A stretch of 64,000 nt of DNA from Chrysophaeum taylorii (taxonomy: Eukaryota; Sar; Pelagophyceae; Pelagomonadales; Pelagomonadaceae), in assembly GCA_029834535.1 (NCBI GenBank), contig JAQMWT010000431.1, positions 1 to 64,000 of the forward strand, written 5' to 3'. Shown in pieces: positions 1 through 64,000 of the stretch. The first letter of the stretch is position 1; each line of letters begins with the position of its first letter. The position numbers and the translations under genes are program-made. The notes beneath the pieces were generated by a model. The model was given only the letters and a program-made list of their open reading frames with translations, made no database searches and was not told the origin of the DNA.

Positions 1-129
1 ACCCCAGTAAGTTCACCTGGTCCCAGTAAGTCCACCTTCACTGCGCGTGTAGACGCCGGGAGGGGGCTTATCGCCATTGCGCAGCACGTGTGGGGTAGGT
101 TGGAGTCGTCGACCCAGAAGAGTATTTCC

Positions 130-635
130 TCGGGGTTGCCGATCGACAGAGAGCCACGTAGAGCTGGACGTGGCAGAAGACGGGCTTGGGCAAGAGGACG
201 CCGACCTCGCGGGGCGTCTGACCCTGGCTCTTGTTGATCGTTTGGCGTCGGCGGCCTTAAGGGATACAGGTTGGAGGAGCCTCGGTGACACGACACGATC
301 GATCATGTATCTGGTACCGTTGCAGTGGCCGTGCGACGGGTCGAGGTTGCGAAGACTTTAAGCTCGCGATCAAAGTCAGCATGCCGTTGGTTGTCAGGGA
401 GTTGAAAACTCGACTGTAAAGAGCGAGGCGTCGTCTTCCGACCCAACCTAGTCGGCCGAAAAGAACTCCGACGCCTCGTCTCCGGGGAAAAAGGCCGCGG
501 TCATGCGCGCGTTGTCAGCATCGACAACATCGTTTCGACGGGGCGTGAGAATGGCGCGCTGAAAGAGCCGCCGCGGGTCGTGGAAATAGTCTGCGAGGTC
601 GCCGTAGACGGCTTGAGGATCACTGTCTGGCTCTC
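130..635 (-). pseudogene. PIF1/Helitron helicase C-terminus, array copy 1
   Basis: The minus strand encodes, across more than one frame, the conserved C-terminal blocks of Helitron/PIF1 helicases: a DLADYFHDP...ILTPRRNDVVDADN block, an LRNLDPSHGHCNGTR-type block, and a final INKS-GQTP..VGVLLPKPVF.H.QLYVAL block (helicase motifs V and VI). The blocks are in the right order but frames change between them, so this copy cannot make a full helicase domain. It covers only about the last 170 residues of a normally much longer protein; no Walker A or Rep motifs are present. It is similar to copies 2 and 3 but more diverged. Confidence 0.65.
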
Positions 636-753
636 GCGCCTACCTGATCCTACTCGCGCCTACCTGATCCTTACCCTAAATCGAGGGCAACCTTCAGACT
701 CCCCACACACACCCCCCCCTTAGCAGTCGACATTTAAAGACATACAAGTGCAG

Positions 754-1077
754 GCCAGTAAGTTCACCTAGTCCCAATCTCTAACCCCAGTAAGTTCACC
801 TGGTCCCAGTAAGTTCACCTAGTCCCAATCTCTAACCCCAGTAAGTCGGCGTAAGCCCACTCGTGCTCACACCCACTCACCCACTCTCCTTCGAGCTCGT
901 CGCTCTCACCTCCGCCAATCTAAGCTGCTTTGATCCGCACACGCCGCTAGCCTTTGCGTTCACTCTAAAACCCCAGTAAGTTCACTTGGTCCCAGTAAGT
1001 TCACCTGGTCACTCAGTTCACCTAGTCCCAATCTCTAACCCCAGTAAGTTCACCTGGTCCCAGTAAGCTCACCTACA
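754..1077. repeat. Minisatellite of CCAGTAAGTTCACCTGGT-type repeats
   Basis: Imperfect direct repeats of about 18-20 bases (CCAGTAAGTTCACCTGGT and CCAGTAAGTTCACCTAGTCC) alternate with a CCCAATCTCTAAC spacer. They surround a conserved non-repeated core of about 110 bases (near 845-965). The block lies at the 3' end of each Helitron-like unit in the minus sense. No coding potential is seen. Confidence 0.85.
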
Positions 1078-1164
1078 GTGCGTGTAGACGCCGGGAGGGG
1101 GCTTATCGGTATTGCGCAGCACGTGTGGGTAGGGTGGAGTCGTCGACTCAGAAGAGGATATCCT

Positions 1165-1672
1165 CGGGGTTGCCGATCGACAGAGAGCCACGTAGAGCTG
1201 GACGTGGCAGAAGACGGGCTTCGCCAAGAGGACGCCGACCTCGCGGGGCGTCTGGCCCTGGCTCTTGGTGATCGTTTGGCGTCGGCGGGCCTTACGGGAT
1301 ACAGGTTGGAGGAGCCTCGGTGACAACGACACGATCGATCATGTATCTGGTACCGTTGCAGTGGCCGTGCGACGGGTCGAGGTTGCGAAGACTTTAAGCT
1401 CGCGATCAAAGTCAGCATGCCGTTGGTTGTCAGGGAGTTGAAAACTCTACTGTAAAGAGCGAGGCGTCGTCCTCCGACCCTGCATAGTCAGCCGAAAAGA
1501 ACTCCGACGCCTCGTCTCCGGGAAAAAAAGGCCGCGGTCATACGCGCGTTGTCAGCATCGACAACATCGTTTCGACGGGGCGTGAGAATGGCGCGCTGAA
1601 AGAGCCGCCGCGGGTCGTGGAAATAGTCTGCGAGGTCGCCGTAGACGGCTTGGAGGGTCACTGTCTGGCTCT
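1165..1672 (-). pseudogene. PIF1/Helitron helicase C-terminus, array copy 2
   Basis: Same helicase tail as copy 1. The last block is best preserved here: RQTITKSQGQTP, then REVGVLLAKPVF and QLYVALCRS, matching the TINKSQGQT...VG..LP.PVFSHGQLYVALSR signature of Helitron and PIF1 helicases. The upstream LRNLDP..GHCNGTR block lies in another frame. Nearly identical to copy 3, which points to recent unit duplication or homogenisation. Confidence 0.7.
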
Positions 1673-1796
1673 CGCGCCTACCTGATCCTTACTCTCGCGC
1701 CTACCTGATCCTTACCCTAAATCGAGGGCATCCTTCATACTCCCCACACACACCCCCCCCTCTTAGCAGTCGACATTTAAAGACATACAAGTGCAG

Positions 1797-2126
1797 GCCA
1801 GTAAGTTCACCTAGTCCCAATCTCTAACCCCAGTAAGTTCAGGTCTGGTCCCAGTAAGTTCACCTAGTCCCAATCTCTAACCCCAGTAAGTTCGGCGTAA
1901 GCCCACTCGTGCTCACACCCACTCACCCCACTCTCCTTCGAGCTCGTCGCTCTCACCTCCGCCAATCTAAGCTGCTTTGATCCGTACACGCCGCTAGCCT
2001 TTGCGTTCACTCTAAAAACCCCAGAAAGTTCACTTGATCCCAGTAAGATCACCTGGTCACTCAGTCCACCTAGTCCCAATCTCTAACCCCAGTAAGTTCA
2101 CCTGGTCCCAGTAAGTTCACCTACAG
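1797..2126. repeat. Second copy of the CCAGTAAGTTCACC minisatellite
   Basis: Same arrangement as the block at 754-1077, with the same non-repeated core in the middle (near 1890-2010). A third copy in inverted orientation closes the lone unit at 30598-30945. The repeat count differs slightly between copies, as expected of a minisatellite. Confidence 0.85.
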
Positions 2127-2214
2127 TGCGCGTGTAGACGCCGGGAGGGGGCTTATCGGTATTGCGCAGCACGTGTGGGGTAGGGTGGAGTCGTCGACTC
2201 AGAAGAGGATATCC

Positions 2215-2725
2215 TCGGGGTTGCCGATCGACAGAGAGCCACGTAGAGCTGGACGTGGCAGAAGACGGGCTTCGCCAAGAGGACGCCGACCTCGCGGGGC
2301 GTCTGGCCCTGGCTCTTGGTGATCGTTTGGCGTCGGCGGGCCTTACGGGATACAGGTTGGAGGAGCCTCGGTGACAACGACACGATCGATCATGTATCTG
2401 GTACCGTTGCAGTGGCCGTGCGACGGGTCGAGGTTGCGAAGACTTTAAGCTCGCGATCAAAGTCAGCATGCCGTTGGTTGTCAGGGAGTTGAAAACTCTA
2501 CTGTAAAGAGCGAGGCGTCGTCCTCCGACCCTGCATAGTCAGCCGAAAAGAACTCCGACGCCTCGTCTCCGGGAAAAAAAGGCCGCGGTCATACGCGCGT
2601 TGTCAGCATCGACAACATCGTTTCGACGGGGCGTGAGAATGGCGCGCTGAAAGAGCCGCCGCGGGTCGTGGAAATAGTCTGCGAGGTCGCCGTAGACGGC
2701 TTGGAGGATCACTGTCTGTGGCTCG
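2215..2725 (-). pseudogene. PIF1/Helitron helicase C-terminus, array copy 3
   Basis: Same helicase tail, almost identical to copy 2 over the whole unit. This is the unit nearest the array's 5' terminus (minus sense): upstream of it lies the ACAA/ACAG-rich block and the terminal motif at 2781-2900, not another unit. Frames again change between the conserved blocks. It is a remnant, not an active helicase gene. Confidence 0.7.
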
Positions 2726-2780
2726 CGCGCCTACCTGATCCTTACTCTCGCGCCTACCTGATCCTTACCCTAAATCGAGG

Positions 2781-2900
2781 GACAAACAGACAAACAAACA
2801 AACAGACAGACAGACAAACATCTGTCGATTAGTAGTTAGGACAAACAAACAAACAGACAAACAAACAGACAAACATCTGTCGATTAGTAGTTAGGATAAG
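2781..2900. repeat. Terminal ACAA/ACAG block of the Helitron-like array
   Basis: Two runs of ACAAACAGACA-type tetranucleotides, each followed by TCTGTCGATTAGTAGTTAGG. In the minus sense this reads CCTAACTACTAATCGACAGA then TGTTTGTCTG, the same sequence that begins the lone unit at 29637. I therefore read it as the 5' terminus of the element, here duplicated. Confidence 0.7.
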
Positions 2901-3229
2901 ATAGTTAATTGTGTGAAAACAGGAGCAAAGGCGGCCCAAACTCGCCGCATCTACCGTGAGTGAGGGATCGCCAGCGCATTAGGCCGGGCTCGCTGTGCCC
3001 TCACCGCCCTCACCCATGTCGCCGCCTCGGGGAACCCCACCCAGGCCGCCCGATCCCAGCAGGACGTCACCCTTCGTCGCACACGCGTCCGGCGGCAGCA
3101 TGCGTACGACCTACGGGCGGGGCCCGTCCTTTCTTCGCCTGCCCCACGACTCGGAGATGACCCCGACTACCGACTAGGTCCCGCGTACTTATCTCCGCCC
3201 GTCGGGCATATCCCTCCTACCGGTAAGTT
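2901..3229. other. Stretch with no recognised gene
   Basis: About 330 bases between the Helitron-like array and a copia gag fragment. It is GC-rich, with short open frames on the plus strand (2960-3177) that resemble no known protein. Nothing further can be supported. Confidence 0.5.
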
Positions 3230-3685
3230 GGGGAAAGCTTCGTTGGTGAAATGCCATTCCTGATACTCAGGGGGCAATTCATCAACAGCTAAACGGAGAT
3301 CAGCAGCCCTATCGGTCTTCCATTCCAGGAAAACGCGATCGAGAATTTGATTCCGGAGGATCTCGTAGTCCTTGCATGACCGAGTATATGCTTCGTACGA
3401 GTCGTACTCGAGGAAGGCATCGGCATAACTGGACCGTAACAATTGCTTAATATGCTTGATTTGCGAGGATACCTTGCGAGTCTGAAGCTGAAATCGATTT
3501 CCATCGTTAAGAAACTCAACTACAGGAGCTTCGAGCTTCAATATATCCGCACCTGTGATTGCCTTGGGTGCGGCTCGTGCTGCGTGTTCTGCCATAGCAG
3601 TTGACGGGGAGCCTGTGGGTTCAGTCACGCAGTTGACACTGTCTAGACATTCTAAGGGGTTCTGTCTATCGGTGTCTATGTACAC
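3230..3685 (-). pseudogene. Copia family B gag, N-terminal part (fossil)
   Basis: Matches the start of the family A gag at 13713. Shared pattern: an ADIL.../TDIY... start, a RFQ(L/Y) strand, ...S.Q(I/L).....LR...(S/T)..(V/A)DA.(F/L).(Y/F)DSYEA, and a ...EWK..(R/Q)..DL stretch before a WH motif. Gag forms the particle of copia elements. It is preceded by a leader, primer site and family B LTR (4119-4434), all in the same orientation, so this is the 5' end of a family B element. It is a fragment: gag stops short and unrelated DNA follows. The leader at 3686-4105 holds no gene that I recognise. Confidence 0.7.
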
Positions 3686-4105
3686 TCATCTTTTTCGATG
3701 GAAAGATGTCTATTTGACGACTGTGCAAGCTGTGAGTCCAGAGTAGTGTAGCTAAGCGTAGTTACTCAGGCAGCAGGTTTGTTCTGGTGCTCTCAAGGAG
3801 CTTGTTAAGTGCATTGCCATGGAATGTACAAGTGGACGTACCCAAAATATTCCATAACATGTGTGCAAGAGTGCAGGTTAGCCGATTACACACACGTCAA
3901 CATTGACATGACAATACGATACTATGAACAGGTGCACACAATGTTGCACGATCACGTGTGCAAAATATGTTATATGCAGCCCAATGGTAATGGCGTTATA
4001 TTGACAAGCGTGTTTACGTGGCGAGGCTGAACCGGCGCGGTAACAGTCAGTCCAAAACCCATAGGTTACGTGCACGTTTTAACACATGGTTTCGCAGGGA
4101 CCCGC

Positions 4106-4119
4106 CTGGGCCCGTAACC
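4106..4119 (-). other. Primer-binding site, family B copia
   Basis: Read on the minus strand, GGTTACGGGCCCAG follows directly after the LTR end (CTCTGCA). It is complementary, with one difference, to the anticodon arm of initiator tRNA-Met (TGGGCCCATAACC). Drosophila copia uses the same internal site with a half-tRNA primer. The equivalent site in family A is at 13229-13242. Confidence 0.75.
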
Positions 4120-4434
4120 TGCAGAGCATTTAGCAAGCAGTGGTAAGTCACCTGGGAAACCATCCCGTCTCATCATGAACGTCTGGAAGTATTTAATTCG
4201 GGGAATGAAGAGGTATGTTCCCTGTATCCTCAGAACACGACAGGCGGCATCTAGAACTACACGAGAAAGGTAACGTGTATAGTGCTACATACCTCGGGAC
4301 GCGCTAGACCAGGATGATGAGCTTAAGCACAAATCAGAGGACTATTTGATTGTGTAGAAAGGAAGAAGAAGGGTAAGGAAGAGATCACGCTCTCAACGGA
4401 CGGATAAGGGTAAGAGGCAGCAGATTTCTCTGCA
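4120..4434 (-). repeat. LTR of copia family B (5' LTR of the fragment)
   Basis: About 315 bases with inverted ends TGCAGAG...CTCTGCA (minus sense). It matches the block at 43625-43935, which lies just after the family B ORF3, and its first 77 bases match 12756-12832. It is followed by the primer site and gag, as a 5' LTR should be. On the right it abuts family A RNase H sequence, so this family B element sits in or against an older family A copy. Confidence 0.8.
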
Positions 4435-5559
4435 GTTGCTCTCGAGGAATGCACAATCTAGCATTTCTGCATGTTAATGTACTAACAGGAACGTTCCGCT
4501 ACTTGCGTAAGCCCGAAAATCGTAATCTTCGTCTCTAGTACTACTCTGGTTCGTCTGCTCTAATGGACCATCTTCGACTTTTCGGCAATCGTACTGACAT
4601 GGCTACCATGTTGGACTACACTAAAGAACAAGTTAATTCAGGTAATTTTGATCCACTCGGTTGGCAGCCGGAACGATCGCGGTGGGACGGGGTATGGCCG
4701 GGGGGCGAAGACGGAAGGTTATCGACGAGTTGGTTGTCAGTCACATCGCGGTCTCCTCGCCGCATGGCGACAAGCTTGATGGTCACTCTCCACCGACCGA
4801 CCTTTCGGCGCTCCTCGTCTACAGGCCCGTGATTCCGGACTGGCTCCTGTCGGTCCGGCCTGGCTCCCATGCTCGGGAGAGGTCTGAAGTTAGTTAGTTA
4901 TTTTGATCCACTGGTCGCATTCGTTGATGCCGATAATGCACCCTTTTATGAACAAGACCGCAAATCGACAACCGGTTGCGCTATCTTTTTGTTTGGTTCT
5001 CTCATCGCTTGGAAGTCTAAGTTGCAGCCTATTACAGCTACTTCTACGCATGAGAGTGAACTTATCGCCCTCGATATGTGCGCCGATGATGTGGTCTGGT
5101 TACGCAAATTGTTAACGGAAATGGCATTCGCTATAAATCCTCACTTCTATCTTCGCCAACCTTCAGGGAAAGGTCTGCTACTAGATTATGATGCTCATGA
5201 CAATCCCCTCCCGTCGGACATGTCGTTCATACGTAACAGTCCTATACTTGGAGATTCTGCCTCTGCTATTCATATATCTAATATTAGTAATAATCCCGAC
5301 AGCGCGACTAAAGCTAAAGCTATCAGCACACGTTGGTTCCGTATACGCGACTACGTACAGTTGAAACGCATACGTCTACATCATGTTTCCGGTACCCATA
5401 ATATCGCCGATGGATTTACCAAACCCTGTGGAGCCCCACTCTTCAGCAGATTTCGCACATTACTCGGCTTACAACAACTCATAGCTCAACAAGATGGTTA
5501 ATCATTACCCTTCACTATGTCCAAAATGATTTTAAACTAACCCTGCTATGTAAAGGAAT

Positions 5560-5562
<3 letters not shown>
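4435..5562 (+). pseudogene. Copia family A, RNase H end of pol (fossil)
   Basis: Matches the end of the complete family A pol at 21531-22395. The visible hallmarks are VDADNAP, RKSTTG, WKSKLQPI, STHESELIAL and the final HNIADGFTKP block, all typical of Ty1/copia RNase H. A LINE-derived element (4658-4899) is inserted within it, with a 13-base target duplication. It is bounded by a family B LTR on the left and a LINE-derived element on the right. It is a broken fragment; nothing upstream of RNase H is present. Confidence 0.85.
4658..4899 (+). mobile_element. Short LINE-derived element with GTTA tail
   Basis: A 242-base insertion ends in CTCGGGAGAGGTCTGAAGTTAGTTAGTT and is flanked by the duplication ATTTTGATCCACT (4645-4657 and 4900-4912). 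The uninterrupted family A copy near 21748 has this target once. Its last 60 or so bases match the 3' end of the LINE at 39519-41352. The rest matches the element at 5563-5960 and at 32161-32356 but not the LINE ORF. It is a non-autonomous element, 5'-truncated relative to 5563-5960, probably mobilised by the LINE. Confidence 0.85.
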
Positions 5563-5606
<44 letters not shown>

Positions 5607-5960
5607 TCAGACCTCTCCCGAGCATGGGAGCCAGGCCGGACCGACAGGAGCCAGTCCGGAATCACGGGCCTGTAGACGAGGAGCGCCGAAAGGTCGGTCG
5701 GTGGAGAGTGACCATCAAGCTTGTCGCCATGCGGCGAGGAGACCGCGATGTGACTGACAACCAACTCGTCGATAACCTTCCGTCTTCGCCCCCCGGCCAT
5801 ACCCCGTCCCACTGCGAACGTTCCGGCTGCCAACTGGCCCGCCCGGGAGGCGACTAGGTGCCAACCTACGCCGGGAGGGCGGATGCCCTCGCAAGGCTCA
5901 GGATTCATGAGGCACCGTCCTCCATCGCAACCGTAGTCGGTGGCGATCAGGGTAAGGGTA
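5563..5960 (-). mobile_element. LINE-derived short element, full form
   Basis: On the minus strand it begins with a CCCTTACCCTGATCG-type start and GGTTGCGATGGAGGACGGTGCC, shared with the 5' end of the LINE at 57680. It carries about 300 bases found only in the short elements, and ends with the LINE 3' sequence and a long (GTTA)n tail. The elements at 4658 and 32161 are 5'-truncated versions. It lies exactly between family A sequence (to 5562) and family B sequence (from 5961), with no target duplication visible, so the junction is not a simple insertion. Confidence 0.75.
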
Positions 5961-8837
5961 AGCGTGCTAACAACCACGCCAAACAACAGGCATCCTTCCT
6001 CTTGTCTCTACGCCATGACCTTTGCTGCGACATGCTCAGCAATGCTCTGGCTGCCGGTACGTACAGCACTCTGTACAAGCACCTCTCGCTCCTCGTTGCC
6101 GATATTAAATCCCTTATGTTGGACCCTACCTTCCAACATACTGCTGCCGTGACGAAGAAATCCCATGTATCCAATTTCATGACCGTTGATCAAGCTTCCA
6201 CCACGTGCAGCACAGATAACTTGTCTTTGGCACAAGCTTTTATGATGTCTATTTCCAGCAACTGCTTGACCGAAATGTCGTTAAACTATATATCTTCGTC
6301 CTACGAAGATACCCTCGCTACTCGTGATGATGAGGATGCACCTCCAAGTGACCCTGCTGCGCATCAGGATAACGATGCACCGCCTCCCCCTGCCTTGAAC
6401 ACCGAACTCAAGTTCGATGTTCGGCGCAAGCGTCATATTCCCGCTCATCCCATTCCTCGCAAGTCCTTCGCACACGGATATACCGAATATCTCAATGCCA
6501 AAGAACGTGCCAATCGCTTCCGCCGGGTGCACCACTGCCCCGACAACGTCGCTACCAAGGCCCCCAACGTACTGGCTCGCCCTGGATTCTCTGCCTCTGA
6601 CATACCATATCGCGACATATGCACCGACTGCATCGCACACAACAAGCGCCACCCGCACAAGCATTTCAATGCGACCAAGCCTTCTTTTGAGCAAACCCAC
6701 AAAGCCGGTGAAGTCTGGGCGTGCGACGGCGGCTATGTGACCATCCCATCCGAATGGGGAGGCTTCACACAAATCATCGTCTTCAAGGAACTCATTTCGA
6801 AATTTCTCTTGGTGTACTTTACACGCACCACCAACGCCACGGAGTTCACTCAAGATCTGGATTTTGTGTATGACTTTAGTCGTACACAACTCAACGTGCA
6901 CATGCGCACCCTCTACTCCGATGCCTTCAAGCCCTACTTTAGCCAGCACATTACCTCCCCGTACCGCGTCGATAAGGGCATTCGGCTCATTGCCTTCCCG
7001 CCGTACATGCACCACTTTGACTTTGAAGTTGAGTCTGCCATCGGTTTCATCGCCTCCGCCTCCTCAACTCGCCTTCGTTCTCTCCTTAATGCTCACTATC
7101 GTGGCGCCAAGATCGTGGAGCCCGCTATCATGTTCCAATGGGCGGTGATACACACCGTTCAAAGCTATAACCTTCTCCCGAACGCCACGCTCGAGCGCAT
7201 TCATCATGCTATTCTGAGTCCGCAACAGCTACTCTACAACCAACTCAGCACTCCCCAACACGATATGCTCAAGATTTTTGGCGCTGAATGCTACCTTTTA
7301 TTGGAGCCCCATGAACACCACAAGTGGGAACCGTGCCGCCGCAAATACTGATATCTCTGTTGCGCCAACGCGCAAAACCCGCTCGTCTCCCCACGCGTCG
7401 ACCATCTTGCTGATGTCGTCCTCAAGACTGAAAACGGACAAATTCGTGTTTCGTCCAAGCTACAATGCCTCTACATGCTTCAGCATCCTACTCCTGACCC
7501 TGAACTTGCTCCTCCGCCTCACGCTCCTCCCGCGCCTTTCTCGCTCACACGCCACGCCGCTATCCAAGACCATGTCATTCAGAGGGGGACACGGACTCCT
7601 CGTCCTCAGAGGGGGCACTCCCCACCTCCTCCAGCTCCTTCTTCGTCCCCTGCTCCTGCCTATTCTCCCTCTTCTGACGCTCTCGCCGACGATTCTGGCT
7701 CTATGTCACCGCCGCCCTTGCTTCCTTCTTACAAAGACCTTTTTGCACAAGATGACCTCATTCTTGTCCCAGGTTCCAAGCAACCTAACACCCGTAAGGC
7801 AACTTCTATGAAAAATATCCAAGCCCGGCTGCAAGCGTCTACTATTGGTGCTTACAAAGCCGCTGGTGGCAAACTCGCCGATTTCCGCTGGGATCTTCGC
7901 CACCACTTTCTTACGTTCAAGTCTCCCGCCCTCTCCGCCCTTCATCTCGATGGTGGTTTCCTCTGGTCTGCTATCTGCTCAGAGGGGGAACATGCGTTGT
8001 TAGCTCGTCTTCTTCTCCCGTTGCGCACTGAATTAGTTGCCCGCTACCCGCACGTCGATGGTTACTTCGCCCACGCGAAGTGCGCATCCAGCATCCCAGC
8101 TGCAACCTTTTTAACTGCTGATGATTCACCTACGTGCCCCATTCCTCAGCCCCTTTTATCTGCGTTCACTGAACACGCTGCTGCCTTTGGCACTTATTCC
8201 TTGCAATATGCACTTACGTACCTGGCGCCGACCAGCTTTATTGATCACAACTCATCCGAGTTTGGCGCTAATTCTGCATCTCTGGCTGACTTGGAGGAAT
8301 ACCTTCTGGTCTCTACAGAGTTTATCACCCAGGTCTCACATACCGACCCTACTATCCATATTCAACTGGAATCTGCTTCTCCTACTCCTCCTACTGACGC
8401 TGTTTCCGCTTATCCCGAAGTTGCGCACATTGCCTCGACCGCAACGTCGTTAAACTATAATTCACCAGCCACTGTTGGTCCTGACGAATATAAGGTCCAA
8501 GAAGCGGACGTTTCCATTGACGCATATAAAGTCAAGTGGCTCCACGGTATGTCGCCTGAAAACAGGCACGCCTACCTCAAGGCCATCGCCAAGGAACTCC
8601 ACGACACTATCCGCTTTGGCTGCTTCAAACTTTCCTTACCCGACGTTGTCTCTCGCCCGATCGACAGCAGGATGGTGCTGAAGATCAAAACAGACTCTGC
8701 AGGCAAATACGTCAAGCACAAGGTCGCTAAATACGTCAAGCACAAGGCTCGCCTCGTGCTACGTGGCTTCCTAGCATCTCTTGGCGCCGATTTCTTTGGT
8801 ACCTTCAGCCCCATAGCCACAATGACCGCAATCCGGA
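5961..8837 (+). mobile_element. Copia family B interior: integrase to early RT (fossil)
   Basis: Plus-strand homologue of the minus-strand family B copy at about 50220-47650. In order: the end of the region before integrase; a C-x2-C-containing zinc segment (CTDCIAHNKRH, near 6630); the integrase core with acidic residues in ACDGGYV, LYSDAFKPY and FEVESAIG (6700-7050); the N..P..TLERIHHAILSPQQLL and FGAECYL blocks; a Pro/Ser-rich linker (7470-7740); and the start of reverse transcriptase (KARLVLRGF and FSPIATMTAIR, near 8750-8837). It stops abruptly within RT. The copy looks broken, with a few breaks. Confidence 0.85.
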
Positions 8838-8929
8838 TTACCGTGCACAAATCCTTAACCCTACCCAGCAGTGTTGCGACCCATGACAATGGCCTCGATT
8901 AAAATCTGAAAATCTGAAAGCTCCCGTTA

Positions 8930-9562
8930 GTGTATGAGCCCGCGGTGCCGTCGGAGCAGCGACGGTGCTTGTCGGAGTTTGGTACATCGACCGATCTACG
9001 TCGTTCTCTCGAGGCCCGTCGCCTCGCGAGCGACGAGGATCTCCATACCCTAGCCGACGAGCGAATCGCGAAGCGGAAGCGACGTGCAGCTCCGACACGA
9101 CAGCAGATGCCGACGTTCCACGACAATCTGATCCGCCAGCGCGTGGAGGTGCTGACGGAGCTCGACGGGTACGAATAGCTCTACTGGAATCGGGGCGTTA
9201 TCGATGCAGTCAACATACCCTGCGTGGACGGGCGGCAACGTCGTTACGGCTGGATTTACATCGTCTACGAGGAGGATGATTACGCGGTCTAGTTCACCGC
9301 GAATCGCCCCTCGTACTTGAACGGCTCCAAGGCCTACTCCTCGCGCTTTCTCATGGACCTTAAACCTCTCATCGACGTGGAAGACGATCCCGAGCGCCCG
9401 CAAGCTGAGCCCTTGGACGAAGACGACGATTTGCGAAGTCCCGACCCAACGGGCCCCAATACGAGCCGTGGACAGGGCCGGAATGGCCGAAGTCGCGTCT
9501 CCGACTCACCTCCTCGCTCCAAACTCGTCGGCACCCTCTCCCGCTGCCGTACGCAGTGTTAA
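8930..9562 (+). pseudogene. Unrecognised plus-strand reading frame with two TAG codons
   Basis: One frame stays protein-like from 8930 to 9562: a charged, Arg/Glu-rich first part, then a patch rich in aromatic residues (RYGWIYIVYEEDDY, PSYLNGSKAYSS), then an acidic, Pro-rich tail. Two in-frame TAG codons (9176-9178 and 9290-9292) interrupt it, and no TAA or TGA does. I do not recognise a family. It may be a decayed host gene or a GC-driven open frame. It lies in the island that also holds the Crinkler/RHS gene, on the opposite strand. Confidence 0.3.
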
Positions 9563-9849
9563 GGCCGCAACGCGTCGTAGCGCCACACGTATATCATATA
9601 ATGCACAGAACGGCGCCTCCGATGGCCAATTAGGACGATTATCAGTGCTAGCTTTGCTGGAATTGGAGACATGAAGTTCGGGCCACCGCAGAGTGCTTCC
9701 CTTGCATGTATCGCTCGCGATCGTCAAAAAACTCCGTGAGTTTTCCGGTCGGCTTCGCTGTGGCCGTGCACCTCCGGTTTCTTAACACAAAATGAGACTG
9801 GGGTGTTGGACATGTCTCATGACGAATTACGTGAGTTCACTACTTTCGT
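9563..9849. other. No gene seen
   Basis: About 290 bases between the plus-strand frame and the 3' end of the Crinkler/RHS gene. Short open frames exist on both strands but none resembles a known protein. No repeat or RNA gene was recognised. Confidence 0.5.
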
Positions 9850-11566
9850 TCAACTAAGCTTATAATGCTTGGCGATTTCCCCGACTTTTGCCGTCACATT
9901 TTCGAATATATCAACGACACACCAGTACTCGCACTCGATATGTCGATTGATGAGGTCCTTGTACTCTGGTGCAATTTTGAGTTGCGGCTTAGGTTCAGCC
10001 TTAAAGTGAAGGAGGATCATCGTAACCTTGAAGTCCTCCTTACCTCGAACAGTCTGCCACTTGTTTTCGGATTTTTTTCTCCACAACGCCGACACCCTCG
10101 AGGACTCGAATCACGTTCGATCCAAAATCGAACGCATTTGCCTCCGAGCTCCTGACACTGATCCATCGCGTTGGGCCGTACGCGAAGTCGATGGCCGGGA
10201 AATTGGAGGGTTCCATGCACATTAAAACGTTGCACTCCTCGTTGAAATTCTTTAACGCTTCGTAGGACCGGGCCATACTTGGCTTCGCGCTCACGTCCGA
10301 TTTCATCACCGTCCGACGAAGTTCTAGAGCGTCCAGCGTTAATCCCGGCTTCCAGTTGGTCGGCAGCACCGAGAGAACAAAAGTGCACACGTCGTGCTCA
10401 AACGTGTAGCCAAAATGGGAACCATCATAAATTTTTTGGGCGAGCTCGAGCTTCTTGACGACGAAGGTGTGGAGGGTGAGCCGAGCAAGGTCGTGAACTG
10501 ACGCGACGGCCTGCACCCTGTCATGCCACATCGGCACGGGCAAACCATGGGCTGGAGCGATAGTGAACAACCTCCCAGAAACCGACGAGGAAGCTAGGAC
10601 GTCACTGGACGCATCGAATGCCAGGAAGTTGACGAGAGTATCAAGCGCGCCCGATCCCATTACGGCATCTTCCGCGTGTTTGGTGATAATGTTAGCGCGT
10701 GCAAGAAATTAATTTTTATTGAATACGTACCGCGGCGCGCAGCCCACCGGCAGCGCCCGCCGCAAGATTTCTTCTTCGTTTTTTTCCAGCGAGTCGAACG
10801 TCTCATCGGGGGCTGTTTCTGCAGTCCAGAGTGTCGGTACCATGGCGCACAACTCGTCTTTGGTGGGCGGCGCCGTGACGAGAACTATCTTGTCCTTGTC
10901 GGCATTCGGGTAGTGTTCGTTAGCGTTGTTCGACGCGAATTTGATCGTGCGGCACTTAGACGTATCCTGGTAGGGTCTCTTTTCGGGCGGGTCTATGAGG
11001 ACGAAGGCCTCGGGGTCTCTCGCAGCAAGTGCACCATGCCATATATCCGCACGACCGCGCGTCCACACTTCGTATTTGCCCTGGGCACTAGGTTGGAAGA
11101 GGATGATCTCTTCGTCCTTGAACCCAACGCGCATCACGGTCTTATTTTGCGCTAGCAGCTCCTGCATGGCAAAAAACATTGAACCGCGCGTCTTTCCGAT
11201 GCCAGGGTCGCCCACGACGATGACGTCCTTGCGGTAGTCCGTCGCATCGATCGCGTGTCGCGCCGCGGAGCGCTGCTCGATCCGAGTGATCACTGCGTTA
11301 TTTTTGGACATCTCCGAGTCCTTATCGATCGCTATCGACGGTTTCTGCACCAGCACACCGTACCCCGCGTGTTGCACTTTGCCGCCGATCTCCGCATCGA
11401 AATTTTCCTCCAGCGCGCAGCACATCCCGTGCAGCTCGATAATCTCGGCGGCGAACCGGTCGAGGTCCTCGCGCCGCGTCCACCCCTCCGACTGACGTGG
11501 CCTGCGTGCGATGGTAGTGAGCGCAGTTCTGCCATCATCCGATCTTCCCTCGAATGAATAATTCAT
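9850..11566 (-). pseudogene. Crinkler/RHS-type P-loop NTPase and nuclease-like gene
   Basis: The first part (11566-10709) has the NTPase layout of Crinkler and RHS proteins: Walker A GDPGIGKTRGS (near 11220-11190), a LIDPPE Walker-B-like strand, a KCRTIKFASNNANEHYPNADK segment shortened here to its sense of an S/N..HY..K motif, a TAPPTKDELCAMVP motif, and VG.APRYVFN at the end. The second part (10660-9850) carries a CMEPSNFPAIDFAYG motif like the PD-(D/E)xK-type nuclease end of the same family. No N-terminal header domain was recognised. Crinklers are secreted or nuclear effectors of oomycetes and chytrids; RHS relatives are widespread. It looks broken, with perhaps two or three breaks, and is treated as a fossil. 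Introns cannot be excluded. Confidence 0.65.
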
Positions 11567-12196
11567 CCGGGAGAATTAATTCGAACATACTTTGTTCGCA
11601 ACAACAACAGGAAGACGTACGACAAAAACCAATACCACAACAAAACATACGGGACAACTGCGTGGTTCTGATGGAGAGCGAGACAGTGTCGGCGATATTT
11701 TGACCACGTATCGCGGCGTGCTCTCGCTCTCCGACGATGTGATTTCGACAACCGTGCCGCTCGCGGCGCTCGAGCTTAAGCGCTTCGCTCTCGCCACGAG
11801 CCCCATGGCTACCACTTGGAACCACGCCGTGACGCGCCACTGCTCCGCACCGTGCTCATCGAACGCGGCCTTCAAGTGTTCAACAGAGCAAGCGCCAGCG
11901 CGTCGAGATTGTAGAGTCGGCCCATTGCGACAAAAGCTCCAGCTTGAAAGCAACGCCCAACAGAGCAGAAACTCGAAAGGCTCGACGAGTCGAGAGTTAC
12001 TCAGGCGGCGCAATGCGCCGTGCAACCCACAACATCGCGCACACCGATGCGCGAGTACGAGACCCTCGGCGGAACGAGGATTCAAAAAAACGGTGAGCTA
12101 CAACAACGACAACACAGTGCGCGCACGACACGAGGGGTTCGTCCACACAGAGACGCCGGACACTCACGGCGCGAGGCGGAGCCCCTTCAACGTGTC
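11567..12196. other. Open frames on both strands, none recognised
   Basis: The plus strand has a 202-codon frame (11592-12200) and the minus strand overlapping frames of 169 and 101 codons. None resembles a known family, and the open frames match the high GC. It may hold the 5' end or upstream region of the Crinkler/RHS gene, but I cannot show this. Confidence 0.35.
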
Positions 12197-12418
12197 CTAG
12201 AGCTTAGCGAGGTCGGCCGCGACCTCCTTGCGCGCTTCGGCGAAGAACTGCTTATCGTCGGAATCCTTCGCCGCCTCAAACTTGGCTATCAACTCCTTGC
12301 GCTCCTGCTCCTTCGCAAAGATCTCCTCCCGAATTTTTTCGCGATCTAAGTCTTTGCCGCCGCTCGTCGAAACAAAGGCCAACTGCCCCCCGCGAAACCC
12401 AGTCCCCGACGGGAACAC
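12197..12418 (-). CDS. Small charged, helix-prone ORF of unknown function
   Basis: A 73-codon frame whose middle is almost pure charged helix (REKIREEIFAKEQERKELI, then KFEAAKDSDDKQFFAEARKE). No motif identifies it. It lies upstream of the Crinkler/RHS gene on the same strand, and could be an upstream exon or coiled-coil part of it, or a separate small gene. The start at 12418 is simply the first ATG. Confidence 0.25.
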   Translation of the reverse strand: MFPSGTGFRGGQLAFVSTSGGKDLDREKIREEIFAKEQERKELIAKFEAAKDSDDKQFFAEARKEVAADLAKL

Positions 12419-12623
12419 ACGAGTCGTCGCTCTGCAAATCGAGGCGAGTCTGCGCAGGGCAAAGGGAAGTCAGCACCGCCACGAATCAACGCGCGCCCTA
12501 CGAGGACGCAACACAGCGGCGGCAACAACGCACCGCGCAGGTGCCCTCGATGAGGACGATAGTGTGCGATGGACGGAGGCGAAGACAGAGCGATACATGC
12601 CGTGCTTCCGAAATGGGCAGGTT

Positions 12624-12755
12624 TATTGAGCCTTACCCGCACCCCTACCACGTCACACAATGTCTAGATACAATACTATACTTTTGGCCCTTCAGAAACG
12701 TGCATGTATATTGAGCCTTACCCTCACTAGTCCCACGTCACACAATGTCTTAGAT
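12624..12755. repeat. Imperfect direct duplication of about 46 bases
   Basis: TATTGAGCCTTACCC followed by a CACGTCACACAATGTCT segment occurs at 12624-12669 and again at 12709-12755, separated by about 40 unrelated bases. It lies just before the family B LTR fragment. No function is apparent. Confidence 0.6.
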
Positions 12756-12832
12756 CTGCAGAGAAATCTGATGCCTCTTACCCTTATCCGTCCGTCGATA
12801 GCGTGATCTCTTCCTTACCCTTCTTCTTCCTT
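12756..12832 (+). mobile_element. First 77 bases of a family B LTR
   Basis: Matches the beginning (minus sense) of the LTR at 4120-4434: CTGCAGAGAAATCTG, CTTACCCTTATCCGTCCG and the CTTACCCTTCTTCTTCC stretch. It stops exactly where the family A 5' LTR begins. With family B pol resuming at 29540, beyond the family A element, this suggests a family B copy on the plus strand that was entered by the family A element and lost the part in between. Confidence 0.65.
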
Positions 12833-13228
12833 TCCAGAGAGCTACACTATTATGTGTGCGACACTGGAACATTCCACACCTATCTCTAAACGAGGGTTTT
12901 CTCTCCGTAATACGGCTTTCCCTCTCTCCTTCTTTCCTTACCCTTCCGCCCTTTTATCTCAGATTATGAAGAGCCCAATCTGAAGCTCTTTTCCAACACG
13001 GAGTAGGCCTCCAGGTGCGTACCGTCGGGTACGGGGTTTTCTGTTTAATTAATAGAAACTTCGTTCCTCGGTGTCCGTGTAAACGCTTCTATGGGACCTA
13101 ATGTCCTTAAGGAGTTAGGGCCTAAATCCCTACCTTGTGTAGTAGCATGTGACAAGCGGCATGGTCTGTACACGCCTAAGACTGCACGCAGTCTCTACCA
13201 TGTACCCGGAGAGGGTCAAATCTCTCCA
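12833..13228 (+). repeat. 5' LTR, copia family A
   Basis: About 396 bases, starting TCCAGAGAGCTACAC and ending ...CTCTCCA, directly followed by the primer site. The same sequence occurs at 24577-24732 plus 29286-29539 (3' LTR) and inverted at 39024-39426. The start was fixed by comparison with the other two copies, where a GAGGGGG purine tract comes immediately before it. Confidence 0.85.
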
Positions 13229-13242
13229 GGTTATGGGCCCAG
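13229..13242 (+). other. Primer-binding site, family A copia
   Basis: GGTTATGGGCCCAG follows the LTR with no gap. It is complementary to the anticodon arm of initiator tRNA-Met (CTGGGCCCATAACC), the site used by Drosophila copia with a cleaved half tRNA. The leader from 13243 to 13712 holds no recognised gene. Confidence 0.8.
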
Positions 13243-13712
13243 ATGCGTAGGTGTGTCAGCCCAACTGTGTTGTACGTCTAAATGGAGTGATCAATTTGTG
13301 CCTGATCACGAGTACAATGCGACAATGTGTTTGGCGGTGGTCTACTGTACATATTTGTTGTGTGGCGGTATGTGCCCACCAGTTAATTTGGTTTGTGACC
13401 GAGTTGGGTCGGTCACTGGTCATATGTATTCGCATAACCAATAAAATTAAAAATTTTCCTATACAAGCCGCGGAAACTTGTACGGGTTTTTCCTTCCATT
13501 CCCCAACAAAAGACTGACTGCTCGAGAACTAATCCATTCTCCAGTCTCAAGTCACCCTGTTTTAAATCGCACGTTGATTTGTTTGGTCTTGTCAATAAGC
13601 CCACGTTTAAAATAGCGTACTGTACATAGAACCCGCACTTGAGAAACCCCTCATTCTTATGTGTCGAATATGTCTATCAATCCTATAACCTATTTCTTAA
13701 TAGGTCACAGTC

Positions 13713-15178
13713 ATGTCAAAACAAAAAACAATATCCACCACGGATATCTACAAACAAGAACGAATCCTCGTTGATAAGATTAGCGCAGGATTACGTTTCC
13801 AATACAATTCAACCAAGGTGAGCTTGCAAATTGAGGTGCTTCGCAGGCATATGACAAGTCCATATGTGGACGCGTTATTCTGCTTCGATTCATATGAAGC
13901 TTAAACCCGGAAAGCACTGGTATATAACCAACTTCTTGAACAAGAAGCTGATATCATCTTCGCTCAATGGAAAGCCGAACAAGTAAGCGATTTAAACTTA
14001 CCTGATGAAGATGCCCTGCCTGATCATCTTAAAACTTGGCACGTCAACTCATCGCATCAACTATCAGTTGATGTCCGTAATAATATAGAACGACTTTACT
14101 ACCAAGAGTCGTACAATCTCATTCGTCCCGAATTAAATGAGGATGTCAAACGTGTCCTCACTTTATTAAATACCCGAATCCCTAAATCAATTGTGTATGA
14201 TTCATCTCTAACTAACATGTCCTTTACAGGTCTCTCTAATGCCGACTGGGTCAAACACTGCGAAACTTATGCTGGTTTCTTGTACACATTCTTCAACTTG
14301 GAATCACAAGAAAAACCAGCACTCGCTGTGTGGCCTCAATTAAAGAAGATTTGTGCAACTACTGCACATCCACATAAACTACGTGCAGTAATGCTTTTAG
14401 CTTACCATTACTATGAGACAGTGGCATGTGCAGATGTTACTGAGCTTAAATCTCAGTTTAATCGAATGTCTTTAAACGTTAATTGGTATGCCCATGTATT
14501 TGTCGAACAACTCCTTGCCTTCCAATCTCAGGCAAAGCAATTAAATAATGATGAAGCATCAATCCAATTTAATAACTCCATAATCACTCTTAATGCTCAC
14601 AAGGAGATCTACCGTCTATATGCTAATCCATCGGATCACGAGCGCTATTCTCAATCTTTATTGGAATGGTGTAAACTCTACGAGACATGCTCTGGTAACA
14701 ACTCGAGTCACGATCCCGAATTGTTAAAGCTAGTTGATCCTAACGACGTTCGTCCACTATTGGAATTCTTGTTAAAGATATACAATGAAACAAAGTTTTC
14801 CTCTAACCGACGCTTGGATAAACCCGCTTCCTGGATCCCTTACATCCCTGGTACTACCGCTACCAAGCCACCTAAAGTATTATTGATGGATACTATTAAT
14901 CAATCCCACGACCCTCTAAACAATGTTTACTCGTTGTTAGCTACTGAACCTTTATAGTCTGGCTTCAACGCTCGTAAGCTTCGTAACGCAAAAGACAAAG
15001 CATCGACAATTTTACCTCGTGACACATCGTACTATCGCCCACCCTCAAATTATAACCTCAAAGGTACCAGCTTCGATCGTCCTGTCTACTCATCTTCCTC
15101 TAACCGCAACTAACTAACTAACTAACTTCGGACCTCTCCCGGGCATGGGAGCCAGGCTGGGCCGGCAGTACACGCTCT
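13713..15178 (+). pseudogene. Copia family A gag (fossil)
   Basis: Gag region starting with MSKQKTISTTDIYKQ. It aligns with family B gag at 52490-53994 and 3230-3685: SYEA, HYYETVACADVTELKSQFN versus HYESVTTTDVSYLKQQFN, NWYAHVFVE versus NWYVHVFIE, and W.KLYET versus WCCMYET. It is rich in helices and has no CCHC zinc knuckle that I can see, unlike many copia gags. A 60-base LINE tip lies near its end. It is the first coding region after the leader. Looks broken, few breaks. Confidence 0.8.
15110..15169 (-). mobile_element. Severely 5'-truncated LINE tip (about 60 bases)
   Basis: On the minus strand it is only the LINE 3' end, GCCCAGCCTGGCTCCCATGC then CCGGGAGAGGTCCGAAG and a (GTTA)n tail. 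It matches the 3' end of the LINE at 39519-41352. It is inserted in the late gag region of the family A element. A target duplication is not clear. Confidence 0.75.
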
Positions 15179-15181
15179 AAT

Positions 15182-16513
15182 ATGTCTCTTATGTACCGGG
15201 CTACTTATCAAGTTGATCGTCTTCGCCACCTGTTTGGTAAATTACAGGAAGCGAATCCCAACCCTTCTACCGACCCTAAAATGGTACAGGAGGAAATGAA
15301 AAGCTTGTTGAGTACCCTCTGGACAACCGCTTCTCAAGCTTCGACACAGTCCTCAGATCCGGACGAAGCCACCCAAGTTCATCTCTACTTATCTCGAGTT
15401 GATACTATGTCCAATACCATATCGAATCTCTTAGAAGCCGATAAGGAATCTCTTGTTTCAGAAGAAAAGTGTCAAACTGAAACATCTGCTCCTGAAGCGC
15501 CCCCCAGTGATGTGGAGCAGAGGGGGACTGCTAATACAGAGAAAATGTCCCACACTTTTCTGTCCATTAAAGATGATGAAATCGATAACATCCCTCAGCC
15601 GCGATTGCAGCACATAAATGCTAAAGCTCAGAATGCTATCGTTCGTCGTCAAGCTCGGGAAACTTCCTCGCACTCTGAGCTCCCCAGTAATCTACCCAAT
15701 GAAGATATTGAAGATGGTACAGATCCCCCTGTGTTGTTACCAAAATTAAACACTGGTTTTACACTCGTCGTCGTGCCTTCCGAACAAACGCAAAGTTTCA
15801 TGACACAGTACGTGTTTGGTCAAAGCTCAACGCATGCCTGTTATGCAACAATGCTTAAACTGTACAACGAGTACAATTTGCCGCTAATGACTACGCCAGG
15901 ATATGCTGACACATGTGCTTCTCAACATGTAATTAACTTTAAACGTTATGCTGATCCTATCCACATTGCAAAGCTACCCGAGTCCTTATCACCTGCTATC
16001 CAGACTGCTACGGATACGCAGAGAATCACACATGCTATGATTATAAGGACCGTCATTCCCGCTCTCCCAAAGCATCCAAATGTGGGATATGTAAAGCTAG
16101 ACGTTGCGCTTTTTCTACCCAAGCAAGACGACCATAACGATCCCGATCTGCACATCATCAGTATGACTCAATGGGGAGAAGATAAACTTGGTATACACCT
16201 TTATGGAGTTGAATTTAAAGGACAATCATCTATCCAGAGTAAAATTGACGATAATGTTAAGATTACTTTGTTTAGACTCAGTAACCTGTTACCGATTCTA
16301 CCAATGTACTCGCTACAACAAGCAAAAGCGCGTAAAATGGAACTTCGCTCACTACAGTTCAGAATATGTGCTTTTAATGAACAACGCGACATGCTCAAAC
16401 TATATTCCACCCTCATGGAACGCGTAATTTACGTCCCATGGCTTAAAACCATCCTGGAGTCAATGCATTCGCAGCTGCCTTACGTACGCAAGCATTTCCC
16501 ACCTCCCGTATGA
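15182..16513 (+). pseudogene. Copia family A late gag and protease region (fossil)
   Basis: Begins with a helical, Ser/Glu-rich part (to about residue 170) that matches the late part of family B gag. It then has a strand-rich part with the motif ADTCAS (near 15905), placed like the D-(S/T)-x-A loop of retroviral-type aspartic proteases; family B has FDSCAT at the same place. Further shared strands follow (GYVKLDVAL versus GYVKIDFAL; LPILPMY..QQAKARKMELRSL versus LPALPCLTCNIARDKRLELRSL). The protease would cleave the polyprotein. The C in the motif is shared by both families. Confidence 0.65.
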
Positions 16514-16574
16514 CACAAGGCTACCACACGTTTGCTCCATACAGCAACTTCATCTCCTAGCCCACGAATACCTA

Positions 16575-17459
16575 CAGTAACTCTACTTTGCTCTGGGATG
16601 TCCACTCCTGCATTCTCTCCTTCGAGCATCGGACGTTGAACGTGCACGATATTACACTGACATAGTGGAATTGACATCACCATGCACAAATCGCAACATA
16701 ATCAATGGGAGATCCATTTCCACCTTCGAGCGCGATATGGATGATTCCTTATTTCCAAGTGCTCTAAGTGTACTTGAGCTTTTAAAGCCGCTTGTTCTTT
16801 GCATGGAAATGACACCACAACACTCCGCATCGTATGAAGATCATATGCGAGTTGCTAATCTCATCTTCTCAACGATGTACTATACGGTGGACATCTGTGA
16901 CCGATTTCCATGCTATCTATGTGGAGATTATCAAGCCAGAGAAAGATGGATCCTCGTCGCACGCAAATATAACACCGGCCCTCTTGATCTGTTTTCATGG
17001 CCTAATAAACGAGTCACTTCCTTTCTGGATATTGCAGACCACGCTAATTCCATCAGTCGCAAGTTAATAGTCGACGAACCTTGGACGCAGGTCTTTCCTG
17101 ACATACCACTCGTGTCCACACCTAAAAGCTACAGTACTTTCAGTCGTACAGGATCCGTGCGCTTAACTGTGACTGAGCTTGAAACCTTAACTATGCTGTT
17201 CCTTCGTCTGCACTCTAACAAATTAGTCGAACATCCCAGTCAATATGAAATGGAGGGCATTTCTAACTTTCGCCTGGGATTCTTGACTAATTCAAGAAAA
17301 CCACTTGCTTGCATGAGATCCCCTATTGAACTCCAAGCTTTTGTGCTCCTCTACAATATTATGGGACGATTATTCCCTAAATCCATCACATTACCTGTGT
17401 CCTTTCGTATTACAACTATCGAATCTAACCAACCATCTCACTGGTTATTCTTAAATTAA
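16575..17459 (+). pseudogene. Cytosine-5 DNA methyltransferase-like domain in copia family A pol (fossil)
   Basis: Lies between protease and integrase. Motifs in C5-methyltransferase order: an SG loop LLCSGMSTPAF (16585-16617, motif I), a SPCTNRN motif (16676-16696, motif IV with the Cys nucleophile), LCMEMTPQ (about 16800-16820, the E of motif VI), CGDYQARERWILVARK (16918-16965, the QxRxR of motif VIII), and VRLTVTELETL (17156-17190, like the LT..E helix of motif IX). The same motifs occur in both family B copies. In known enzymes this domain methylates DNA cytosines. Retroelements carrying such enzymes have been reported in a few algal lineages. Looks broken here. Confidence 0.7.
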
Positions 17460-18400
17460 TCCTCTACTTCATCCATCATTTACATCACCGGTGGAAGACA
17501 TACAGGCGGAGACATAACAGTTTCTAACTCTTCTTGTAAATACCAGGCACATATATATGCTTTTGGCGAAACCTACACCCTCCTAACGCATGATGCCGGA
17601 ATCGATAAGACTGCTTCTCTCGAACCAGCTACCGGTTTTCTTTGGCTTTGTCATGCATACCATCATAATAATGAAAATCAAGACACGCGTCGTCTAGTAC
17701 AAGCATTGGTTCCCTATACTTCTCCTGTATTTCACAATTCTTTCGTCTTCTACCCTCAGGAAAATCGTCTCGAATTTATCGACAAAATGTTTGCTTTAAG
17801 TGACATGCATTTGTCCCAAAGCAGATATTTGGGCTTTATAACATCAAGCGATAGGAAGATGGGTGCCAAAGTTCATTCTATATACACTCCCACTCCTACC
17901 ATTCGTGGATTTGTTAACATGCTGGTGTACGATCGACGACTCGACCGCATTCGACACTACTCAACTCGCAAATTGGCACGCGCCAATAACTTCACAGCGC
18001 ACCAAATCAATTTTCTTTTGTCTTTGTCCCCTGACCTATGCTGTAATATCATCGAAAATGCTATTCCAGCTGGAACATATCATACAATTTATAAACATTT
18101 GTGTCACCTTGTCTATGACTTGCGTATATTAATGCTATCACCATCGTTTGACCCTGATCATGCTTCTCTAACCAAAAACTATAGGTCAACCTTCTTCACA
18201 AATATATTCCCAACAGATACATCCTTAACATTACACCAGAGTTCCATTACAATGTTCTACATCCCCAATAAAAAAATCTTATGTTGTGATACTATCGCTT
18301 CTAACCACGAACTTCCTTCTTTTCATATTGATTCAGTAGCTCATGCCTTCCTCTCTAACACCTCATCCGCAGATATATCATCTCCTACTAAAGAAAAACA
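17460..18400 (+). pseudogene. Copia family A region between methyltransferase-like domain and integrase
   Basis: Conserved with family B (32357-33383 and about 49740-50900 on the minus strand) but matching no family I know. Shared strings: ITGGRHTGGDITVSN versus LTGGHHSDGNLTIEN, LSQSRYLGF versus LSHSRYIGYL, SDRK.G.K.HS, and LL(S)LSPDLCCNIIENAIPAGT versus SLRHDLCCDMLSNALPAGT. The repeated GG-H-(S/T)-(G/D)-G-(D/N) pattern and alternating strands suggest a folded domain. It may be the end of the methyltransferase part (target recognition) or a pre-integrase domain. Confidence 0.5.
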
Positions 18401-19420
18401 AATACCCCGTATAACGCCAAGACAGCTCCATGAGAAGCATGCGCCCTTCGATAAGAAAGTCCATGCCGGGGGCACCCTCGCATTCGAGATGCGCAACAGC
18501 GAGCTACCAATTTTCACAACATCCACCATGATAGTGATTCTCAAGCTACAAAAGCTGTCCAGGTTATTGCCAGCCCTGGACACCACCCATCTGACGTACC
18601 CTACCGTAAGTTCTGTGTGGATTGTACGATTCATAAAAAAAACGCTTTCCTCATCCACACCACCTTATCAAGCAACCATCATTCGAAAAAAATTTTCAAC
18701 CTGGTGAAGCCTGGGCATGTGACGGTGGTTACGTATATGTTCTCTCGGAATGGGGATCCTTTCGACATATCATTGTTTTTAAGTGTCTCATTTCTAAATT
18801 TTTGTTAGTGTACTTTTGTCGTAGCACTAACTCTAGCGAATTTTGTAACGCCCTTGAGTTTGTCCGCAACTTTTGCTCTACTTATGTTCGTGTACAACTA
18901 AAACAAATATATTTTGATTCCTTTAAACCCTATTTATCTCAGCATGTTACAACCCCCTTCCGTGTGGAGCATGGTATTAATATGTCCGCGTCCCCCCCTT
19001 ACTTACATGTCTTTAATCATGAAGTCGAAGCCGCTGTTGGTCACATAGCCACTGCCGCGTCTACACGACTCCGGCATATGCTTAATGTATCATATAAAGG
19101 TCACGCCCTAACAGATCCGGCACCACACTACCCGTGGGCTGTTATACATGCCATCCAATCGTATAATCTCCTCCCTAACGTTTCCCTCGAACGTATTTAC
19201 AATAAAGTCCTAAGCCCCCAACAAGTTTTGTTAGACCAATGTAATGTTCCCCAGCAAGACTACCTCAAACCTTTTGGTTCTGTTTGTTATCTGCATTTGG
19301 AACATAACGAATTTCATAAATATGAACGTCGATGTCGTCCCTACATCTACTTCTGTGGTGCTAACGTTATAAACCCTTTAATAACACCCCATACCCTTTA
19401 ATAACACCCCATGTTGATCA
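18400..19420 (+). pseudogene. Copia family A integrase (fossil)
   Basis: Integrase core with acidic residues in the contexts CDGGYV (18718), YFDSFKPY (18912-18935) and HEVEAAVG (19018-19040), the D-D-E triad of retroviral-type integrases. Then N(L)LPNVSLERIYNKVLSPQQVL and FGSVCYL, the usual copia C-terminal blocks. Integrase inserts the DNA copy into the genome. It closely parallels family B integrase at 6600-7350. Looks broken. Confidence 0.85.
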
Positions 19421-20460
19421 TTTAGCCGATGTTGTCCTTAATCCTGAAAACGGTCAAGTCCGTGTTTCCTCTAAACTGACTTTTCCTCATCTTATTTCTA
19501 AATCTCCTCCTGATTATGAACAGCATCCACCTCCCGCACCTTCACCCGACATTCCCTTCTCTGTTCACAGCACCCCCAATGATGCGGCGCAGAGGGGGAA
19601 TGCTATGCCTACCAACACTGCCCAGGAGAGAGGGACTCCTTCTTCTCATCTCCGTGCTCCCTCTCCCGCTCCCGCATGTGCTCCAGCTGCTTCTGCACCC
19701 GCTACTTCCGCCACCACACCTACATCTGAAGTGTCTTCCGACACTCTGCCGCATTTGCCATCTTATCGGTCTCTCTATTCCCAGGATGTCCGCTCTATTC
19801 CCAGGATGTCCGCCGTCTCGCCCGTGGTCCTCATCACCCTCAGCCTCGTCGCAAAACCAATCTCAAGGATGTTCTTACTCGTATTGCTTCGCCTACAGTC
19901 GCCGCTTGTAAACAAGCCGGTGGTGCGCTTGCCGACTTCGAGTATGACCTCTCCAAGCAGTACATAACGTTCTGCGACCCCACCCTCCACTCCCTTCATC
20001 TTGCTCATGGCATCCACTGGACGGCTATACCTCCAGAGGGGGAATTTACACCATCCCTTCATCACCATGTGCACCAAGCGATCTCACAGTCCTCTTCATT
20101 TATGTGTCATAGGAACCATAGCCACCCATCGCCTGATACTCCTCATGTTCACTTCTGCGACGACGTCAACCTTGCAGACTTTCACCTTCCTCAGGCTCTC
20201 GTTCATTTAATTTCTGAACATGCTCACGCCTTTCGAGTTCCTCCCGCTCATTATGTTTATGCTTTGTTCACGCCCCACTCCATCTTGGATCATAATGACG
20301 CTTCTTATGGTGCCTCCGAGCCTCATCTCTCCGCCATCGAAGACTATATCACCGTGCAATCGCATTACATTGAGGCCCACCTTGGTGATGCTCCTCTACT
20401 AGTTGTTCCACTCGTCGAAGATCCCGATCACGCTCATCTGCACGATAATGTCGCTTCTTA
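19421..20460 (+). pseudogene. Linker between integrase and reverse transcriptase, family A
   Basis: Pro/Ser/Ala-rich and low in complexity at 19500-19750, then helical and strand segments before RT starts. Family B has a similar linker (7470-8450; about 48000-48900). Such low-complexity linkers are common in copia pol. No motif was recognised. Confidence 0.6.
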
Positions 20461-22376
20461 TGTGATTACTCATCTGACGACGACTCATTTCCCCAGCACG
20501 GTTGGTTTGGACGAGTACAAGACTCAAGCCAAAGATATCAAAATTGATGAATATGAGTTGAGCTGCCTCAAAGGTCTCTCAGACGCTGATCGCAAAGCAT
20601 ATGTTGCTGCCATCTCTAAAGAGATCTTTGACATTGTTAAATTTGGCTGCTTTAAACTAGCGCTGCCAATTGTCAACTCAAAGCCTATTGACACCCGCCT
20701 CGTCCTACGTATAAAAACCAATGCTGCTGGTCAGTACATTAAACAAAAAGCACGCCTGGTCCTACGAGGATTCTTAGCCTCTGGGCACCGATTTCTTCAA
20801 CACATTCAGCCCTATGGCAGAGCTTACCGGCATCCGTTGTGCTCTGGCGCTAGCAGCTCATCTGCGACTTCCCGTCTACCATGTCGACGTCCCTAACGCT
20901 TTTGTTCAAGCTCCCATCGATTCTCATGTTTATGTCAAACTGCCACAAGGCATTTACCTTCTCGATCCCGAAGATACTAAATACCAAGGTCGTCTCCCAA
21001 AGCTACTTAAATCTCTCTATGGATTACGTCAGAGCCCTGCCCTTTGGAATCAAACCATAAACGGCTTCTTTGATTCATTAGGCTATACACGATTTCGAAC
21101 AGACACATGCATTTACGCTAAAGTCCAAGCTGACGCTACATTTCTAATTTGCACGCTCTCAGTAGACGACGTCGTCATTACTTGCACTTCGGAAACTCTA
21201 CGTCGTGAGTTCCAGCAAGCCCCTAAAAAGGAATACTCAGTCGACACCTTCGAGGAAGTCCATACTCTCCTAGGCATGCGCATAACGCGTACAACTGATG
21301 GCTCTATATCACTGGACTGTCAGGCTAAACTTGATGCATTGTTCGAAGAGTACCCCATTTAAATGCAGTTACGTCCCACTTCCACACCGATGTCACCATC
21401 AGCCACGTATAAAACTAGAGAGCCATCTTCTGATATGGACAAGTTCATCCTTCATACCTTCTCTACTCTACTCGGCGAGCTCACGTTTGTCCAATTGGCC
21501 TGTCGCCCCGATCTATCACAAAGTCTTAGTCGTTGCTCTCGAGGAATGCGTAATCCAGCATTTCTACATGTTCAAGTACTAACAGGAACGCTCCGCTACT
21601 CGCGCAAGCCTGAAAATCGCAATCTTCGCCTCTTGTACTACTCTGGTTCTTCCGCTCTAATGGACCATCTTCGACTTCTTATTGGTAATCGTACTGACAT
21701 GACCACCATGTTGGACTACACTAAAGAACAAGTTAATTCAGGTAATTTTGATCCACTGGTCGCATTCGTTGATGCCGATAATGCACCCTCTTATGAACAA
21801 GACCGCAAATCTACAACCGGCTACGCTATCTTTTTGTTTGGTTCTCTCATCACTTGGAAGTCCAAATTGCAGCCTATTACAGCTACTTCTACGCACGAGA
21901 GTGAACTTATCGCCCTCAACATGTGTGCCGATGATGTGGTCTGGTTACGCAAATTGCTAACGGAAAAGCCATTCGTTATAAATCCTCACTTCTATCTCCG
22001 CCAACCTTCAGGGAAAGACGTGCTACTAGATTATGATGCTTACGACAATCCCCTCCCATCGGACATGTCGTTCATACGTAACAGTCCTATACTTGGAGAT
22101 TCGGCCTCTGCTATTCATCTATCAAATAACCCCGACAGCACGACTAAGGCTAAAGCTATCAGCACACGCTGGTTCCGTATACGCGACTACGCACAGTTAA
22201 AACGCATACGTCGACATCATGTTTCCGGTACCCATAATATCGCCGATGGATTTACCAAGCCCTTTGGAGCTCCACTCTTCAGCAGATTTCGCACGTTACT
22301 CGGCTTACAACAACCCATAGCTCGACAAGATGGTAAATCATTACCCTTCATTATGTCCGAAATGACTTTAAACTAA
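20460..22376 (+). pseudogene. Copia family A reverse transcriptase and RNase H (fossil)
   Basis: RT blocks in order: KARLVLRGFLAS (20748), a DVPNAFVQAPIDSHVYVKLP block (first catalytic D, 20884-20943), LLKSLYGLRQSPALWN (21004-21050), and SVDDVVI (21160-21178), the equivalent of the YVDD box. RNase H follows: VDADNAPS, RKSTTGYAIFLF, WKSKLQPITATSTHESELIAL, and HNIADGFTKPFGAP near the end. All are Ty1/copia signatures. They copy the RNA into DNA and remove the RNA strand. ORF3 begins about 35 bases downstream. Confidence 0.92.
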
Positions 22377-22411
22377 CCCTGCTATGTAAAGGAATACTGG
22401 CTCGCTAAAAT

Positions 22412-24459
22412 GTGAAATGCAATAAAATATGTGATGTGGAGATCCCTTTCATGATGAATCCCACTAAAAACAAAGATGCTGCAAGCCGACGCCACTCTAT
22501 CCTGAACCGTGGTCGTGGTGGTGCACTGTCACTATCCCCACCTTTTAATGCTCTAACTCCAAGCGTTGCACCGACTAGTTCCACTAATCGGAAACATCAA
22601 ACCTATTTGTCGGTGGCGCAAGGACATCAATCTACGCCCGTGACGCCCAAGGCGCCCAAGGCAACTGCCCAACAACAGTCTAAATCGCAAGCAGCAAAGT
22701 CTGAGTATTTCCTGCTCAAACACTCTAAGTTTGACGTATTAGCGATGATGTCAGGGAACGTTACTGCTCTTGGTTCATCGCCACCCAGCTTTCTCATTCC
22801 GCAACACAAGGACCCCCAGTGCTGGCTTAAGTCTTTGCAGCAGCTGCTTACGGAAGCACAACAGACAGAGTTTGTAGATAATGTACAATATCTCAGTTCA
22901 TTGCTGTGTGTCAAAGCTAAGCGTATTCGAAACGCCCCCGCTATATCTCCTAACGAGGGAATACGCCTTCATCGCTTCCCACCCATTAAAGGGGTTGTCA
23001 AAGTACATGTGACGTGTACAAAGTGCTACAGTAAAACTGATATGCCGGGCACACCAGTCGTGCTCATCACCTGTAATGAAGATGAACTTTAAACCGACAG
23101 GATTCGCCAAATTATTGAGGATCATCTCGCGTCTGAGCAACACGCATCGCACTGCTTTGACGTACCGCGCCCTTTCTTTTTGTTGATTTATGCGCTGTGC
23201 GATCGGTCACACCATGGGATAGCTTTAATTCGCAACAGTCCGCAGTCATTCCAACTGTCTTGTTTTAATGATCCGGCTGCTCACACTAGAGCTATAATCC
23301 TCCGCCTTGGAAAGTCAATTGCTATTAATAAGCAGCTCAAAGAGGCAATCATGCAGACTGCGACATCCCTTAAAGTTGATGCCTCTAAATCATTGTTAAC
23401 CTTGACGATAGCACCATGCTTTTACTTCAGCTGCCCTTTATCTCGAGTGTAAATCTTGAGATTCTTGTAGCAGCTTGGTCTTTGTTACAGTCTGTTGACG
23501 ATAAAGTATGTGTAGTAACCAACCCGGATGAGCTACTTAACGTGCCTGTCGAACGCTTCGTTAATGATGTTTCCCACCAATTTAACGCAATCTCCTCCGA
23601 GACGTTACCGCCAATGCTTAATTATTTTCGTCAACTATCACCTGTACAGCAAACTGCCTTTAAAAATGTGCTAATCCAGGTTGGCTACCCTTCGGACATA
23701 ATTGATGTCTTTTCAGATAATACCTCTTCGGAAGATGTTTCACCAGCGCCGATCGACAATCCACCCGCTGAACCGACGCCAGATAAAGCTAACGACAATA
23801 TGGCTGAATCTTTACATCAATTAAAAGAAGAGGTTCGGTCTTTATCCTTACGTCTCACTAATACCGAACAGCAATTGATGGCGCGAGATCAACAACTATC
23901 GCTTGCACTAACATCTCTCACACAGATGCAAGAGACTTACGAAAATTTAAACACTCAAGTGATTAAGAACATCAAGCATGTGTCTCTATTAGACAACATC
24001 TTGTCAAGTCTTCAGATGCATCAGGACACCATAATCCCGTCCTCTGCTGTATTTGTCCATATCATTTCTCGGTCGCTTATCTCATCCATTGGACAGCTCC
24101 CTCCAGATACGTATAATGGGGCACAGCAAGCTCAAATCGACGCAGCAGCTCATCACCTCCACACAGCTATGTCTGATGCAAATGATCGTGTTATTCCTGC
24201 ATTGGATCTACACGCTCTTACACCCGATGCTGCTATGTCTTTCCTTTCGTCTGTCATATCACCCTTGGTCACCTTGAGTGATGCAATGACTACGCACAAT
24301 ATCAACACTACTAACGACCTAACCTCTGATGTTCATAATTCGTCTTCTCCAGAGTTAAATGAACTGGACGATAATAGCGAAGATGAATTGGACCATACAT
24401 CGGATGTGGATACTGATACAGCTTCTTTGCGTAACATTACAACACGCTCGACATCATAA
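22412..24459 (+). pseudogene. ORF3 of copia family A: cysteine knuckles and coiled coil, unknown role (fossil)
   Basis: Downstream of pol and inside the LTRs. Layout: a basic N-terminus with RGRGG; a helical part; a CTKC knuckle and a CALCDRSHHG knuckle some 50-60 residues apart (near 23010-23215); a helical domain ending ...LSPVQQTAFKNVL; then a coiled coil (LHQLKEEVRSLSLRLTNTEQ, near 23810-23960); and an acidic tail. Family B ORF3 at 44097-46085 has the same layout. No signal peptide or membrane segment is seen, so it does not look like an envelope gene. It may bind nucleic acid and assemble, but the role is unknown. Some breaks. Confidence 0.7.
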
Positions 24460-24576
24460 TTAATTTGTCCTGTTCTGTTGTTGTTTGTTCCACTGTCCAC
24501 TGTTTTCGTGTATATTGCACAAGTTCCGCCTCAAGAACGTCTGAAATGCATAAACCGTTTCCGCACGTTGAGGGGG
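24460..24576 (+). other. 3' untranslated region and polypurine tract, family A
   Basis: About 117 bases between ORF3 and the 3' LTR, ending TTGAGGGGGTCC directly before the LTR start. GAGGGGG is a good polypurine tract. The same tract precedes the LTR in the inverted copy (39427-39435), and family B has CGAGGGGG in the same place (43936-43945). Confidence 0.7.
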
Positions 24577-24732
24577 TCCAGAAAGCTACACTATTATGTG
24601 TGCGACACTGGAACATTTTCATACCTATCTCTACACGAGGGTTTTCTCTCCGTAATACGGCTTCCCTCTTTCCTTCCTTCCTTACCCCCCCCCCTTTCCG
24701 CCCTTTTATTTCGTGACTATGAAGAACCCAGT
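24577..24732 (+). repeat. 3' LTR of family A, first part (split by gypsy)
   Basis: Matches the first 150 bases or so of the 5' LTR at 12833. It breaks off at CCAGT, where the gypsy LTR begins, and resumes at 29286. Confidence 0.85.
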
Positions 24733-25070
24733 CGTGGCGCAAGGAGGATTTTAGGGGCTACCTGGCGTGCCTTCGAATCCTGGCTCGCCGATCGCGTCCG
24801 CGCCCTTGGTGGGATCACTGGATGAGGATGGCCGTTCTCCCGCCACGCGACCACAAACAACTCCCGCGCCTGGTCCTCTAAACTTGAGGACCGGCTGTTG
24901 CTTTATGATCAAGGATATATCGAAAATAGGAAATCAGGGTGACGTGCGTCACGGAAAAGGAAGATGATGTCATAGAGAACACTGACATCATCGGAACGGA
25001 GTAGGGTGCCCTTGATAAGGGGGGGCCCTAGAAGAGGGGTAAGCCTTAGGAGGCGGGAGTTGCCGCCACA
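24733..25070 (-). repeat. 3' LTR of gypsy copy 1
   Basis: About 338 bases. On the interior side it is bordered by GGACTCCCCTGGT, which in the element's sense reads ACCAGGGGAGTCC, a purine-rich tract just before the 3' LTR. Its last 45 or so bases on the plus strand match the LTR end of gypsy copy 2 at 58790-58838. Confidence 0.88.
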
Positions 25071-25223
25071 GGACTCCCCTGGTAAGAATTCGAGCTGCCC
25101 CAGCGAGGTGCTAGCGCGAGGAGCGCGGCTTCGCCTTACGAGCATCTCGTGAACGAATCTTCTGGTAAACGCGGGTGATGATCGGTTCAGGAACTCGACC
25201 ACTGCGTAAAGTAAACTTGGTTA

Positions 25224-28200
25224 TCAACACATCAATCTCGTGTGGAGCGAAATCCGTGACACCTCGGCAACATAAATCTTCTTGCGCCAATCAGATCGCT
25301 TCCGGTCAGGAATCCGGAAAACAACAAACTTACCGTGCTGATAATCATGACGGAAGGTTTCTTCGGGTTCGCGGATGGTTTGATCAACGATCGGAGGTAC
25401 CATCACCGGCGTGATCTGACTAACATGAACACGTCGCTGTTCGGGCGGAAAGTCGAGAGACTCAATCCTATGGGTGACCGGGGAGAGGCGTTCCTTGATA
25501 ATAAACGGCCCTCGCCATTCCGGTCGAAGGTTGTTCTGACGGAAAGGAATGTAGAGCAAAACGTGCGATCCTTCCTTGTATTCAACATCAACATGATCAG
25601 CATTGTAAGCTAATCGCTGTTTCTTCAAAGCTTTATCACGAGCCTCGCGGACGATCTTTGTATAATATTTCAATCGTTCGCGAGTCTCGGCGACTGCATC
25701 AGAGCGAGTCTTTGGCAATAATCGTGTATCAAAATCCATGAGCGTGTAGTCAGTCGGTAGCATCGGCTGACGGTTCAGACGCAGCATAAAGGGGGAAATC
25801 TGCGTGCCTGGAATAAACTTGCGGTTGTAGCAAAACGCAATATAATGAGCAAAGTCAGGCCAATCCGCAATGTTCCGGCCCTGAAGGCAAGCACGGAGGA
25901 AGGCCTTGATAAATCGGTTGACACGCTCAGCCGGGTTCGACTGGGCATGATAAGGAATCGTAGTTTGGTATCGGGTGTTGAAGAGATGGCAAAACTCGCG
26001 CATCAACTTGTTAACGAACTCTTTACCGTTGTCGGTACGAATCATCTGGGGCAAATAGCCCTTGAGAAGGATGTTAATGGCAAAAGACTCGAGGACAGAC
26101 TCAGCAGTCTTATCGTTCAAAACATCCAGAATCAAGAAATGCGAGAACGGATCAAAAAATACTAGAAGATACGTCTCGGGACCAGCGCTGGGCAAGGGTC
26201 CAAACAAATCCATGCAAAGAACAGCCCCATCACCGTCGTAGACGGGCTGCTGCAAGAGTCCAGCTCGTTTCGGCTCAGGCGTACGAGCTTTCTTGCAAAC
26301 TAAGCATTCAGCAATGAAGACTCCAACTTCGTTCGACATGTGAGGCCACCAAAATCGTTCTTGGATAGCCTGGACGGTACTGTGACGTCCCATATGACCA
26401 CCGTTAACCGGAGTGTCATGGTAGAGTCGAATAATGCGCTTGCGCAACGTAGCAGGTGCAACAATCATCGGATGCAAATCAGCAGAAATGCGGTAAAGAA
26501 CGTCTTTAACGACATCGAATCGTTCGTTCGCTCGGGAACGTCGCGGCGTCTGACCTTGGGCCATTCGGTAGCGAATATCCTCGCAAGTAGCATCAGACTC
26601 TTGCTCACGTGCGATCTCAGCGAGCGTCATATTATCGGGTATCTTATCGATATAATCTTCGTAAGCGGCTGCGTCCTTGAAGATCTGCGGCTCATCGCGC
26701 GCACGGTTCTTCCGACGTTGTCTCGTAACGTGAGACGTAGCCAACTTCATCGGATCCTTTTCAGGATCTTCTTCCTCGTCTTCCGGCAGTTTGGTCGTAA
26801 CAAACGACATTATGAAGTGGCAGCCGGAGGCGAGAATTCCTTGGTCATCAACAGGTCGGGGAAGCTCTTGGAACACCAGATAAGCGTGGTTCAAAGGTTC
26901 TCCAAACTCGTCAGTCTCGATGACATGATCTATCGGATTGCGGGAGAGACAGTCAGGGATACTCATTCCCGGTGACTTTCCCGGCTTGTAACCAAGTTCA
27001 GGGTCGAAATTGGCGAGGCGCATCGCCCAACGAGCAAGCTGCCCAGACGAGTGCGTCGCCTTACGTAAAAACGTCAAATTTCGGTGATCGGTCTCCAGAA
27101 CAGTACGGTGCCCTTCGCTGTAGGCTCGAAAGTGCTCTAGAGAAAGTATAACGGCCAGCAGCTCTAGCCGACGGGGCTCATAATTCCGCATCTCCTTCGG
27201 CACAGCTCGGCTCTAGTATTCAATTACTCGTTCTTCTCGAGTCACTCTTCCGGCATCGTCCTTGACTTCGACAATCTGGAAGAGATATGCTCCAAGTCCA
27301 TCCTTGGAAGCATCGGATCGGATCTGAAAAGGCAGATCATAATCGGCGTGGTAGACTCCACGGGAATCAACCAAAGCGTCAATAATCGTATCCCAAGCCT
27401 TCTGACACTCGGGCGTCCACTCGAGCTTTACACCTTCGAGGCATAATCGTCTCAACGGTTCCACAATCTTCGAGTAGCCCTTCACATATCGCCGGCAGTA
27501 ATTACTCATGCCGATGAAAGAGCGTATCTGGGTCTTCGGGGAAGTATTCGGTAAAGTACCTGGAATCGGCATCTTCTGCAGTGCTCCCAGCGTCTTCGGA
27601 CTAGGCTTCAAGCCGTCTGGGGTAGAAATGTGCCCCAGAAATTATATATCATCCTTGAGAAGGTGGAACTTCGCGGTTCGACCGCTGTACCCTCTCTGTG
27701 CCAAATGACACATCACTTCGATCAAAACTTGTAAGTGTCGATGAAGATCGTCAGATCCCATCATTATATCGTCAACAAACGCAACCAAGTCCTGATACAT
27801 CCATTTCGAAAGGTCGCTCGCCATTTGCTTGCAAAAAAGAGCTCCGGCCGTCTTCACACCTAGAGGTAATCGCAAGAAACTGTGAGCGCCAAGTGGGCTA
27901 ACCATCGTGACAGCGTCCTGCGCTGCCGGATCCAGACGAAGGTTGTGGTATCCCCATCTAATATCAATGCATGTCCGCCATCGTCTCATCGCGAGAAAGG
28001 CTAAAGCATCATCTTGTCGAATGTTTGGCCAACTGTCATTGACCAATTGATCGTTGAGCTGACGTAAGTCAACTGCAGCACGGAACGCGTTTGACGTTCC
28101 AATCTCAGCTCCTTTCTTCGGAAGCATCAACAGAGGAAAGCCCCAAGGTGAGTTGGCCGGACGAATGACTCCATCCCGGCACCACTCGCTGATCTGTATG

Positions 28201-28880
28201 CGGAGACAATCGAGTTTCGCAGGCGTCAATCGGTAGGGCGTCATCTTAATCGGTCGCGGATTCGCGTCTTTGAATCGTAGAGACACAGGAGGCGAGTCCA
28301 CATGTCTCATAATCGGGTCGAAAAAGGCCCACGAATATTGCACACAGTGACGGAGCATCAGTTTCGCCTCGTCATCTAAGTGCGGATTGTCAGGAACTCC
28401 CAGCTCCTGCACAACCCTGTCAACTTCTTCCTTCGTAGGAATTTGAACTTTCATTGCTTCGTTGTCTTTGACATGCTCAGGAGTCTGCGGCAGTGGTGCA
28501 CCCTCGGCATCGCGCGGCGCATCTTTCCATGGCACATCGAACTTTTTCTCGTATTTTCGTTTCACTTCCGGGTGGCTTTTGTTGATCCTCTCGCCTTTGA
28601 CACGAACACTCGGCTCGCTCTTAATCTTCGGTTCCCGATCTCGCTCAGGATCTGGCGGAACGTCTAAATTTGGTTGCCGGGGGGGGGCAGCAGAAGAAGC
28701 ATGAGACGTCCCCGGCTCATCTGTTGCAGGCGGAATCAACGGTACCTCTGGAGGTTTCCATTTGGTGAGATCTTGAAGATCATCAGTCGACACCCATCTT
28801 ACGACACGTGTGCGCGTGTTTAACAGCGGAACTTGTACGTGACGAAGGGTGGTTTCATCAATTTGTAAATAATAATCAAC
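25224..28880 (-). pseudogene. Gypsy copy 1 pol: RT, RNase H, integrase (fossil)
   Basis: Read on the minus strand. RT: a DLRQLNDQLVNDSWPNIR block, FLRLPLGVKTAGALFC and FVDDIMMGS (near 27755), the YVDD-box equivalent. RNase H: IRSDASKDGLGAYLFQ, ELLAVILSLEHFR and ETDHRNLTFL. Integrase: a zinc part (H...GGHMGRHST...CLVCKKAR), then MDLFGPLP, IRTDNGKEF and NPAERVN with the D-D-E residues. After integrase a further segment (FVVFRIPD..RSDWRKKIYVAEV) follows, shared with copy 2. The N-terminal part before RT is acidic and Pro-rich and unrecognised. Looks broken, few breaks. Confidence 0.9.
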
Positions 28881-28935
28881 CCTAAACCTAACCCTAACCA
28901 TAATCCTTACACTAACACTAACCCTAATCTCATAT
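28880..28935. repeat. Telomere-like CCCTAA repeats inside gypsy copy 1
   Basis: CAACCCTAAACCTAACCCTA followed by further imperfect CCTAA, CACTAA and CCCTAA units. It sits between the 5' LTR (28947-29285, minus sense) and the point where pol homology with copy 2 begins, i.e. where gag and protease should be. Interstitial telomere-like repeats can mark a repaired break. Confidence 0.6.
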
Positions 28936-28946
28936 CCTCCACCACC

Positions 28947-29285
28947 TGTGGCGCAAGGGAAATTGTAGGGGCTACCTGGCGTGCCTTCGAATCCTGGCTC
29001 GCCGATCGCGTCCGTGCCCTTGGTGGGATCACTGGACGAGGATGGCCGTTCGCCCGCCACGCGACCACAAACAACTCCCGCGCCTGGTCTTCTCGACTTG
29101 AGGACCGGCTGTTGCTTTATGATCAAGGATATATCGAAAAATCAGAAACCAGGGTGACGTGCGTCACGGAAAAGGAAGATGATGTCATAGAAAACACTGA
29201 CATCATCGGAACGGAGTAGGGTGCCCTTGATAAGGGGGGGGGCTAGAAGAGGGGTAAGCCTTAGGAGGCGGGAGTTGCCGCCACA
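28947..29285 (-). repeat. 5' LTR of gypsy copy 1
   Basis: 339 bases, TGTGGCGGCAACTCC start and TTGCGCCACA end in the minus sense, with perfect short inverted ends. It is almost the same as 24733-25070. The primer site expected just inside it is missing: telomere-like repeats follow instead. Confidence 0.88.
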
Positions 29286-29539
29286 GCAGTCTGATGCTCT
29301 TTTCCAACATGGAGTAGGCCTCCAGGTGCGTACCGTCGGGTACGGGGTTTTCTGTTTAATTAACAGAGACTTCGTTCCCCGTTGTCAGTGTAAACGCTTC
29401 TATGGGACCTAATGTCCTTAAGGAGTTAGGGCCTAAATCCCTACCTTGTGTAGTAGCATGTGACAAGCGGAATGGTCTGTACACGCCTAAGACTGCACGC
29501 AGTCTCTACCATGTACCCGGAGAGGGTCAAATCTCTCCA
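29286..29539 (+). repeat. 3' LTR of family A, second part
   Basis: Continues the family A LTR from the gypsy target site to the end ...ATCTCTCCA. It matches 12975-13228. The next base onward (29540) is family B protease-region sequence. Confidence 0.88.
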
Positions 29540-29636
29540 GGAACCAGACGAACTTGACCACTGTGTTCAGTGATCGATCTGAGCCAAAGCTCAGCGCTAT
29601 CACGAGCCGCATAGACAAAGATGTGCGTACCCTTAC

Positions 29637-29650
29637 TACTAATTGACAGA

Positions 29651-29689
<39 letters not shown>

Positions 29690-29960
29690 TTGTCTTTAAA
29701 GGTCGACTGCTAAGAGGGGTGTGTGTGTGGGGGGCATGAAGGATGTGTCTGTCTGTTTGTCTTTAAAGGTCGACTGCTAAGAGGGGTGTGTGTGTGTGGG
29801 GCATGAAGTCTGTTTGTCTTTAAATGTCGACTGCTAAGAGGGGGGTGTGTGTGGGGAGCATGAACAGCATAAATGTCGACTGCTAAGAGGGGGGTGTGTG
29901 TGGGGAGCATGAACAGCATGTGTCTGTTTGTCTTTAAATGTCGACTGCTAAGAGGGCGGG
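29637..29960. repeat. GTCT run and 57-70 base tandem repeat
   Basis: A (GTCT)n microsatellite (29650-29690), then about five imperfect copies of a unit containing TGTCTTTAAATGTCGACTGC and TAAGAGGGG, then a TGTGTGTGGGG-type run and GGGAGCATGAA. In the array at 1-2900 this motif is present once per unit, so it has expanded here. Confidence 0.8.
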
Positions 29961-30011
29961 GAGTTGTAACCGATTAAGGGTAAGGATCAGGTAGGCCCGC
30001 GAGCCAGGCAT

Positions 30012-30510
30012 TGATCCTCCAAGCCGTCTACGGCGACCTCGCAGACTATTTTCACGACCCGCGGCTGCTCTTTCGGCGCGACATTCTCACGCCCCGTCGA
30101 AACGATGTTGTCGATGCTGACAACGCGCGCATGACCGCGGCCTTTTTTTCCCGGAGACGACGCGTCGGAGTTCTTTTCGGCCGACTAGGTTGGGTCGCAA
30201 GACGACGCCTCGCTCTTTACAGTCGAGTTTTCGACTCCCTGACAACCAACGGCATGCTGACTTTGATCGCGAGCTTAAAGTCTTCGCAACCTCGACCCGT
30301 CGCACGGCCACTGCAACGGTACCAGATGCGTGATCGATCGTGTCGTGTCACCGAGGCTCCTCCAACCTGTATCCCTTAAGGCCCGCCGACGCCAAACGAT
30401 CAACAAGAGCCATGGCCAGACGCCCCGCGAGGTCGGCGTCCTCTTGCCCAAGCCCGTCTTCTGTCACGTCCAGCTCTACGTGGCTCTCTGTCGATCGGAA
30501 ACCCCGAGAA
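30012..30510 (+). pseudogene. PIF1/Helitron helicase C-terminus, lone copy
   Basis: Contains VYGDLADYFHDPRLLFRRDI then LTPRRNDVVDADN (30020-30130), an LRNLDPSHGHCNGTR-like block in another frame (30280-30330), and RRRQTINKSHGQTPREVGVL with PVFCHVQLYVALCRS (30385-30500). These are the last conserved blocks of Helitron/PIF1 helicases. Frames change between blocks. It is the best copy for recognising the family, but covers only the end of a helicase. Confidence 0.75.
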
Positions 30511-30597
30511 TATGCACTTCTCAGTCGACGACTCCACCCTACCCCACACGTGCTGCGCAATACCGATAAGCCCCCTCCCGGCGTCTACACGCGCACT

Positions 30598-30945
30598 GTA
30601 GGTGAACTTACTGGGACCAGGTGAACTTACTGGGGTTTGAGATTGGGACTAGGTGAATTTAGTGACCAGGCGAACTTACTGGGACCAGGTGAACTTACTG
30701 GGGGTTTTAGAGTAAACTCAAGGTTAGCGGCGTGTGCGGATCAAAGCTGCTTAGATTGGCGGAGACGAAAGCGACGAGCTCGAAGGAGTGGGTGTGAGCA
30801 CGAGTGGGTTTACGCCGAACTTACAGGGGTTAGAGATTTGGACTATGTGAACTTACTGGCCAGGTGAACTTATATGAAACTTACTGGGATTAGGTGAACT
30901 TACTGGGGTTAGAGATTGGGGCTAGGTGAACTTACTGGCCTGCAC
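30598..30945. repeat. CCAGTAAGTTCACC minisatellite, inverted copy
   Basis: GGTGAACTTACTGGGACCAG-type repeats with the GTTAGAGATTGGGACTAG spacer and the same non-repeated core. This is the 3' end of the lone Helitron-like unit, the mirror of the blocks at 754 and 1797. Confidence 0.85.
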
Positions 30946-31198
30946 TTGTTCACATACATTACGTAGCATCTAACTTGCCTGCTCTCCCTTGTTTCACCTA
31001 CAACATCGCCCGCGACAAGCAACTCGAACTATGCTCCCTCGCATTTCCGCTCAAGCGATACCACGAAAACAGAGATCTACTTGCATATTATAACTATCTC
31101 CTTAAGAGAGTTTTACCAGATCGCCTGTGGATCCGCCCTTTGGTTCTTAATCTTCGGAAACAGAACAAATTTGTTCAGCAAAACACTCCACCATTAAC

Positions 31199-32160
31199 AT
31201 GAATGCTTTATCGTCCAGTGTTTCTCTCACAAGAGCCCAATCTTCGCAAACCCTCTGTAATGTTTGTTTGTTCTGGTTTGTCAACCCCAGCGTCCTGTCT
31301 CAAGCCACTAATGACCTAGGCTTACATGTCAATGTAAAAATTGTTGTTGAGTCTGATGATACGCTTGTGCGCATGTTACGCCACCGTTTTCCTACAGTAT
31401 TATTATTTGAGTCTTTGCCCGCCTTTATTAACCATCTTCATCAAATTTCACCAGAGGAAAGGCGCAAATTTTATTGTGATATTATCGAGATAACTCATCC
31501 ATGCACTAACAGGAATCTACACAGTCTGCTCGACGACTCCCTCTTCGACAGCATGCTGTCTGTCATCAAACTTCTCCAACCCTTGGTACTACTGGTTGAG
31601 ATGACACCACCCCACAAGTACTGTCATCAAGACCAAATAACTGTGGCCAATCTCATCCATTCCACACTCGGTTACTGTGTTGATGTTGTTGACAGGTTCC
31701 CGACCTACCTATGTGGCGACTACCAATCTAGGGGAAGATGGATATGCATCGCACGCAGGTATTCTACTGGGCCAATCGACATACTCTCGTGGCCTATCCA
31801 CCACCCACGCCCCTTCTTTAAGATCGTGGATGACATACAAGCCATTCCTAAACGACTTTGGCTATCTAAAGATATCGCCAAAGACTGGGTCCGGGTGTTC
31901 CCCGATCCACCACATGTCCCCGTTCCTAAAACTTTTGCACCTTACTCTCGCACAGGTTCTGTTCAGCTTACCATGACTGACCTCGAAACACTCAATTTAC
32001 TATTTATCCGCCTTCACTCTCAACAGGCTCACGAGCAACGCACGCATTCTGTTCAATCCGAATGTACTTATCATCCGCTGTGTTTCAAACGCTCCTCCAT
32101 GGAACCACTGCCACATGCAACTAATCCATTGCGTGTCAAGGCCTTCGCCATATTATATAA
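31199..32160 (+). pseudogene. Cytosine-5 methyltransferase-like domain, family B copy 1 (fossil)
   Basis: A long open stretch with: NVKIVVESDDTLVRMLRHRF (31332-31385, acidic motif II region after the SG loop), ITHPCTNRN (31487-31515, motif IV PC), LVLLVEMTPPHKY (31585-31620, the E of motif VI), LCGDYQSRGRWICIARR (31712-31762, motif VIII), and SVQLTMTDLETLNLL (31960-32000, motif IX region). Motif order and spacing (roughly 30 residues from VI to VIII) suit C5-methyltransferases. Upstream (30953-31198) is the end of the protease region. It parallels 51000-51830 on the minus strand. Confidence 0.72.
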
Positions 32161-32356
32161 CGGAAGGTTATCGACGAGTTGTTTGTCAGTCACATCGCGG
32201 TCTCCTCGTCGCATGGCGACAAGCTTGATGGTCACTCTCCGCCGACCGACCTTTCGGCGCTCCTCGTCTACAGGCCCGTGATTCCGGACTGGCTCCTGTC
32301 GGTCCGGCCTGGCTCCCATGCTCGGGAGAGGTCTGAAGTTAGTTAGTTTAGTTAGT
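32161..32356 (+). mobile_element. 5'-truncated LINE-derived short element
   Basis: About 196 bases, matching 4705-4899 and the inverse of 5563-5780, ending in GAAGTTAGTTAGTTTAGTTAGTT. It interrupts family B sequence between an ILYN block and an LHTNSPTPVSYYITVFET block that are joined in the copy at 50815-50905. No clear target duplication. Confidence 0.8.
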
Positions 32357-33383
32357 TTGCCAGATTGCACACTAACTCACCCACTCCTGTGTCCTATTAC
32401 ATAACCGTTTTCGAAACTGACCAACCGTCACATAGGCTACTACTTACAACCTCATCAACATCACACAACACCTACTTCTTAACGGGTGGCCACCACACTG
32501 ACGGCAACCTCACCATAGAAAACTCCGCCACCAAATACCATGCTTCCATTGACGCGATTGGAAGCATGTATGCGTTTACTGCCTCCAAAGTCCCCCGCGA
32601 CAGAGACAGATCTGTATATTTGGAGAAGTTTATGGGTTTCTTGTGGATCATTCAAGCCCTCCCTCAAGTTGGCTCCGCTGCCCCCTATGGCACCGCCATC
32701 CAAAAGCTCTTGTCCAGATGCTCTCTTGTGAAGCCTGGCTGCCTTACATACGAGGCCACCGGCAATTCTTTCGACTGCAAGGACTCTCACTTCGCTTTGG
32801 AAGATCACCACTTGTCCCATAGTCGCTATATATGGTATCTTCGTGGAAGTGACCGCAAACTTGGCTCTAAAATCCACTCCGTGCTTGCTCCATTGCCCAC
32901 CGTCCGAGGGTCTGCAAACATTATCTTACTCGACCCTCGCAACGGGAAATTGCGCTATCCCACTCGACCGGAGTTGATTCGTGCAAACAACCACACCAAA
33001 CAACCGGAATCTTTCCTCTTGTCTCTCGCCACGACCTTTGCTGTGACATGCTCAGCAATGCTCTGCCTGCCGGTACGTACAGCACACTGTACAAGCACCT
33101 CTCGCACCTCGTTGCCGATATTAAGTCCCTTATGTTGGACCCTACCTTCCAACATGCTGCTGCCGTGATGAAGAAATCCCATGTATCCACTTCCTGACCT
33201 TTGATCCGGCCTCCACCACGTGCAGCACAGATACCTTGTCTTGTGGCACAAGCCTTCGTGACTTCTATCTCCAGCAACTGCTTGACCGACATGTCGTTAA
33301 ACTATATGTCTTCGTTATCATACGAAGATACTTTGGCTACTTGTGATGATGAGGACGCACCTCCAAGTGACCCTGCTGCGCAC
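32357..33383 (+). pseudogene. Copia family B region before integrase, copy 1 (fossil)
   Basis: Carries LTGGHHTDGNLTIENSATKY, LSHSRYIWYLRGSDRKLGSK and the ...HDLCCD/ SNALPAGTYST pattern of the family. No known domain is identified. It is the same region as 17460-18400 in family A. It ends at 33383 and unrelated DNA follows. Confidence 0.55.
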
Positions 33384-34149
33384 CCAGTTAGGATTATAAA
33401 CAACAGTTGAGAACAGTAAAAATCACAGTGCCTCTGGTAGAGAATGGTGGCAGTGGTAGTGCTGCCTTTCGTCATGTCCTCTAACGACACAAAGAGCAGC
33501 ACGGTGTGCGACACAGCGATTTAGTGGTTGTAAGTGTGAATGATGTGGTTAAGGGGGGGGGGGGATTCCTAACCCTAAATGGAATTTTCTATCTCTACGC
33601 CCTCGCAGATTGAACTCGGTGATGAGCGAAATCTGGGACAAACAAAACAAATGTTTGGCCAGGGACAAATGGATGTCGAGTCGTGAGGAGGCGTGGAAGG
33701 AAAGTGTGCGAAGTGCATGAAAGAGACAGAGGAAAACGAAACGCAGGTAGTGTGTGAAGTGAGAAAGGAGAAAGAGCGGAAGATCAAAGAAAGGAAAAAG
33801 CATCGATCGTGAGTAAGAAGAAAAGTGGAGGAAGATGCTAAGTAGGCTAACGATGAAGTATGGCGAATGTTGTGCGAGAGAGCAGATCGTCATCTTGCTC
33901 GGTGGCTAATGATATAGGGGACGGTGTGTTCCGGTGGATAAATCCTAAGCGGCTGGGGGAGCATCTGAGTAGAGCGGGGGGTCTAACGAATAATAACAGG
34001 AGGGATCATGGGTCAGGCAGTCGGGAATTGTGGCAGACCAATGGTTGATCGAAAGGCGAATAATGAGAGTGGCCGCAGGGATGAGATTCTATTGTGGCTA
34101 ATGTTGGGCTAGTAAAGATTTGACGATGTGACGGAGCGCCAGCGTTATC
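33384..34149. other. No gene seen; begins with a 23-base piece of antisense gag
   Basis: The first 23 bases (33384-33406, CCAGTTAGGATTATAAACAA then CAG) are identical to 53819-53841 in family B gag, in the same strand orientation. Then follow about 740 bases with a G12 run near 33555, a single CTAACCCTAAA, and purine-rich sequence. No protein or RNA gene was recognised. Confidence 0.5.
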
Positions 34150-37100
34150 TCATGAAGAAATATGACCATTGAACCAAATCGGTTTCGACATGGTGAGGTA
34201 ATCGTCGTAATGAGAGCGAGCAAGGCGGTGCTGTTTCTGGAAGATGAGAGAACCAGAATTGCCTGTCACATACGTGTCAAAGCTGTTGTCCTGAGTGTAG
34301 CGTGGGACAGCTGAAGCTAGGCAATGAGCGTCTAAAACAATATGCGGATAATCGTAGCGCGATGAGGACATCGGGATAAAGTTGTCTGGGGGTGGCCATA
34401 AATATGAAAACTCTAAATTTGCGGTAGCTTTGGGTTCGTACTCTAAATTTGCTGTAGGTTTGGGTTCGTAGCCTCGTGTAAGTCGCCAGTGGCTATCATC
34501 AAAAGATGATTGGGCGGAGACTGAGGTTTGCGAGTGTATCGCGTATGATGGTGGATACAGGCGTGTGTCCTGTGCTGATGAGTCGGTGCCCTGTGCAGAA
34601 AATGCAGTAGAGTGGGGCAACGGAAGAAAATGCCTGAAGGCGATGGACTGCTTGAATATAGTGTCCGTGCCAGGGGGAGAGTTGACTTCGAAGATATGGT
34701 CAAAGTCGCGCCTTTTGTATTCTGTTCGATATAGTAATCCTGAGCTGTGACGATCGACTGATCCAGTATCGACTGATCCAGTGTGTATTTCATGTCCGGT
34801 GTCGTTTTCATCAGAATCAAACGAAGCGTTTTCACCAGAATCAAACGTCCCTTGATGTACAAGCGCGAGGGAGCGTGGTGCATCCCTGGTGAATCGTGCA
34901 GTGAGTGAAAGGGGGGACATTCGACGGGAGGGTGTTGTCGATATGCGAGAGCTGTGCAGTTTACAACGTGTAGGGAGCGTATGTTGCAAGAGAGGATTAA
35001 TCTGTGGACGGGGGATGTCCGAAGAATGAACATGATGTGAGGTCCTGTCCACAATGCAAGAACTGTCCGATAATGAGTCCTGCGAGACTGTGGCTAGCAG
35101 CGAGTGTGTGGGAATGAAGAAGTAAATAGGCATGGCAGTTAACTTCCCTTGATTCGCAACACAACTGGGTGGGGCTAGCGGTGTGCGGCAGTGAGATGCG
35201 GTGGAATGCGTAGAGCAGAGCGCGTGTCCAGCCTGTGGAGATTGGGGGTTATCCTCGCGGGTGCTACGGAAAGCGTCGACGGGGTGCGAAACGCAATGGC
35301 GGCTGTTGGGCTCAGAGTTCTGCAAGATGGAACCTGCAGTGCGAACGGAGAGGAGCGAACCGAATGCGTCATAAGAGCGCGATACGCTAGTGCTGTCTGA
35401 GCTGTGTCCGAAGCATGATTCCGATAACAATGTCGACAGATGCGAGATATGATCAGAACTGGACAAGGATTTCGCGTGAAGTTGTGTTGTAACCGAACCA
35501 CAGTGGTGCAGATCTTCGACGTCAAGCATAGTGCTGGGAGGGACGTGAAGAGAGGTGAGCAAAGGACTCTGCGTGCGGCTATCATTTGGTGGCGGGCATC
35601 TATTGCGCGAGACTGGCGATAACTGCGACGTGTTGGCGTTGGCGTGATAGAACTTCGTTTGCATATGGCAGCATGCTGGATAAAATCGAGCGATGATGGA
35701 ATGCTGAAACTTGAGAGGTGTGACCTGCGAGAGACTGACGAAGGAGCGTGGGTGGCTCTGTATGCATTGATGACGGAACTTGGTGTTATCACAAATCGTC
35801 GGGGATTTGGTCGTCGGGAGTCGCGTTGAAGCGGGGAGGAACGACGAATACTCATCAGGTCTTGGCGTGTGACAGAGGTCCTTAGAAAGAGGGACTTCGG
35901 TACGTGCCTTGAATTGAGTTCCGATGTAGCCAGAGTAGCCATAGGAGGAATGACTGATACGAATCGAAACGAATCTTGTCGTAGGTGGAATACTAATGCG
36001 CCCTCGTAATTCGAACTGGGTGGAATCTTCGAATTGCCGGTGAGACCGAGAGACCATGATTGCGAAACGAGCGCGGAGCCGGGCGCCTGTCGGGGGAGCC
36101 GCTTCAGCGGTGGCTGAGACGACAGTGTCCTGCGTATCATGAATCAAAAAGTGTTTGGGCATCGTACTGTGCGACAAGCGAGCGTGCGTCTCAGTTGACG
36201 GTGGGTGTACCATGGGTATGGCGCAATGTTCGTAGTCTAGACCGAGAGGGGCGGTGAGCGTGCCGTCGCGATTGCATTGTAGCCTGTGCGGTGTCTGGGC
36301 TTTAATCGGAATATGACATATGACGCCATATAAAACGATGGGAGCTGAATCAGACGTGATGGGACTGGCTAGTAGTGCCGGGAGCAGCATGTCGGGGGTG
36401 GCGCTCAGAGATGAGGGTGGAACGCAGTCCACTTCTATCTTGGTTGCCTTGTGTCGCGGTACTATGGGCGTAAACAAATGACATGAAGTAAATGCTTGTG
36501 TCTCAAACGAGAACGCGGTTATAGTCGCATGGGGAGGTTGCATTTTGTCCCTGCTGCAGTCAAATTCTTTGGAGGAAACCAATGGAGAAACCATGAGCAC
36601 ATGGGTGGCGTCTGGTGGCCAAAGTTCCTGTGGGAGTGGTTGAGGTGACTCCAAAGTAGGATTCCTTCTTGGGTGTGACTCTAGCGTTGCGATGATTTCA
36701 TGCTCGAGATCATAGCCGTCCATTAGATGACTTGAGGTGGTCGCGAATGAGCGATGCGTCGACCTGGTGTCACGGGAGACCGAGGTGGTGCAGTGACCTG
36801 ACTGGCTGAGGTAGCCGTGCTTGTAAGATTCCAGCGGGTGCGCATAACTCTGCAAAGTGCTGACATTGGCTTGTGCCTGATCTGCAGTCGTGCAGGGAGG
36901 CGAGATCGTATGTGCTAATACAGATTGCAGCGACAGGGAAGGGCCAGGTGCCTGGGAGGCTGAGAGGCGGCCTTTGTCTTCCAGAGGCGAAGGGGTCAAG
37001 CAAAGCTGTAGCTTCGTCTCGTCGTGATCAGATAGGCGCAATGAGATTGTGCGCATGATCGTGGTGCGCTTACCTGTGTCTTCATGATGCACCTTTGTGT

Positions 37101-37263
37101 CCTGTGGTGGTGCTTCTGCGAGCGGGACATTTCTTAGGGATTGGTCCATCGGATGGGGTGCATCCTTTATGAATGAGACAGGAGCCAGTAGCAGTGCAAG
37201 GTCAGGTGACAGAACGTTTGCGTGGTCGAGTAATTGAGCGTTGGACCTGAGCATCGTCTGCAT
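34150..37263 (-). CDS. Giant Ser/Thr/Pro/His-rich ORF, unknown
   Basis: 1037 codons open on the minus strand. Very rich in Ser, Thr, Pro, His and Arg, without a recognised domain, zinc motif, signal peptide or membrane segment. Some short patterns recur: ELRGRISI near 36005 also occurs as ALRGRISI near 37605 in the neighbouring ORF, with similar codons, and LWPPD (36625) resembles LWPPPD (34390). This suggests an ancient internal duplication. Another minus frame (36140-35175) is also open, so composition lowers stop density, and coding is not proven. It lies between copia remnants and overlaps the upstream ORF by 62 bases in another frame. Confidence 0.4.
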   Translation of the reverse strand: MQTMLRSNAQLLDHANVLSPDLALLLAPVSFIKDAPHPMDQSLRNVPLAEAPPQDTKVHHEDTGKRTTIMRTISLRLSDHDETKLQLCLTPSPLEDKGRLSASQAPGPSLSLQSVLAHTISPPCTTADQAQANVSTLQSYAHPLESYKHGYLSQSGHCTTSVSRDTRSTHRSFATTSSHLMDGYDLEHEIIATLESHPRRNPTLESPQPLPQELWPPDATHVLMVSPLVSSKEFDCSRDKMQPPHATITAFSFETQAFTSCHLFTPIVPRHKATKIEVDCVPPSSLSATPDMLLPALLASPITSDSAPIVLYGVICHIPIKAQTPHRLQCNRDGTLTAPLGLDYEHCAIPMVHPPSTETHARLSHSTMPKHFLIHDTQDTVVSATAEAAPPTGARLRARFAIMVSRSHRQFEDSTQFELRGRISIPPTTRFVSIRISHSSYGYSGYIGTQFKARTEVPLSKDLCHTPRPDEYSSFLPASTRLPTTKSPTICDNTKFRHQCIQSHPRSFVSLSQVTPLKFQHSIIARFYPACCHMQTKFYHANANTSQLSPVSRNRCPPPNDSRTQSPLLTSLHVPPSTMLDVEDLHHCGSVTTQLHAKSLSSSDHISHLSTLLSESCFGHSSDSTSVSRSYDAFGSLLSVRTAGSILQNSEPNSRHCVSHPVDAFRSTREDNPQSPQAGHALCSTHSTASHCRTPLAPPSCVANQGKLTAMPIYFFIPTHSLLATVSQDSLSDSSCIVDRTSHHVHSSDIPRPQINPLLQHTLPTRCKLHSSRISTTPSRRMSPLSLTARFTRDAPRSLALVHQGTFDSGENASFDSDENDTGHEIHTGSVDTGSVDRHSSGLLYRTEYKRRDFDHIFEVNSPPGTDTIFKQSIAFRHFLPLPHSTAFSAQGTDSSAQDTRLYPPSYAIHSQTSVSAQSSFDDSHWRLTRGYEPKPTANLEYEPKATANLEFSYLWPPPDNFIPMSSSRYDYPHIVLDAHCLASAVPRYTQDNSFDTYVTGNSGSLIFQKQHRLARSHYDDYLTMSKPIWFNGHISS

Positions 37264-38584
37264 AGTCTGGAACCGTGCTGCGCAGTTGGTTTGCGTTGTC
37301 TGCTACATCAATGAGCTGGCTGGTGTAGCTGGCCGTTGTGGTCTTATCTTTCGTCTTGTCGTCCAATAGAGACTGCGAGATAGGACTCGTTGCTATGTGC
37401 GAGACTTTAAGTAGCTGTTGAGCAGCTGTTGAGAGCTGAGTGCTCTCTTGTCTGGCAGTTTCTGTTGCTTTGGAGTTCCAGAGACATGATTGCGCAGCTT
37501 CAAACGTCTTGGCATTGGGGATTGCCATAAAGTAATTCGCAAGTTCAAAGTCGGACGTCGGAAAATGCATCGAAAGACATGTGAGGTCACCAATTGAAAT
37601 ACGCCCTCGTAAGGCGTGCGCGACGTGGTGCGGGCGCGAGCGACGTGGGTTGGTGATCTGAAGGTCGTGAGATACGTTGCGGCGCGGAGTGTCGGTGGAA
37701 ATGACGAGTGTCCTGGTGTTAGAGGCGGTGACGCGGAGAGCATCGAAAAGCGTGTCATGCTCCAAGAGCGAAAGCGCGTGATGCGGGTGGTCCGAAGTCA
37801 GTGCCAAAAGGAGTGTGGCTCGCGGCTGACCTGTCTGCAAGGTAGGACAGATGGGCGCGTGAGCTGAGATCCCGTGGTGGAGAGTATCCGGCCTGAAATG
37901 CTTGGGGTCCAGTGCGGGAATTCGAAAAGAGGGGTCGCCGAAGGAGAGCGCAGTAAAACCAAGGGCGATGTAAGGGTCAGTCCTGCTGGGTGCATCCTTA
38001 ATACCGGAGATGCTGGGACCAGAGCAGTGAGTGCCGTAGTGACCAGGGTTGCCCTTAGGCATGTAGAGCATTCGAAGGTGCGGGCATGCGACATGCGTCC
38101 TCAAATGAGGAGTGACGTGCGGAGCCACAAGACGCTTTTGAGGGAGGCAACGTACGCGACTTGGGTGCGTGTTTGTGGTGGAGCCGGCAGCTGGCGTGGA
38201 GCGTTTGTCGTGCATTCCAGTGATGCGAAACTGCTTAGAGAAGTGGTTCAGTTGGAGCGAGCCTGTGCATAGTGCGCGTAGAATGTTTCCTGAGAGCGCA
38301 ACGTCGATTTTCCGGAGGCAGCGCAAGCGTGTGGCGTCCAGAAGAGAGCTATGCAAGGGGACATACAGGACAGAAGTGGTCGCAATGGAATCGTGCATAG
38401 TTTGCGGCTGATCGGGTCGTTCAGAACTCTCGAACTCTGTGTCTGTTACTGCAGCCATGGGGAAAGCTTTCCAGAGGCTTGGTCGCGGTGAGACATAAGG
38501 ATCGGCAGTCAAAAGGAGTGCGTCCTCTGACTGAGAGTTGGGGAGCGGGTGATCAGGTGTTGCGACTGGTGCTCGCGAAGACAT
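37202..38584 (-). CDS. Ser/Pro/His-rich ORF upstream of the giant ORF, unknown
   Basis: 460 codons on the minus strand, same composition as the next ORF. It contains HVAHALRGRISIGDLTCLSM, parallel to ...STQFELRGRISIPPTTRFVS in the downstream ORF, and ends in a basic RPRKRSVT. It overlaps the giant ORF in another frame, so the two may be parts of one gene joined by an intron or by a frame change, or independent. No family was recognised. The start is the first ATG; the true start is uncertain. Confidence 0.38.
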   Translation of the reverse strand: MSSRAPVATPDHPLPNSQSEDALLLTADPYVSPRPSLWKAFPMAAVTDTEFESSERPDQPQTMHDSIATTSVLYVPLHSSLLDATRLRCLRKIDVALSGNILRALCTGSLQLNHFSKQFRITGMHDKRSTPAAGSTTNTHPSRVRCLPQKRLVAPHVTPHLRTHVACPHLRMLYMPKGNPGHYGTHCSGPSISGIKDAPSRTDPYIALGFTALSFGDPSFRIPALDPKHFRPDTLHHGISAHAPICPTLQTGQPRATLLLALTSDHPHHALSLLEHDTLFDALRVTASNTRTLVISTDTPRRNVSHDLQITNPRRSRPHHVAHALRGRISIGDLTCLSMHFPTSDFELANYFMAIPNAKTFEAAQSCLWNSKATETARQESTQLSTAAQQLLKVSHIATSPISQSLLDDKTKDKTTTASYTSQLIDVADNANQLRSTVPDYADDAQVQRSITRPRKRSVT

Positions 38585-39023
38585 CCATCAAATCGTCACA
38601 TGGTGGTCGCATATGGTCCACCTGCTGAGCAGTGTCATCCAGTGCATCCAACCGAGAAGGTGGATGGTGGGTGCAGCAGCGAGCGCCGGTGAGCGGCAGT
38701 GCGCGCCTGTCTTCGAGGAGGGTAGGCGGCGAGGCGGAACCAGCTTCGAAGTGATCGGGGGCTGCTGATCGAGAGATATCGAACAAGGCGGGAGTGCCTG
38801 GTGAATCTGAGATGATACCTGCAGGTGCCGTGAGTGCCTGCGAGTATGTTGACCGTGGGACCGTCGACAGCAAGCGTGTCTCGTCCTTGTGGATTCGGCA
38901 TTGCGGGGTCATTGGTGGTGATTGGATCAGGCGGCTCATCTGGAATGTCGAGGAGACCATCTTCGAGACTAGTGAAGTGGGTCTTGTTTCTTCGCTGTAT
39001 GCATCATACCAGGGGGCTGAATC
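38553..39023 (-). CDS. Ser/Pro-rich open frame adjoining a copia LTR
   Basis: A frame open from within the family A LTR down to 38553. Only the part below 39024 lies outside the LTR, and it is as rich in Ser, Pro, Thr and His as the two ORFs downstream. The ATG lies in the LTR, so the ORF as drawn is a fusion by position and not evidence of a gene start. It may be the upstream part of the unknown gene at 34150-38584. Confidence 0.25.
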   Translation of the reverse strand, partial: DSAPWYDAYSEETRPTSLVSKMVSSTFQMSRLIQSPPMTPQCRIHKDETRLLSTVPRSTYSQALTAPAGIISDSPGTPALFDISRSAAPDHFEAGSASPPTLLEDRRALPLTGARCCTHHPPSRLDALDDTAQQVDHMRPPCDDLMDVFASTSRNT

Positions 39024-39426
39024 TGGAGAGATTTGACCCTCTCCGGGTACATGGTAGAGACTGCGTGCAGTCTTAGGCGTGTACAGACAATTCCGCTTGT
39101 CACATGCTACTACACAAGGTAGGGATTTAAGCCCTAACTCCTTAAGGACATTAGGTCCCATAGAAGCGTTTACATTGACAACGAGGAACAAAGCATCTGT
39201 TAATTAAACAGACAACCCCATACCTGACGGTACGCACCTGGAGGTCTACTCCTTGTTGGAAGTGAACTGCCGATCTAATTCTTCACAATCAGAGATGATA
39301 AGGGCGGAAGGGGTAAGGAAGGAAAGAGGGAAAGCCGTATTACGGAGAGAAAACCCTCGTGCAGAGATAGATGTGAAAGGCGTAAAATGTTCCAGTGTCG
39401 TACATATAATAGTGTAGCTCTCTGGA
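39024..39426 (-). repeat. 3' LTR of copia family A (second copy)
   Basis: About 403 bases, inverse of 12833-13228. It begins TCCAGAGAGCTACAC after a GAGGGGG tract and ends ATCTCTCCA in the minus sense. Confidence 0.85.
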
Positions 39427-39518
39427 CCCCCTCAACGTGTGAGAACGGTTTATGCATTTCAGACGTTCTTGAGGCGGAACTTGTGCAATATACATGAGAA
39501 CAGTGAACAATGGAACAA

Positions 39519-41352
39519 CTAACTAACTAACTTCGGACCTCTCCCGGGCATGGGAGCCAGGCTGGGCCGGTAGTAGCCGGTCCAGGATCACAGAGCAAAA
39601 ATCACACAGTTGGGGTAGAGGCGAGGGATGAAAGTGCATGGATGACGGACCGCCACTGCGCGCGGTCTTGTGCGAGGTCGTGCCACGAGTTGAAGGGGAT
39701 GTCGCATTTCCGGAGTGCCTTGGCGAGCGACCTCCCGTACGTCATCTGCGGAGCCCCCGGTGGGCGCTTGGAGCGGACCCAAGACGAGAGCATCTTGCGA
39801 GGGAGTCGGGAGAAGGGCATGCGGGCGACGTGACCGGCCCAGCGGAGCTGGCGGCGCGTGACGTAGACGTCGATGGACTCGAGGCCGAGGCGCCGCAGCA
39901 GGATCTCCGTTGAGATGTGGTGGAACCAGGTGTGTTTCCGGGTCACACGACACATGACGCGGGCGCACTGCGCGTGGAAACACCGCAGCCGGCGGAACAG
40001 GACCTCGGTGAGGCACCACGATTCCGCACCGTGAAGGAGGATGGCCAGGACGAGCGAGACATAGACGAGGCGCTTGGCGCGAGCAGAGACGGACTTCGAG
40101 GCGAAGATGCAGTCCCGCAAGGCACCGAAGGCCGGAGACGCCTTCTTGATCCGCGCGTCGACGTCTGAGTCGTCGCGGCAGTCGCGCGAGAGGACCGGGC
40201 CGAGGTACTTAAACTGGTCGACGACCGGTATGAAGCGGCCGCGCCCGAGCTCGATGTCCGAGAGGTTCGTGTCGTCGAACGACTCTGGGTCGCTGTACAG
40301 GTGTGCCGGGCGAGCGACGAACAGCATCTCCGTTTTGGACGCCGCTTTCGTGTGTCGGTTGCCGCGATGCACCTCCATGCCCCAGGCGTCGCAGTGTTCG
40401 ATGAGGCGCGGTGTCTCGCTGGCGGCGATGTGGCGGTCCCAGAAGAGAAAGGCAACGTCGTCGGCGTACGCCGATTCATCGAAGGGAAACTCGTCGCCGC
40501 GAGCGGACCAACCCCGGTTCGTCATCTGAAAGTCTTTCCGCGTACGGTAGACACACGGGCAGCGGCCATGGCGTCGTCGAAACGACGTCGTCAGTGCCGC
40601 CATGAACAGCACGAACAGGACGGGGCCCAGGACGTCGACCTGCTTGACGCCGATGATCGAGTCAACCGAGGCGACGACACCGCTGACCGAGAAGTGGACC
40701 TGGATTCGGTGGAGGCCCTTGATGACTGCGACGAGCTTCGGCGGGACGCCGAACTTCAGGAGCACCTCCCAGAGAAGCTCTCGCGGGACGCGGTCGAACG
40801 CCTTAACGAAATCGATGAACAGTACCCACGAGTCCTGACCGTGCTCACGCCGCTTCTTCAGCGCTAGCTTGAGCGAGAAGGTGGCGTCGGACGTACCGCG
40901 CTCGGGTCGGAAGCCACATTGGGACTCGTGATCGAGGGCCTCGCAGATGACGTTGAGTCGCGCACGGACGATGTTCTGCGCGACCTCGAGCATCATGATC
41001 CCGCGGTAGTTGCCCGGCAGGGAGAGGTCCCCCTTATTGGGGAGAATCCCGAGGAGGCCTACGTCCCACTCGGCCGGCTGGACTTCGGACTCCCAGAACT
41101 CGAGGACTACACGCTCTAAGAGCGGGAGCGTGCGAGCGTCGGTGGCGAGCGCCTTCCAGACCTCCGCGCGCAGGCCCGATTCGCCGGGCGCGGTGCAGTT
41201 CAGCTGACCAACGGCCCGTTTTATCTCCTCCTGCATCGGTGGTTCCCCGAGTTCCGGACGGATCGGCAACTGGTCAACGTCGTTGATCACGGTGGGGTCG
41301 TAGCGAGCTTGTCGACTGTAGAGCTGCTTGAAGTGTGCCTTGAACACGTCGG
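39519..41352 (-). mobile_element. 5'-truncated LINE inserted in copia 3' region
   Basis: 1834 bases flanked by an 11-base target duplication CAATGGAACAA (39508-39518, 41353-41363). It encodes most of the reverse transcriptase and the LINE C-terminus in one frame, from ADVFKAHFKQL to STPTV (stop at 39602). RT motifs: SQCGFRPERGTSD, WVLFIDFVKAFDRVPRE (first catalytic D), GVKQ.D..GPVLFVLF, and SAYADDVAFLFWD (catalytic DD). The C-terminal part has the GAESWCLT, CARVMCRVTRKHTW and RRQLRWAGHVARMP blocks common in LINE proteins. The 3' end is a short UTR and (GTTA)n tail, not poly(A). The endonuclease part is lost by 5' truncation. Confidence 0.92.
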
Positions 41353-41379
41353 CAATGGAACAAACAACAACAAAACAAG

Positions 41380-43438
41380 ACAAATTAATTATGATGTCCA
41401 GCGTGTTGTGATGTTGCGTAAAGAAGCGGTATCGGTATCCACAACATCAGATGTGTGGTCCAATTCATCCTCGCTATTATCGTCCAGTTCCTTTAACTCT
41501 GGAGAAGACGAATTGTGATCATCGGAGGATAGGTCGTTAAAAGTATTGTGCGTAGTCATTGCATCACTCAAGGTGACCAAGGGTGCCATAACAGACGAGA
41601 GGAAGGACATAGCAGCATCTGGTGTAAGAGCGGGTAGATCCAAAGCAGGAATAACACGATCATGTACATCAACATAGCTGTATGTAAACTGTGAGCTGCG
41701 TCGTCGATTAGAGCTCGCTGTGCCTCATTATACGTATCTGGAGGGAACTGTCCAATGAATGACGAGATGAGCGAACGAGAGATGATATGGACAAATACAG
41801 CAGAGGTCGGGATTATAGTGTCCTGATGCATCTGAAGACTCGACGATATGTTGTCTAACAAAGACACATGCTTTATGTTCTCGGTCGCTTGAGTATTTAA
41901 AGTTTCGTAAGCCTCTTGCATCTGTGTGAGAGAAGCTAGTGCAAGCGATAGTTGTTGATCTCGTACCATCAATTGCTGTTCGGTGTTAGTGGGACGTAAG
42001 GATAAAGACCGAACCTCTTCTTTTAATTTGTGTAAAGATTCAGCCATATTGTCGTTAGCTTTGTCTGGCGTGGGTTCAGCGGGTGGATTGTCGATCGGCG
42101 CTGGTGACACATCTTCAGAAGAGGTATTATCTGAAAAGGTATCAATTATTTTGGATGGGTAGCCAACTTGGACTAACACGTTTCTAAAGGCAGTTTGCAG
42201 TACAGGTGATAGTTGACGAAAATAATTAAGCATTGGAGGTAATGTCTCTGAGGAGATTGCGTTAAATTGATGGGAAACATCATTAACGAAGCGTTCGACA
42301 AGCACGTTAAGCAGCTCATCCGGGTTGGTTACTACACATACTCTATCTTCAACAGAATGTAACAAAGACCAAGCTGCTACAATAATCTCAAGATTCACAC
42401 TCGAGATAAAGGGCAGCTGAAGTAAAAGCATGGTGCTATCGTCAAGGTTAACAATGATTTAGAGGCATCAACTTGAAGGGATGTCGCAGTCTGCATGATT
42501 GCCTCTTTTAGCTGCCTATTAATAGCAATTTACTTACCAAGGCGGAGGATTATAGCTCTAGTGTGAGCAGCCGGATCATTAAAACAAGACAGTTGGAATG
42601 GCTGCTGGCTCTTGCGAATCAAGGCTATCCCATGGTGTGACCGATCGCACAGCGCACAAATCAACAAAAAGAAAGGGCGCGGTACGTCAAAGCAGTGGGA
42701 TGAGTGTTGCTCAGACGCGAGATGATCCTCAATAATTTTTCGAATCCTGTCAATTTTAAGTTCATCTTCATTACAGATGATGAGCACGACTGGTGTGCCT
42801 GGCATATCAGTTTTATTGTAGCACTTTGTACACGTCACATGTACTTTGACAACCCCTTTAATGGGTGGGAAGCGATGAAGACGTATGCCCTCGTTAGGAG
42901 ATATAGCGGGGGCGTTTCGGATACGCTTAGTTTTGACACACAACACTGAACTGAGATAGTGTACATTGTCTACAAACTCTGTCGGTTGTGCTTCCGTAAG
43001 CAGCTGCTGCGAAGACTTAAGCCAGCACTGGGGGTCCTTGTGTTGCGGAATAAGAAAGTTGGGTGGTGATGAACCAAGAGCAGTAACGTTCCCGGACATC
43101 ATCGCTAATACGTCAAACTTAGAGTGTTTGAGCAGGAAATACTCAGACTTTGCTGCTTGCGATTTAGACAGTTGTTGGGCAGTTGCCTTGGGCGCCTTGG
43201 GCGTCACGGGCGTATATTGATGTCCTTGCGCCACCGACAAATAGGTTCGATGTTTCCGATTAGGGGAACTAGTCGGTGCAACGCTTGGAGTTAGAGCACT
43301 AAAAGGTGGGGACGGTGACAGTATACCACCACCGCGACCACGGTTCATGGTGGAGTGGCGTCGGCTCGCAGAATCTTTGTTTTTAGTGGGATTCATCATG
43401 AGAGGAATCTCCACATCACATCTTTTATTGCATTCCAC
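41380..43438 (-). pseudogene. ORF3 of copia family A, second copy (fossil)
   Basis: Very close to 22412-24459: basic RGRGG start, CTKC knuckle, CALCDRSHHG knuckle, LLQLPFISSVNLE helical part, LHKLKEEVRSLSLR coiled coil and an acidic tail. Being open over long stretches in two copies supports a real protein. Few breaks. Confidence 0.72.
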
Positions 43439-43473
43439 ATTTTAGCGAGCCAGTATTCCTTTACATAGCAGGG

Positions 43474-43624
43474 TTAGTTTGAAGTCATTTCGGACATAAT
43501 GGAGGGTAATGATAAACCATCTTGTTGAGCTATGGGTTGTTGTAAGCCGAGTAACGTGCGAAATCTGCTGAAGAGTGGAGCTCCAAAGGGTTTGGTAAAT
43601 CCATCGGCGATATTATGGGTACCG
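43474..43624 (-). pseudogene. Last part of family A RNase H (fossil)
   Basis: Encodes GTHNIADGFTKPFGAPLFSR and LLGLQQPIAQQDG, the end of pol as at 22230-22376. Sequence upstream in the element is lost: a family B LTR end begins at 43625. Confidence 0.85.
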
Positions 43625-43935
43625 TGCAGAGCATTTAGCAAGCAGTGGTAAGTCACCTGGGAAACCATCCCGTCTCATCGTGAGCGTCTGGAAGGTTAAT
43701 TCGGGGAATGAAAGGTTATGTTCCCTATATCCTCAGAGCACGACAGGCGGCATCTAGAACTACACGAGAAAGGTTAAGTGTATAGTGCTACACACCTCGG
43801 GACGCGCTAGACCGTGATGATGAGCGTAGGCACAAATTAGAGGACTATTTGATTGCGTAGAAAGGAAGAAGAAGGGTAAGGAATAGATCACGTTCTCAAC
43901 GGACGGATAAGGGTAAGAGGCAGCTGATTTCGCTG
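43625..43935 (-). repeat. 3' LTR of copia family B
   Basis: About 311 bases, matching 4120-4434, preceded in the minus sense by the purine tract CTCGAGGGGG (43936-43945). Between the tract and ORF3 (43946-44096) is a pyrimidine-rich CTTT/TTC run on the minus strand and no gene. Confidence 0.82.
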
Positions 43936-44096
43936 CGCCCCCTCGAGATGTCTTAAGCGCAAGGTGCGACTGTAGAGCATCTCTCGAGAAAGATGATGAT
44001 GAAGAAGAAAGAAAGAAAAAAAAAGAAAGGAAGGAGAGTACAGTCTTGATGGTCTCAGAGGTCACACAAGAGGCATCAAGAGTGTAACAGGGTGTC

Positions 44097-46085
44097 TTAG
44101 GGCTTGGACTTGGTGGAGTTGAGAGTCGACTTGACGCTTTTGAACAGAGCATTACGAAAGACAGGTACGACAGACAGTGTGTTAAAGCTATCTGAGGTAG
44201 TGGACGTTACTGGTTCGAGGATATCGGTATCGTCTTCGTCAGCTTCTGCTGTCAGGCGGTGAACGCCAATAGTAGAATGGTATGGTACCATACGAAACGT
44301 GAGTGCAAGTAAAGCATTCAGTAGGGATGGCACTAGTGAGTCAAGTTGTATGGTGTCCAGTTGGTTTTCCAAAAAGTTGGACTCAGCGAACGGATCCGAG
44401 AGGATAGAAGGGTCTTCCAATTCACTTGCGAAGGGAATGCTTTGAATACACGAGAGCAAATTATCACGCAGACGATGGAGGTGATCGTCCGGGGAGGAAT
44501 GGTTGGCGGCATATTGGTCATGAGCTGTTGGCGTTAAGCGAGACAGTAGCTCTGTGATCTTGAACAGTGTTACAAGCAACACGTGTGCATTGGCTGTAGG
44601 AGGAAAGAGCCGGTTTTCCAGGGAGGTAATTGAAGCAATGGCAGCCTGTAGATCTGTGCGCAGAGATAGATTCTCAGCGCTGAGGGTGTTGACCTTGCGA
44701 ATATATAGGCGAAGAGTTTCCTGGAGTTGTTCGACTTGTTGACGCAATGCATCGACATCATCAGGCGAGGCAGAAGGAGCAGGGTGTGTCGATGGCGAAG
44801 ACATTTCCAGAGTAGATTCTGATGAGGGAAGTGAGTAGTTAAATGACGTTTCGGTCAACATATGCTGTGCAAGTAGGGGGTATTTCGTGTTTAGGAAGTG
44901 CAGAAAGTCTCGACGTTCGGCCGGAGTGTAGGTGGGGCCGAACATTACATCCAAGAGTGATGGCGGCTTTGTATCGTCTGAGGATGATACGTAGTCGTCA
45001 AGGTGTTGTACCCACGATTGGATAACAGTATGAATCGCATGGTGGTATTTGGTGGGCTTGAACATAGCCTGAGTTTTACGAGCTTGTGTTCGCTCGAGCG
45101 TTACAAGAAAGTTAAGATGCTCCAGGTGCATCTGAGTAATAAGCCGAAGATCCAGTGCCAATGGTAGTTGAGTAGTGGAGTCTGTGGGTGCATCGGTTAC
45201 TGATAAGACTAAATGAGCAAGTGACGAATGTTGCGTTAGACTGCTAGTCAAGAGAGTATGTAGCTCCTTTGGCAAATGATACGTGCGTATGATGGTTGCG
45301 CGTATATGACCAGCTGAGCACCCATCACAGGAAGGTTGGAAGGAAGTAGCATTACGTGCACATACGTTAGGTTGTATGGGCGCCTGATCAGTGTTGTGAC
45401 AAGCACAACAAATGTTAGTGGTGATAGTTGAGATGGGGATGTGACCATTCTTCTTGTGGTCATCTGTGTTGAGGTGACTCAGCACTTCAGTGGGGAGTTC
45501 ACTAGGTGCTTGTGACTTCGAATTATATGCGGTGGAAGCAAGAAATGTAGTCTGCCCCAAATCGTTGAGGCATTGCGTACAGTAGGATGACAGGATGAAA
45601 CGTTCACGTTTGGGGCCTCTGTAGCAGCCAATAGAAGTAATAGCAGGAGCAGCTTACCAAAATGTAGTAATGGGTAGGCGCATGGATATGAATGTCGTTA
45701 GTTCCACAAACAGTAAAGAGTCCGCATATTCATATATCGAGTTGAGTGCCGTAGAGATTTCCGCTCGCTTAGCAGAAGAGAGAAAGGGCGTAGCAGGAGT
45801 ACGGAAGCTCTCAGAAAGAGAGAATCCTCGTTCAATCAGGGCAAAATCCATGTTGAGGCCATCCTGGAGTGTTAGGGATTGTAGTATAACAGGTTCAGCT
45901 GGTGTCGGTGAGACAGTAGCAGCCTGGGAGGTAGTAGGAGTGACTGTGGTTATGGGTTGTCGCTTTTGAAACAACTTGGGAGAAGGCTCGGCCGTGAAAA
46001 GCGAACGTGGAATTGTCCTTCGAACGACTGGAGAGATGCCACGGCCACGGCCACGGGAGTGCCAAGAAAAAGACATGAGCGACAC
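44097..46085 (-). pseudogene. ORF3 of copia family B: cysteine knuckles and coiled coil (fossil)
   Basis: Open from 46085 to 45654 and from 45560 to 44097. The first part has an SRGRGRG basic start and a helical segment; the second has CCACHN and CDGCSAGH knuckles (near 45410 and 45325), a helical domain ending GPTYTPAERRDFLHFLNTKY, a coiled coil (DDVDALRQQVEQLQETLRLY, near 44750-44580) and an acidic tail. The order is the same as in family A ORF3, where SPVQQTAFKNVL matches TPAERRDFLHFL. Sequence identity is low, so conservation of layout implies function. No membrane segment is seen. Confidence 0.7.
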
Positions 46086-46183
46086 TCACACGACACGTAC
46101 AAAAAAAAAATGTGGCAAAAGAAGGTAGGGCCAGGGCTAGTTTGCTAGTTTAACGACGTTGCGGTGACTAGGGTTAGACATCT

Positions 46184-48463
46184 TCAATCCTGTAAAGGAT
46201 TGTCGTCAGAGGCATGATGCATACCGAGTAGAGAGCGAAAGGTGGAGAACTCAGCCGCAAGTGGCTTTGTAAAACCATCCGCCACGTTCAGCTTGCCGGG
46301 AACGTGATGGACTCGTATTTTCTGTAGCGAGATATACTCACGGATTTTGAACCATCTAGTCGACAGTGCCTTGGATCGAGAGGACCCACCTGGGTTATTA
46401 GAGGTGTGAACAGCGGCAGCATTGTCAGACAAGAGAGGTAGGCTTCTGATGAAGCGCATATATTCAGCAATTGGGCTGTCATTGTCATCGCAGTCAACAG
46501 GGTCAGCGGTGTTCTCACCATTAGCATTGTTGACGTAGAAGGTGGGGTTGACGACAAAGGAGAGTTCCAACAGCAGCTTGCGTAGCCAAACAGCTTCATC
46601 AGCACAAATACTGAGGGCAATCAACTCAGCTTCGTGAGTTGAGCAGGAGACAATCGGTTGAAGTTTGCTTTTCCAACCAATAAGGCAGTTGAAAAGATAG
46701 AAGACAAACCCGGTGGTAGATTTCCTATCTTCCTGTGCTAAGGAAGGGGCATTGTCAGCGTCAACCATGGCAACTAAGGGGTCAAACTGTCCAGTAGATA
46801 CATCCTGTGGTTGGTAGTCGACCACAGTGGATAGATCAATTCGATTAGCGGAGACAGTGCGAAGGTGAGCTTCAATGGCATTACCTTTAGGGTGAAACCA
46901 GAGGCGAAGTGAGCGGTTTTCCGGCTTCTTGAGGTAGCGAAGTAAATGCTCTAGCATTTGGACGTGAACATATGTGGGTGCATGCATACCACGCGAACAT
47001 CTGCCTAAGGCAAGGAGGATGGCAAAGTGCGAGTTGATGTACAACTCTGTTTCAGTGCTGGGAGTGCCATCTTTATACTTGAAGGACGATGACATAGGAT
47101 ATTTAAGCGGGGTCAGTTGCTGCAAGACTGGGTGATCAGCGAAGAGTTCATCCAGCTTGGCTTGCACATCCAGAGAAATGGAGCCGTCAGATGTGCGACA
47201 CACACGCATGCCTAGGAGGGTATGGACAGGTTCAAACTGCTCTACAGCATACCGTTTGTGGAGGGCATCCTGTAATTCAGTACGAAGAGGGTCGTCATTG
47301 GACACAATAACAATGTCGTCTACAGACAGACTGCATACGACGAACTTAGCATGTGCGGATACTCGAGCATATAGGCAAGAGTCCGAATGCAGGCGTTTGT
47401 AGCCAAGGCTACGGAAGAAGCCGTCTATCTCTTTGTTCCAAAGGGATGGTGATTGCCGAAGTCCATAAAGTGACTTCAGCAGTTTCGGTAGACGTCGGCC
47501 CTTGTACTTAGTGTCATCGGGGTCGATAAGCTTGATGCCGTCTGGTAATTGAACATAGACATTGGCATCGATGTCAGACTGAACGAAGGCGTTCGGGACG
47601 TCTGCATGGTAGACAGGCAATTGCTTGTATGCTGCGATAGCTAGTAGTACCCGGATTGCGGTCATGGTGGCCATGGGGCTGAAGGTACCAAAGAAATCGG
47701 CGCCAAGCGATGCTAGGAAGCCACGTAGTACGAGGCGAGCCTTGTGCTTAACGTATTTGCCTGCAGAGTCTGTTTTAATCTTCAGCACCATCTTGCTGTC
47801 AATAGGACGAGAGACACCGTCGGGTAAGGAAAGTTTGAAGCAGCCAAAGCGGATAATGTCGTGGAGTTCCTTGGCGATGGCCTTGAGGTAGGCGTGCCTG
47901 TTTTCAGGCGACAAACCGTGGAGGCACTTAAGTTTATATTCGTCAATGGAAACGTCCGCTTCTTGGACCTTATATTCGTCAGGACCAACAGTGGCTGGTG
48001 AATTATAGTTTAGCGACGTTGCGGTCGAGGCAGTGTGCGCAACTTCGGGATAAGCGGAAACAGCGTCAGTAGGAGTAGTAGGGGCAGATTCCAGTTGGAT
48101 ATGGATAGTAGGGTCGGTACGTAAGACCTGGGTGATAAACTCTGTAGAGACCAGAAGGTATTCCTCCAAGTCAGCCAGAGATGCAGAAGTAGCGCCAAAC
48201 TCGGATGAGTTGTGATCAATAAAGCTGGTCGGCGCCAGGTACGTAAGTGCATATTGTAAGGAAGAAGTGCCGAAGGCAGCAGCGTGTTCAGTGAACGCAG
48301 ATAAAAGGGGCTGAGGAATAGGGCACGTAGGTGAACCATCAGCAGTTAAAAAGGTTGCAGCTGGGATGCTGGATGCGCACTTGGCGTGGGCGAAGTAACC
48401 ATCGACGTGCGGGTAGCGGGCAAGTAAGTCAGTGCGCAACGGGAGAAGAAGACGAGCTAACAA
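46184..48463 (-). pseudogene. Copia family B reverse transcriptase and RNase H (fossil)
   Basis: A 759-codon open stretch. RT: KARLVLRGFLASLGADFFGT, a YHADVPNAFVQSDIDANVYV block, LLKSLYGLRQSPSLWN and SVDDIVIV. RNase H: VDADNAPSLAQEDRKSTTGF, WKSKLQPIVSCSTHEAELIA, VWLRKLL, and VPGKLNVADGFTKPLA at the end. These are the standard Ty1/copia blocks and are better preserved than in most fossils here. The start of the RT domain follows a Pro/Ser-rich linker at about 48500-48900. Confidence 0.92.
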
Positions 48464-48779
48464 CGCATGTTCCCCTCTGAGCAGATAGCAGACCAGAGGA
48501 TACCACCACGGAGATGAAGGGCGGAGAGGGCGGGAGACTTGAACGTAAGAAAGTGGTGGCGAAGATCCCAGCGGAAATCGGCGAGCTTGCCACCAGCGGC
48601 TTTGTAAGCACCAATAGTAGACGCTTGTAACCGGGCTCGGATAGTTTTCATAGAAGTGGCCTTGCGAGTGTTAGGCTGTTTGGAACCTGGGACAAGAATG
48701 AGGTCATCTTGTGCAAAAAGGTCTTTGTAAGAAGGAAGCAAGGGCGGCGGTGACATAGAGCCAGATTCGTCGGCGATAG

Positions 48780-49740
48780 CGTCAGAAGAGGGAGAAGAGG
48801 CCGGAGTAGGGGACGAAGAAGGAGGAGCTGAAGGAGGTGGGGAGTGCCCCTCTGAGGATGAGGAGTCCTTGCCCCCTCTGAATGACATGGTCTTGGATAG
48901 TGGTGTGGGGTGTGAGCGAGAAAGGCGCGGAAGGAGCGTGAGGCGGAGGAGCTAGTTCAGGATCAGGAGTAGGATGCTGCAACATGTAGAGGAATTGCAG
49001 CTTGGACGAAACACGAATTTGTCCGTTTTCAGGGTTGAGGACGACGTCAGCGAGATGGTCGACGCGTGGGGAGACGAGCGGGTTTTGCGCGTTGGCGCAA
49101 CAGAGATACAGATATTTGCGGCGGCACGGTTCCCACTTGTGGTGTTCATGGGGCTCCAATAGGAGGTAACATTCAGCGCCAAAAATCTTGAGCATATCGT
49201 GTTGGGGAGTGCTGAGTTGGTTGTAGAGTAGCTGTTGCGGACTCAGAATAGCATGATGAATGCGCTCGAGCGTGGCGTTCGGGAGAAGGTTATAGCTTTG
49301 AACGGTGTGTATCACCGCCCATGGGAACATGATAGCGGGTTCCACGATCTTGGCGCCACGATAGTGAGCATTAAGGAGAGAACGAAGGCGAGTTGAGGAG
49401 GCGGAGGCGATGAAACCGATGGCAGACTCAACTTCAAAGTTAAAGTGGTGCATGTACGGCGGGAAGGCAATGAGTTGAATGCCCTTATCGACGCGGTACG
49501 GGGAGGTAAAAAGAAGGCTTGGTCGCATTGAAATGCTTGTGCGGGTGGCGCTTGTTGTGTGCGATGCAGTCGGTGCATAAGTCGCGATATGGTATGTCAG
49601 AAGCAGAGAATCCAGGGCGAGCAAGTACGTTGGGGGCCTTGGCAGCGACGTTGTCGGGGCAGTGATGCACCCGGTGAAAGCGATTGGCACGTTCTTTGGC
49701 ATTGAGATATTCGGTGGATCCGTGTGCGAGGACTTACGAG
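48780..49740 (-). pseudogene. Copia family B integrase region (fossil)
   Basis: Matches 6600-7480 of the plus-strand copy: a HNKRHPHKHFNATKPSF zinc-part tail, TSPYRVDKGIQLIAFPPYMH, FEVESAIGFIASASSTRL (the E region), LPNATLERIHHAILSPQQLL and IFGAECYLLLEPHEHHKWEP. The core is incomplete compared with the other family B copy. Looks broken. Confidence 0.8.
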
Positions 49741-51000
49741 GAATGGGATGAGCGGGAATGTGCCGTTTGCGCCGAACATCGAACTTGAGTTCGGTGTCTA
49801 AGGCAGGGGAAGGCGGTGCGTCGTCATCCTGGTGCACAGCAGGGTCACTTGGAGGTGCATCCTCATTATCACGAGTAGCGAGAGTATCTTCGTAGGACGA
49901 AGATATATAGTTTAACGACATTTCGGTCAAGCAGTTGCTGGAAATAGACATCGTAGGAGATTGTGCCAAAGACAAGGTATCTGTGCTGCACGTGGTGGAG
50001 GCTTGGTCAACGGTCATGAAATTGGATACATAGGATTTCTTCGTCACGGCAGCAGTATGTTGGAAGGTAGGGTCCAACATAAGGGATTTAATATCGGCGA
50101 CGATGAGCGAAAGGTGCTTGTACAGAGTGCTGTACGTACCGGCAGGCAGAGCATTGCTGAGCATGTCACAGCAAAGATCATGGCGTAGAGACAAGGGGAA
50201 GATTCCTGTTGTCTGGTGTGGCTGTTAGCACGAATCAACTCCGGTCGAGTGGGGTAGCGTAATTTCCCGTTGCGAGGGTCGAGTAAAATAATATTGGCAT
50301 ACCCTCGGACGGTTGGCAATGGAGCAAGCATTGAGTGGATTTTAGAGCCGAGTTTGCGGTCACTTCCACGAAGATACCCTATATAGCGACTATGAGATAG
50401 GTGATGATCTTCCAGAGCAAAATGAGAATCCTTATAATCGAAAGAGTTGTCGGTGGCCTTGTAGGTAAGGCAGCCAGGCATCACGAGAGCGCATCTGGAC
50501 ACGAGGTTTTGTATGGCGGTGCCATAGGTGGTAGCGGAGCCAACTTGGGGAAGGGCTTGGACTATCCACAAGTAACCCATAAACGGCTCCAGATATATGG
50601 ACCTGTCCCGGTCGCGGGGGATGTCGGAAGCAGTGAACGTATACGTGCTTCCAAAGGCGTTGATGGGAGTTGGATTTTTTGGTGGTGGCGTTCTCTATGG
50701 TGAGGTTGCCGTCGGAATGGTGGCCACCAGTTAAGAAGTAGGAGTTGTGTGATGTTGATGAGGTTGTAAGTAATAACCTGTGTGACGGTTGGTTAGTTTC
50801 GAAAACGGTTATGTAATAGGACACAGGAGTGGGTGAGTTAGTATGTAAGCTTGCAAACACGTTATAGAGGATTGTAAAAATCTTGACGTGTATAGGATGT
50901 GTTGCATTGGGTAATGGCTCCATAGAGGAGCGTTTAAAGCACAACTGATGATAAGTACACTCGGATTGAACAGAGTGAGTACGTTGCTCGTGAGCCTGTT
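49740..51000 (-). pseudogene. Copia family B region before integrase, copy 2 (fossil)
   Basis: Same unassigned region as 17460-18400 and 32357-33383. Contains LTGGHHSDGNLTIEN, LSHSRYIGYLRGSDRKLGSK, SLRHDLCCDMLSNALPAGT and an acidic stretch before the basic RRKRHIPAHPIPRKS. No known domain was recognised; conserved across families A and B. Confidence 0.55.
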
Positions 51001-51830
51001 GTGAGTGAAGGCGAAGCAGTAACATATTGAGGGATTCAAGGTCAGCCATAGTAAGCTGAACAGAACCTGTGCGAGAGTAAGGTGCAAACGTTTTAGGAAC
51101 GGGGATATATGGAGGATCGGGGAACACCCGGATCCAGTCTTTGGATATGTGGTTAGGTAGCCAAAGGCGCTTGGGAATAGCTTGTAGATCATCCACGATC
51201 TTTAGGAAGGGGCGTGGATGGAGGATGGGCCACGATGATAGTTTAATTGGTCCAGTAGAATATCTGCGTGCGATGCATATCCACCTTTCTCTAGATTGGT
51301 AGTCGCCACAGAGGTAGGTCGGGAACCTGTCAACAACATCGACACAGTAATCAAGTGTAGTATGGATAAGGTTGGCCACTGTGATGTGGTCTTGATGACA
51401 GTATTTATGCGGAGGCGTCATCTCAGCCAGTAGTACCAAGGGCTGGAGTAGCTTGATGACAGACAGCATGCTGTCGAAAAGAGTCGTCCAGCAGGCTGTG
51501 TAAGTCTTCCGTCTTTTGCTGTTTTAGTAAATTCCTGTTTGTGCAGGGAGGAGTGATCTCAATTATATCACAATAGAATGTGCGCCTTTCCTCTGGTGAG
51601 ATTAGGTGAAGATGGTTAATAAAGGCGGGGAGAGATTCAAATAATAGTACAGTAGGAAAACGGTGGCGTAACATACGAACAAGCGTATCATCAGACTCAA
51701 CAACAACTTTTACATTGATATTTAAGCCTAAGTCATTAGTGGCTTGAGACAGGAACGCCGGAGTTGACAAACCAGAACAAAGTAACATGACAGAGGGTTT
51801 GCGGAGATTGGACTCTTGTGAGAGAAACAC
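51000..51830 (-). pseudogene. Cytosine-5 methyltransferase-like domain, family B copy 2 (fossil)
   Basis: The fullest set of motifs. SVMLLCSGLSTPAFLSQA (about 51795-51742, motif I SG loop), VKVVVESDDTLVRML (about 51715-51670, motif II), DIIEITPPCTNRN (about 51575-51535, motif IV with the PPC), LLAEMTPPHKY (about 51435-51400, motif VI with its E), LCGDYQSRERWICIARR (about 51315-51265, motif VIII QxRxR), and SVQLTMADLESL (about 51065-51030, like motif IX). Order and approximate spacing match Dcm/Dnmt enzymes. It sits between the protease region (ends 51846) and the unassigned region before integrase. Motif X was not found. Confidence 0.75.
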
Positions 51831-51845
51831 TGGGCGTGAGAGTAG

Positions 51846-52493
51846 TCAGGTTAATGGCTGCGTGTTTTGCTGAACAAATTTGTTCTGTTTCCGAAGATTG
51901 AGAACCAAAGGGCGAATCCACGGCCGATCTGGTAAAACTCGTTGGAGTAGGTAGTTGTAGTATGCCAGTAGATCCCTGTTTTCATGGTATCGCTTGAAGG
52001 GAAATGCAAGGGAGCGAAGTTCCAGCCGCTTGTCGCGCGCGATGTTGCAAGTGAGACAAGGGAGAGCGGGTAAATTAGCTGCTACATAGTGTATGGGTAT
52101 ACGTACATCTTTGTCTATGCGGCTCGTGACAGCGCTGAGCTTTGGCTCAGCTCGATCATTGAACACAGTGGTAAGGTTCGTCTGGTTCCACTCGAGCATG
52201 CTCAGGATAGCGAGATGTCGGTCATGCACTGGCTGAAGACATAAAGCGAAGTCGATCTTAACATAGCCAACTTGTGGATGATCTGGTAGGGGAATAACGA
52301 TGTTGCGTGTTAACATCATGTGTGATGCCCGTTGTTGTCCTGTTGCCGTCTGAATAACAATCGGCGCGTATTTGGAGTCCAATGGAATTATATGATTGGG
52401 TATTGCGAAATCGTAGGTGGACATCAATGAGATGGTAGCACAAGAGTCAAAATATAGAAAAGAGCAATGTGGAGGGACACTGTTTACCTTCAT
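51846..52493 (-). pseudogene. Copia family B protease region (fossil)
   Basis: Contains LYFDSCATISLMS (near 52450-52410), placed like an aspartic protease active loop, then TATGQQRASHMMLTRNIVIP, GYVKIDFALCL and strand-rich sequence, ending with the Cys/Arg-rich LPALPCLTCNIARDKRLEL. It aligns with family A from ADTCAS onward. It would process the polyprotein. Confidence 0.6.
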
Positions 52494-53994
52494 GTAGTTG
52501 GTGAGGAAGGCGTTTTCCGAATGTGGGCAAGTAGTGGAGAGGCTGGCTGTAAGAAGTTCTTCAGCAATAACAGATTCGTTGGAATAATGATCGGTTGAAC
52601 AGGTGGTGATGGTTCGTCAGCCTCATCAGCCATGCCGTGCTTTTCATCAAATGACGATAGCGAAGTATGATCGGCATCCCTTTTGGTTTCGGCTTGTGAT
52701 GCGTTGAGGGCAGATTGGACCTGTGAAGATAGCGAGGACAATAATGCTGGTGGTAAAGCCGAGATGGCGGAAGCGGTAAAGAGGTTAGGCACAGTATTGG
52801 AAGGATTACCCTGTGTGTTTGTAGTAGGAGGAGTTGCCTTTGGGGTGGGAGCAGTAACAACAGTATGGTGTTGTGGCTCCACGTAGTTTAACGACTTTTC
52901 GGTCGAGGATAGATGAACGTCTACATCATAAATGATGTCTTCTGCAAACATGAGCTGTTCGTTTAGACGAAGTAAACTACTGTTGTCCTCAGTAGATGTC
53001 GTTGACAGAATGTCAGCTGATTGTAATAGAGTCTCAAATAACTTGTTGATATTATGTTGTAGCTGAGTCGTGGTATCATTATCTGTCACATGTTTCGTGA
53101 GTTCGCTACACTGTTCTCGCAGGGTGTTTAAGGTGTGGTTTGTTCGATCTAATAATTTCATGTTAGACCGAGAGGACCTGTCAAAAGTGCGGGGGTAAAT
53201 TGGACGGTCATGGGACTGTCCGGCAGTTTTCTTGGTGACGTAAGAATCACCAGGACGATAATACGATAAATCGCTGCGAGAGAAAGGCTGGCGAGCATCA
53301 TTAGAGTTACGCAAGCGTCTAGCATTAAACGTGGAAGATGTACCAGGTTGGGACGAAGTGATGAAGGCGAGTGTGTTAGCAGTTTGAGTCAGACTTTTGT
53401 CTGATGAGTCCAAAGTGTGCGTAAGTAGTAACTTTGGCTTTGGTTGAGATGATAAACCTTCGACATAGGGTTGCCAAGAAACAGGGCGTTCTAAACGTCG
53501 TTTGTTCGACCCATTTGATACGACATTGTAAAGGTCTAATGCGTATTCTAAAATGTAGCTAGGGTTGGTAGGGTGACACAGTCGTTCAGCTTCTGGCACA
53601 GGTCGAGATGAAGATCGGGTTTCGTACATACAACACCAATCTACCCAACCACGATCGTAACGGCTGTTGCTGGTATTATAGGCATAATGCCGATGTATCT
53701 CTTCATATAATTTTATGCAAAGAGTGCCAAAGTCGAATTGAAGGTCAGTCTCTTCCTGGTTAAGTTGGTAAGAGATTTGCCTAAATGCTAGGACAGCTTC
53801 GATAAATACATGGACATACCAGTTAGGATTATAAACAACAGAGTTAAATTGCTGTTTCAAATAAGACACATCAGTAGTCGTAACAGACTCGTAGTGACTA
53901 AAGGCGATGAGCATAATAGCTCGAGCCTTGTTGGGTAAATAACTTTTGTCGTATACCTCACTGATGGTGGGCCAGGCCGCAAGTGCCGGTTTTC
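52490..53994 (-). pseudogene. Copia family B gag, later part (fossil)
   Basis: 474 open codons plus homology further upstream (GKPALAAWPTI, near 53990-53960). Aligns with family A gag: HYESVTTTDVSYLKQQFN, NWYVHVFIEAVLAFRQ, YDRGWVDWCCMYETRS, FNARRLRN and SYYRPGDSY. The second half is Ser/Thr-rich with helical segments (LLDRTNHTLNTLREQCSEL). Early gag is missing. No CCHC knuckle was seen. Confidence 0.8.
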
Positions 53995-54004
53995 CAACAC
54001 TTTC

Positions 54005-54403
54005 TAACTAACTAACTTCAGACCTCTCCCGAGCATGGGAGCCAGGCCGGACCGGCAGGAGCCGGTACGGTATCACAGAGGAAAATCACGCAGTAGGGGC
54101 AGAGGCGAGGGACGAGGACGGACTTGTTGATGGTGGACCGCCACTGCGCGCGGTCTTGTGCGAGGTCGTGCGAAAGCGTCGCAGGCCGCGGACGTGTTGG
54201 TCCACGAACAATCGACCTGTCCGTCGCGTTCTGCCCAACCGAGCGAACCCCATCCCAGCGCGGACTTTCCGGGTGCTAACCGGCCAGCCCGGGAGGCGAG
54301 CAGGCACCGTCTCACTCCGGGACGGCCGGGGCCGCCGCAGGGAGCAAGCGTGTTAGGCGCCGTCCTCCATCGCAACCGCCGGTTAGCGATCGCAGGGTTA
54401 GGT
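54005..54403 (-). mobile_element. Internally deleted LINE (5' and 3' ends only)
   Basis: 399 bases between direct repeats CAACACTTTC (53995-54004 and 54404-54413). In minus sense, the first 240 or so bases equal the 5' end of the LINE (57450-57665), and the rest equal the LINE 3' end with a GTTA tail. The join is near 54172, so about 3 kb of LINE, all of RT included, is missing. It is a RIME-like derivative. The left flank is copia gag, but the right flank is the other LINE copy, so only one side shows the original target. Confidence 0.8.
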
Positions 54404-54416
54404 CAACACTTTCAAC

Positions 54417-57124
54417 TTGCGGAGTGCCTTGGCGAGCGACCTCCCGTACGTCATCTGCGGAGCCCCCGGTGGGCGCTTGGAGCGGACCCAAGACGAGAGC
54501 ATCTTGCGAGGGAGTCGGGAGAAGGGCATGCGGGCGACGTGACCGGCCCAGCGGAGCTGGCGGCGCGTGACGTAGACGTCGATGGACTCGAGGCCGAGGC
54601 GCCGTAGCAGGATCTCCGTTGAGATGTGGTGGAACCAGGTGTGTTTCCGGGTCACACGACACATGACGCGGGCGCACTGCGCGTGGAAACACCGCAGCCG
54701 GCGGAACAGGACCTCGGTGAGGCACCACGATTCCGCACCGTGAAGGAGGATGGCCAGGACGAGCGAGACATAGACGAGGCGCTTGGCGAGAGCAGAGACG
54801 GACTTCGAGGCGAAGATGCAGTCCCGCAAGGCACCGAAGGCCTGAGACGCCTTCTTGATCCGCGCGCCGACGTCTGAGTCGTCGCGGCAGTCGCGCGAGA
54901 GGACCGAGCCGAGGTACTTAAACTGGTCGACGACCGGTATGAAGCGGCCGCGCCCGAGCTCGATGTCCGAGAGGTTCGTGTCGTCGAACGACTTTGGGTC
55001 GCCGTACAGGTGTGCCGGGCGAGCGACGAACAGCATCTCCGTTTTGGACGCCGCTTTCGTGTGTCGGTTGCCGCAATGCACCTCCATGCCCCAGGCGTCG
55101 CAGTGTTCGATGAGGCGCGGTGTCTCGCTGGCGGCGATGTGGCGGTCCCAGAAGAGAAAGGCAACGTCGTCGGCGTACGCCGATTCATCGAAGGGAAACT
55201 CGTCGCCGCGAGCGGACCAACCCCGGTTCGTCATCTGAAAGTCTTTCCGCGTACGGTAGACACACGGGGCGCGGCCATGGCGTCGTCGAAACGACGTCGT
55301 CAGTGCCGCCATGAACAGCACGAACAGGACGGGGCCCAGGACGTCGCCCTGCTTGACGCCGATGATCGAGTCAACCGAGGCGACGACACCGCTGACCGAG
55401 AAGTGGACCTGGATTCGGTGGAGGCCCTTGATGACTTCGACGAGCTTCGGCGGGACGCCGAACTTCAGGAGCACCTCCCAGAGAAGCTCTCGCGGGACGC
55501 GGTCGAACGTCTTAACGAAATCGATGAACAGTACCCACGAGTCCTGACCGTGCTCACGCCGCTTCTTCAGCGCTAGCTTGAGCGAGAAGGTGGCGTCGGA
55601 CGTACCGCGCTCGGGTCGCAAGCCACATTGGGACTCGTGATCGAGGGCCTCGCAGATGACGTTGAGTCGCGCACGGACGATGTTCGAAACGATCTTCTGC
55701 GCGAACTCGAGCATCATGATCCCGCGGTAGTTGCCCGGCAGGGAGAGGTCCCCCTTCTTGGGGAGAATCCCGAGGAGGCCTACGTCCCACTCGGCCGGCT
55801 GGACTTCGGACTCCCAGAACTTGAGGACTACACGCTCCAACCGCGGGAGCGTGCGAGCGTCGGTGGCGAGCGCCTTCCAGACCTCCGCGCGCAGGCCCGA
55901 TTCGCCGGGCGCGGTGCAGTTCAGCTGACCAACGGCCCGTTTTATCTCCTCCTGCATCGGTGGTTCCCCGAGTTCCGGACGGATCGGCAACTGGTCAACG
56001 TCGTTGATCACGGTGGGGTCGTAGCGAGCTTGTCGACTGTAGAGCTGCTTGAAGTGCGCCTTGAACACGTCGGCGTTCTCCTGTGGCGACGAGCACCTGC
56101 TACCGTCGGCCTTCGTCATCTGCACCTGCCTAGCCAATGTGGTCTTCGTGAGACCGCGTCGGAGCCGTCCGACCGTATTCCAGTATTTCGAGGTGCCGCC
56201 GAGCGACTCGCTTCCCGCGTTGAGTCCGGCGCACAGACGAGTAATCCATCGCTCTTTCGCCCGTGCAACGGCCTTCGCGAGCCGCGACTTGATCGCCCGA
56301 AGGTCGTCGAGGATCGTGGACGCCGAGCGAAGACGGCGCCGGGCACCGAGCGAGAGCACAAACGCGTGGAGGGAGTTGCGCCGCTCGATCAGAGGCTGGA
56401 GCTCTTCCGCCGCGTCCTCAAACCATCCGGGTCGGAGGCGTCGGGTCTTCGGCAGTAAGGCGTCAGAGGCCGAGGCCGCCGCCCGCGCAAGGCGGGAGTA
56501 CGGCGAGGACGGCGAGCCCAGGTCGGCGTCGGGTACCTCGTCCGTGGCGTCGGTCGGTGCGTCGTCGGTCGCGTTGTCATGTGACCCACGGCCCAAGCCG
56601 AAGATGTCGAGCACTTTCGAGCACCACCGGCGCCGGAATCCGAAGCGCGTGCTTTCTGAGCGCAGGGGAGCGTAGTCGAGGCGCGCCAGAGAGGGCCGTG
56701 TGCCAGGAGGCCGTGCGAGGCGGACTTTGACGCGCAGGATGCACTTGAGAGCGCGGTGGTCCGAGTCCACGAGGCTGCTGGTCAAACCCACATCAGCGAA
56801 CGGGTGCACGTCGCGCCGCCGTGAGATCATGTGATCGACCTGGTACGTTTTCCAGGAGCGCGGGTGCAGCCACGACGCGTAGGCGCGCTTGCGGAAGAAC
56901 GTGCCGACCGACGCCAGACGCCGTGTTGCGAGGAACGTGTGGAGACGGCGGCCAGCGTTGTTGACGTAAGGCGCCCCGTAGGGCCCACAGGGGCCGTCGA
57001 CGACGTACTTGGAGCGCACGCCGAGAGCCGCGTTCCCGTCCATCCCCAGGACGAGGATGTCGTCCGGCCGCCGCGCTTGAAGCGCAAGGTCAATGTCGTC
57101 GAAGAACGCGTCCCACTTCTCCAC
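54417..57124 (-). pseudogene. LINE ORF: endonuclease C-terminus, RT and C-terminal region
   Basis: One open frame of about 900 codons. Residues 1-130: later APE motifs (VLGMDGNAALG, GPYGAPYVNNAG, a WLHPRSWKTYQVDHM strand and LVDSDHRALK). Residues about 350-680: RT with SQCGLRPERGTSD, WVLFIDFVKTFDRVPRE, GVKQGDVLGPVLFVLF and SAYADDVAFLFWD. Residues 690-900: KYLGSVLSRDC, HGAESWCLTEVL, CARVMCRVTRKHTW and RRQLRWAGHVARMPFSRLPR. The RT copies the LINE RNA at a nick made by the endonuclease. The frame start at 57124 is internal to the endonuclease: the upstream part lies in other frames. Confidence 0.9.
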
Positions 57125-57600
57125 TTCGCGCGGTTCCGACAGGAGCGTAAGCGCTCATGACGAAGAGGCCGAGGTCTCGATCGTCATCGTCCTGGACATC
57201 GAGTCGCAGCGCAATGACTCGCGCAGATGCGCGGATAACGGTGCTGCCGCTCGCGTGCCACGCCTGTTGCGCCGCAGGGGACAGCACCACGGCCACACCT
57301 TGGCAGCCGCGGGAAGACTGCTCGGAGGCTGCCAAGCCGGAACAAACAGCGACGTAGCGACTCGTTGCCGGTGAGCCACGTCTCCTGCAACGTGGCCGCG
57401 AAGGTGTCCCGCCGCCGTAAAGATGCGAACAACTCTTCTTTCTTCTCGTCGCGTCGCAGACCGCGAACGTTTTGGTCCACGAATAATCGACCCGTCCGTC
57501 GCGTTCTACCCAACCGAGCGAACCCCATCCCAGCGCAGACTTTCCAGGTGCTAACCGGCCAGCCCGGGAGGCGGGCAGGCACCGTCTCACTCCGGGACGG
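57125..57600 (-). pseudogene. LINE endonuclease N-terminal part, frame-disrupted
   Basis: N-terminal APE motifs are present on the minus strand but in two frames. NVRGLRRDEKKEELFASLRR then AATLQETWLTGNES (the metal-binding E and TW) read in one frame from about 57480 to 57365. GVAVVLSPAAQQAWH, ARVIALRLDVQD and LFVMSAYAPVG read in another from about 57310 to 57130. A further frame change near 57125 leads into the long ORF. About two frameshifts therefore inactivate this copy. Confidence 0.75.
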
Positions 57601-57680
57601 CCGGGGCCGCCGCAGGGAGCAAGCGTATTAGGCGCCGTCCTCCATCGCAACCATAAGGTTAACGATCGCAAGGGTAAGGG

Positions 57681-58500
57681 TTACCTGTTACTTTCTACTT
57701 ACCCTGCTTGTTGCTCTGGTACTGACCTTGCAATTGTGGAGGGGGTGTCACCTTAACACCCTCACCTGCTATTCCACTGGAACCATGTACCAAGAATTTG
57801 TATTGCTTTTTGATATTACCCTCAAAAGAATTGTCCGATCTCGAGATGGCGTGAGTGTATACGCTGAGATCGGGCGTGTGGTGGTACCACCCGTGGTTTG
57901 GGCTGGGTGAAAGGGTTCGTCGAGACTACCGGTCCGGCCAAGAGGGGCGGGTGATCTGAGATACCACTACACTGCTCCTCAGCACGCTTGTCGCGTTCAA
58001 TCTCTTCGTTGGTACGGTGCTTTCGCTGCTGAAGGATCCTCCCCGAGACATCGTTCGGTCAGTGGTCGGTCGAAGTTGCTTGCTCGTCAAAAAGTCTTGA
58101 GCAGCACGCCGCGAAATGCTGACGTGTGGCCAGCTATTGTGGCCTCTCATTGGCTGGTGCTGACGTGTGACTAGCTAAACGAACTAATCAGCGTTCGGAT
58201 TAGCTCGTCATAGAGCCCGCAGTACCAAACCAGCCCCAACAGACATTCCCGATGCGCCGGATGCTGTATTTGGAGCCGATGGCATCGTGCAGAATAGGGC
58301 CACCCAAGCCCCCTCCTCCCCAGAGGGGCCAAAAGACCTCACTCCCATGTAGACTCTCCAAATCGGCAGCTACCGACTTCGCTCCAGTATAAAATCGGCA
58401 CCATTTTAGGTCAACTTGACGACGGACAAAAAAGCCGGCAGATCCTTGCGGGTTTTTGGCCACGGCGCGAGACCCCCGCGTTCTTATCCGACCCTATCGT
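57681..58500. other. No gene recognised
   Basis: About 820 bases with short open frames only (for example 87 codons at 58200-58463, minus, unrecognised). It contains a perfect palindrome GGTGGTACCACC (near 57880) and a duplicated GCTGACGTGTG(G/A)C(C/T)AGCT motif (near 58118 and 58161). No copia or LINE sequence was seen. Confidence 0.5.
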
Positions 58501-58789
58501 ATGCCCTATGGCGGCACAGAAAAAAAAAAAAAAACCTTCCCGACCCCCGGGTGACAAAGGGGGTACTCAACGACTCGTCCTAGACCTCACTGAACGAGGA
58601 AAACACGGACGCGGGGTCGGATAAGCTCGCCACACACCTTGCTCACGCTCACCAAGCCTCTCAACAAGATGGAGAGGTGGAATATGATAGCAAGGAAACT
58701 ACAAGAATACAGCAAGAATGCTTCTCACAAGAAAGAGGTATCATGTCACTAAGAATATCGGGAAAGGTGTCCCGTTGTACGGGTATCAA

Positions 58790-58838
58790 GCCTCGAGAGA
58801 GGGGGGGTAAGCCTTAGCGGTCAGGAGTTGCCGCCACA
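58790..58838 (-). repeat. Recognisable end of the gypsy copy 2 LTR
   Basis: AGAGAGGGGGGGTAAGCCTT followed by AGGAGTTGCCGCCACA matches the end of the copy 1 LTR, and GGACTCCCCTGGTGAG follows as in copy 1. Sequence between about 58501 and 58790, including an A14 run near 58521, may be diverged LTR or flank. Confidence 0.6.
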
Positions 58839-58868
58839 GGACTCCCCTGGTGAGAACACGAGCTGCCC

Positions 58869-60828
58869 TCAGCGAGTCCGGCGAGAAGCACGAGCCTTGG
58901 CTGAATGAGCATCTCGAGAGCGAATCTTCTTGTAGGCACGTTCAACGACAGGTTCAGGAGCGCGTCCACCACGTAAAGTGAACTTACGAATCAACACATC
59001 GATCTCATGCGGGGCGAAGTCGGTGACACAAGGAGTGGTACTCTTGTTGACCTTGGTCTTGTCGGTGAAACTGCGACCGTCCACGTCCTTGTATTCCGGC
59101 TTAAGCTTGCGAGTAGAGAGATGTGAAGTAGGCTTGTAATAAGAAACCTTGTCATGGGGACCGAGATCAGCATAGAAATGCAGAGCGACTCGATCATTCA
59201 CAAAATCATAGGGTTCATAAACTTCAGCGACATAAATCTTCTTTCGCCAATCGGACCGTTTATTATCCGGAATCCGAAAGATAACGAACATACCATGCTT
59301 GTAATCATCCCGAAAGGTCTCCTTGGGCTTGGGCACAGCTCGATCGACCACTGGAGAAACCATCACAGGGGTAATCTGACTAACATGAACACAACGGCGT
59401 TCGGGAGGATAATCAAGAGACTCAATCCTGTAAGTGACCGGGGACAAGCGTTCCAAAATAACGAATGGACCGCGCCATTCCGGTCGAAGCTTGTTCTGAA
59501 GAAAAGGGATGTAGAGCAGAACATGTGAACCTTCTTCATACTCCACATCAACATGGTCCGCATTATAGGCGAGACGTTGTTTACGAAGAGCCTTCTCACG
59601 AGCTTCGTTCACCGTAGCGGTATAGAACTTCAGCCTCTCGCGAGTCTCTGCCACAACATCGGAGCGAGTTTTCGGCAGGCGGCGGACATCAAGATCCATG
59701 ATCGTGTAATCGGTTGGCAATAAAGGCTGCCGGTTAAGACGAAGCATGAAAGGTGAGATCTGAGTCCCCGGAATAAATTTACGATTGTAACAGAAAGCAA
59801 TGTACTCCGCGAATTCGGCCATTCCGTGATCTTGCGGTTTTGAAGGCACGCACGGAGGAAAGCCTTGATAAAGCGGTTGACCCTTTCCGCAGGATTAGCC
59901 TGAGCATGATACGGAATCGTGGTACTATACCGAACATTGAAAAGATGACAAAACTCTTCCATCAACTTGTTGACGAACTCTTTCCATTGTCGGTACGAAT
60001 CCTCTGAGGTAGATAACCTTTGAGTAATATATTTGCGACAAAAGACTCGAGGATTGACTCAGCAGTCTTATGGTGTAGTACGTCAAGAATCAAGAAATGG
60101 GAAAATGGATCAAAAAATGCGATGAGATATGTCTCGGGACCAGCACTGGGCAAAGGTCCAAACAAATCCATACAAAGGACGACACAATCACCATCATACA
60201 CCGGTTGCTGAAGCAGACCTGCTCTCTTTGGTTCAGGCGTACGAGCTTTCTTGCACACTATGCAACCAGCAATGTAAGCACCACCTCATTAGACATATGA
60301 GGCCACCAAAAACGTTCAAGTATCGACTGCACTGTACTTTGACGACCCATATGACCACCATTGAGAGGTGTGTCATGGTACAATCGGATGATGCGCGTCC
60401 GTGAAGTTCGGGGTGCGACTATCATCGGGTGCAAGTCGGGTGCGGCACGGTAGAACTCCTTTCACCACTTGATAGCGATAATTGGCTCCGTACCGACGAA
60501 GAGAATGGCCCTGAGCCATGCGATAACGAATGTCCTCGCAAGTAGCATCAGTGATCTGCTCTTTGGCTATCTCTTCCAAAGTCAAATTATCCGGAATCTT
60601 GTCGATGTACTCTTGGTAATCATCGGCATCACGGAAAATACTAGGCTGGGTCTGAAGTCGTTGCTTCTGACGTTGTTTCGTAGCATGAGACGTGACCAAT
60701 TGCATCGGATCATCGAGGTCTTCTTCCTCTTCCTCCACAGGCAACTCAGTCGTAACAAACGACAGAATGACATGGCACCCAGGTAAAGGTACTCCTTCAT
60801 CATCAACAGAACGAGGTGTTCTTAGCAC
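58869..60828 (-). pseudogene. Gypsy copy 2 integrase and C-terminal extension (fossil)
   Basis: Integrase: CKKARTPEPKRAGLLQQPVY, MDLFGPLPSAGPETYL, IRTDNG, NPAERVNRFIKAFLR and ISPFMLRLNRQPLLPTDY. The extension after it is more complete than in copy 1: FVIFRIPDNKRSDWRKKIYV, then VALHFYADLGPHDKVSYY and a basic end (SAKARASRRTR). The W..KIYVAEV...LHFY spacing recalls a small barrel domain, but no family is assigned. Confidence 0.85.
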
Positions 60829-60916
60829 ACTAGATACGCGTGGTTCAAGGATTCACCAAACTCGTCCGTCTCGATGACATGATCTATAGGATTGCGAGAG
60901 AGACAGTCAGGGATGC

Positions 60917-62107
60917 TCATTCCCGGCGACTTCCCTGGCTTGTAACCCAATTCAGGATCAAAATTGGCGAGCCGCATCGCCCATCGAGCCAACTGCCCAG
61001 ACGAGTGCTTCGCCTTTCGTAAAACGTCGAGTTGCGATGATCTGTTTCAAGGATCGTCTTGTGACCTTCAATATAAGACCGGAAATGCTCAAGAGAAAGA
61101 ATAACTGCCAGGAGCTCTAGCCGGCGAGGCTCATAGCTCCGCATCTCTTTCGGCACAGCTCGGCTCCAATGCTCATTACTCGTTCCTCTCGTGTCACCTT
61201 GCCGGTTTCGTCCTTGATTTCCACGAGCTGAAAAGATACGCACCCAGACCATCCTTGGAATCATCCGAGCGGATCTGAAAAGGAAGATCGTAGTCAGGAT
61301 GATAAACTCCACGAGAATCCACCAAAGCTTCGATGATCGTGTCCCATGCCTTTTGGCACTCAGGCGTCCACTCAAACTTAACGCCTTCAAGACACAATCG
61401 CCTAAGCGGCTCCACAATCTTCGAATAATTCTTCACATATCGGCGGCAATAGTTGCTCATACCAATGAAAGATCGAATCTGGGTCTTCGGGGACGTATTG
61501 GGCAACGTACCGGGAATCGGCATCTGCTGCAACGCTTCTAACGTCTTGGGATTCGGCTTCAAGCCTTCCGGAGTCGAAATATGTCCCAAAAACTCGATTT
61601 CATCCTTGAGGAGGTGGAACTTCGAAGTTCGTCCACTATATCCTCGCTGTGCTAAATGGCACAACACTTCAATCAAAACTTGTAAATGTCGATGGAGTTC
61701 ATCCGATCCCATCATAATATCGTCGACAAACGCGACCAAGTCCTTATACATCCATGTGGACAAATCGCTAGCCATCTGCTTACAAAGAGAGCTCCTGCTG
61801 TTTTACTCCTAGAGGCGTAAGAAACCGGGCTCCAAGTGGACTAACCATCGTAAATGCCTGAGCAGCGGCGTCAAACGGTTATGATAACCCCATCGAATAT
61901 CAATGCACGTCCGCCAACGGCGCATGGCAAGAAAAGCCAAAGCATCATCTTGACGAATATTCGGCCAACTGTCATTGACCAGCTGATCATTGAGCTGACG
62001 CAAGTCAACTGCAGCACGAAAGCATTCGACGTCCCGGCCTCTGCTCCCTTCTTAGGCAGCATCAGTACAGGAAATCCCCACGGAGGTTCGCCGGTCGGAT
62101 GACCCAT
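60917..62107 (-). pseudogene. Gypsy copy 2 RT and RNase H (fossil)
   Basis: RT: RQLNDQLVNDSWPNIRQDDA, FVDDIMMGSDELHRHL and ...GLKPNPKTLEALQQMP; RNase H: ELLAVILSLEHFRSYIEGHK and ETDHRN. These match copy 1 closely block by block. Looks badly broken. Confidence 0.85.
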
Positions 62108-62337
62108 CGCGACACTCAGTGATCTGCTTGAGACACTCGAGCTTTGCTGGCGTCAACCTATAAGGCGTCATCTTGATCGGTCGTGGGTTTGCGTCTTTGA
62201 AGCGTAGAGTCCGGTGGCGAGTCCACGGGTCTCATAACGGATCAAAGAAAGCCCACGCGTATTGCACGCAGCTGGCTCAACATCATCTTCGCATCATCCA
62301 GATGCGGGTTGTCGGAATTCCCCATCTCGAACAACCT

Positions 62338-62935
62338 TCAACTCTTCCTTCGTCGGAATACGACTTTCATCGCATCATTGTCCTGACGTGCTCGGGAATC
62401 TGCGGTAACGGCGCCAACCGCATCGCGCGGTGCATCCTTCCATGGCACATCGCACCTTTCTTCGTATTTGAACCTCACCTCAGGGTGGCTCTTATTGATC
62501 TTTTCACCTTTGACGCGCACATTCGGCTCGCTCCTTACTTTCGGCTCCTGTTCAGGTTCAGGATCCGGCGGAACGTCCACTTTGATTGTCGGGGGCAGAA
62601 AAGCATGAGCCGTCCCCGGCGCATCTGTTGGAAGCGGAAGCATGCGAACTCCTGGCGGTCTCCATTTAGTGGATCCCGGAGATCATCCTTGACACCCACT
62701 TAACGACACGAGTACGCGTATTTAACAGAAACCTACGTGACGGAAAGGTGGTGTCGGAGATCGCAAATACTGCTCGCGATCGATCTGTCGGGCTCAACGC
62801 GGTCGGCAGGACTTCACCACTTTGGCGGAAACCTCTGTCACGGTGTTGTGCAGATCGACTGCTAAAATCGCAATATATCTGAGACGATGACGCTAAATGT
62901 TTGAACAAACCTGTCTTAGACGCTAGCCTAATCAT
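62338..62935 (-). pseudogene. Gypsy copy 2, pol segment before RT (fossil)
   Basis: Shares VDVPPDPEPEQEPKVRSEPN, NKSHPEV..KYEE..DVPWKD and LLNTRTRVVKWVS with copy 1. Homology with copy 1 ends near the LLNTRTRVV block, where copy 1 runs into telomere-like repeats. The role is unknown. Confidence 0.7.
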
Positions 62936-64000
62936 GATCCACCGGCATCAGCAGCAACTCGGCCGTCATCTTGAGAGTCAAAGGCTGAGTGTCCGAGCGA
63001 TGCGGTCCCAAACGAAGAGGAACCCGCCTAACGGTGTAAGCCGTATCTGTTGCTTCTCGGGACGAGCATTATTCAGCTGGCGCAGGTGGCGTTCATGAGC
63101 ATAACCTAAAGCTGCGTCTTGTTGCATGTTCACACATGCCTTCGGCTTTGCAAGTGCAGTGGGTGACTGGAAACCAACAATCGCACGCGCTCATCAGAGG
63201 GTGTGATATCATGAAAATTGACGACGTACACGCGGTGTAAGCGCGCTATATATAAATAATTTTTCCTGTTCGATCAGCCACATCATGAAGCCAGCCATTT
63301 CGCACAACTTCATCGTCCAGTTAGTGGCCGTAACACCCTGCCATCCTGGATGTCAAGTTGCAGAGTGCGGAATGAACGCAGGGCGGAGACGCTATACACA
63401 TCGACGATGACCATTCCGCTTCAGGCAAAGCCTTGATCAACCGGCGGTTGAGTCATATCGTCCACGCGTGTGCTGGACCACGCAGGTATCTTCGGAAAAT
63501 TCTTCTGATGAACCTTGTTGGCAGCTGTTGAAGAGTCAAGAGCAAGGACGACTCGAAACGATGTCCCGCACAACTCGTTCGCTCGTTTGCAGTCCTAGTA
63601 CTTCCTCCGGCGCCGCTAAAGAGCATCGCAACCTTGCGATACGTGATCGGCACCCAGTGGACCTTTTCGAAAACCTTCGGCGAATCTCGCCTTCTGTAAC
63701 TTCGGCATTTCTTTTCCTCCTCGTCAGTTCGTCGGTCGAAATCGTCGTTACCGAGCGATTCTTGACGAGAATTCTTCTTCTTATCGGCAGAAGGAGACGC
63801 CTTCTGCACTGAGCTCGCGCATCGGTTCAGGAGCCGCATTGCCTTGAGTAAGATGGCTTGCGACCGAAACAGTGAATGATAGGTTAGCCTTGTTAGATTC
63901 GGCTTCACCATCCTTCGTTAATCGTCGACCGTCTCGCACAGCCTCGTCATCAAAACGAACAATATCGCCCAAAGCCGACTTCACCTTGACGATCACGGTC
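62936..64000 (-). other. Probable upstream interior of gypsy copy 2, unassigned
   Basis: Position suggests protease or gag, but no D-(S/T)-G motif, zinc knuckle or capsid-like helix pattern could be recognised in the open minus frames (for example 63453-63911 and 63781-63996). Copy 1 has lost this part, so there is nothing in the window to compare it with. Confidence 0.4.

Follow-up and report, generated by a model that had tools for sequence, protein, structure and literature searches.

DNA methyltransferase (DNMT) domains captured by LINE, DIRS and gypsy retrotransposons have been reported (PMC5890265), and on the relevant passages of that paper the preliminary description of the locus studied here was right in taking such captures to be documented for algal retroelements. 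KnitGypsy-Dnmt3 of Klebsormidium nitens resembles our case in being an LTR retrotransposon whose pol polyprotein includes a cytosine-5 methyltransferase (C5-MTase), and in being under purifying selection, but it is a Gypsy element with a Dnmt3-clade enzyme, whereas here pol has the copia order and the domain lies between protease and integrase. In SymbioDIRS-Dnmt3 of Symbiodinium, MTase and reverse transcriptase (RT) likewise share one Pol ORF, with high copy number and purifying selection; that element, however, is a DIRS with a tyrosine recombinase, and its enzymes are the ones for which CG methylation was shown in yeast and for which methylation of the element cDNA before insertion is argued. 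SymbioLINE-Dnmt, also from Symbiodinium, is similar as an orphan-type C5-MTase in a high-copy retroelement, but it is a LINE with the MTase in ORF1, and CpG is depleted there, which is not clearly so here. Symbiodinium Copia elements are given as lacking any DNMT domain (all in the relevant passages of PMC5890265). A more distant parallel is found in Ty3/gypsy elements of orchids that encode an m6A RNA demethylase domain, where an LTR retrotransposon also gained an epigenetic enzyme domain, but a demethylase with other chemistry and in gypsy (relevant passages of PMC9289625). One sentence in PMC12344493 places some DNMT3s in 'LTR Copia and DIRS' elements and cites the 2018 paper (PMC5890265), which says Gypsy; we read 'Copia' in that sentence as a slip for Gypsy, although a copia case may lie behind it. 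The relevant passages of the Ectocarpus and Phaeodactylum papers hold no copia-DNMT report, and no other report of copia with a DNMT domain was found in the open-licence literature. Capture of a C5-MTase by an LTR retrotransposon is already known; what is new here is the copia host element and the position in pol.

The window, i.e. the whole 64-kb stretch of Chrysophaeum taylorii DNA analysed here, contains on its minus strand element B, with a gag-like ORF, a retropepsin-like frame, an MTase-like domain, a middle region, an integrase finger, an SH3-like part, and RVT_2 with RNase H, in this order (Table 1). RVT_2 was placed at 47162-47830 (-), with integrase upstream of RT, and by these two sequence features element B is assigned to Ty1/copia. 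The gag-like ORF has no Pfam match above the curated cut-off, and the element B frames have no Pfam protease match, the protease-like label coming solely from the motif. The middle region gave no Pfam match in three other copies. Because the MTase domain is split over two frames (51845-51423 and 51523-50432 (-), with the change falling in 51531-51430) and a TGA lies just upstream, this copy of the element is broken. Around this one broken copy, no ungapped direct repeat of at least 60 bases that could represent flanking LTRs was found in 44000-54500.

Table 1. Features of element B and of the related elements in the window.
Feature	Position	Strand	Basis or remark
Element B: gag-like ORF, first ORF, 505 aa	about 52490-54007	-	role inferred from position
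Element B: retropepsin-like motif YFDSCATISLMS (DSCAT)	52419..52454, in frame 52616-51846	-	motif reading
Element B: TGA stop directly before MTase	51846..51848	-	frame unchanged across
Element B: C5-methyltransferase-like domain	about 50846..51794	-	motifs, homology, fold comparison
Element B: motif I, SVMLLCSGLSTPAF (CSGLS)	51753-51794	-
Element B: VVVESDD	51687-51707	-
Element B: motif IV, ITPPCTNRN, catalytic-type Cys	51531..51557	-	PC invariant in alignments A2 and A3
Element B: motif VI, LAEMTPPH, ENV-type Glu	51407..51430	-	E invariant in alignment A3
Element B: motif VIII, GDYQSRERW, QxRxR	51281..51307	-	Q and the two R invariant in A3
Element B: VQLTMADLE	51035-51061	-
Element B: middle region, MTase to integrase finger	49672..50845	-
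Element B: integrase HHCC zinc finger	49554..49670	-	motif reading
Element B: integrase core and SH3-like part	finger down to about 49140	-	SH3_retrovirus E 9.4e-5, below its cut-off
Element B: copia RT (RVT_2) with RNase H part, 828 aa	46184..48670	-	RVT_2 E 4.6e-42
Copy 2: MTase-like frame, 376 aa, one frame	31151..32281	+	motif I out of frame; PPC replaced by HPC
Element A: divergent copia-like element	about 13905-22373	+	rve E 0.0014, SH3_retrovirus 4.7e-4, RVT_2 0.06, all below cut-off
Element A: TGA before MTase	16511..16513	+
Element A: MTase-like frame	16581..17456	+	SPCTNRN, EMTPQH, YQARERW
Copy 1: only integrase part and beginning of RVT_2	5858..8899	+	begins downstream of MTase domain

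All six motifs that the preliminary description had listed between protease and integrase are present in the order it gave, at 51794-51035 (-); the span it assigned to them, 51000..51830, does contain them, but the domain, at about 51794-50846, reaches slightly beyond. Motif I of C5-MTases, the SAM site, has the pattern FxGxG, and family B reads CSGLS, keeping the first Gly and neither the Phe nor the later Gly. The PC of motif IV occurs in 8 of 8 rows of the family-B alignment A3, with PPC in the window element B and the variants HPC in copy 2 and locus L003 and APC in the relative P0002. Motif VI is EMT in family B (A3), and in a second family of the host genome, family P, EN is invariant (alignment A4). 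Motif VIII appears in family B as QSRER, QYRER, QARER or QSRGR, of which family P retains just one Arg. The motifs of the domain align with the host's own C5-MTase-type proteins.

Within the window the MTase-like domain occurs three times, in element B, copy 2 and element A, and a domain profile run on window frames of at least 60 aa matched at those three places alone; the same search found no MTase domain in copy 1 (5858-8899). The copies in the window are broken, and element A had gone unmentioned in the preliminary description. The window is otherwise rich in retroelements, with a LINE-like endonuclease-RT frame (54401-57154 (-)), a further RVT_1 frame (39605-41446 (-)) that is in parts 98-99% identical to it, and a gypsy element (25227-29141 (-)), in which no MTase was found. 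Long frames at 44100-45653 (-), 23389-24456 (+) and 41571-42458 (-), each either downstream of a copia RT or inside an inverted copy, have weak coiled-coil-type Pfam matches only and are perhaps an extra ORF of the copia elements. A 288-aa frame at 10712-11575 (-) has a P-loop-like GDPGIGKT and matches nSTAND3 weakly (E 0.0088, under the cut-off), and we take it to resemble Crinkler-type proteins. Positions 1-2718 form a tandem array of copies at 290, 1326 and 2377, the unit being about 1.04-1.05 kb, and a partial inverted copy lies at 29977-30721.

Searches of Pfam, NCBIfam and PDB sequences with the window pieces returned no significant C5-MTase match. With the Pfam profile DNA_methylase (PF00145), which the preliminary description had named for its check, the outcome came near to refuting that description: there was no significant match for the window pieces (element A best, at E 0.18) or for the host-genome copies L006 and L008, and the matches came from the relatives and family P. 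Of 1,657 candidates retrieved from 5.8 billion proteins, two proved to be relatives, about 40% identical, and a profile search added a third; against PF00145 these proteins, P0001-P0003, reached E 4.4e-4, 6.1e-5 and 0.0026, of which 6.1e-5 only passes the cut-off. NCBIfam dcm matched the family-P frame L012 at E 8.7e-9 and P0003 at 0.17, with no match for P0001, P0002, L020 and three window pieces. Searched against PDB, the family-B profile had a C5-MTase as its best row (E 0.57), and with the family-P profile 14 of the 16 rows at E<=1 were C5-MTases (best E 0.0025). Viral and prokaryotic genome collections yielded no relatives, nor did a protein search with residues 140-430 of L012. As the window pieces have no direct Pfam match, the assignment of their domain runs via the relatives, and by this sequence comparison its identity as a C5-methyltransferase homologue is supported. 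Fold comparison, with matches mostly to DNA C5-MTases and dehydrogenases also present, may point the same way, more weakly; C5-MTases dominate that part of PDB. The motif-by-motif C5-methyltransferase reading proposed earlier is accordingly upheld by the homologues, by the Pfam-recognised family P and by profile tests against decoys that succeed in one direction, with fold comparison the weaker line.

The host genome (70.8 Mb, 697 contigs) has 109 distinct family-B MTase places, counted from 111 listed rows minus two short fragments beside larger matches. At least 33 of them have an RVT_2 match on the same strand no more than 8 kb downstream, in 20 cases at a spacing of 3,197-3,333 bp, and RVT_2 upstream or on the opposite strand was not seen among the matches listed; these are 150 of 1,670 RVT_2 candidates, making the pair count a lower bound. 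On contig C42 the MTase and RVT_2 matches both report one stop-free frame of 1,691 aa. In L008 a single frame runs from the TGA across the whole MTase up to the integrase start, and in L004 and L005 a frame that starts within the MTase extends equally far. The MTase domain is part of the copia element. Nei-Gojobori dN/dS, with frames as they stand, was 0.12-0.36 in 21 pairs of family B (eight sequences, 28 pairs, with seven element-A pairs saturated and L002 and L007 left out) and 0.12-0.38 in 21 pairs of family P (7 of 10 loci), and for pairs with dS >0.37 it was 0.12-0.22, values biased toward conserved frames by the choice of open ones. The low dN/dS indicates that the domain was retained by selection during element multiplication.

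PF00145 itself passes its cut-off at 57 places in the host genome, none of which overlaps the 109 family-B places. Two of them, L009 and L010 (contigs C634 and C621), are host-like single C5-MTase genes, which by their motifs we take to be DNMT2-like and DNMT5-like; going by these genes, the host may have cytosine methylation of its own. Ten of the 55 non-host-like places were read (L011-L020), and all ten belong to family P, which scores E 1.1e-9 to 2.4e-8 against PF00145 in 5 of 5 frames scanned; in L014, L015 and L020 the MTase (LPCQH, ENVPP or ENAPP) is read in one frame with a protease-type motif, DGGAS. A family-B profile (from P0001-P0003, L005, L006 and L008), run on 1,011 frames and 1,011 reversed frames, matched frames of 10 of 10 P loci, with a best E of 2.3e-10 against 1.1 for the best reversed decoy; conversely, no B frame scored better than E 0.71 with the family-P profile, and a reversed decoy scored 0.38. 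Trimmed hhalign of B against P scored 62.4, compared with a mean of 15.5 and a maximum of 28.2 for 40 P shuffles and a maximum of 21.5 for 40 B shuffles; the two profiles align at 19% identity, and their E, PC, E/EN and late motifs coincide. An untrimmed hhalign result (E about 1e-24) was discarded, since a gappy tail brought shuffled controls nearly as high. The middle region (window 49672-50845 (-); in L008, about residues 340-700 of the frame) resembles its family-P counterpart by eye. A P-profile match to the window frame 34153-37302 (-) at E 9e-7 was set aside, as it misses PC and ENV in a Ser/His/Thr-rich frame; two such long frames, of 1,050 and 461 aa and without Pfam matches, occupy 34153-38587 (-). 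None of the 57 PF00145 places lies within 8 kb of the 150 RVT_2 matches listed (of 1,670 candidates), so family P is only a candidate copia family, on the basis of shared order.

In all ten copies read, which are related rows, the protease frame is closed by a TGA beyond which the MTase continues in frame: these are the eight B loci L001-L008 (L001 being window copy 2), the window element B and element A. An ATG immediately follows the TGA in 8 of 8 B loci and not in the window element B or element A. In element A the next in-frame Met sits inside motif I, which would make read-through likelier than re-initiation, at least there. No TGA precedes the MTase in three family-P frames read. The conserved TGA would probably limit MTase-pol output relative to gag-protease, via read-through or re-initiation.

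We consider it reasonably probable that these Ty1/copia elements have a C5-MTase as the domain that follows their protease and that, released or tethered, it methylates their own cDNA. Homology, order, copy number, the kept catalytic-type residues and purifying selection are the observations from which this explanation starts; protease release or tethering, and methylation of element cDNA, are the steps that it would add. The MTase would be freed by the element's protease or stay tethered to integrase/RT in the particle, travel with integrase and RT, and methylate cytosines of the cDNA before or during integration. Once methylated, the cDNA could pass for host DNA, or its marks could determine the chromatin state where it inserts, and either would benefit the element. 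A wider form, which we put forward only tentatively, is a copia lineage of such age that its families are only about 19% identical in the domain, with the C5-MTase as a standing part of pol and its dose set by recoding of the conserved TGA between protease and MTase, for self-marking.

The three stretches that bear the MTase have CpG observed/expected ratios of 0.86-0.96, compared with 1.0 for copy 1, which lacks the MTase, and 1.1-1.3 for the window's gypsy and LINE stretches; codon use could explain so mild a difference. Among copies, C-to-T at CpG was not raised (B, 0.041 vs 0.032-0.047 at other C; P, 0.067 vs 0.059-0.093), and transversions at CpG were somewhat raised in B (0.062 vs 0.036-0.042). 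Neither CpG deamination left behind by self-methylation nor CpG methylation of these elements shows in the mutation patterns, and the mild ratio shift together with the missing C-to-T excess counts against a strong CpG effect. Methylation may instead fall in another sequence context or on RNA, or the activity may have been lost. Elements without a deamination trace would also be expected if the C5-MTase homologue acted on RNA, like DNMT2-type enzymes, with the element's genomic RNA or tRNA primer as substrate instead of cDNA, and RNA methylation is suggested for LINE captures in the relevant passages of PMC5890265. We nevertheless hold this to be unlikely, because the fold list is mostly DNA C5-MTases (though these dominate that part of PDB) and because in hhalign, not calibrated for these targets, the B profile scores the DNMT5-like host protein above the DNMT2-like one (31.5 vs 21.8; P profile, 15.3 and 19.0). 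The deviating glycine pattern of motif I, the HPC of window copy 2 and L003, and the faint Pfam scores of family B could point instead to a fold with little or no catalytic activity, retained in pol for nucleic-acid binding or particle structure; yet relatives at about 40% identity keep the Cys, the motif VI Glu, and the Gln and Arg pair of motif VIII, and pure binding would not require the Cys, which leaves this, too, improbable, by a shade more than action on RNA. That the domain is a common Rossmann-like or unrelated one with motifs by chance, as the unmatched window pieces, the dehydrogenases among the fold matches and the non-significant converse search might suggest, is very improbable given the Pfam results on relatives and family P, the profile results against decoys, and motifs in line with the host's own C5-MTase-type proteins.

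Methylation of element cDNA by the elements' own enzyme can be addressed in this organism, whose 70.8-Mb genome is small enough for testing self-marking by long-read methylation calling. A copia case with high copy number and purifying selection adds one more capture, probably a separate one. Cytosine methylation usually targets retrotransposons, and elements that bear the enzyme themselves pose the question of what use methylation is to the element.
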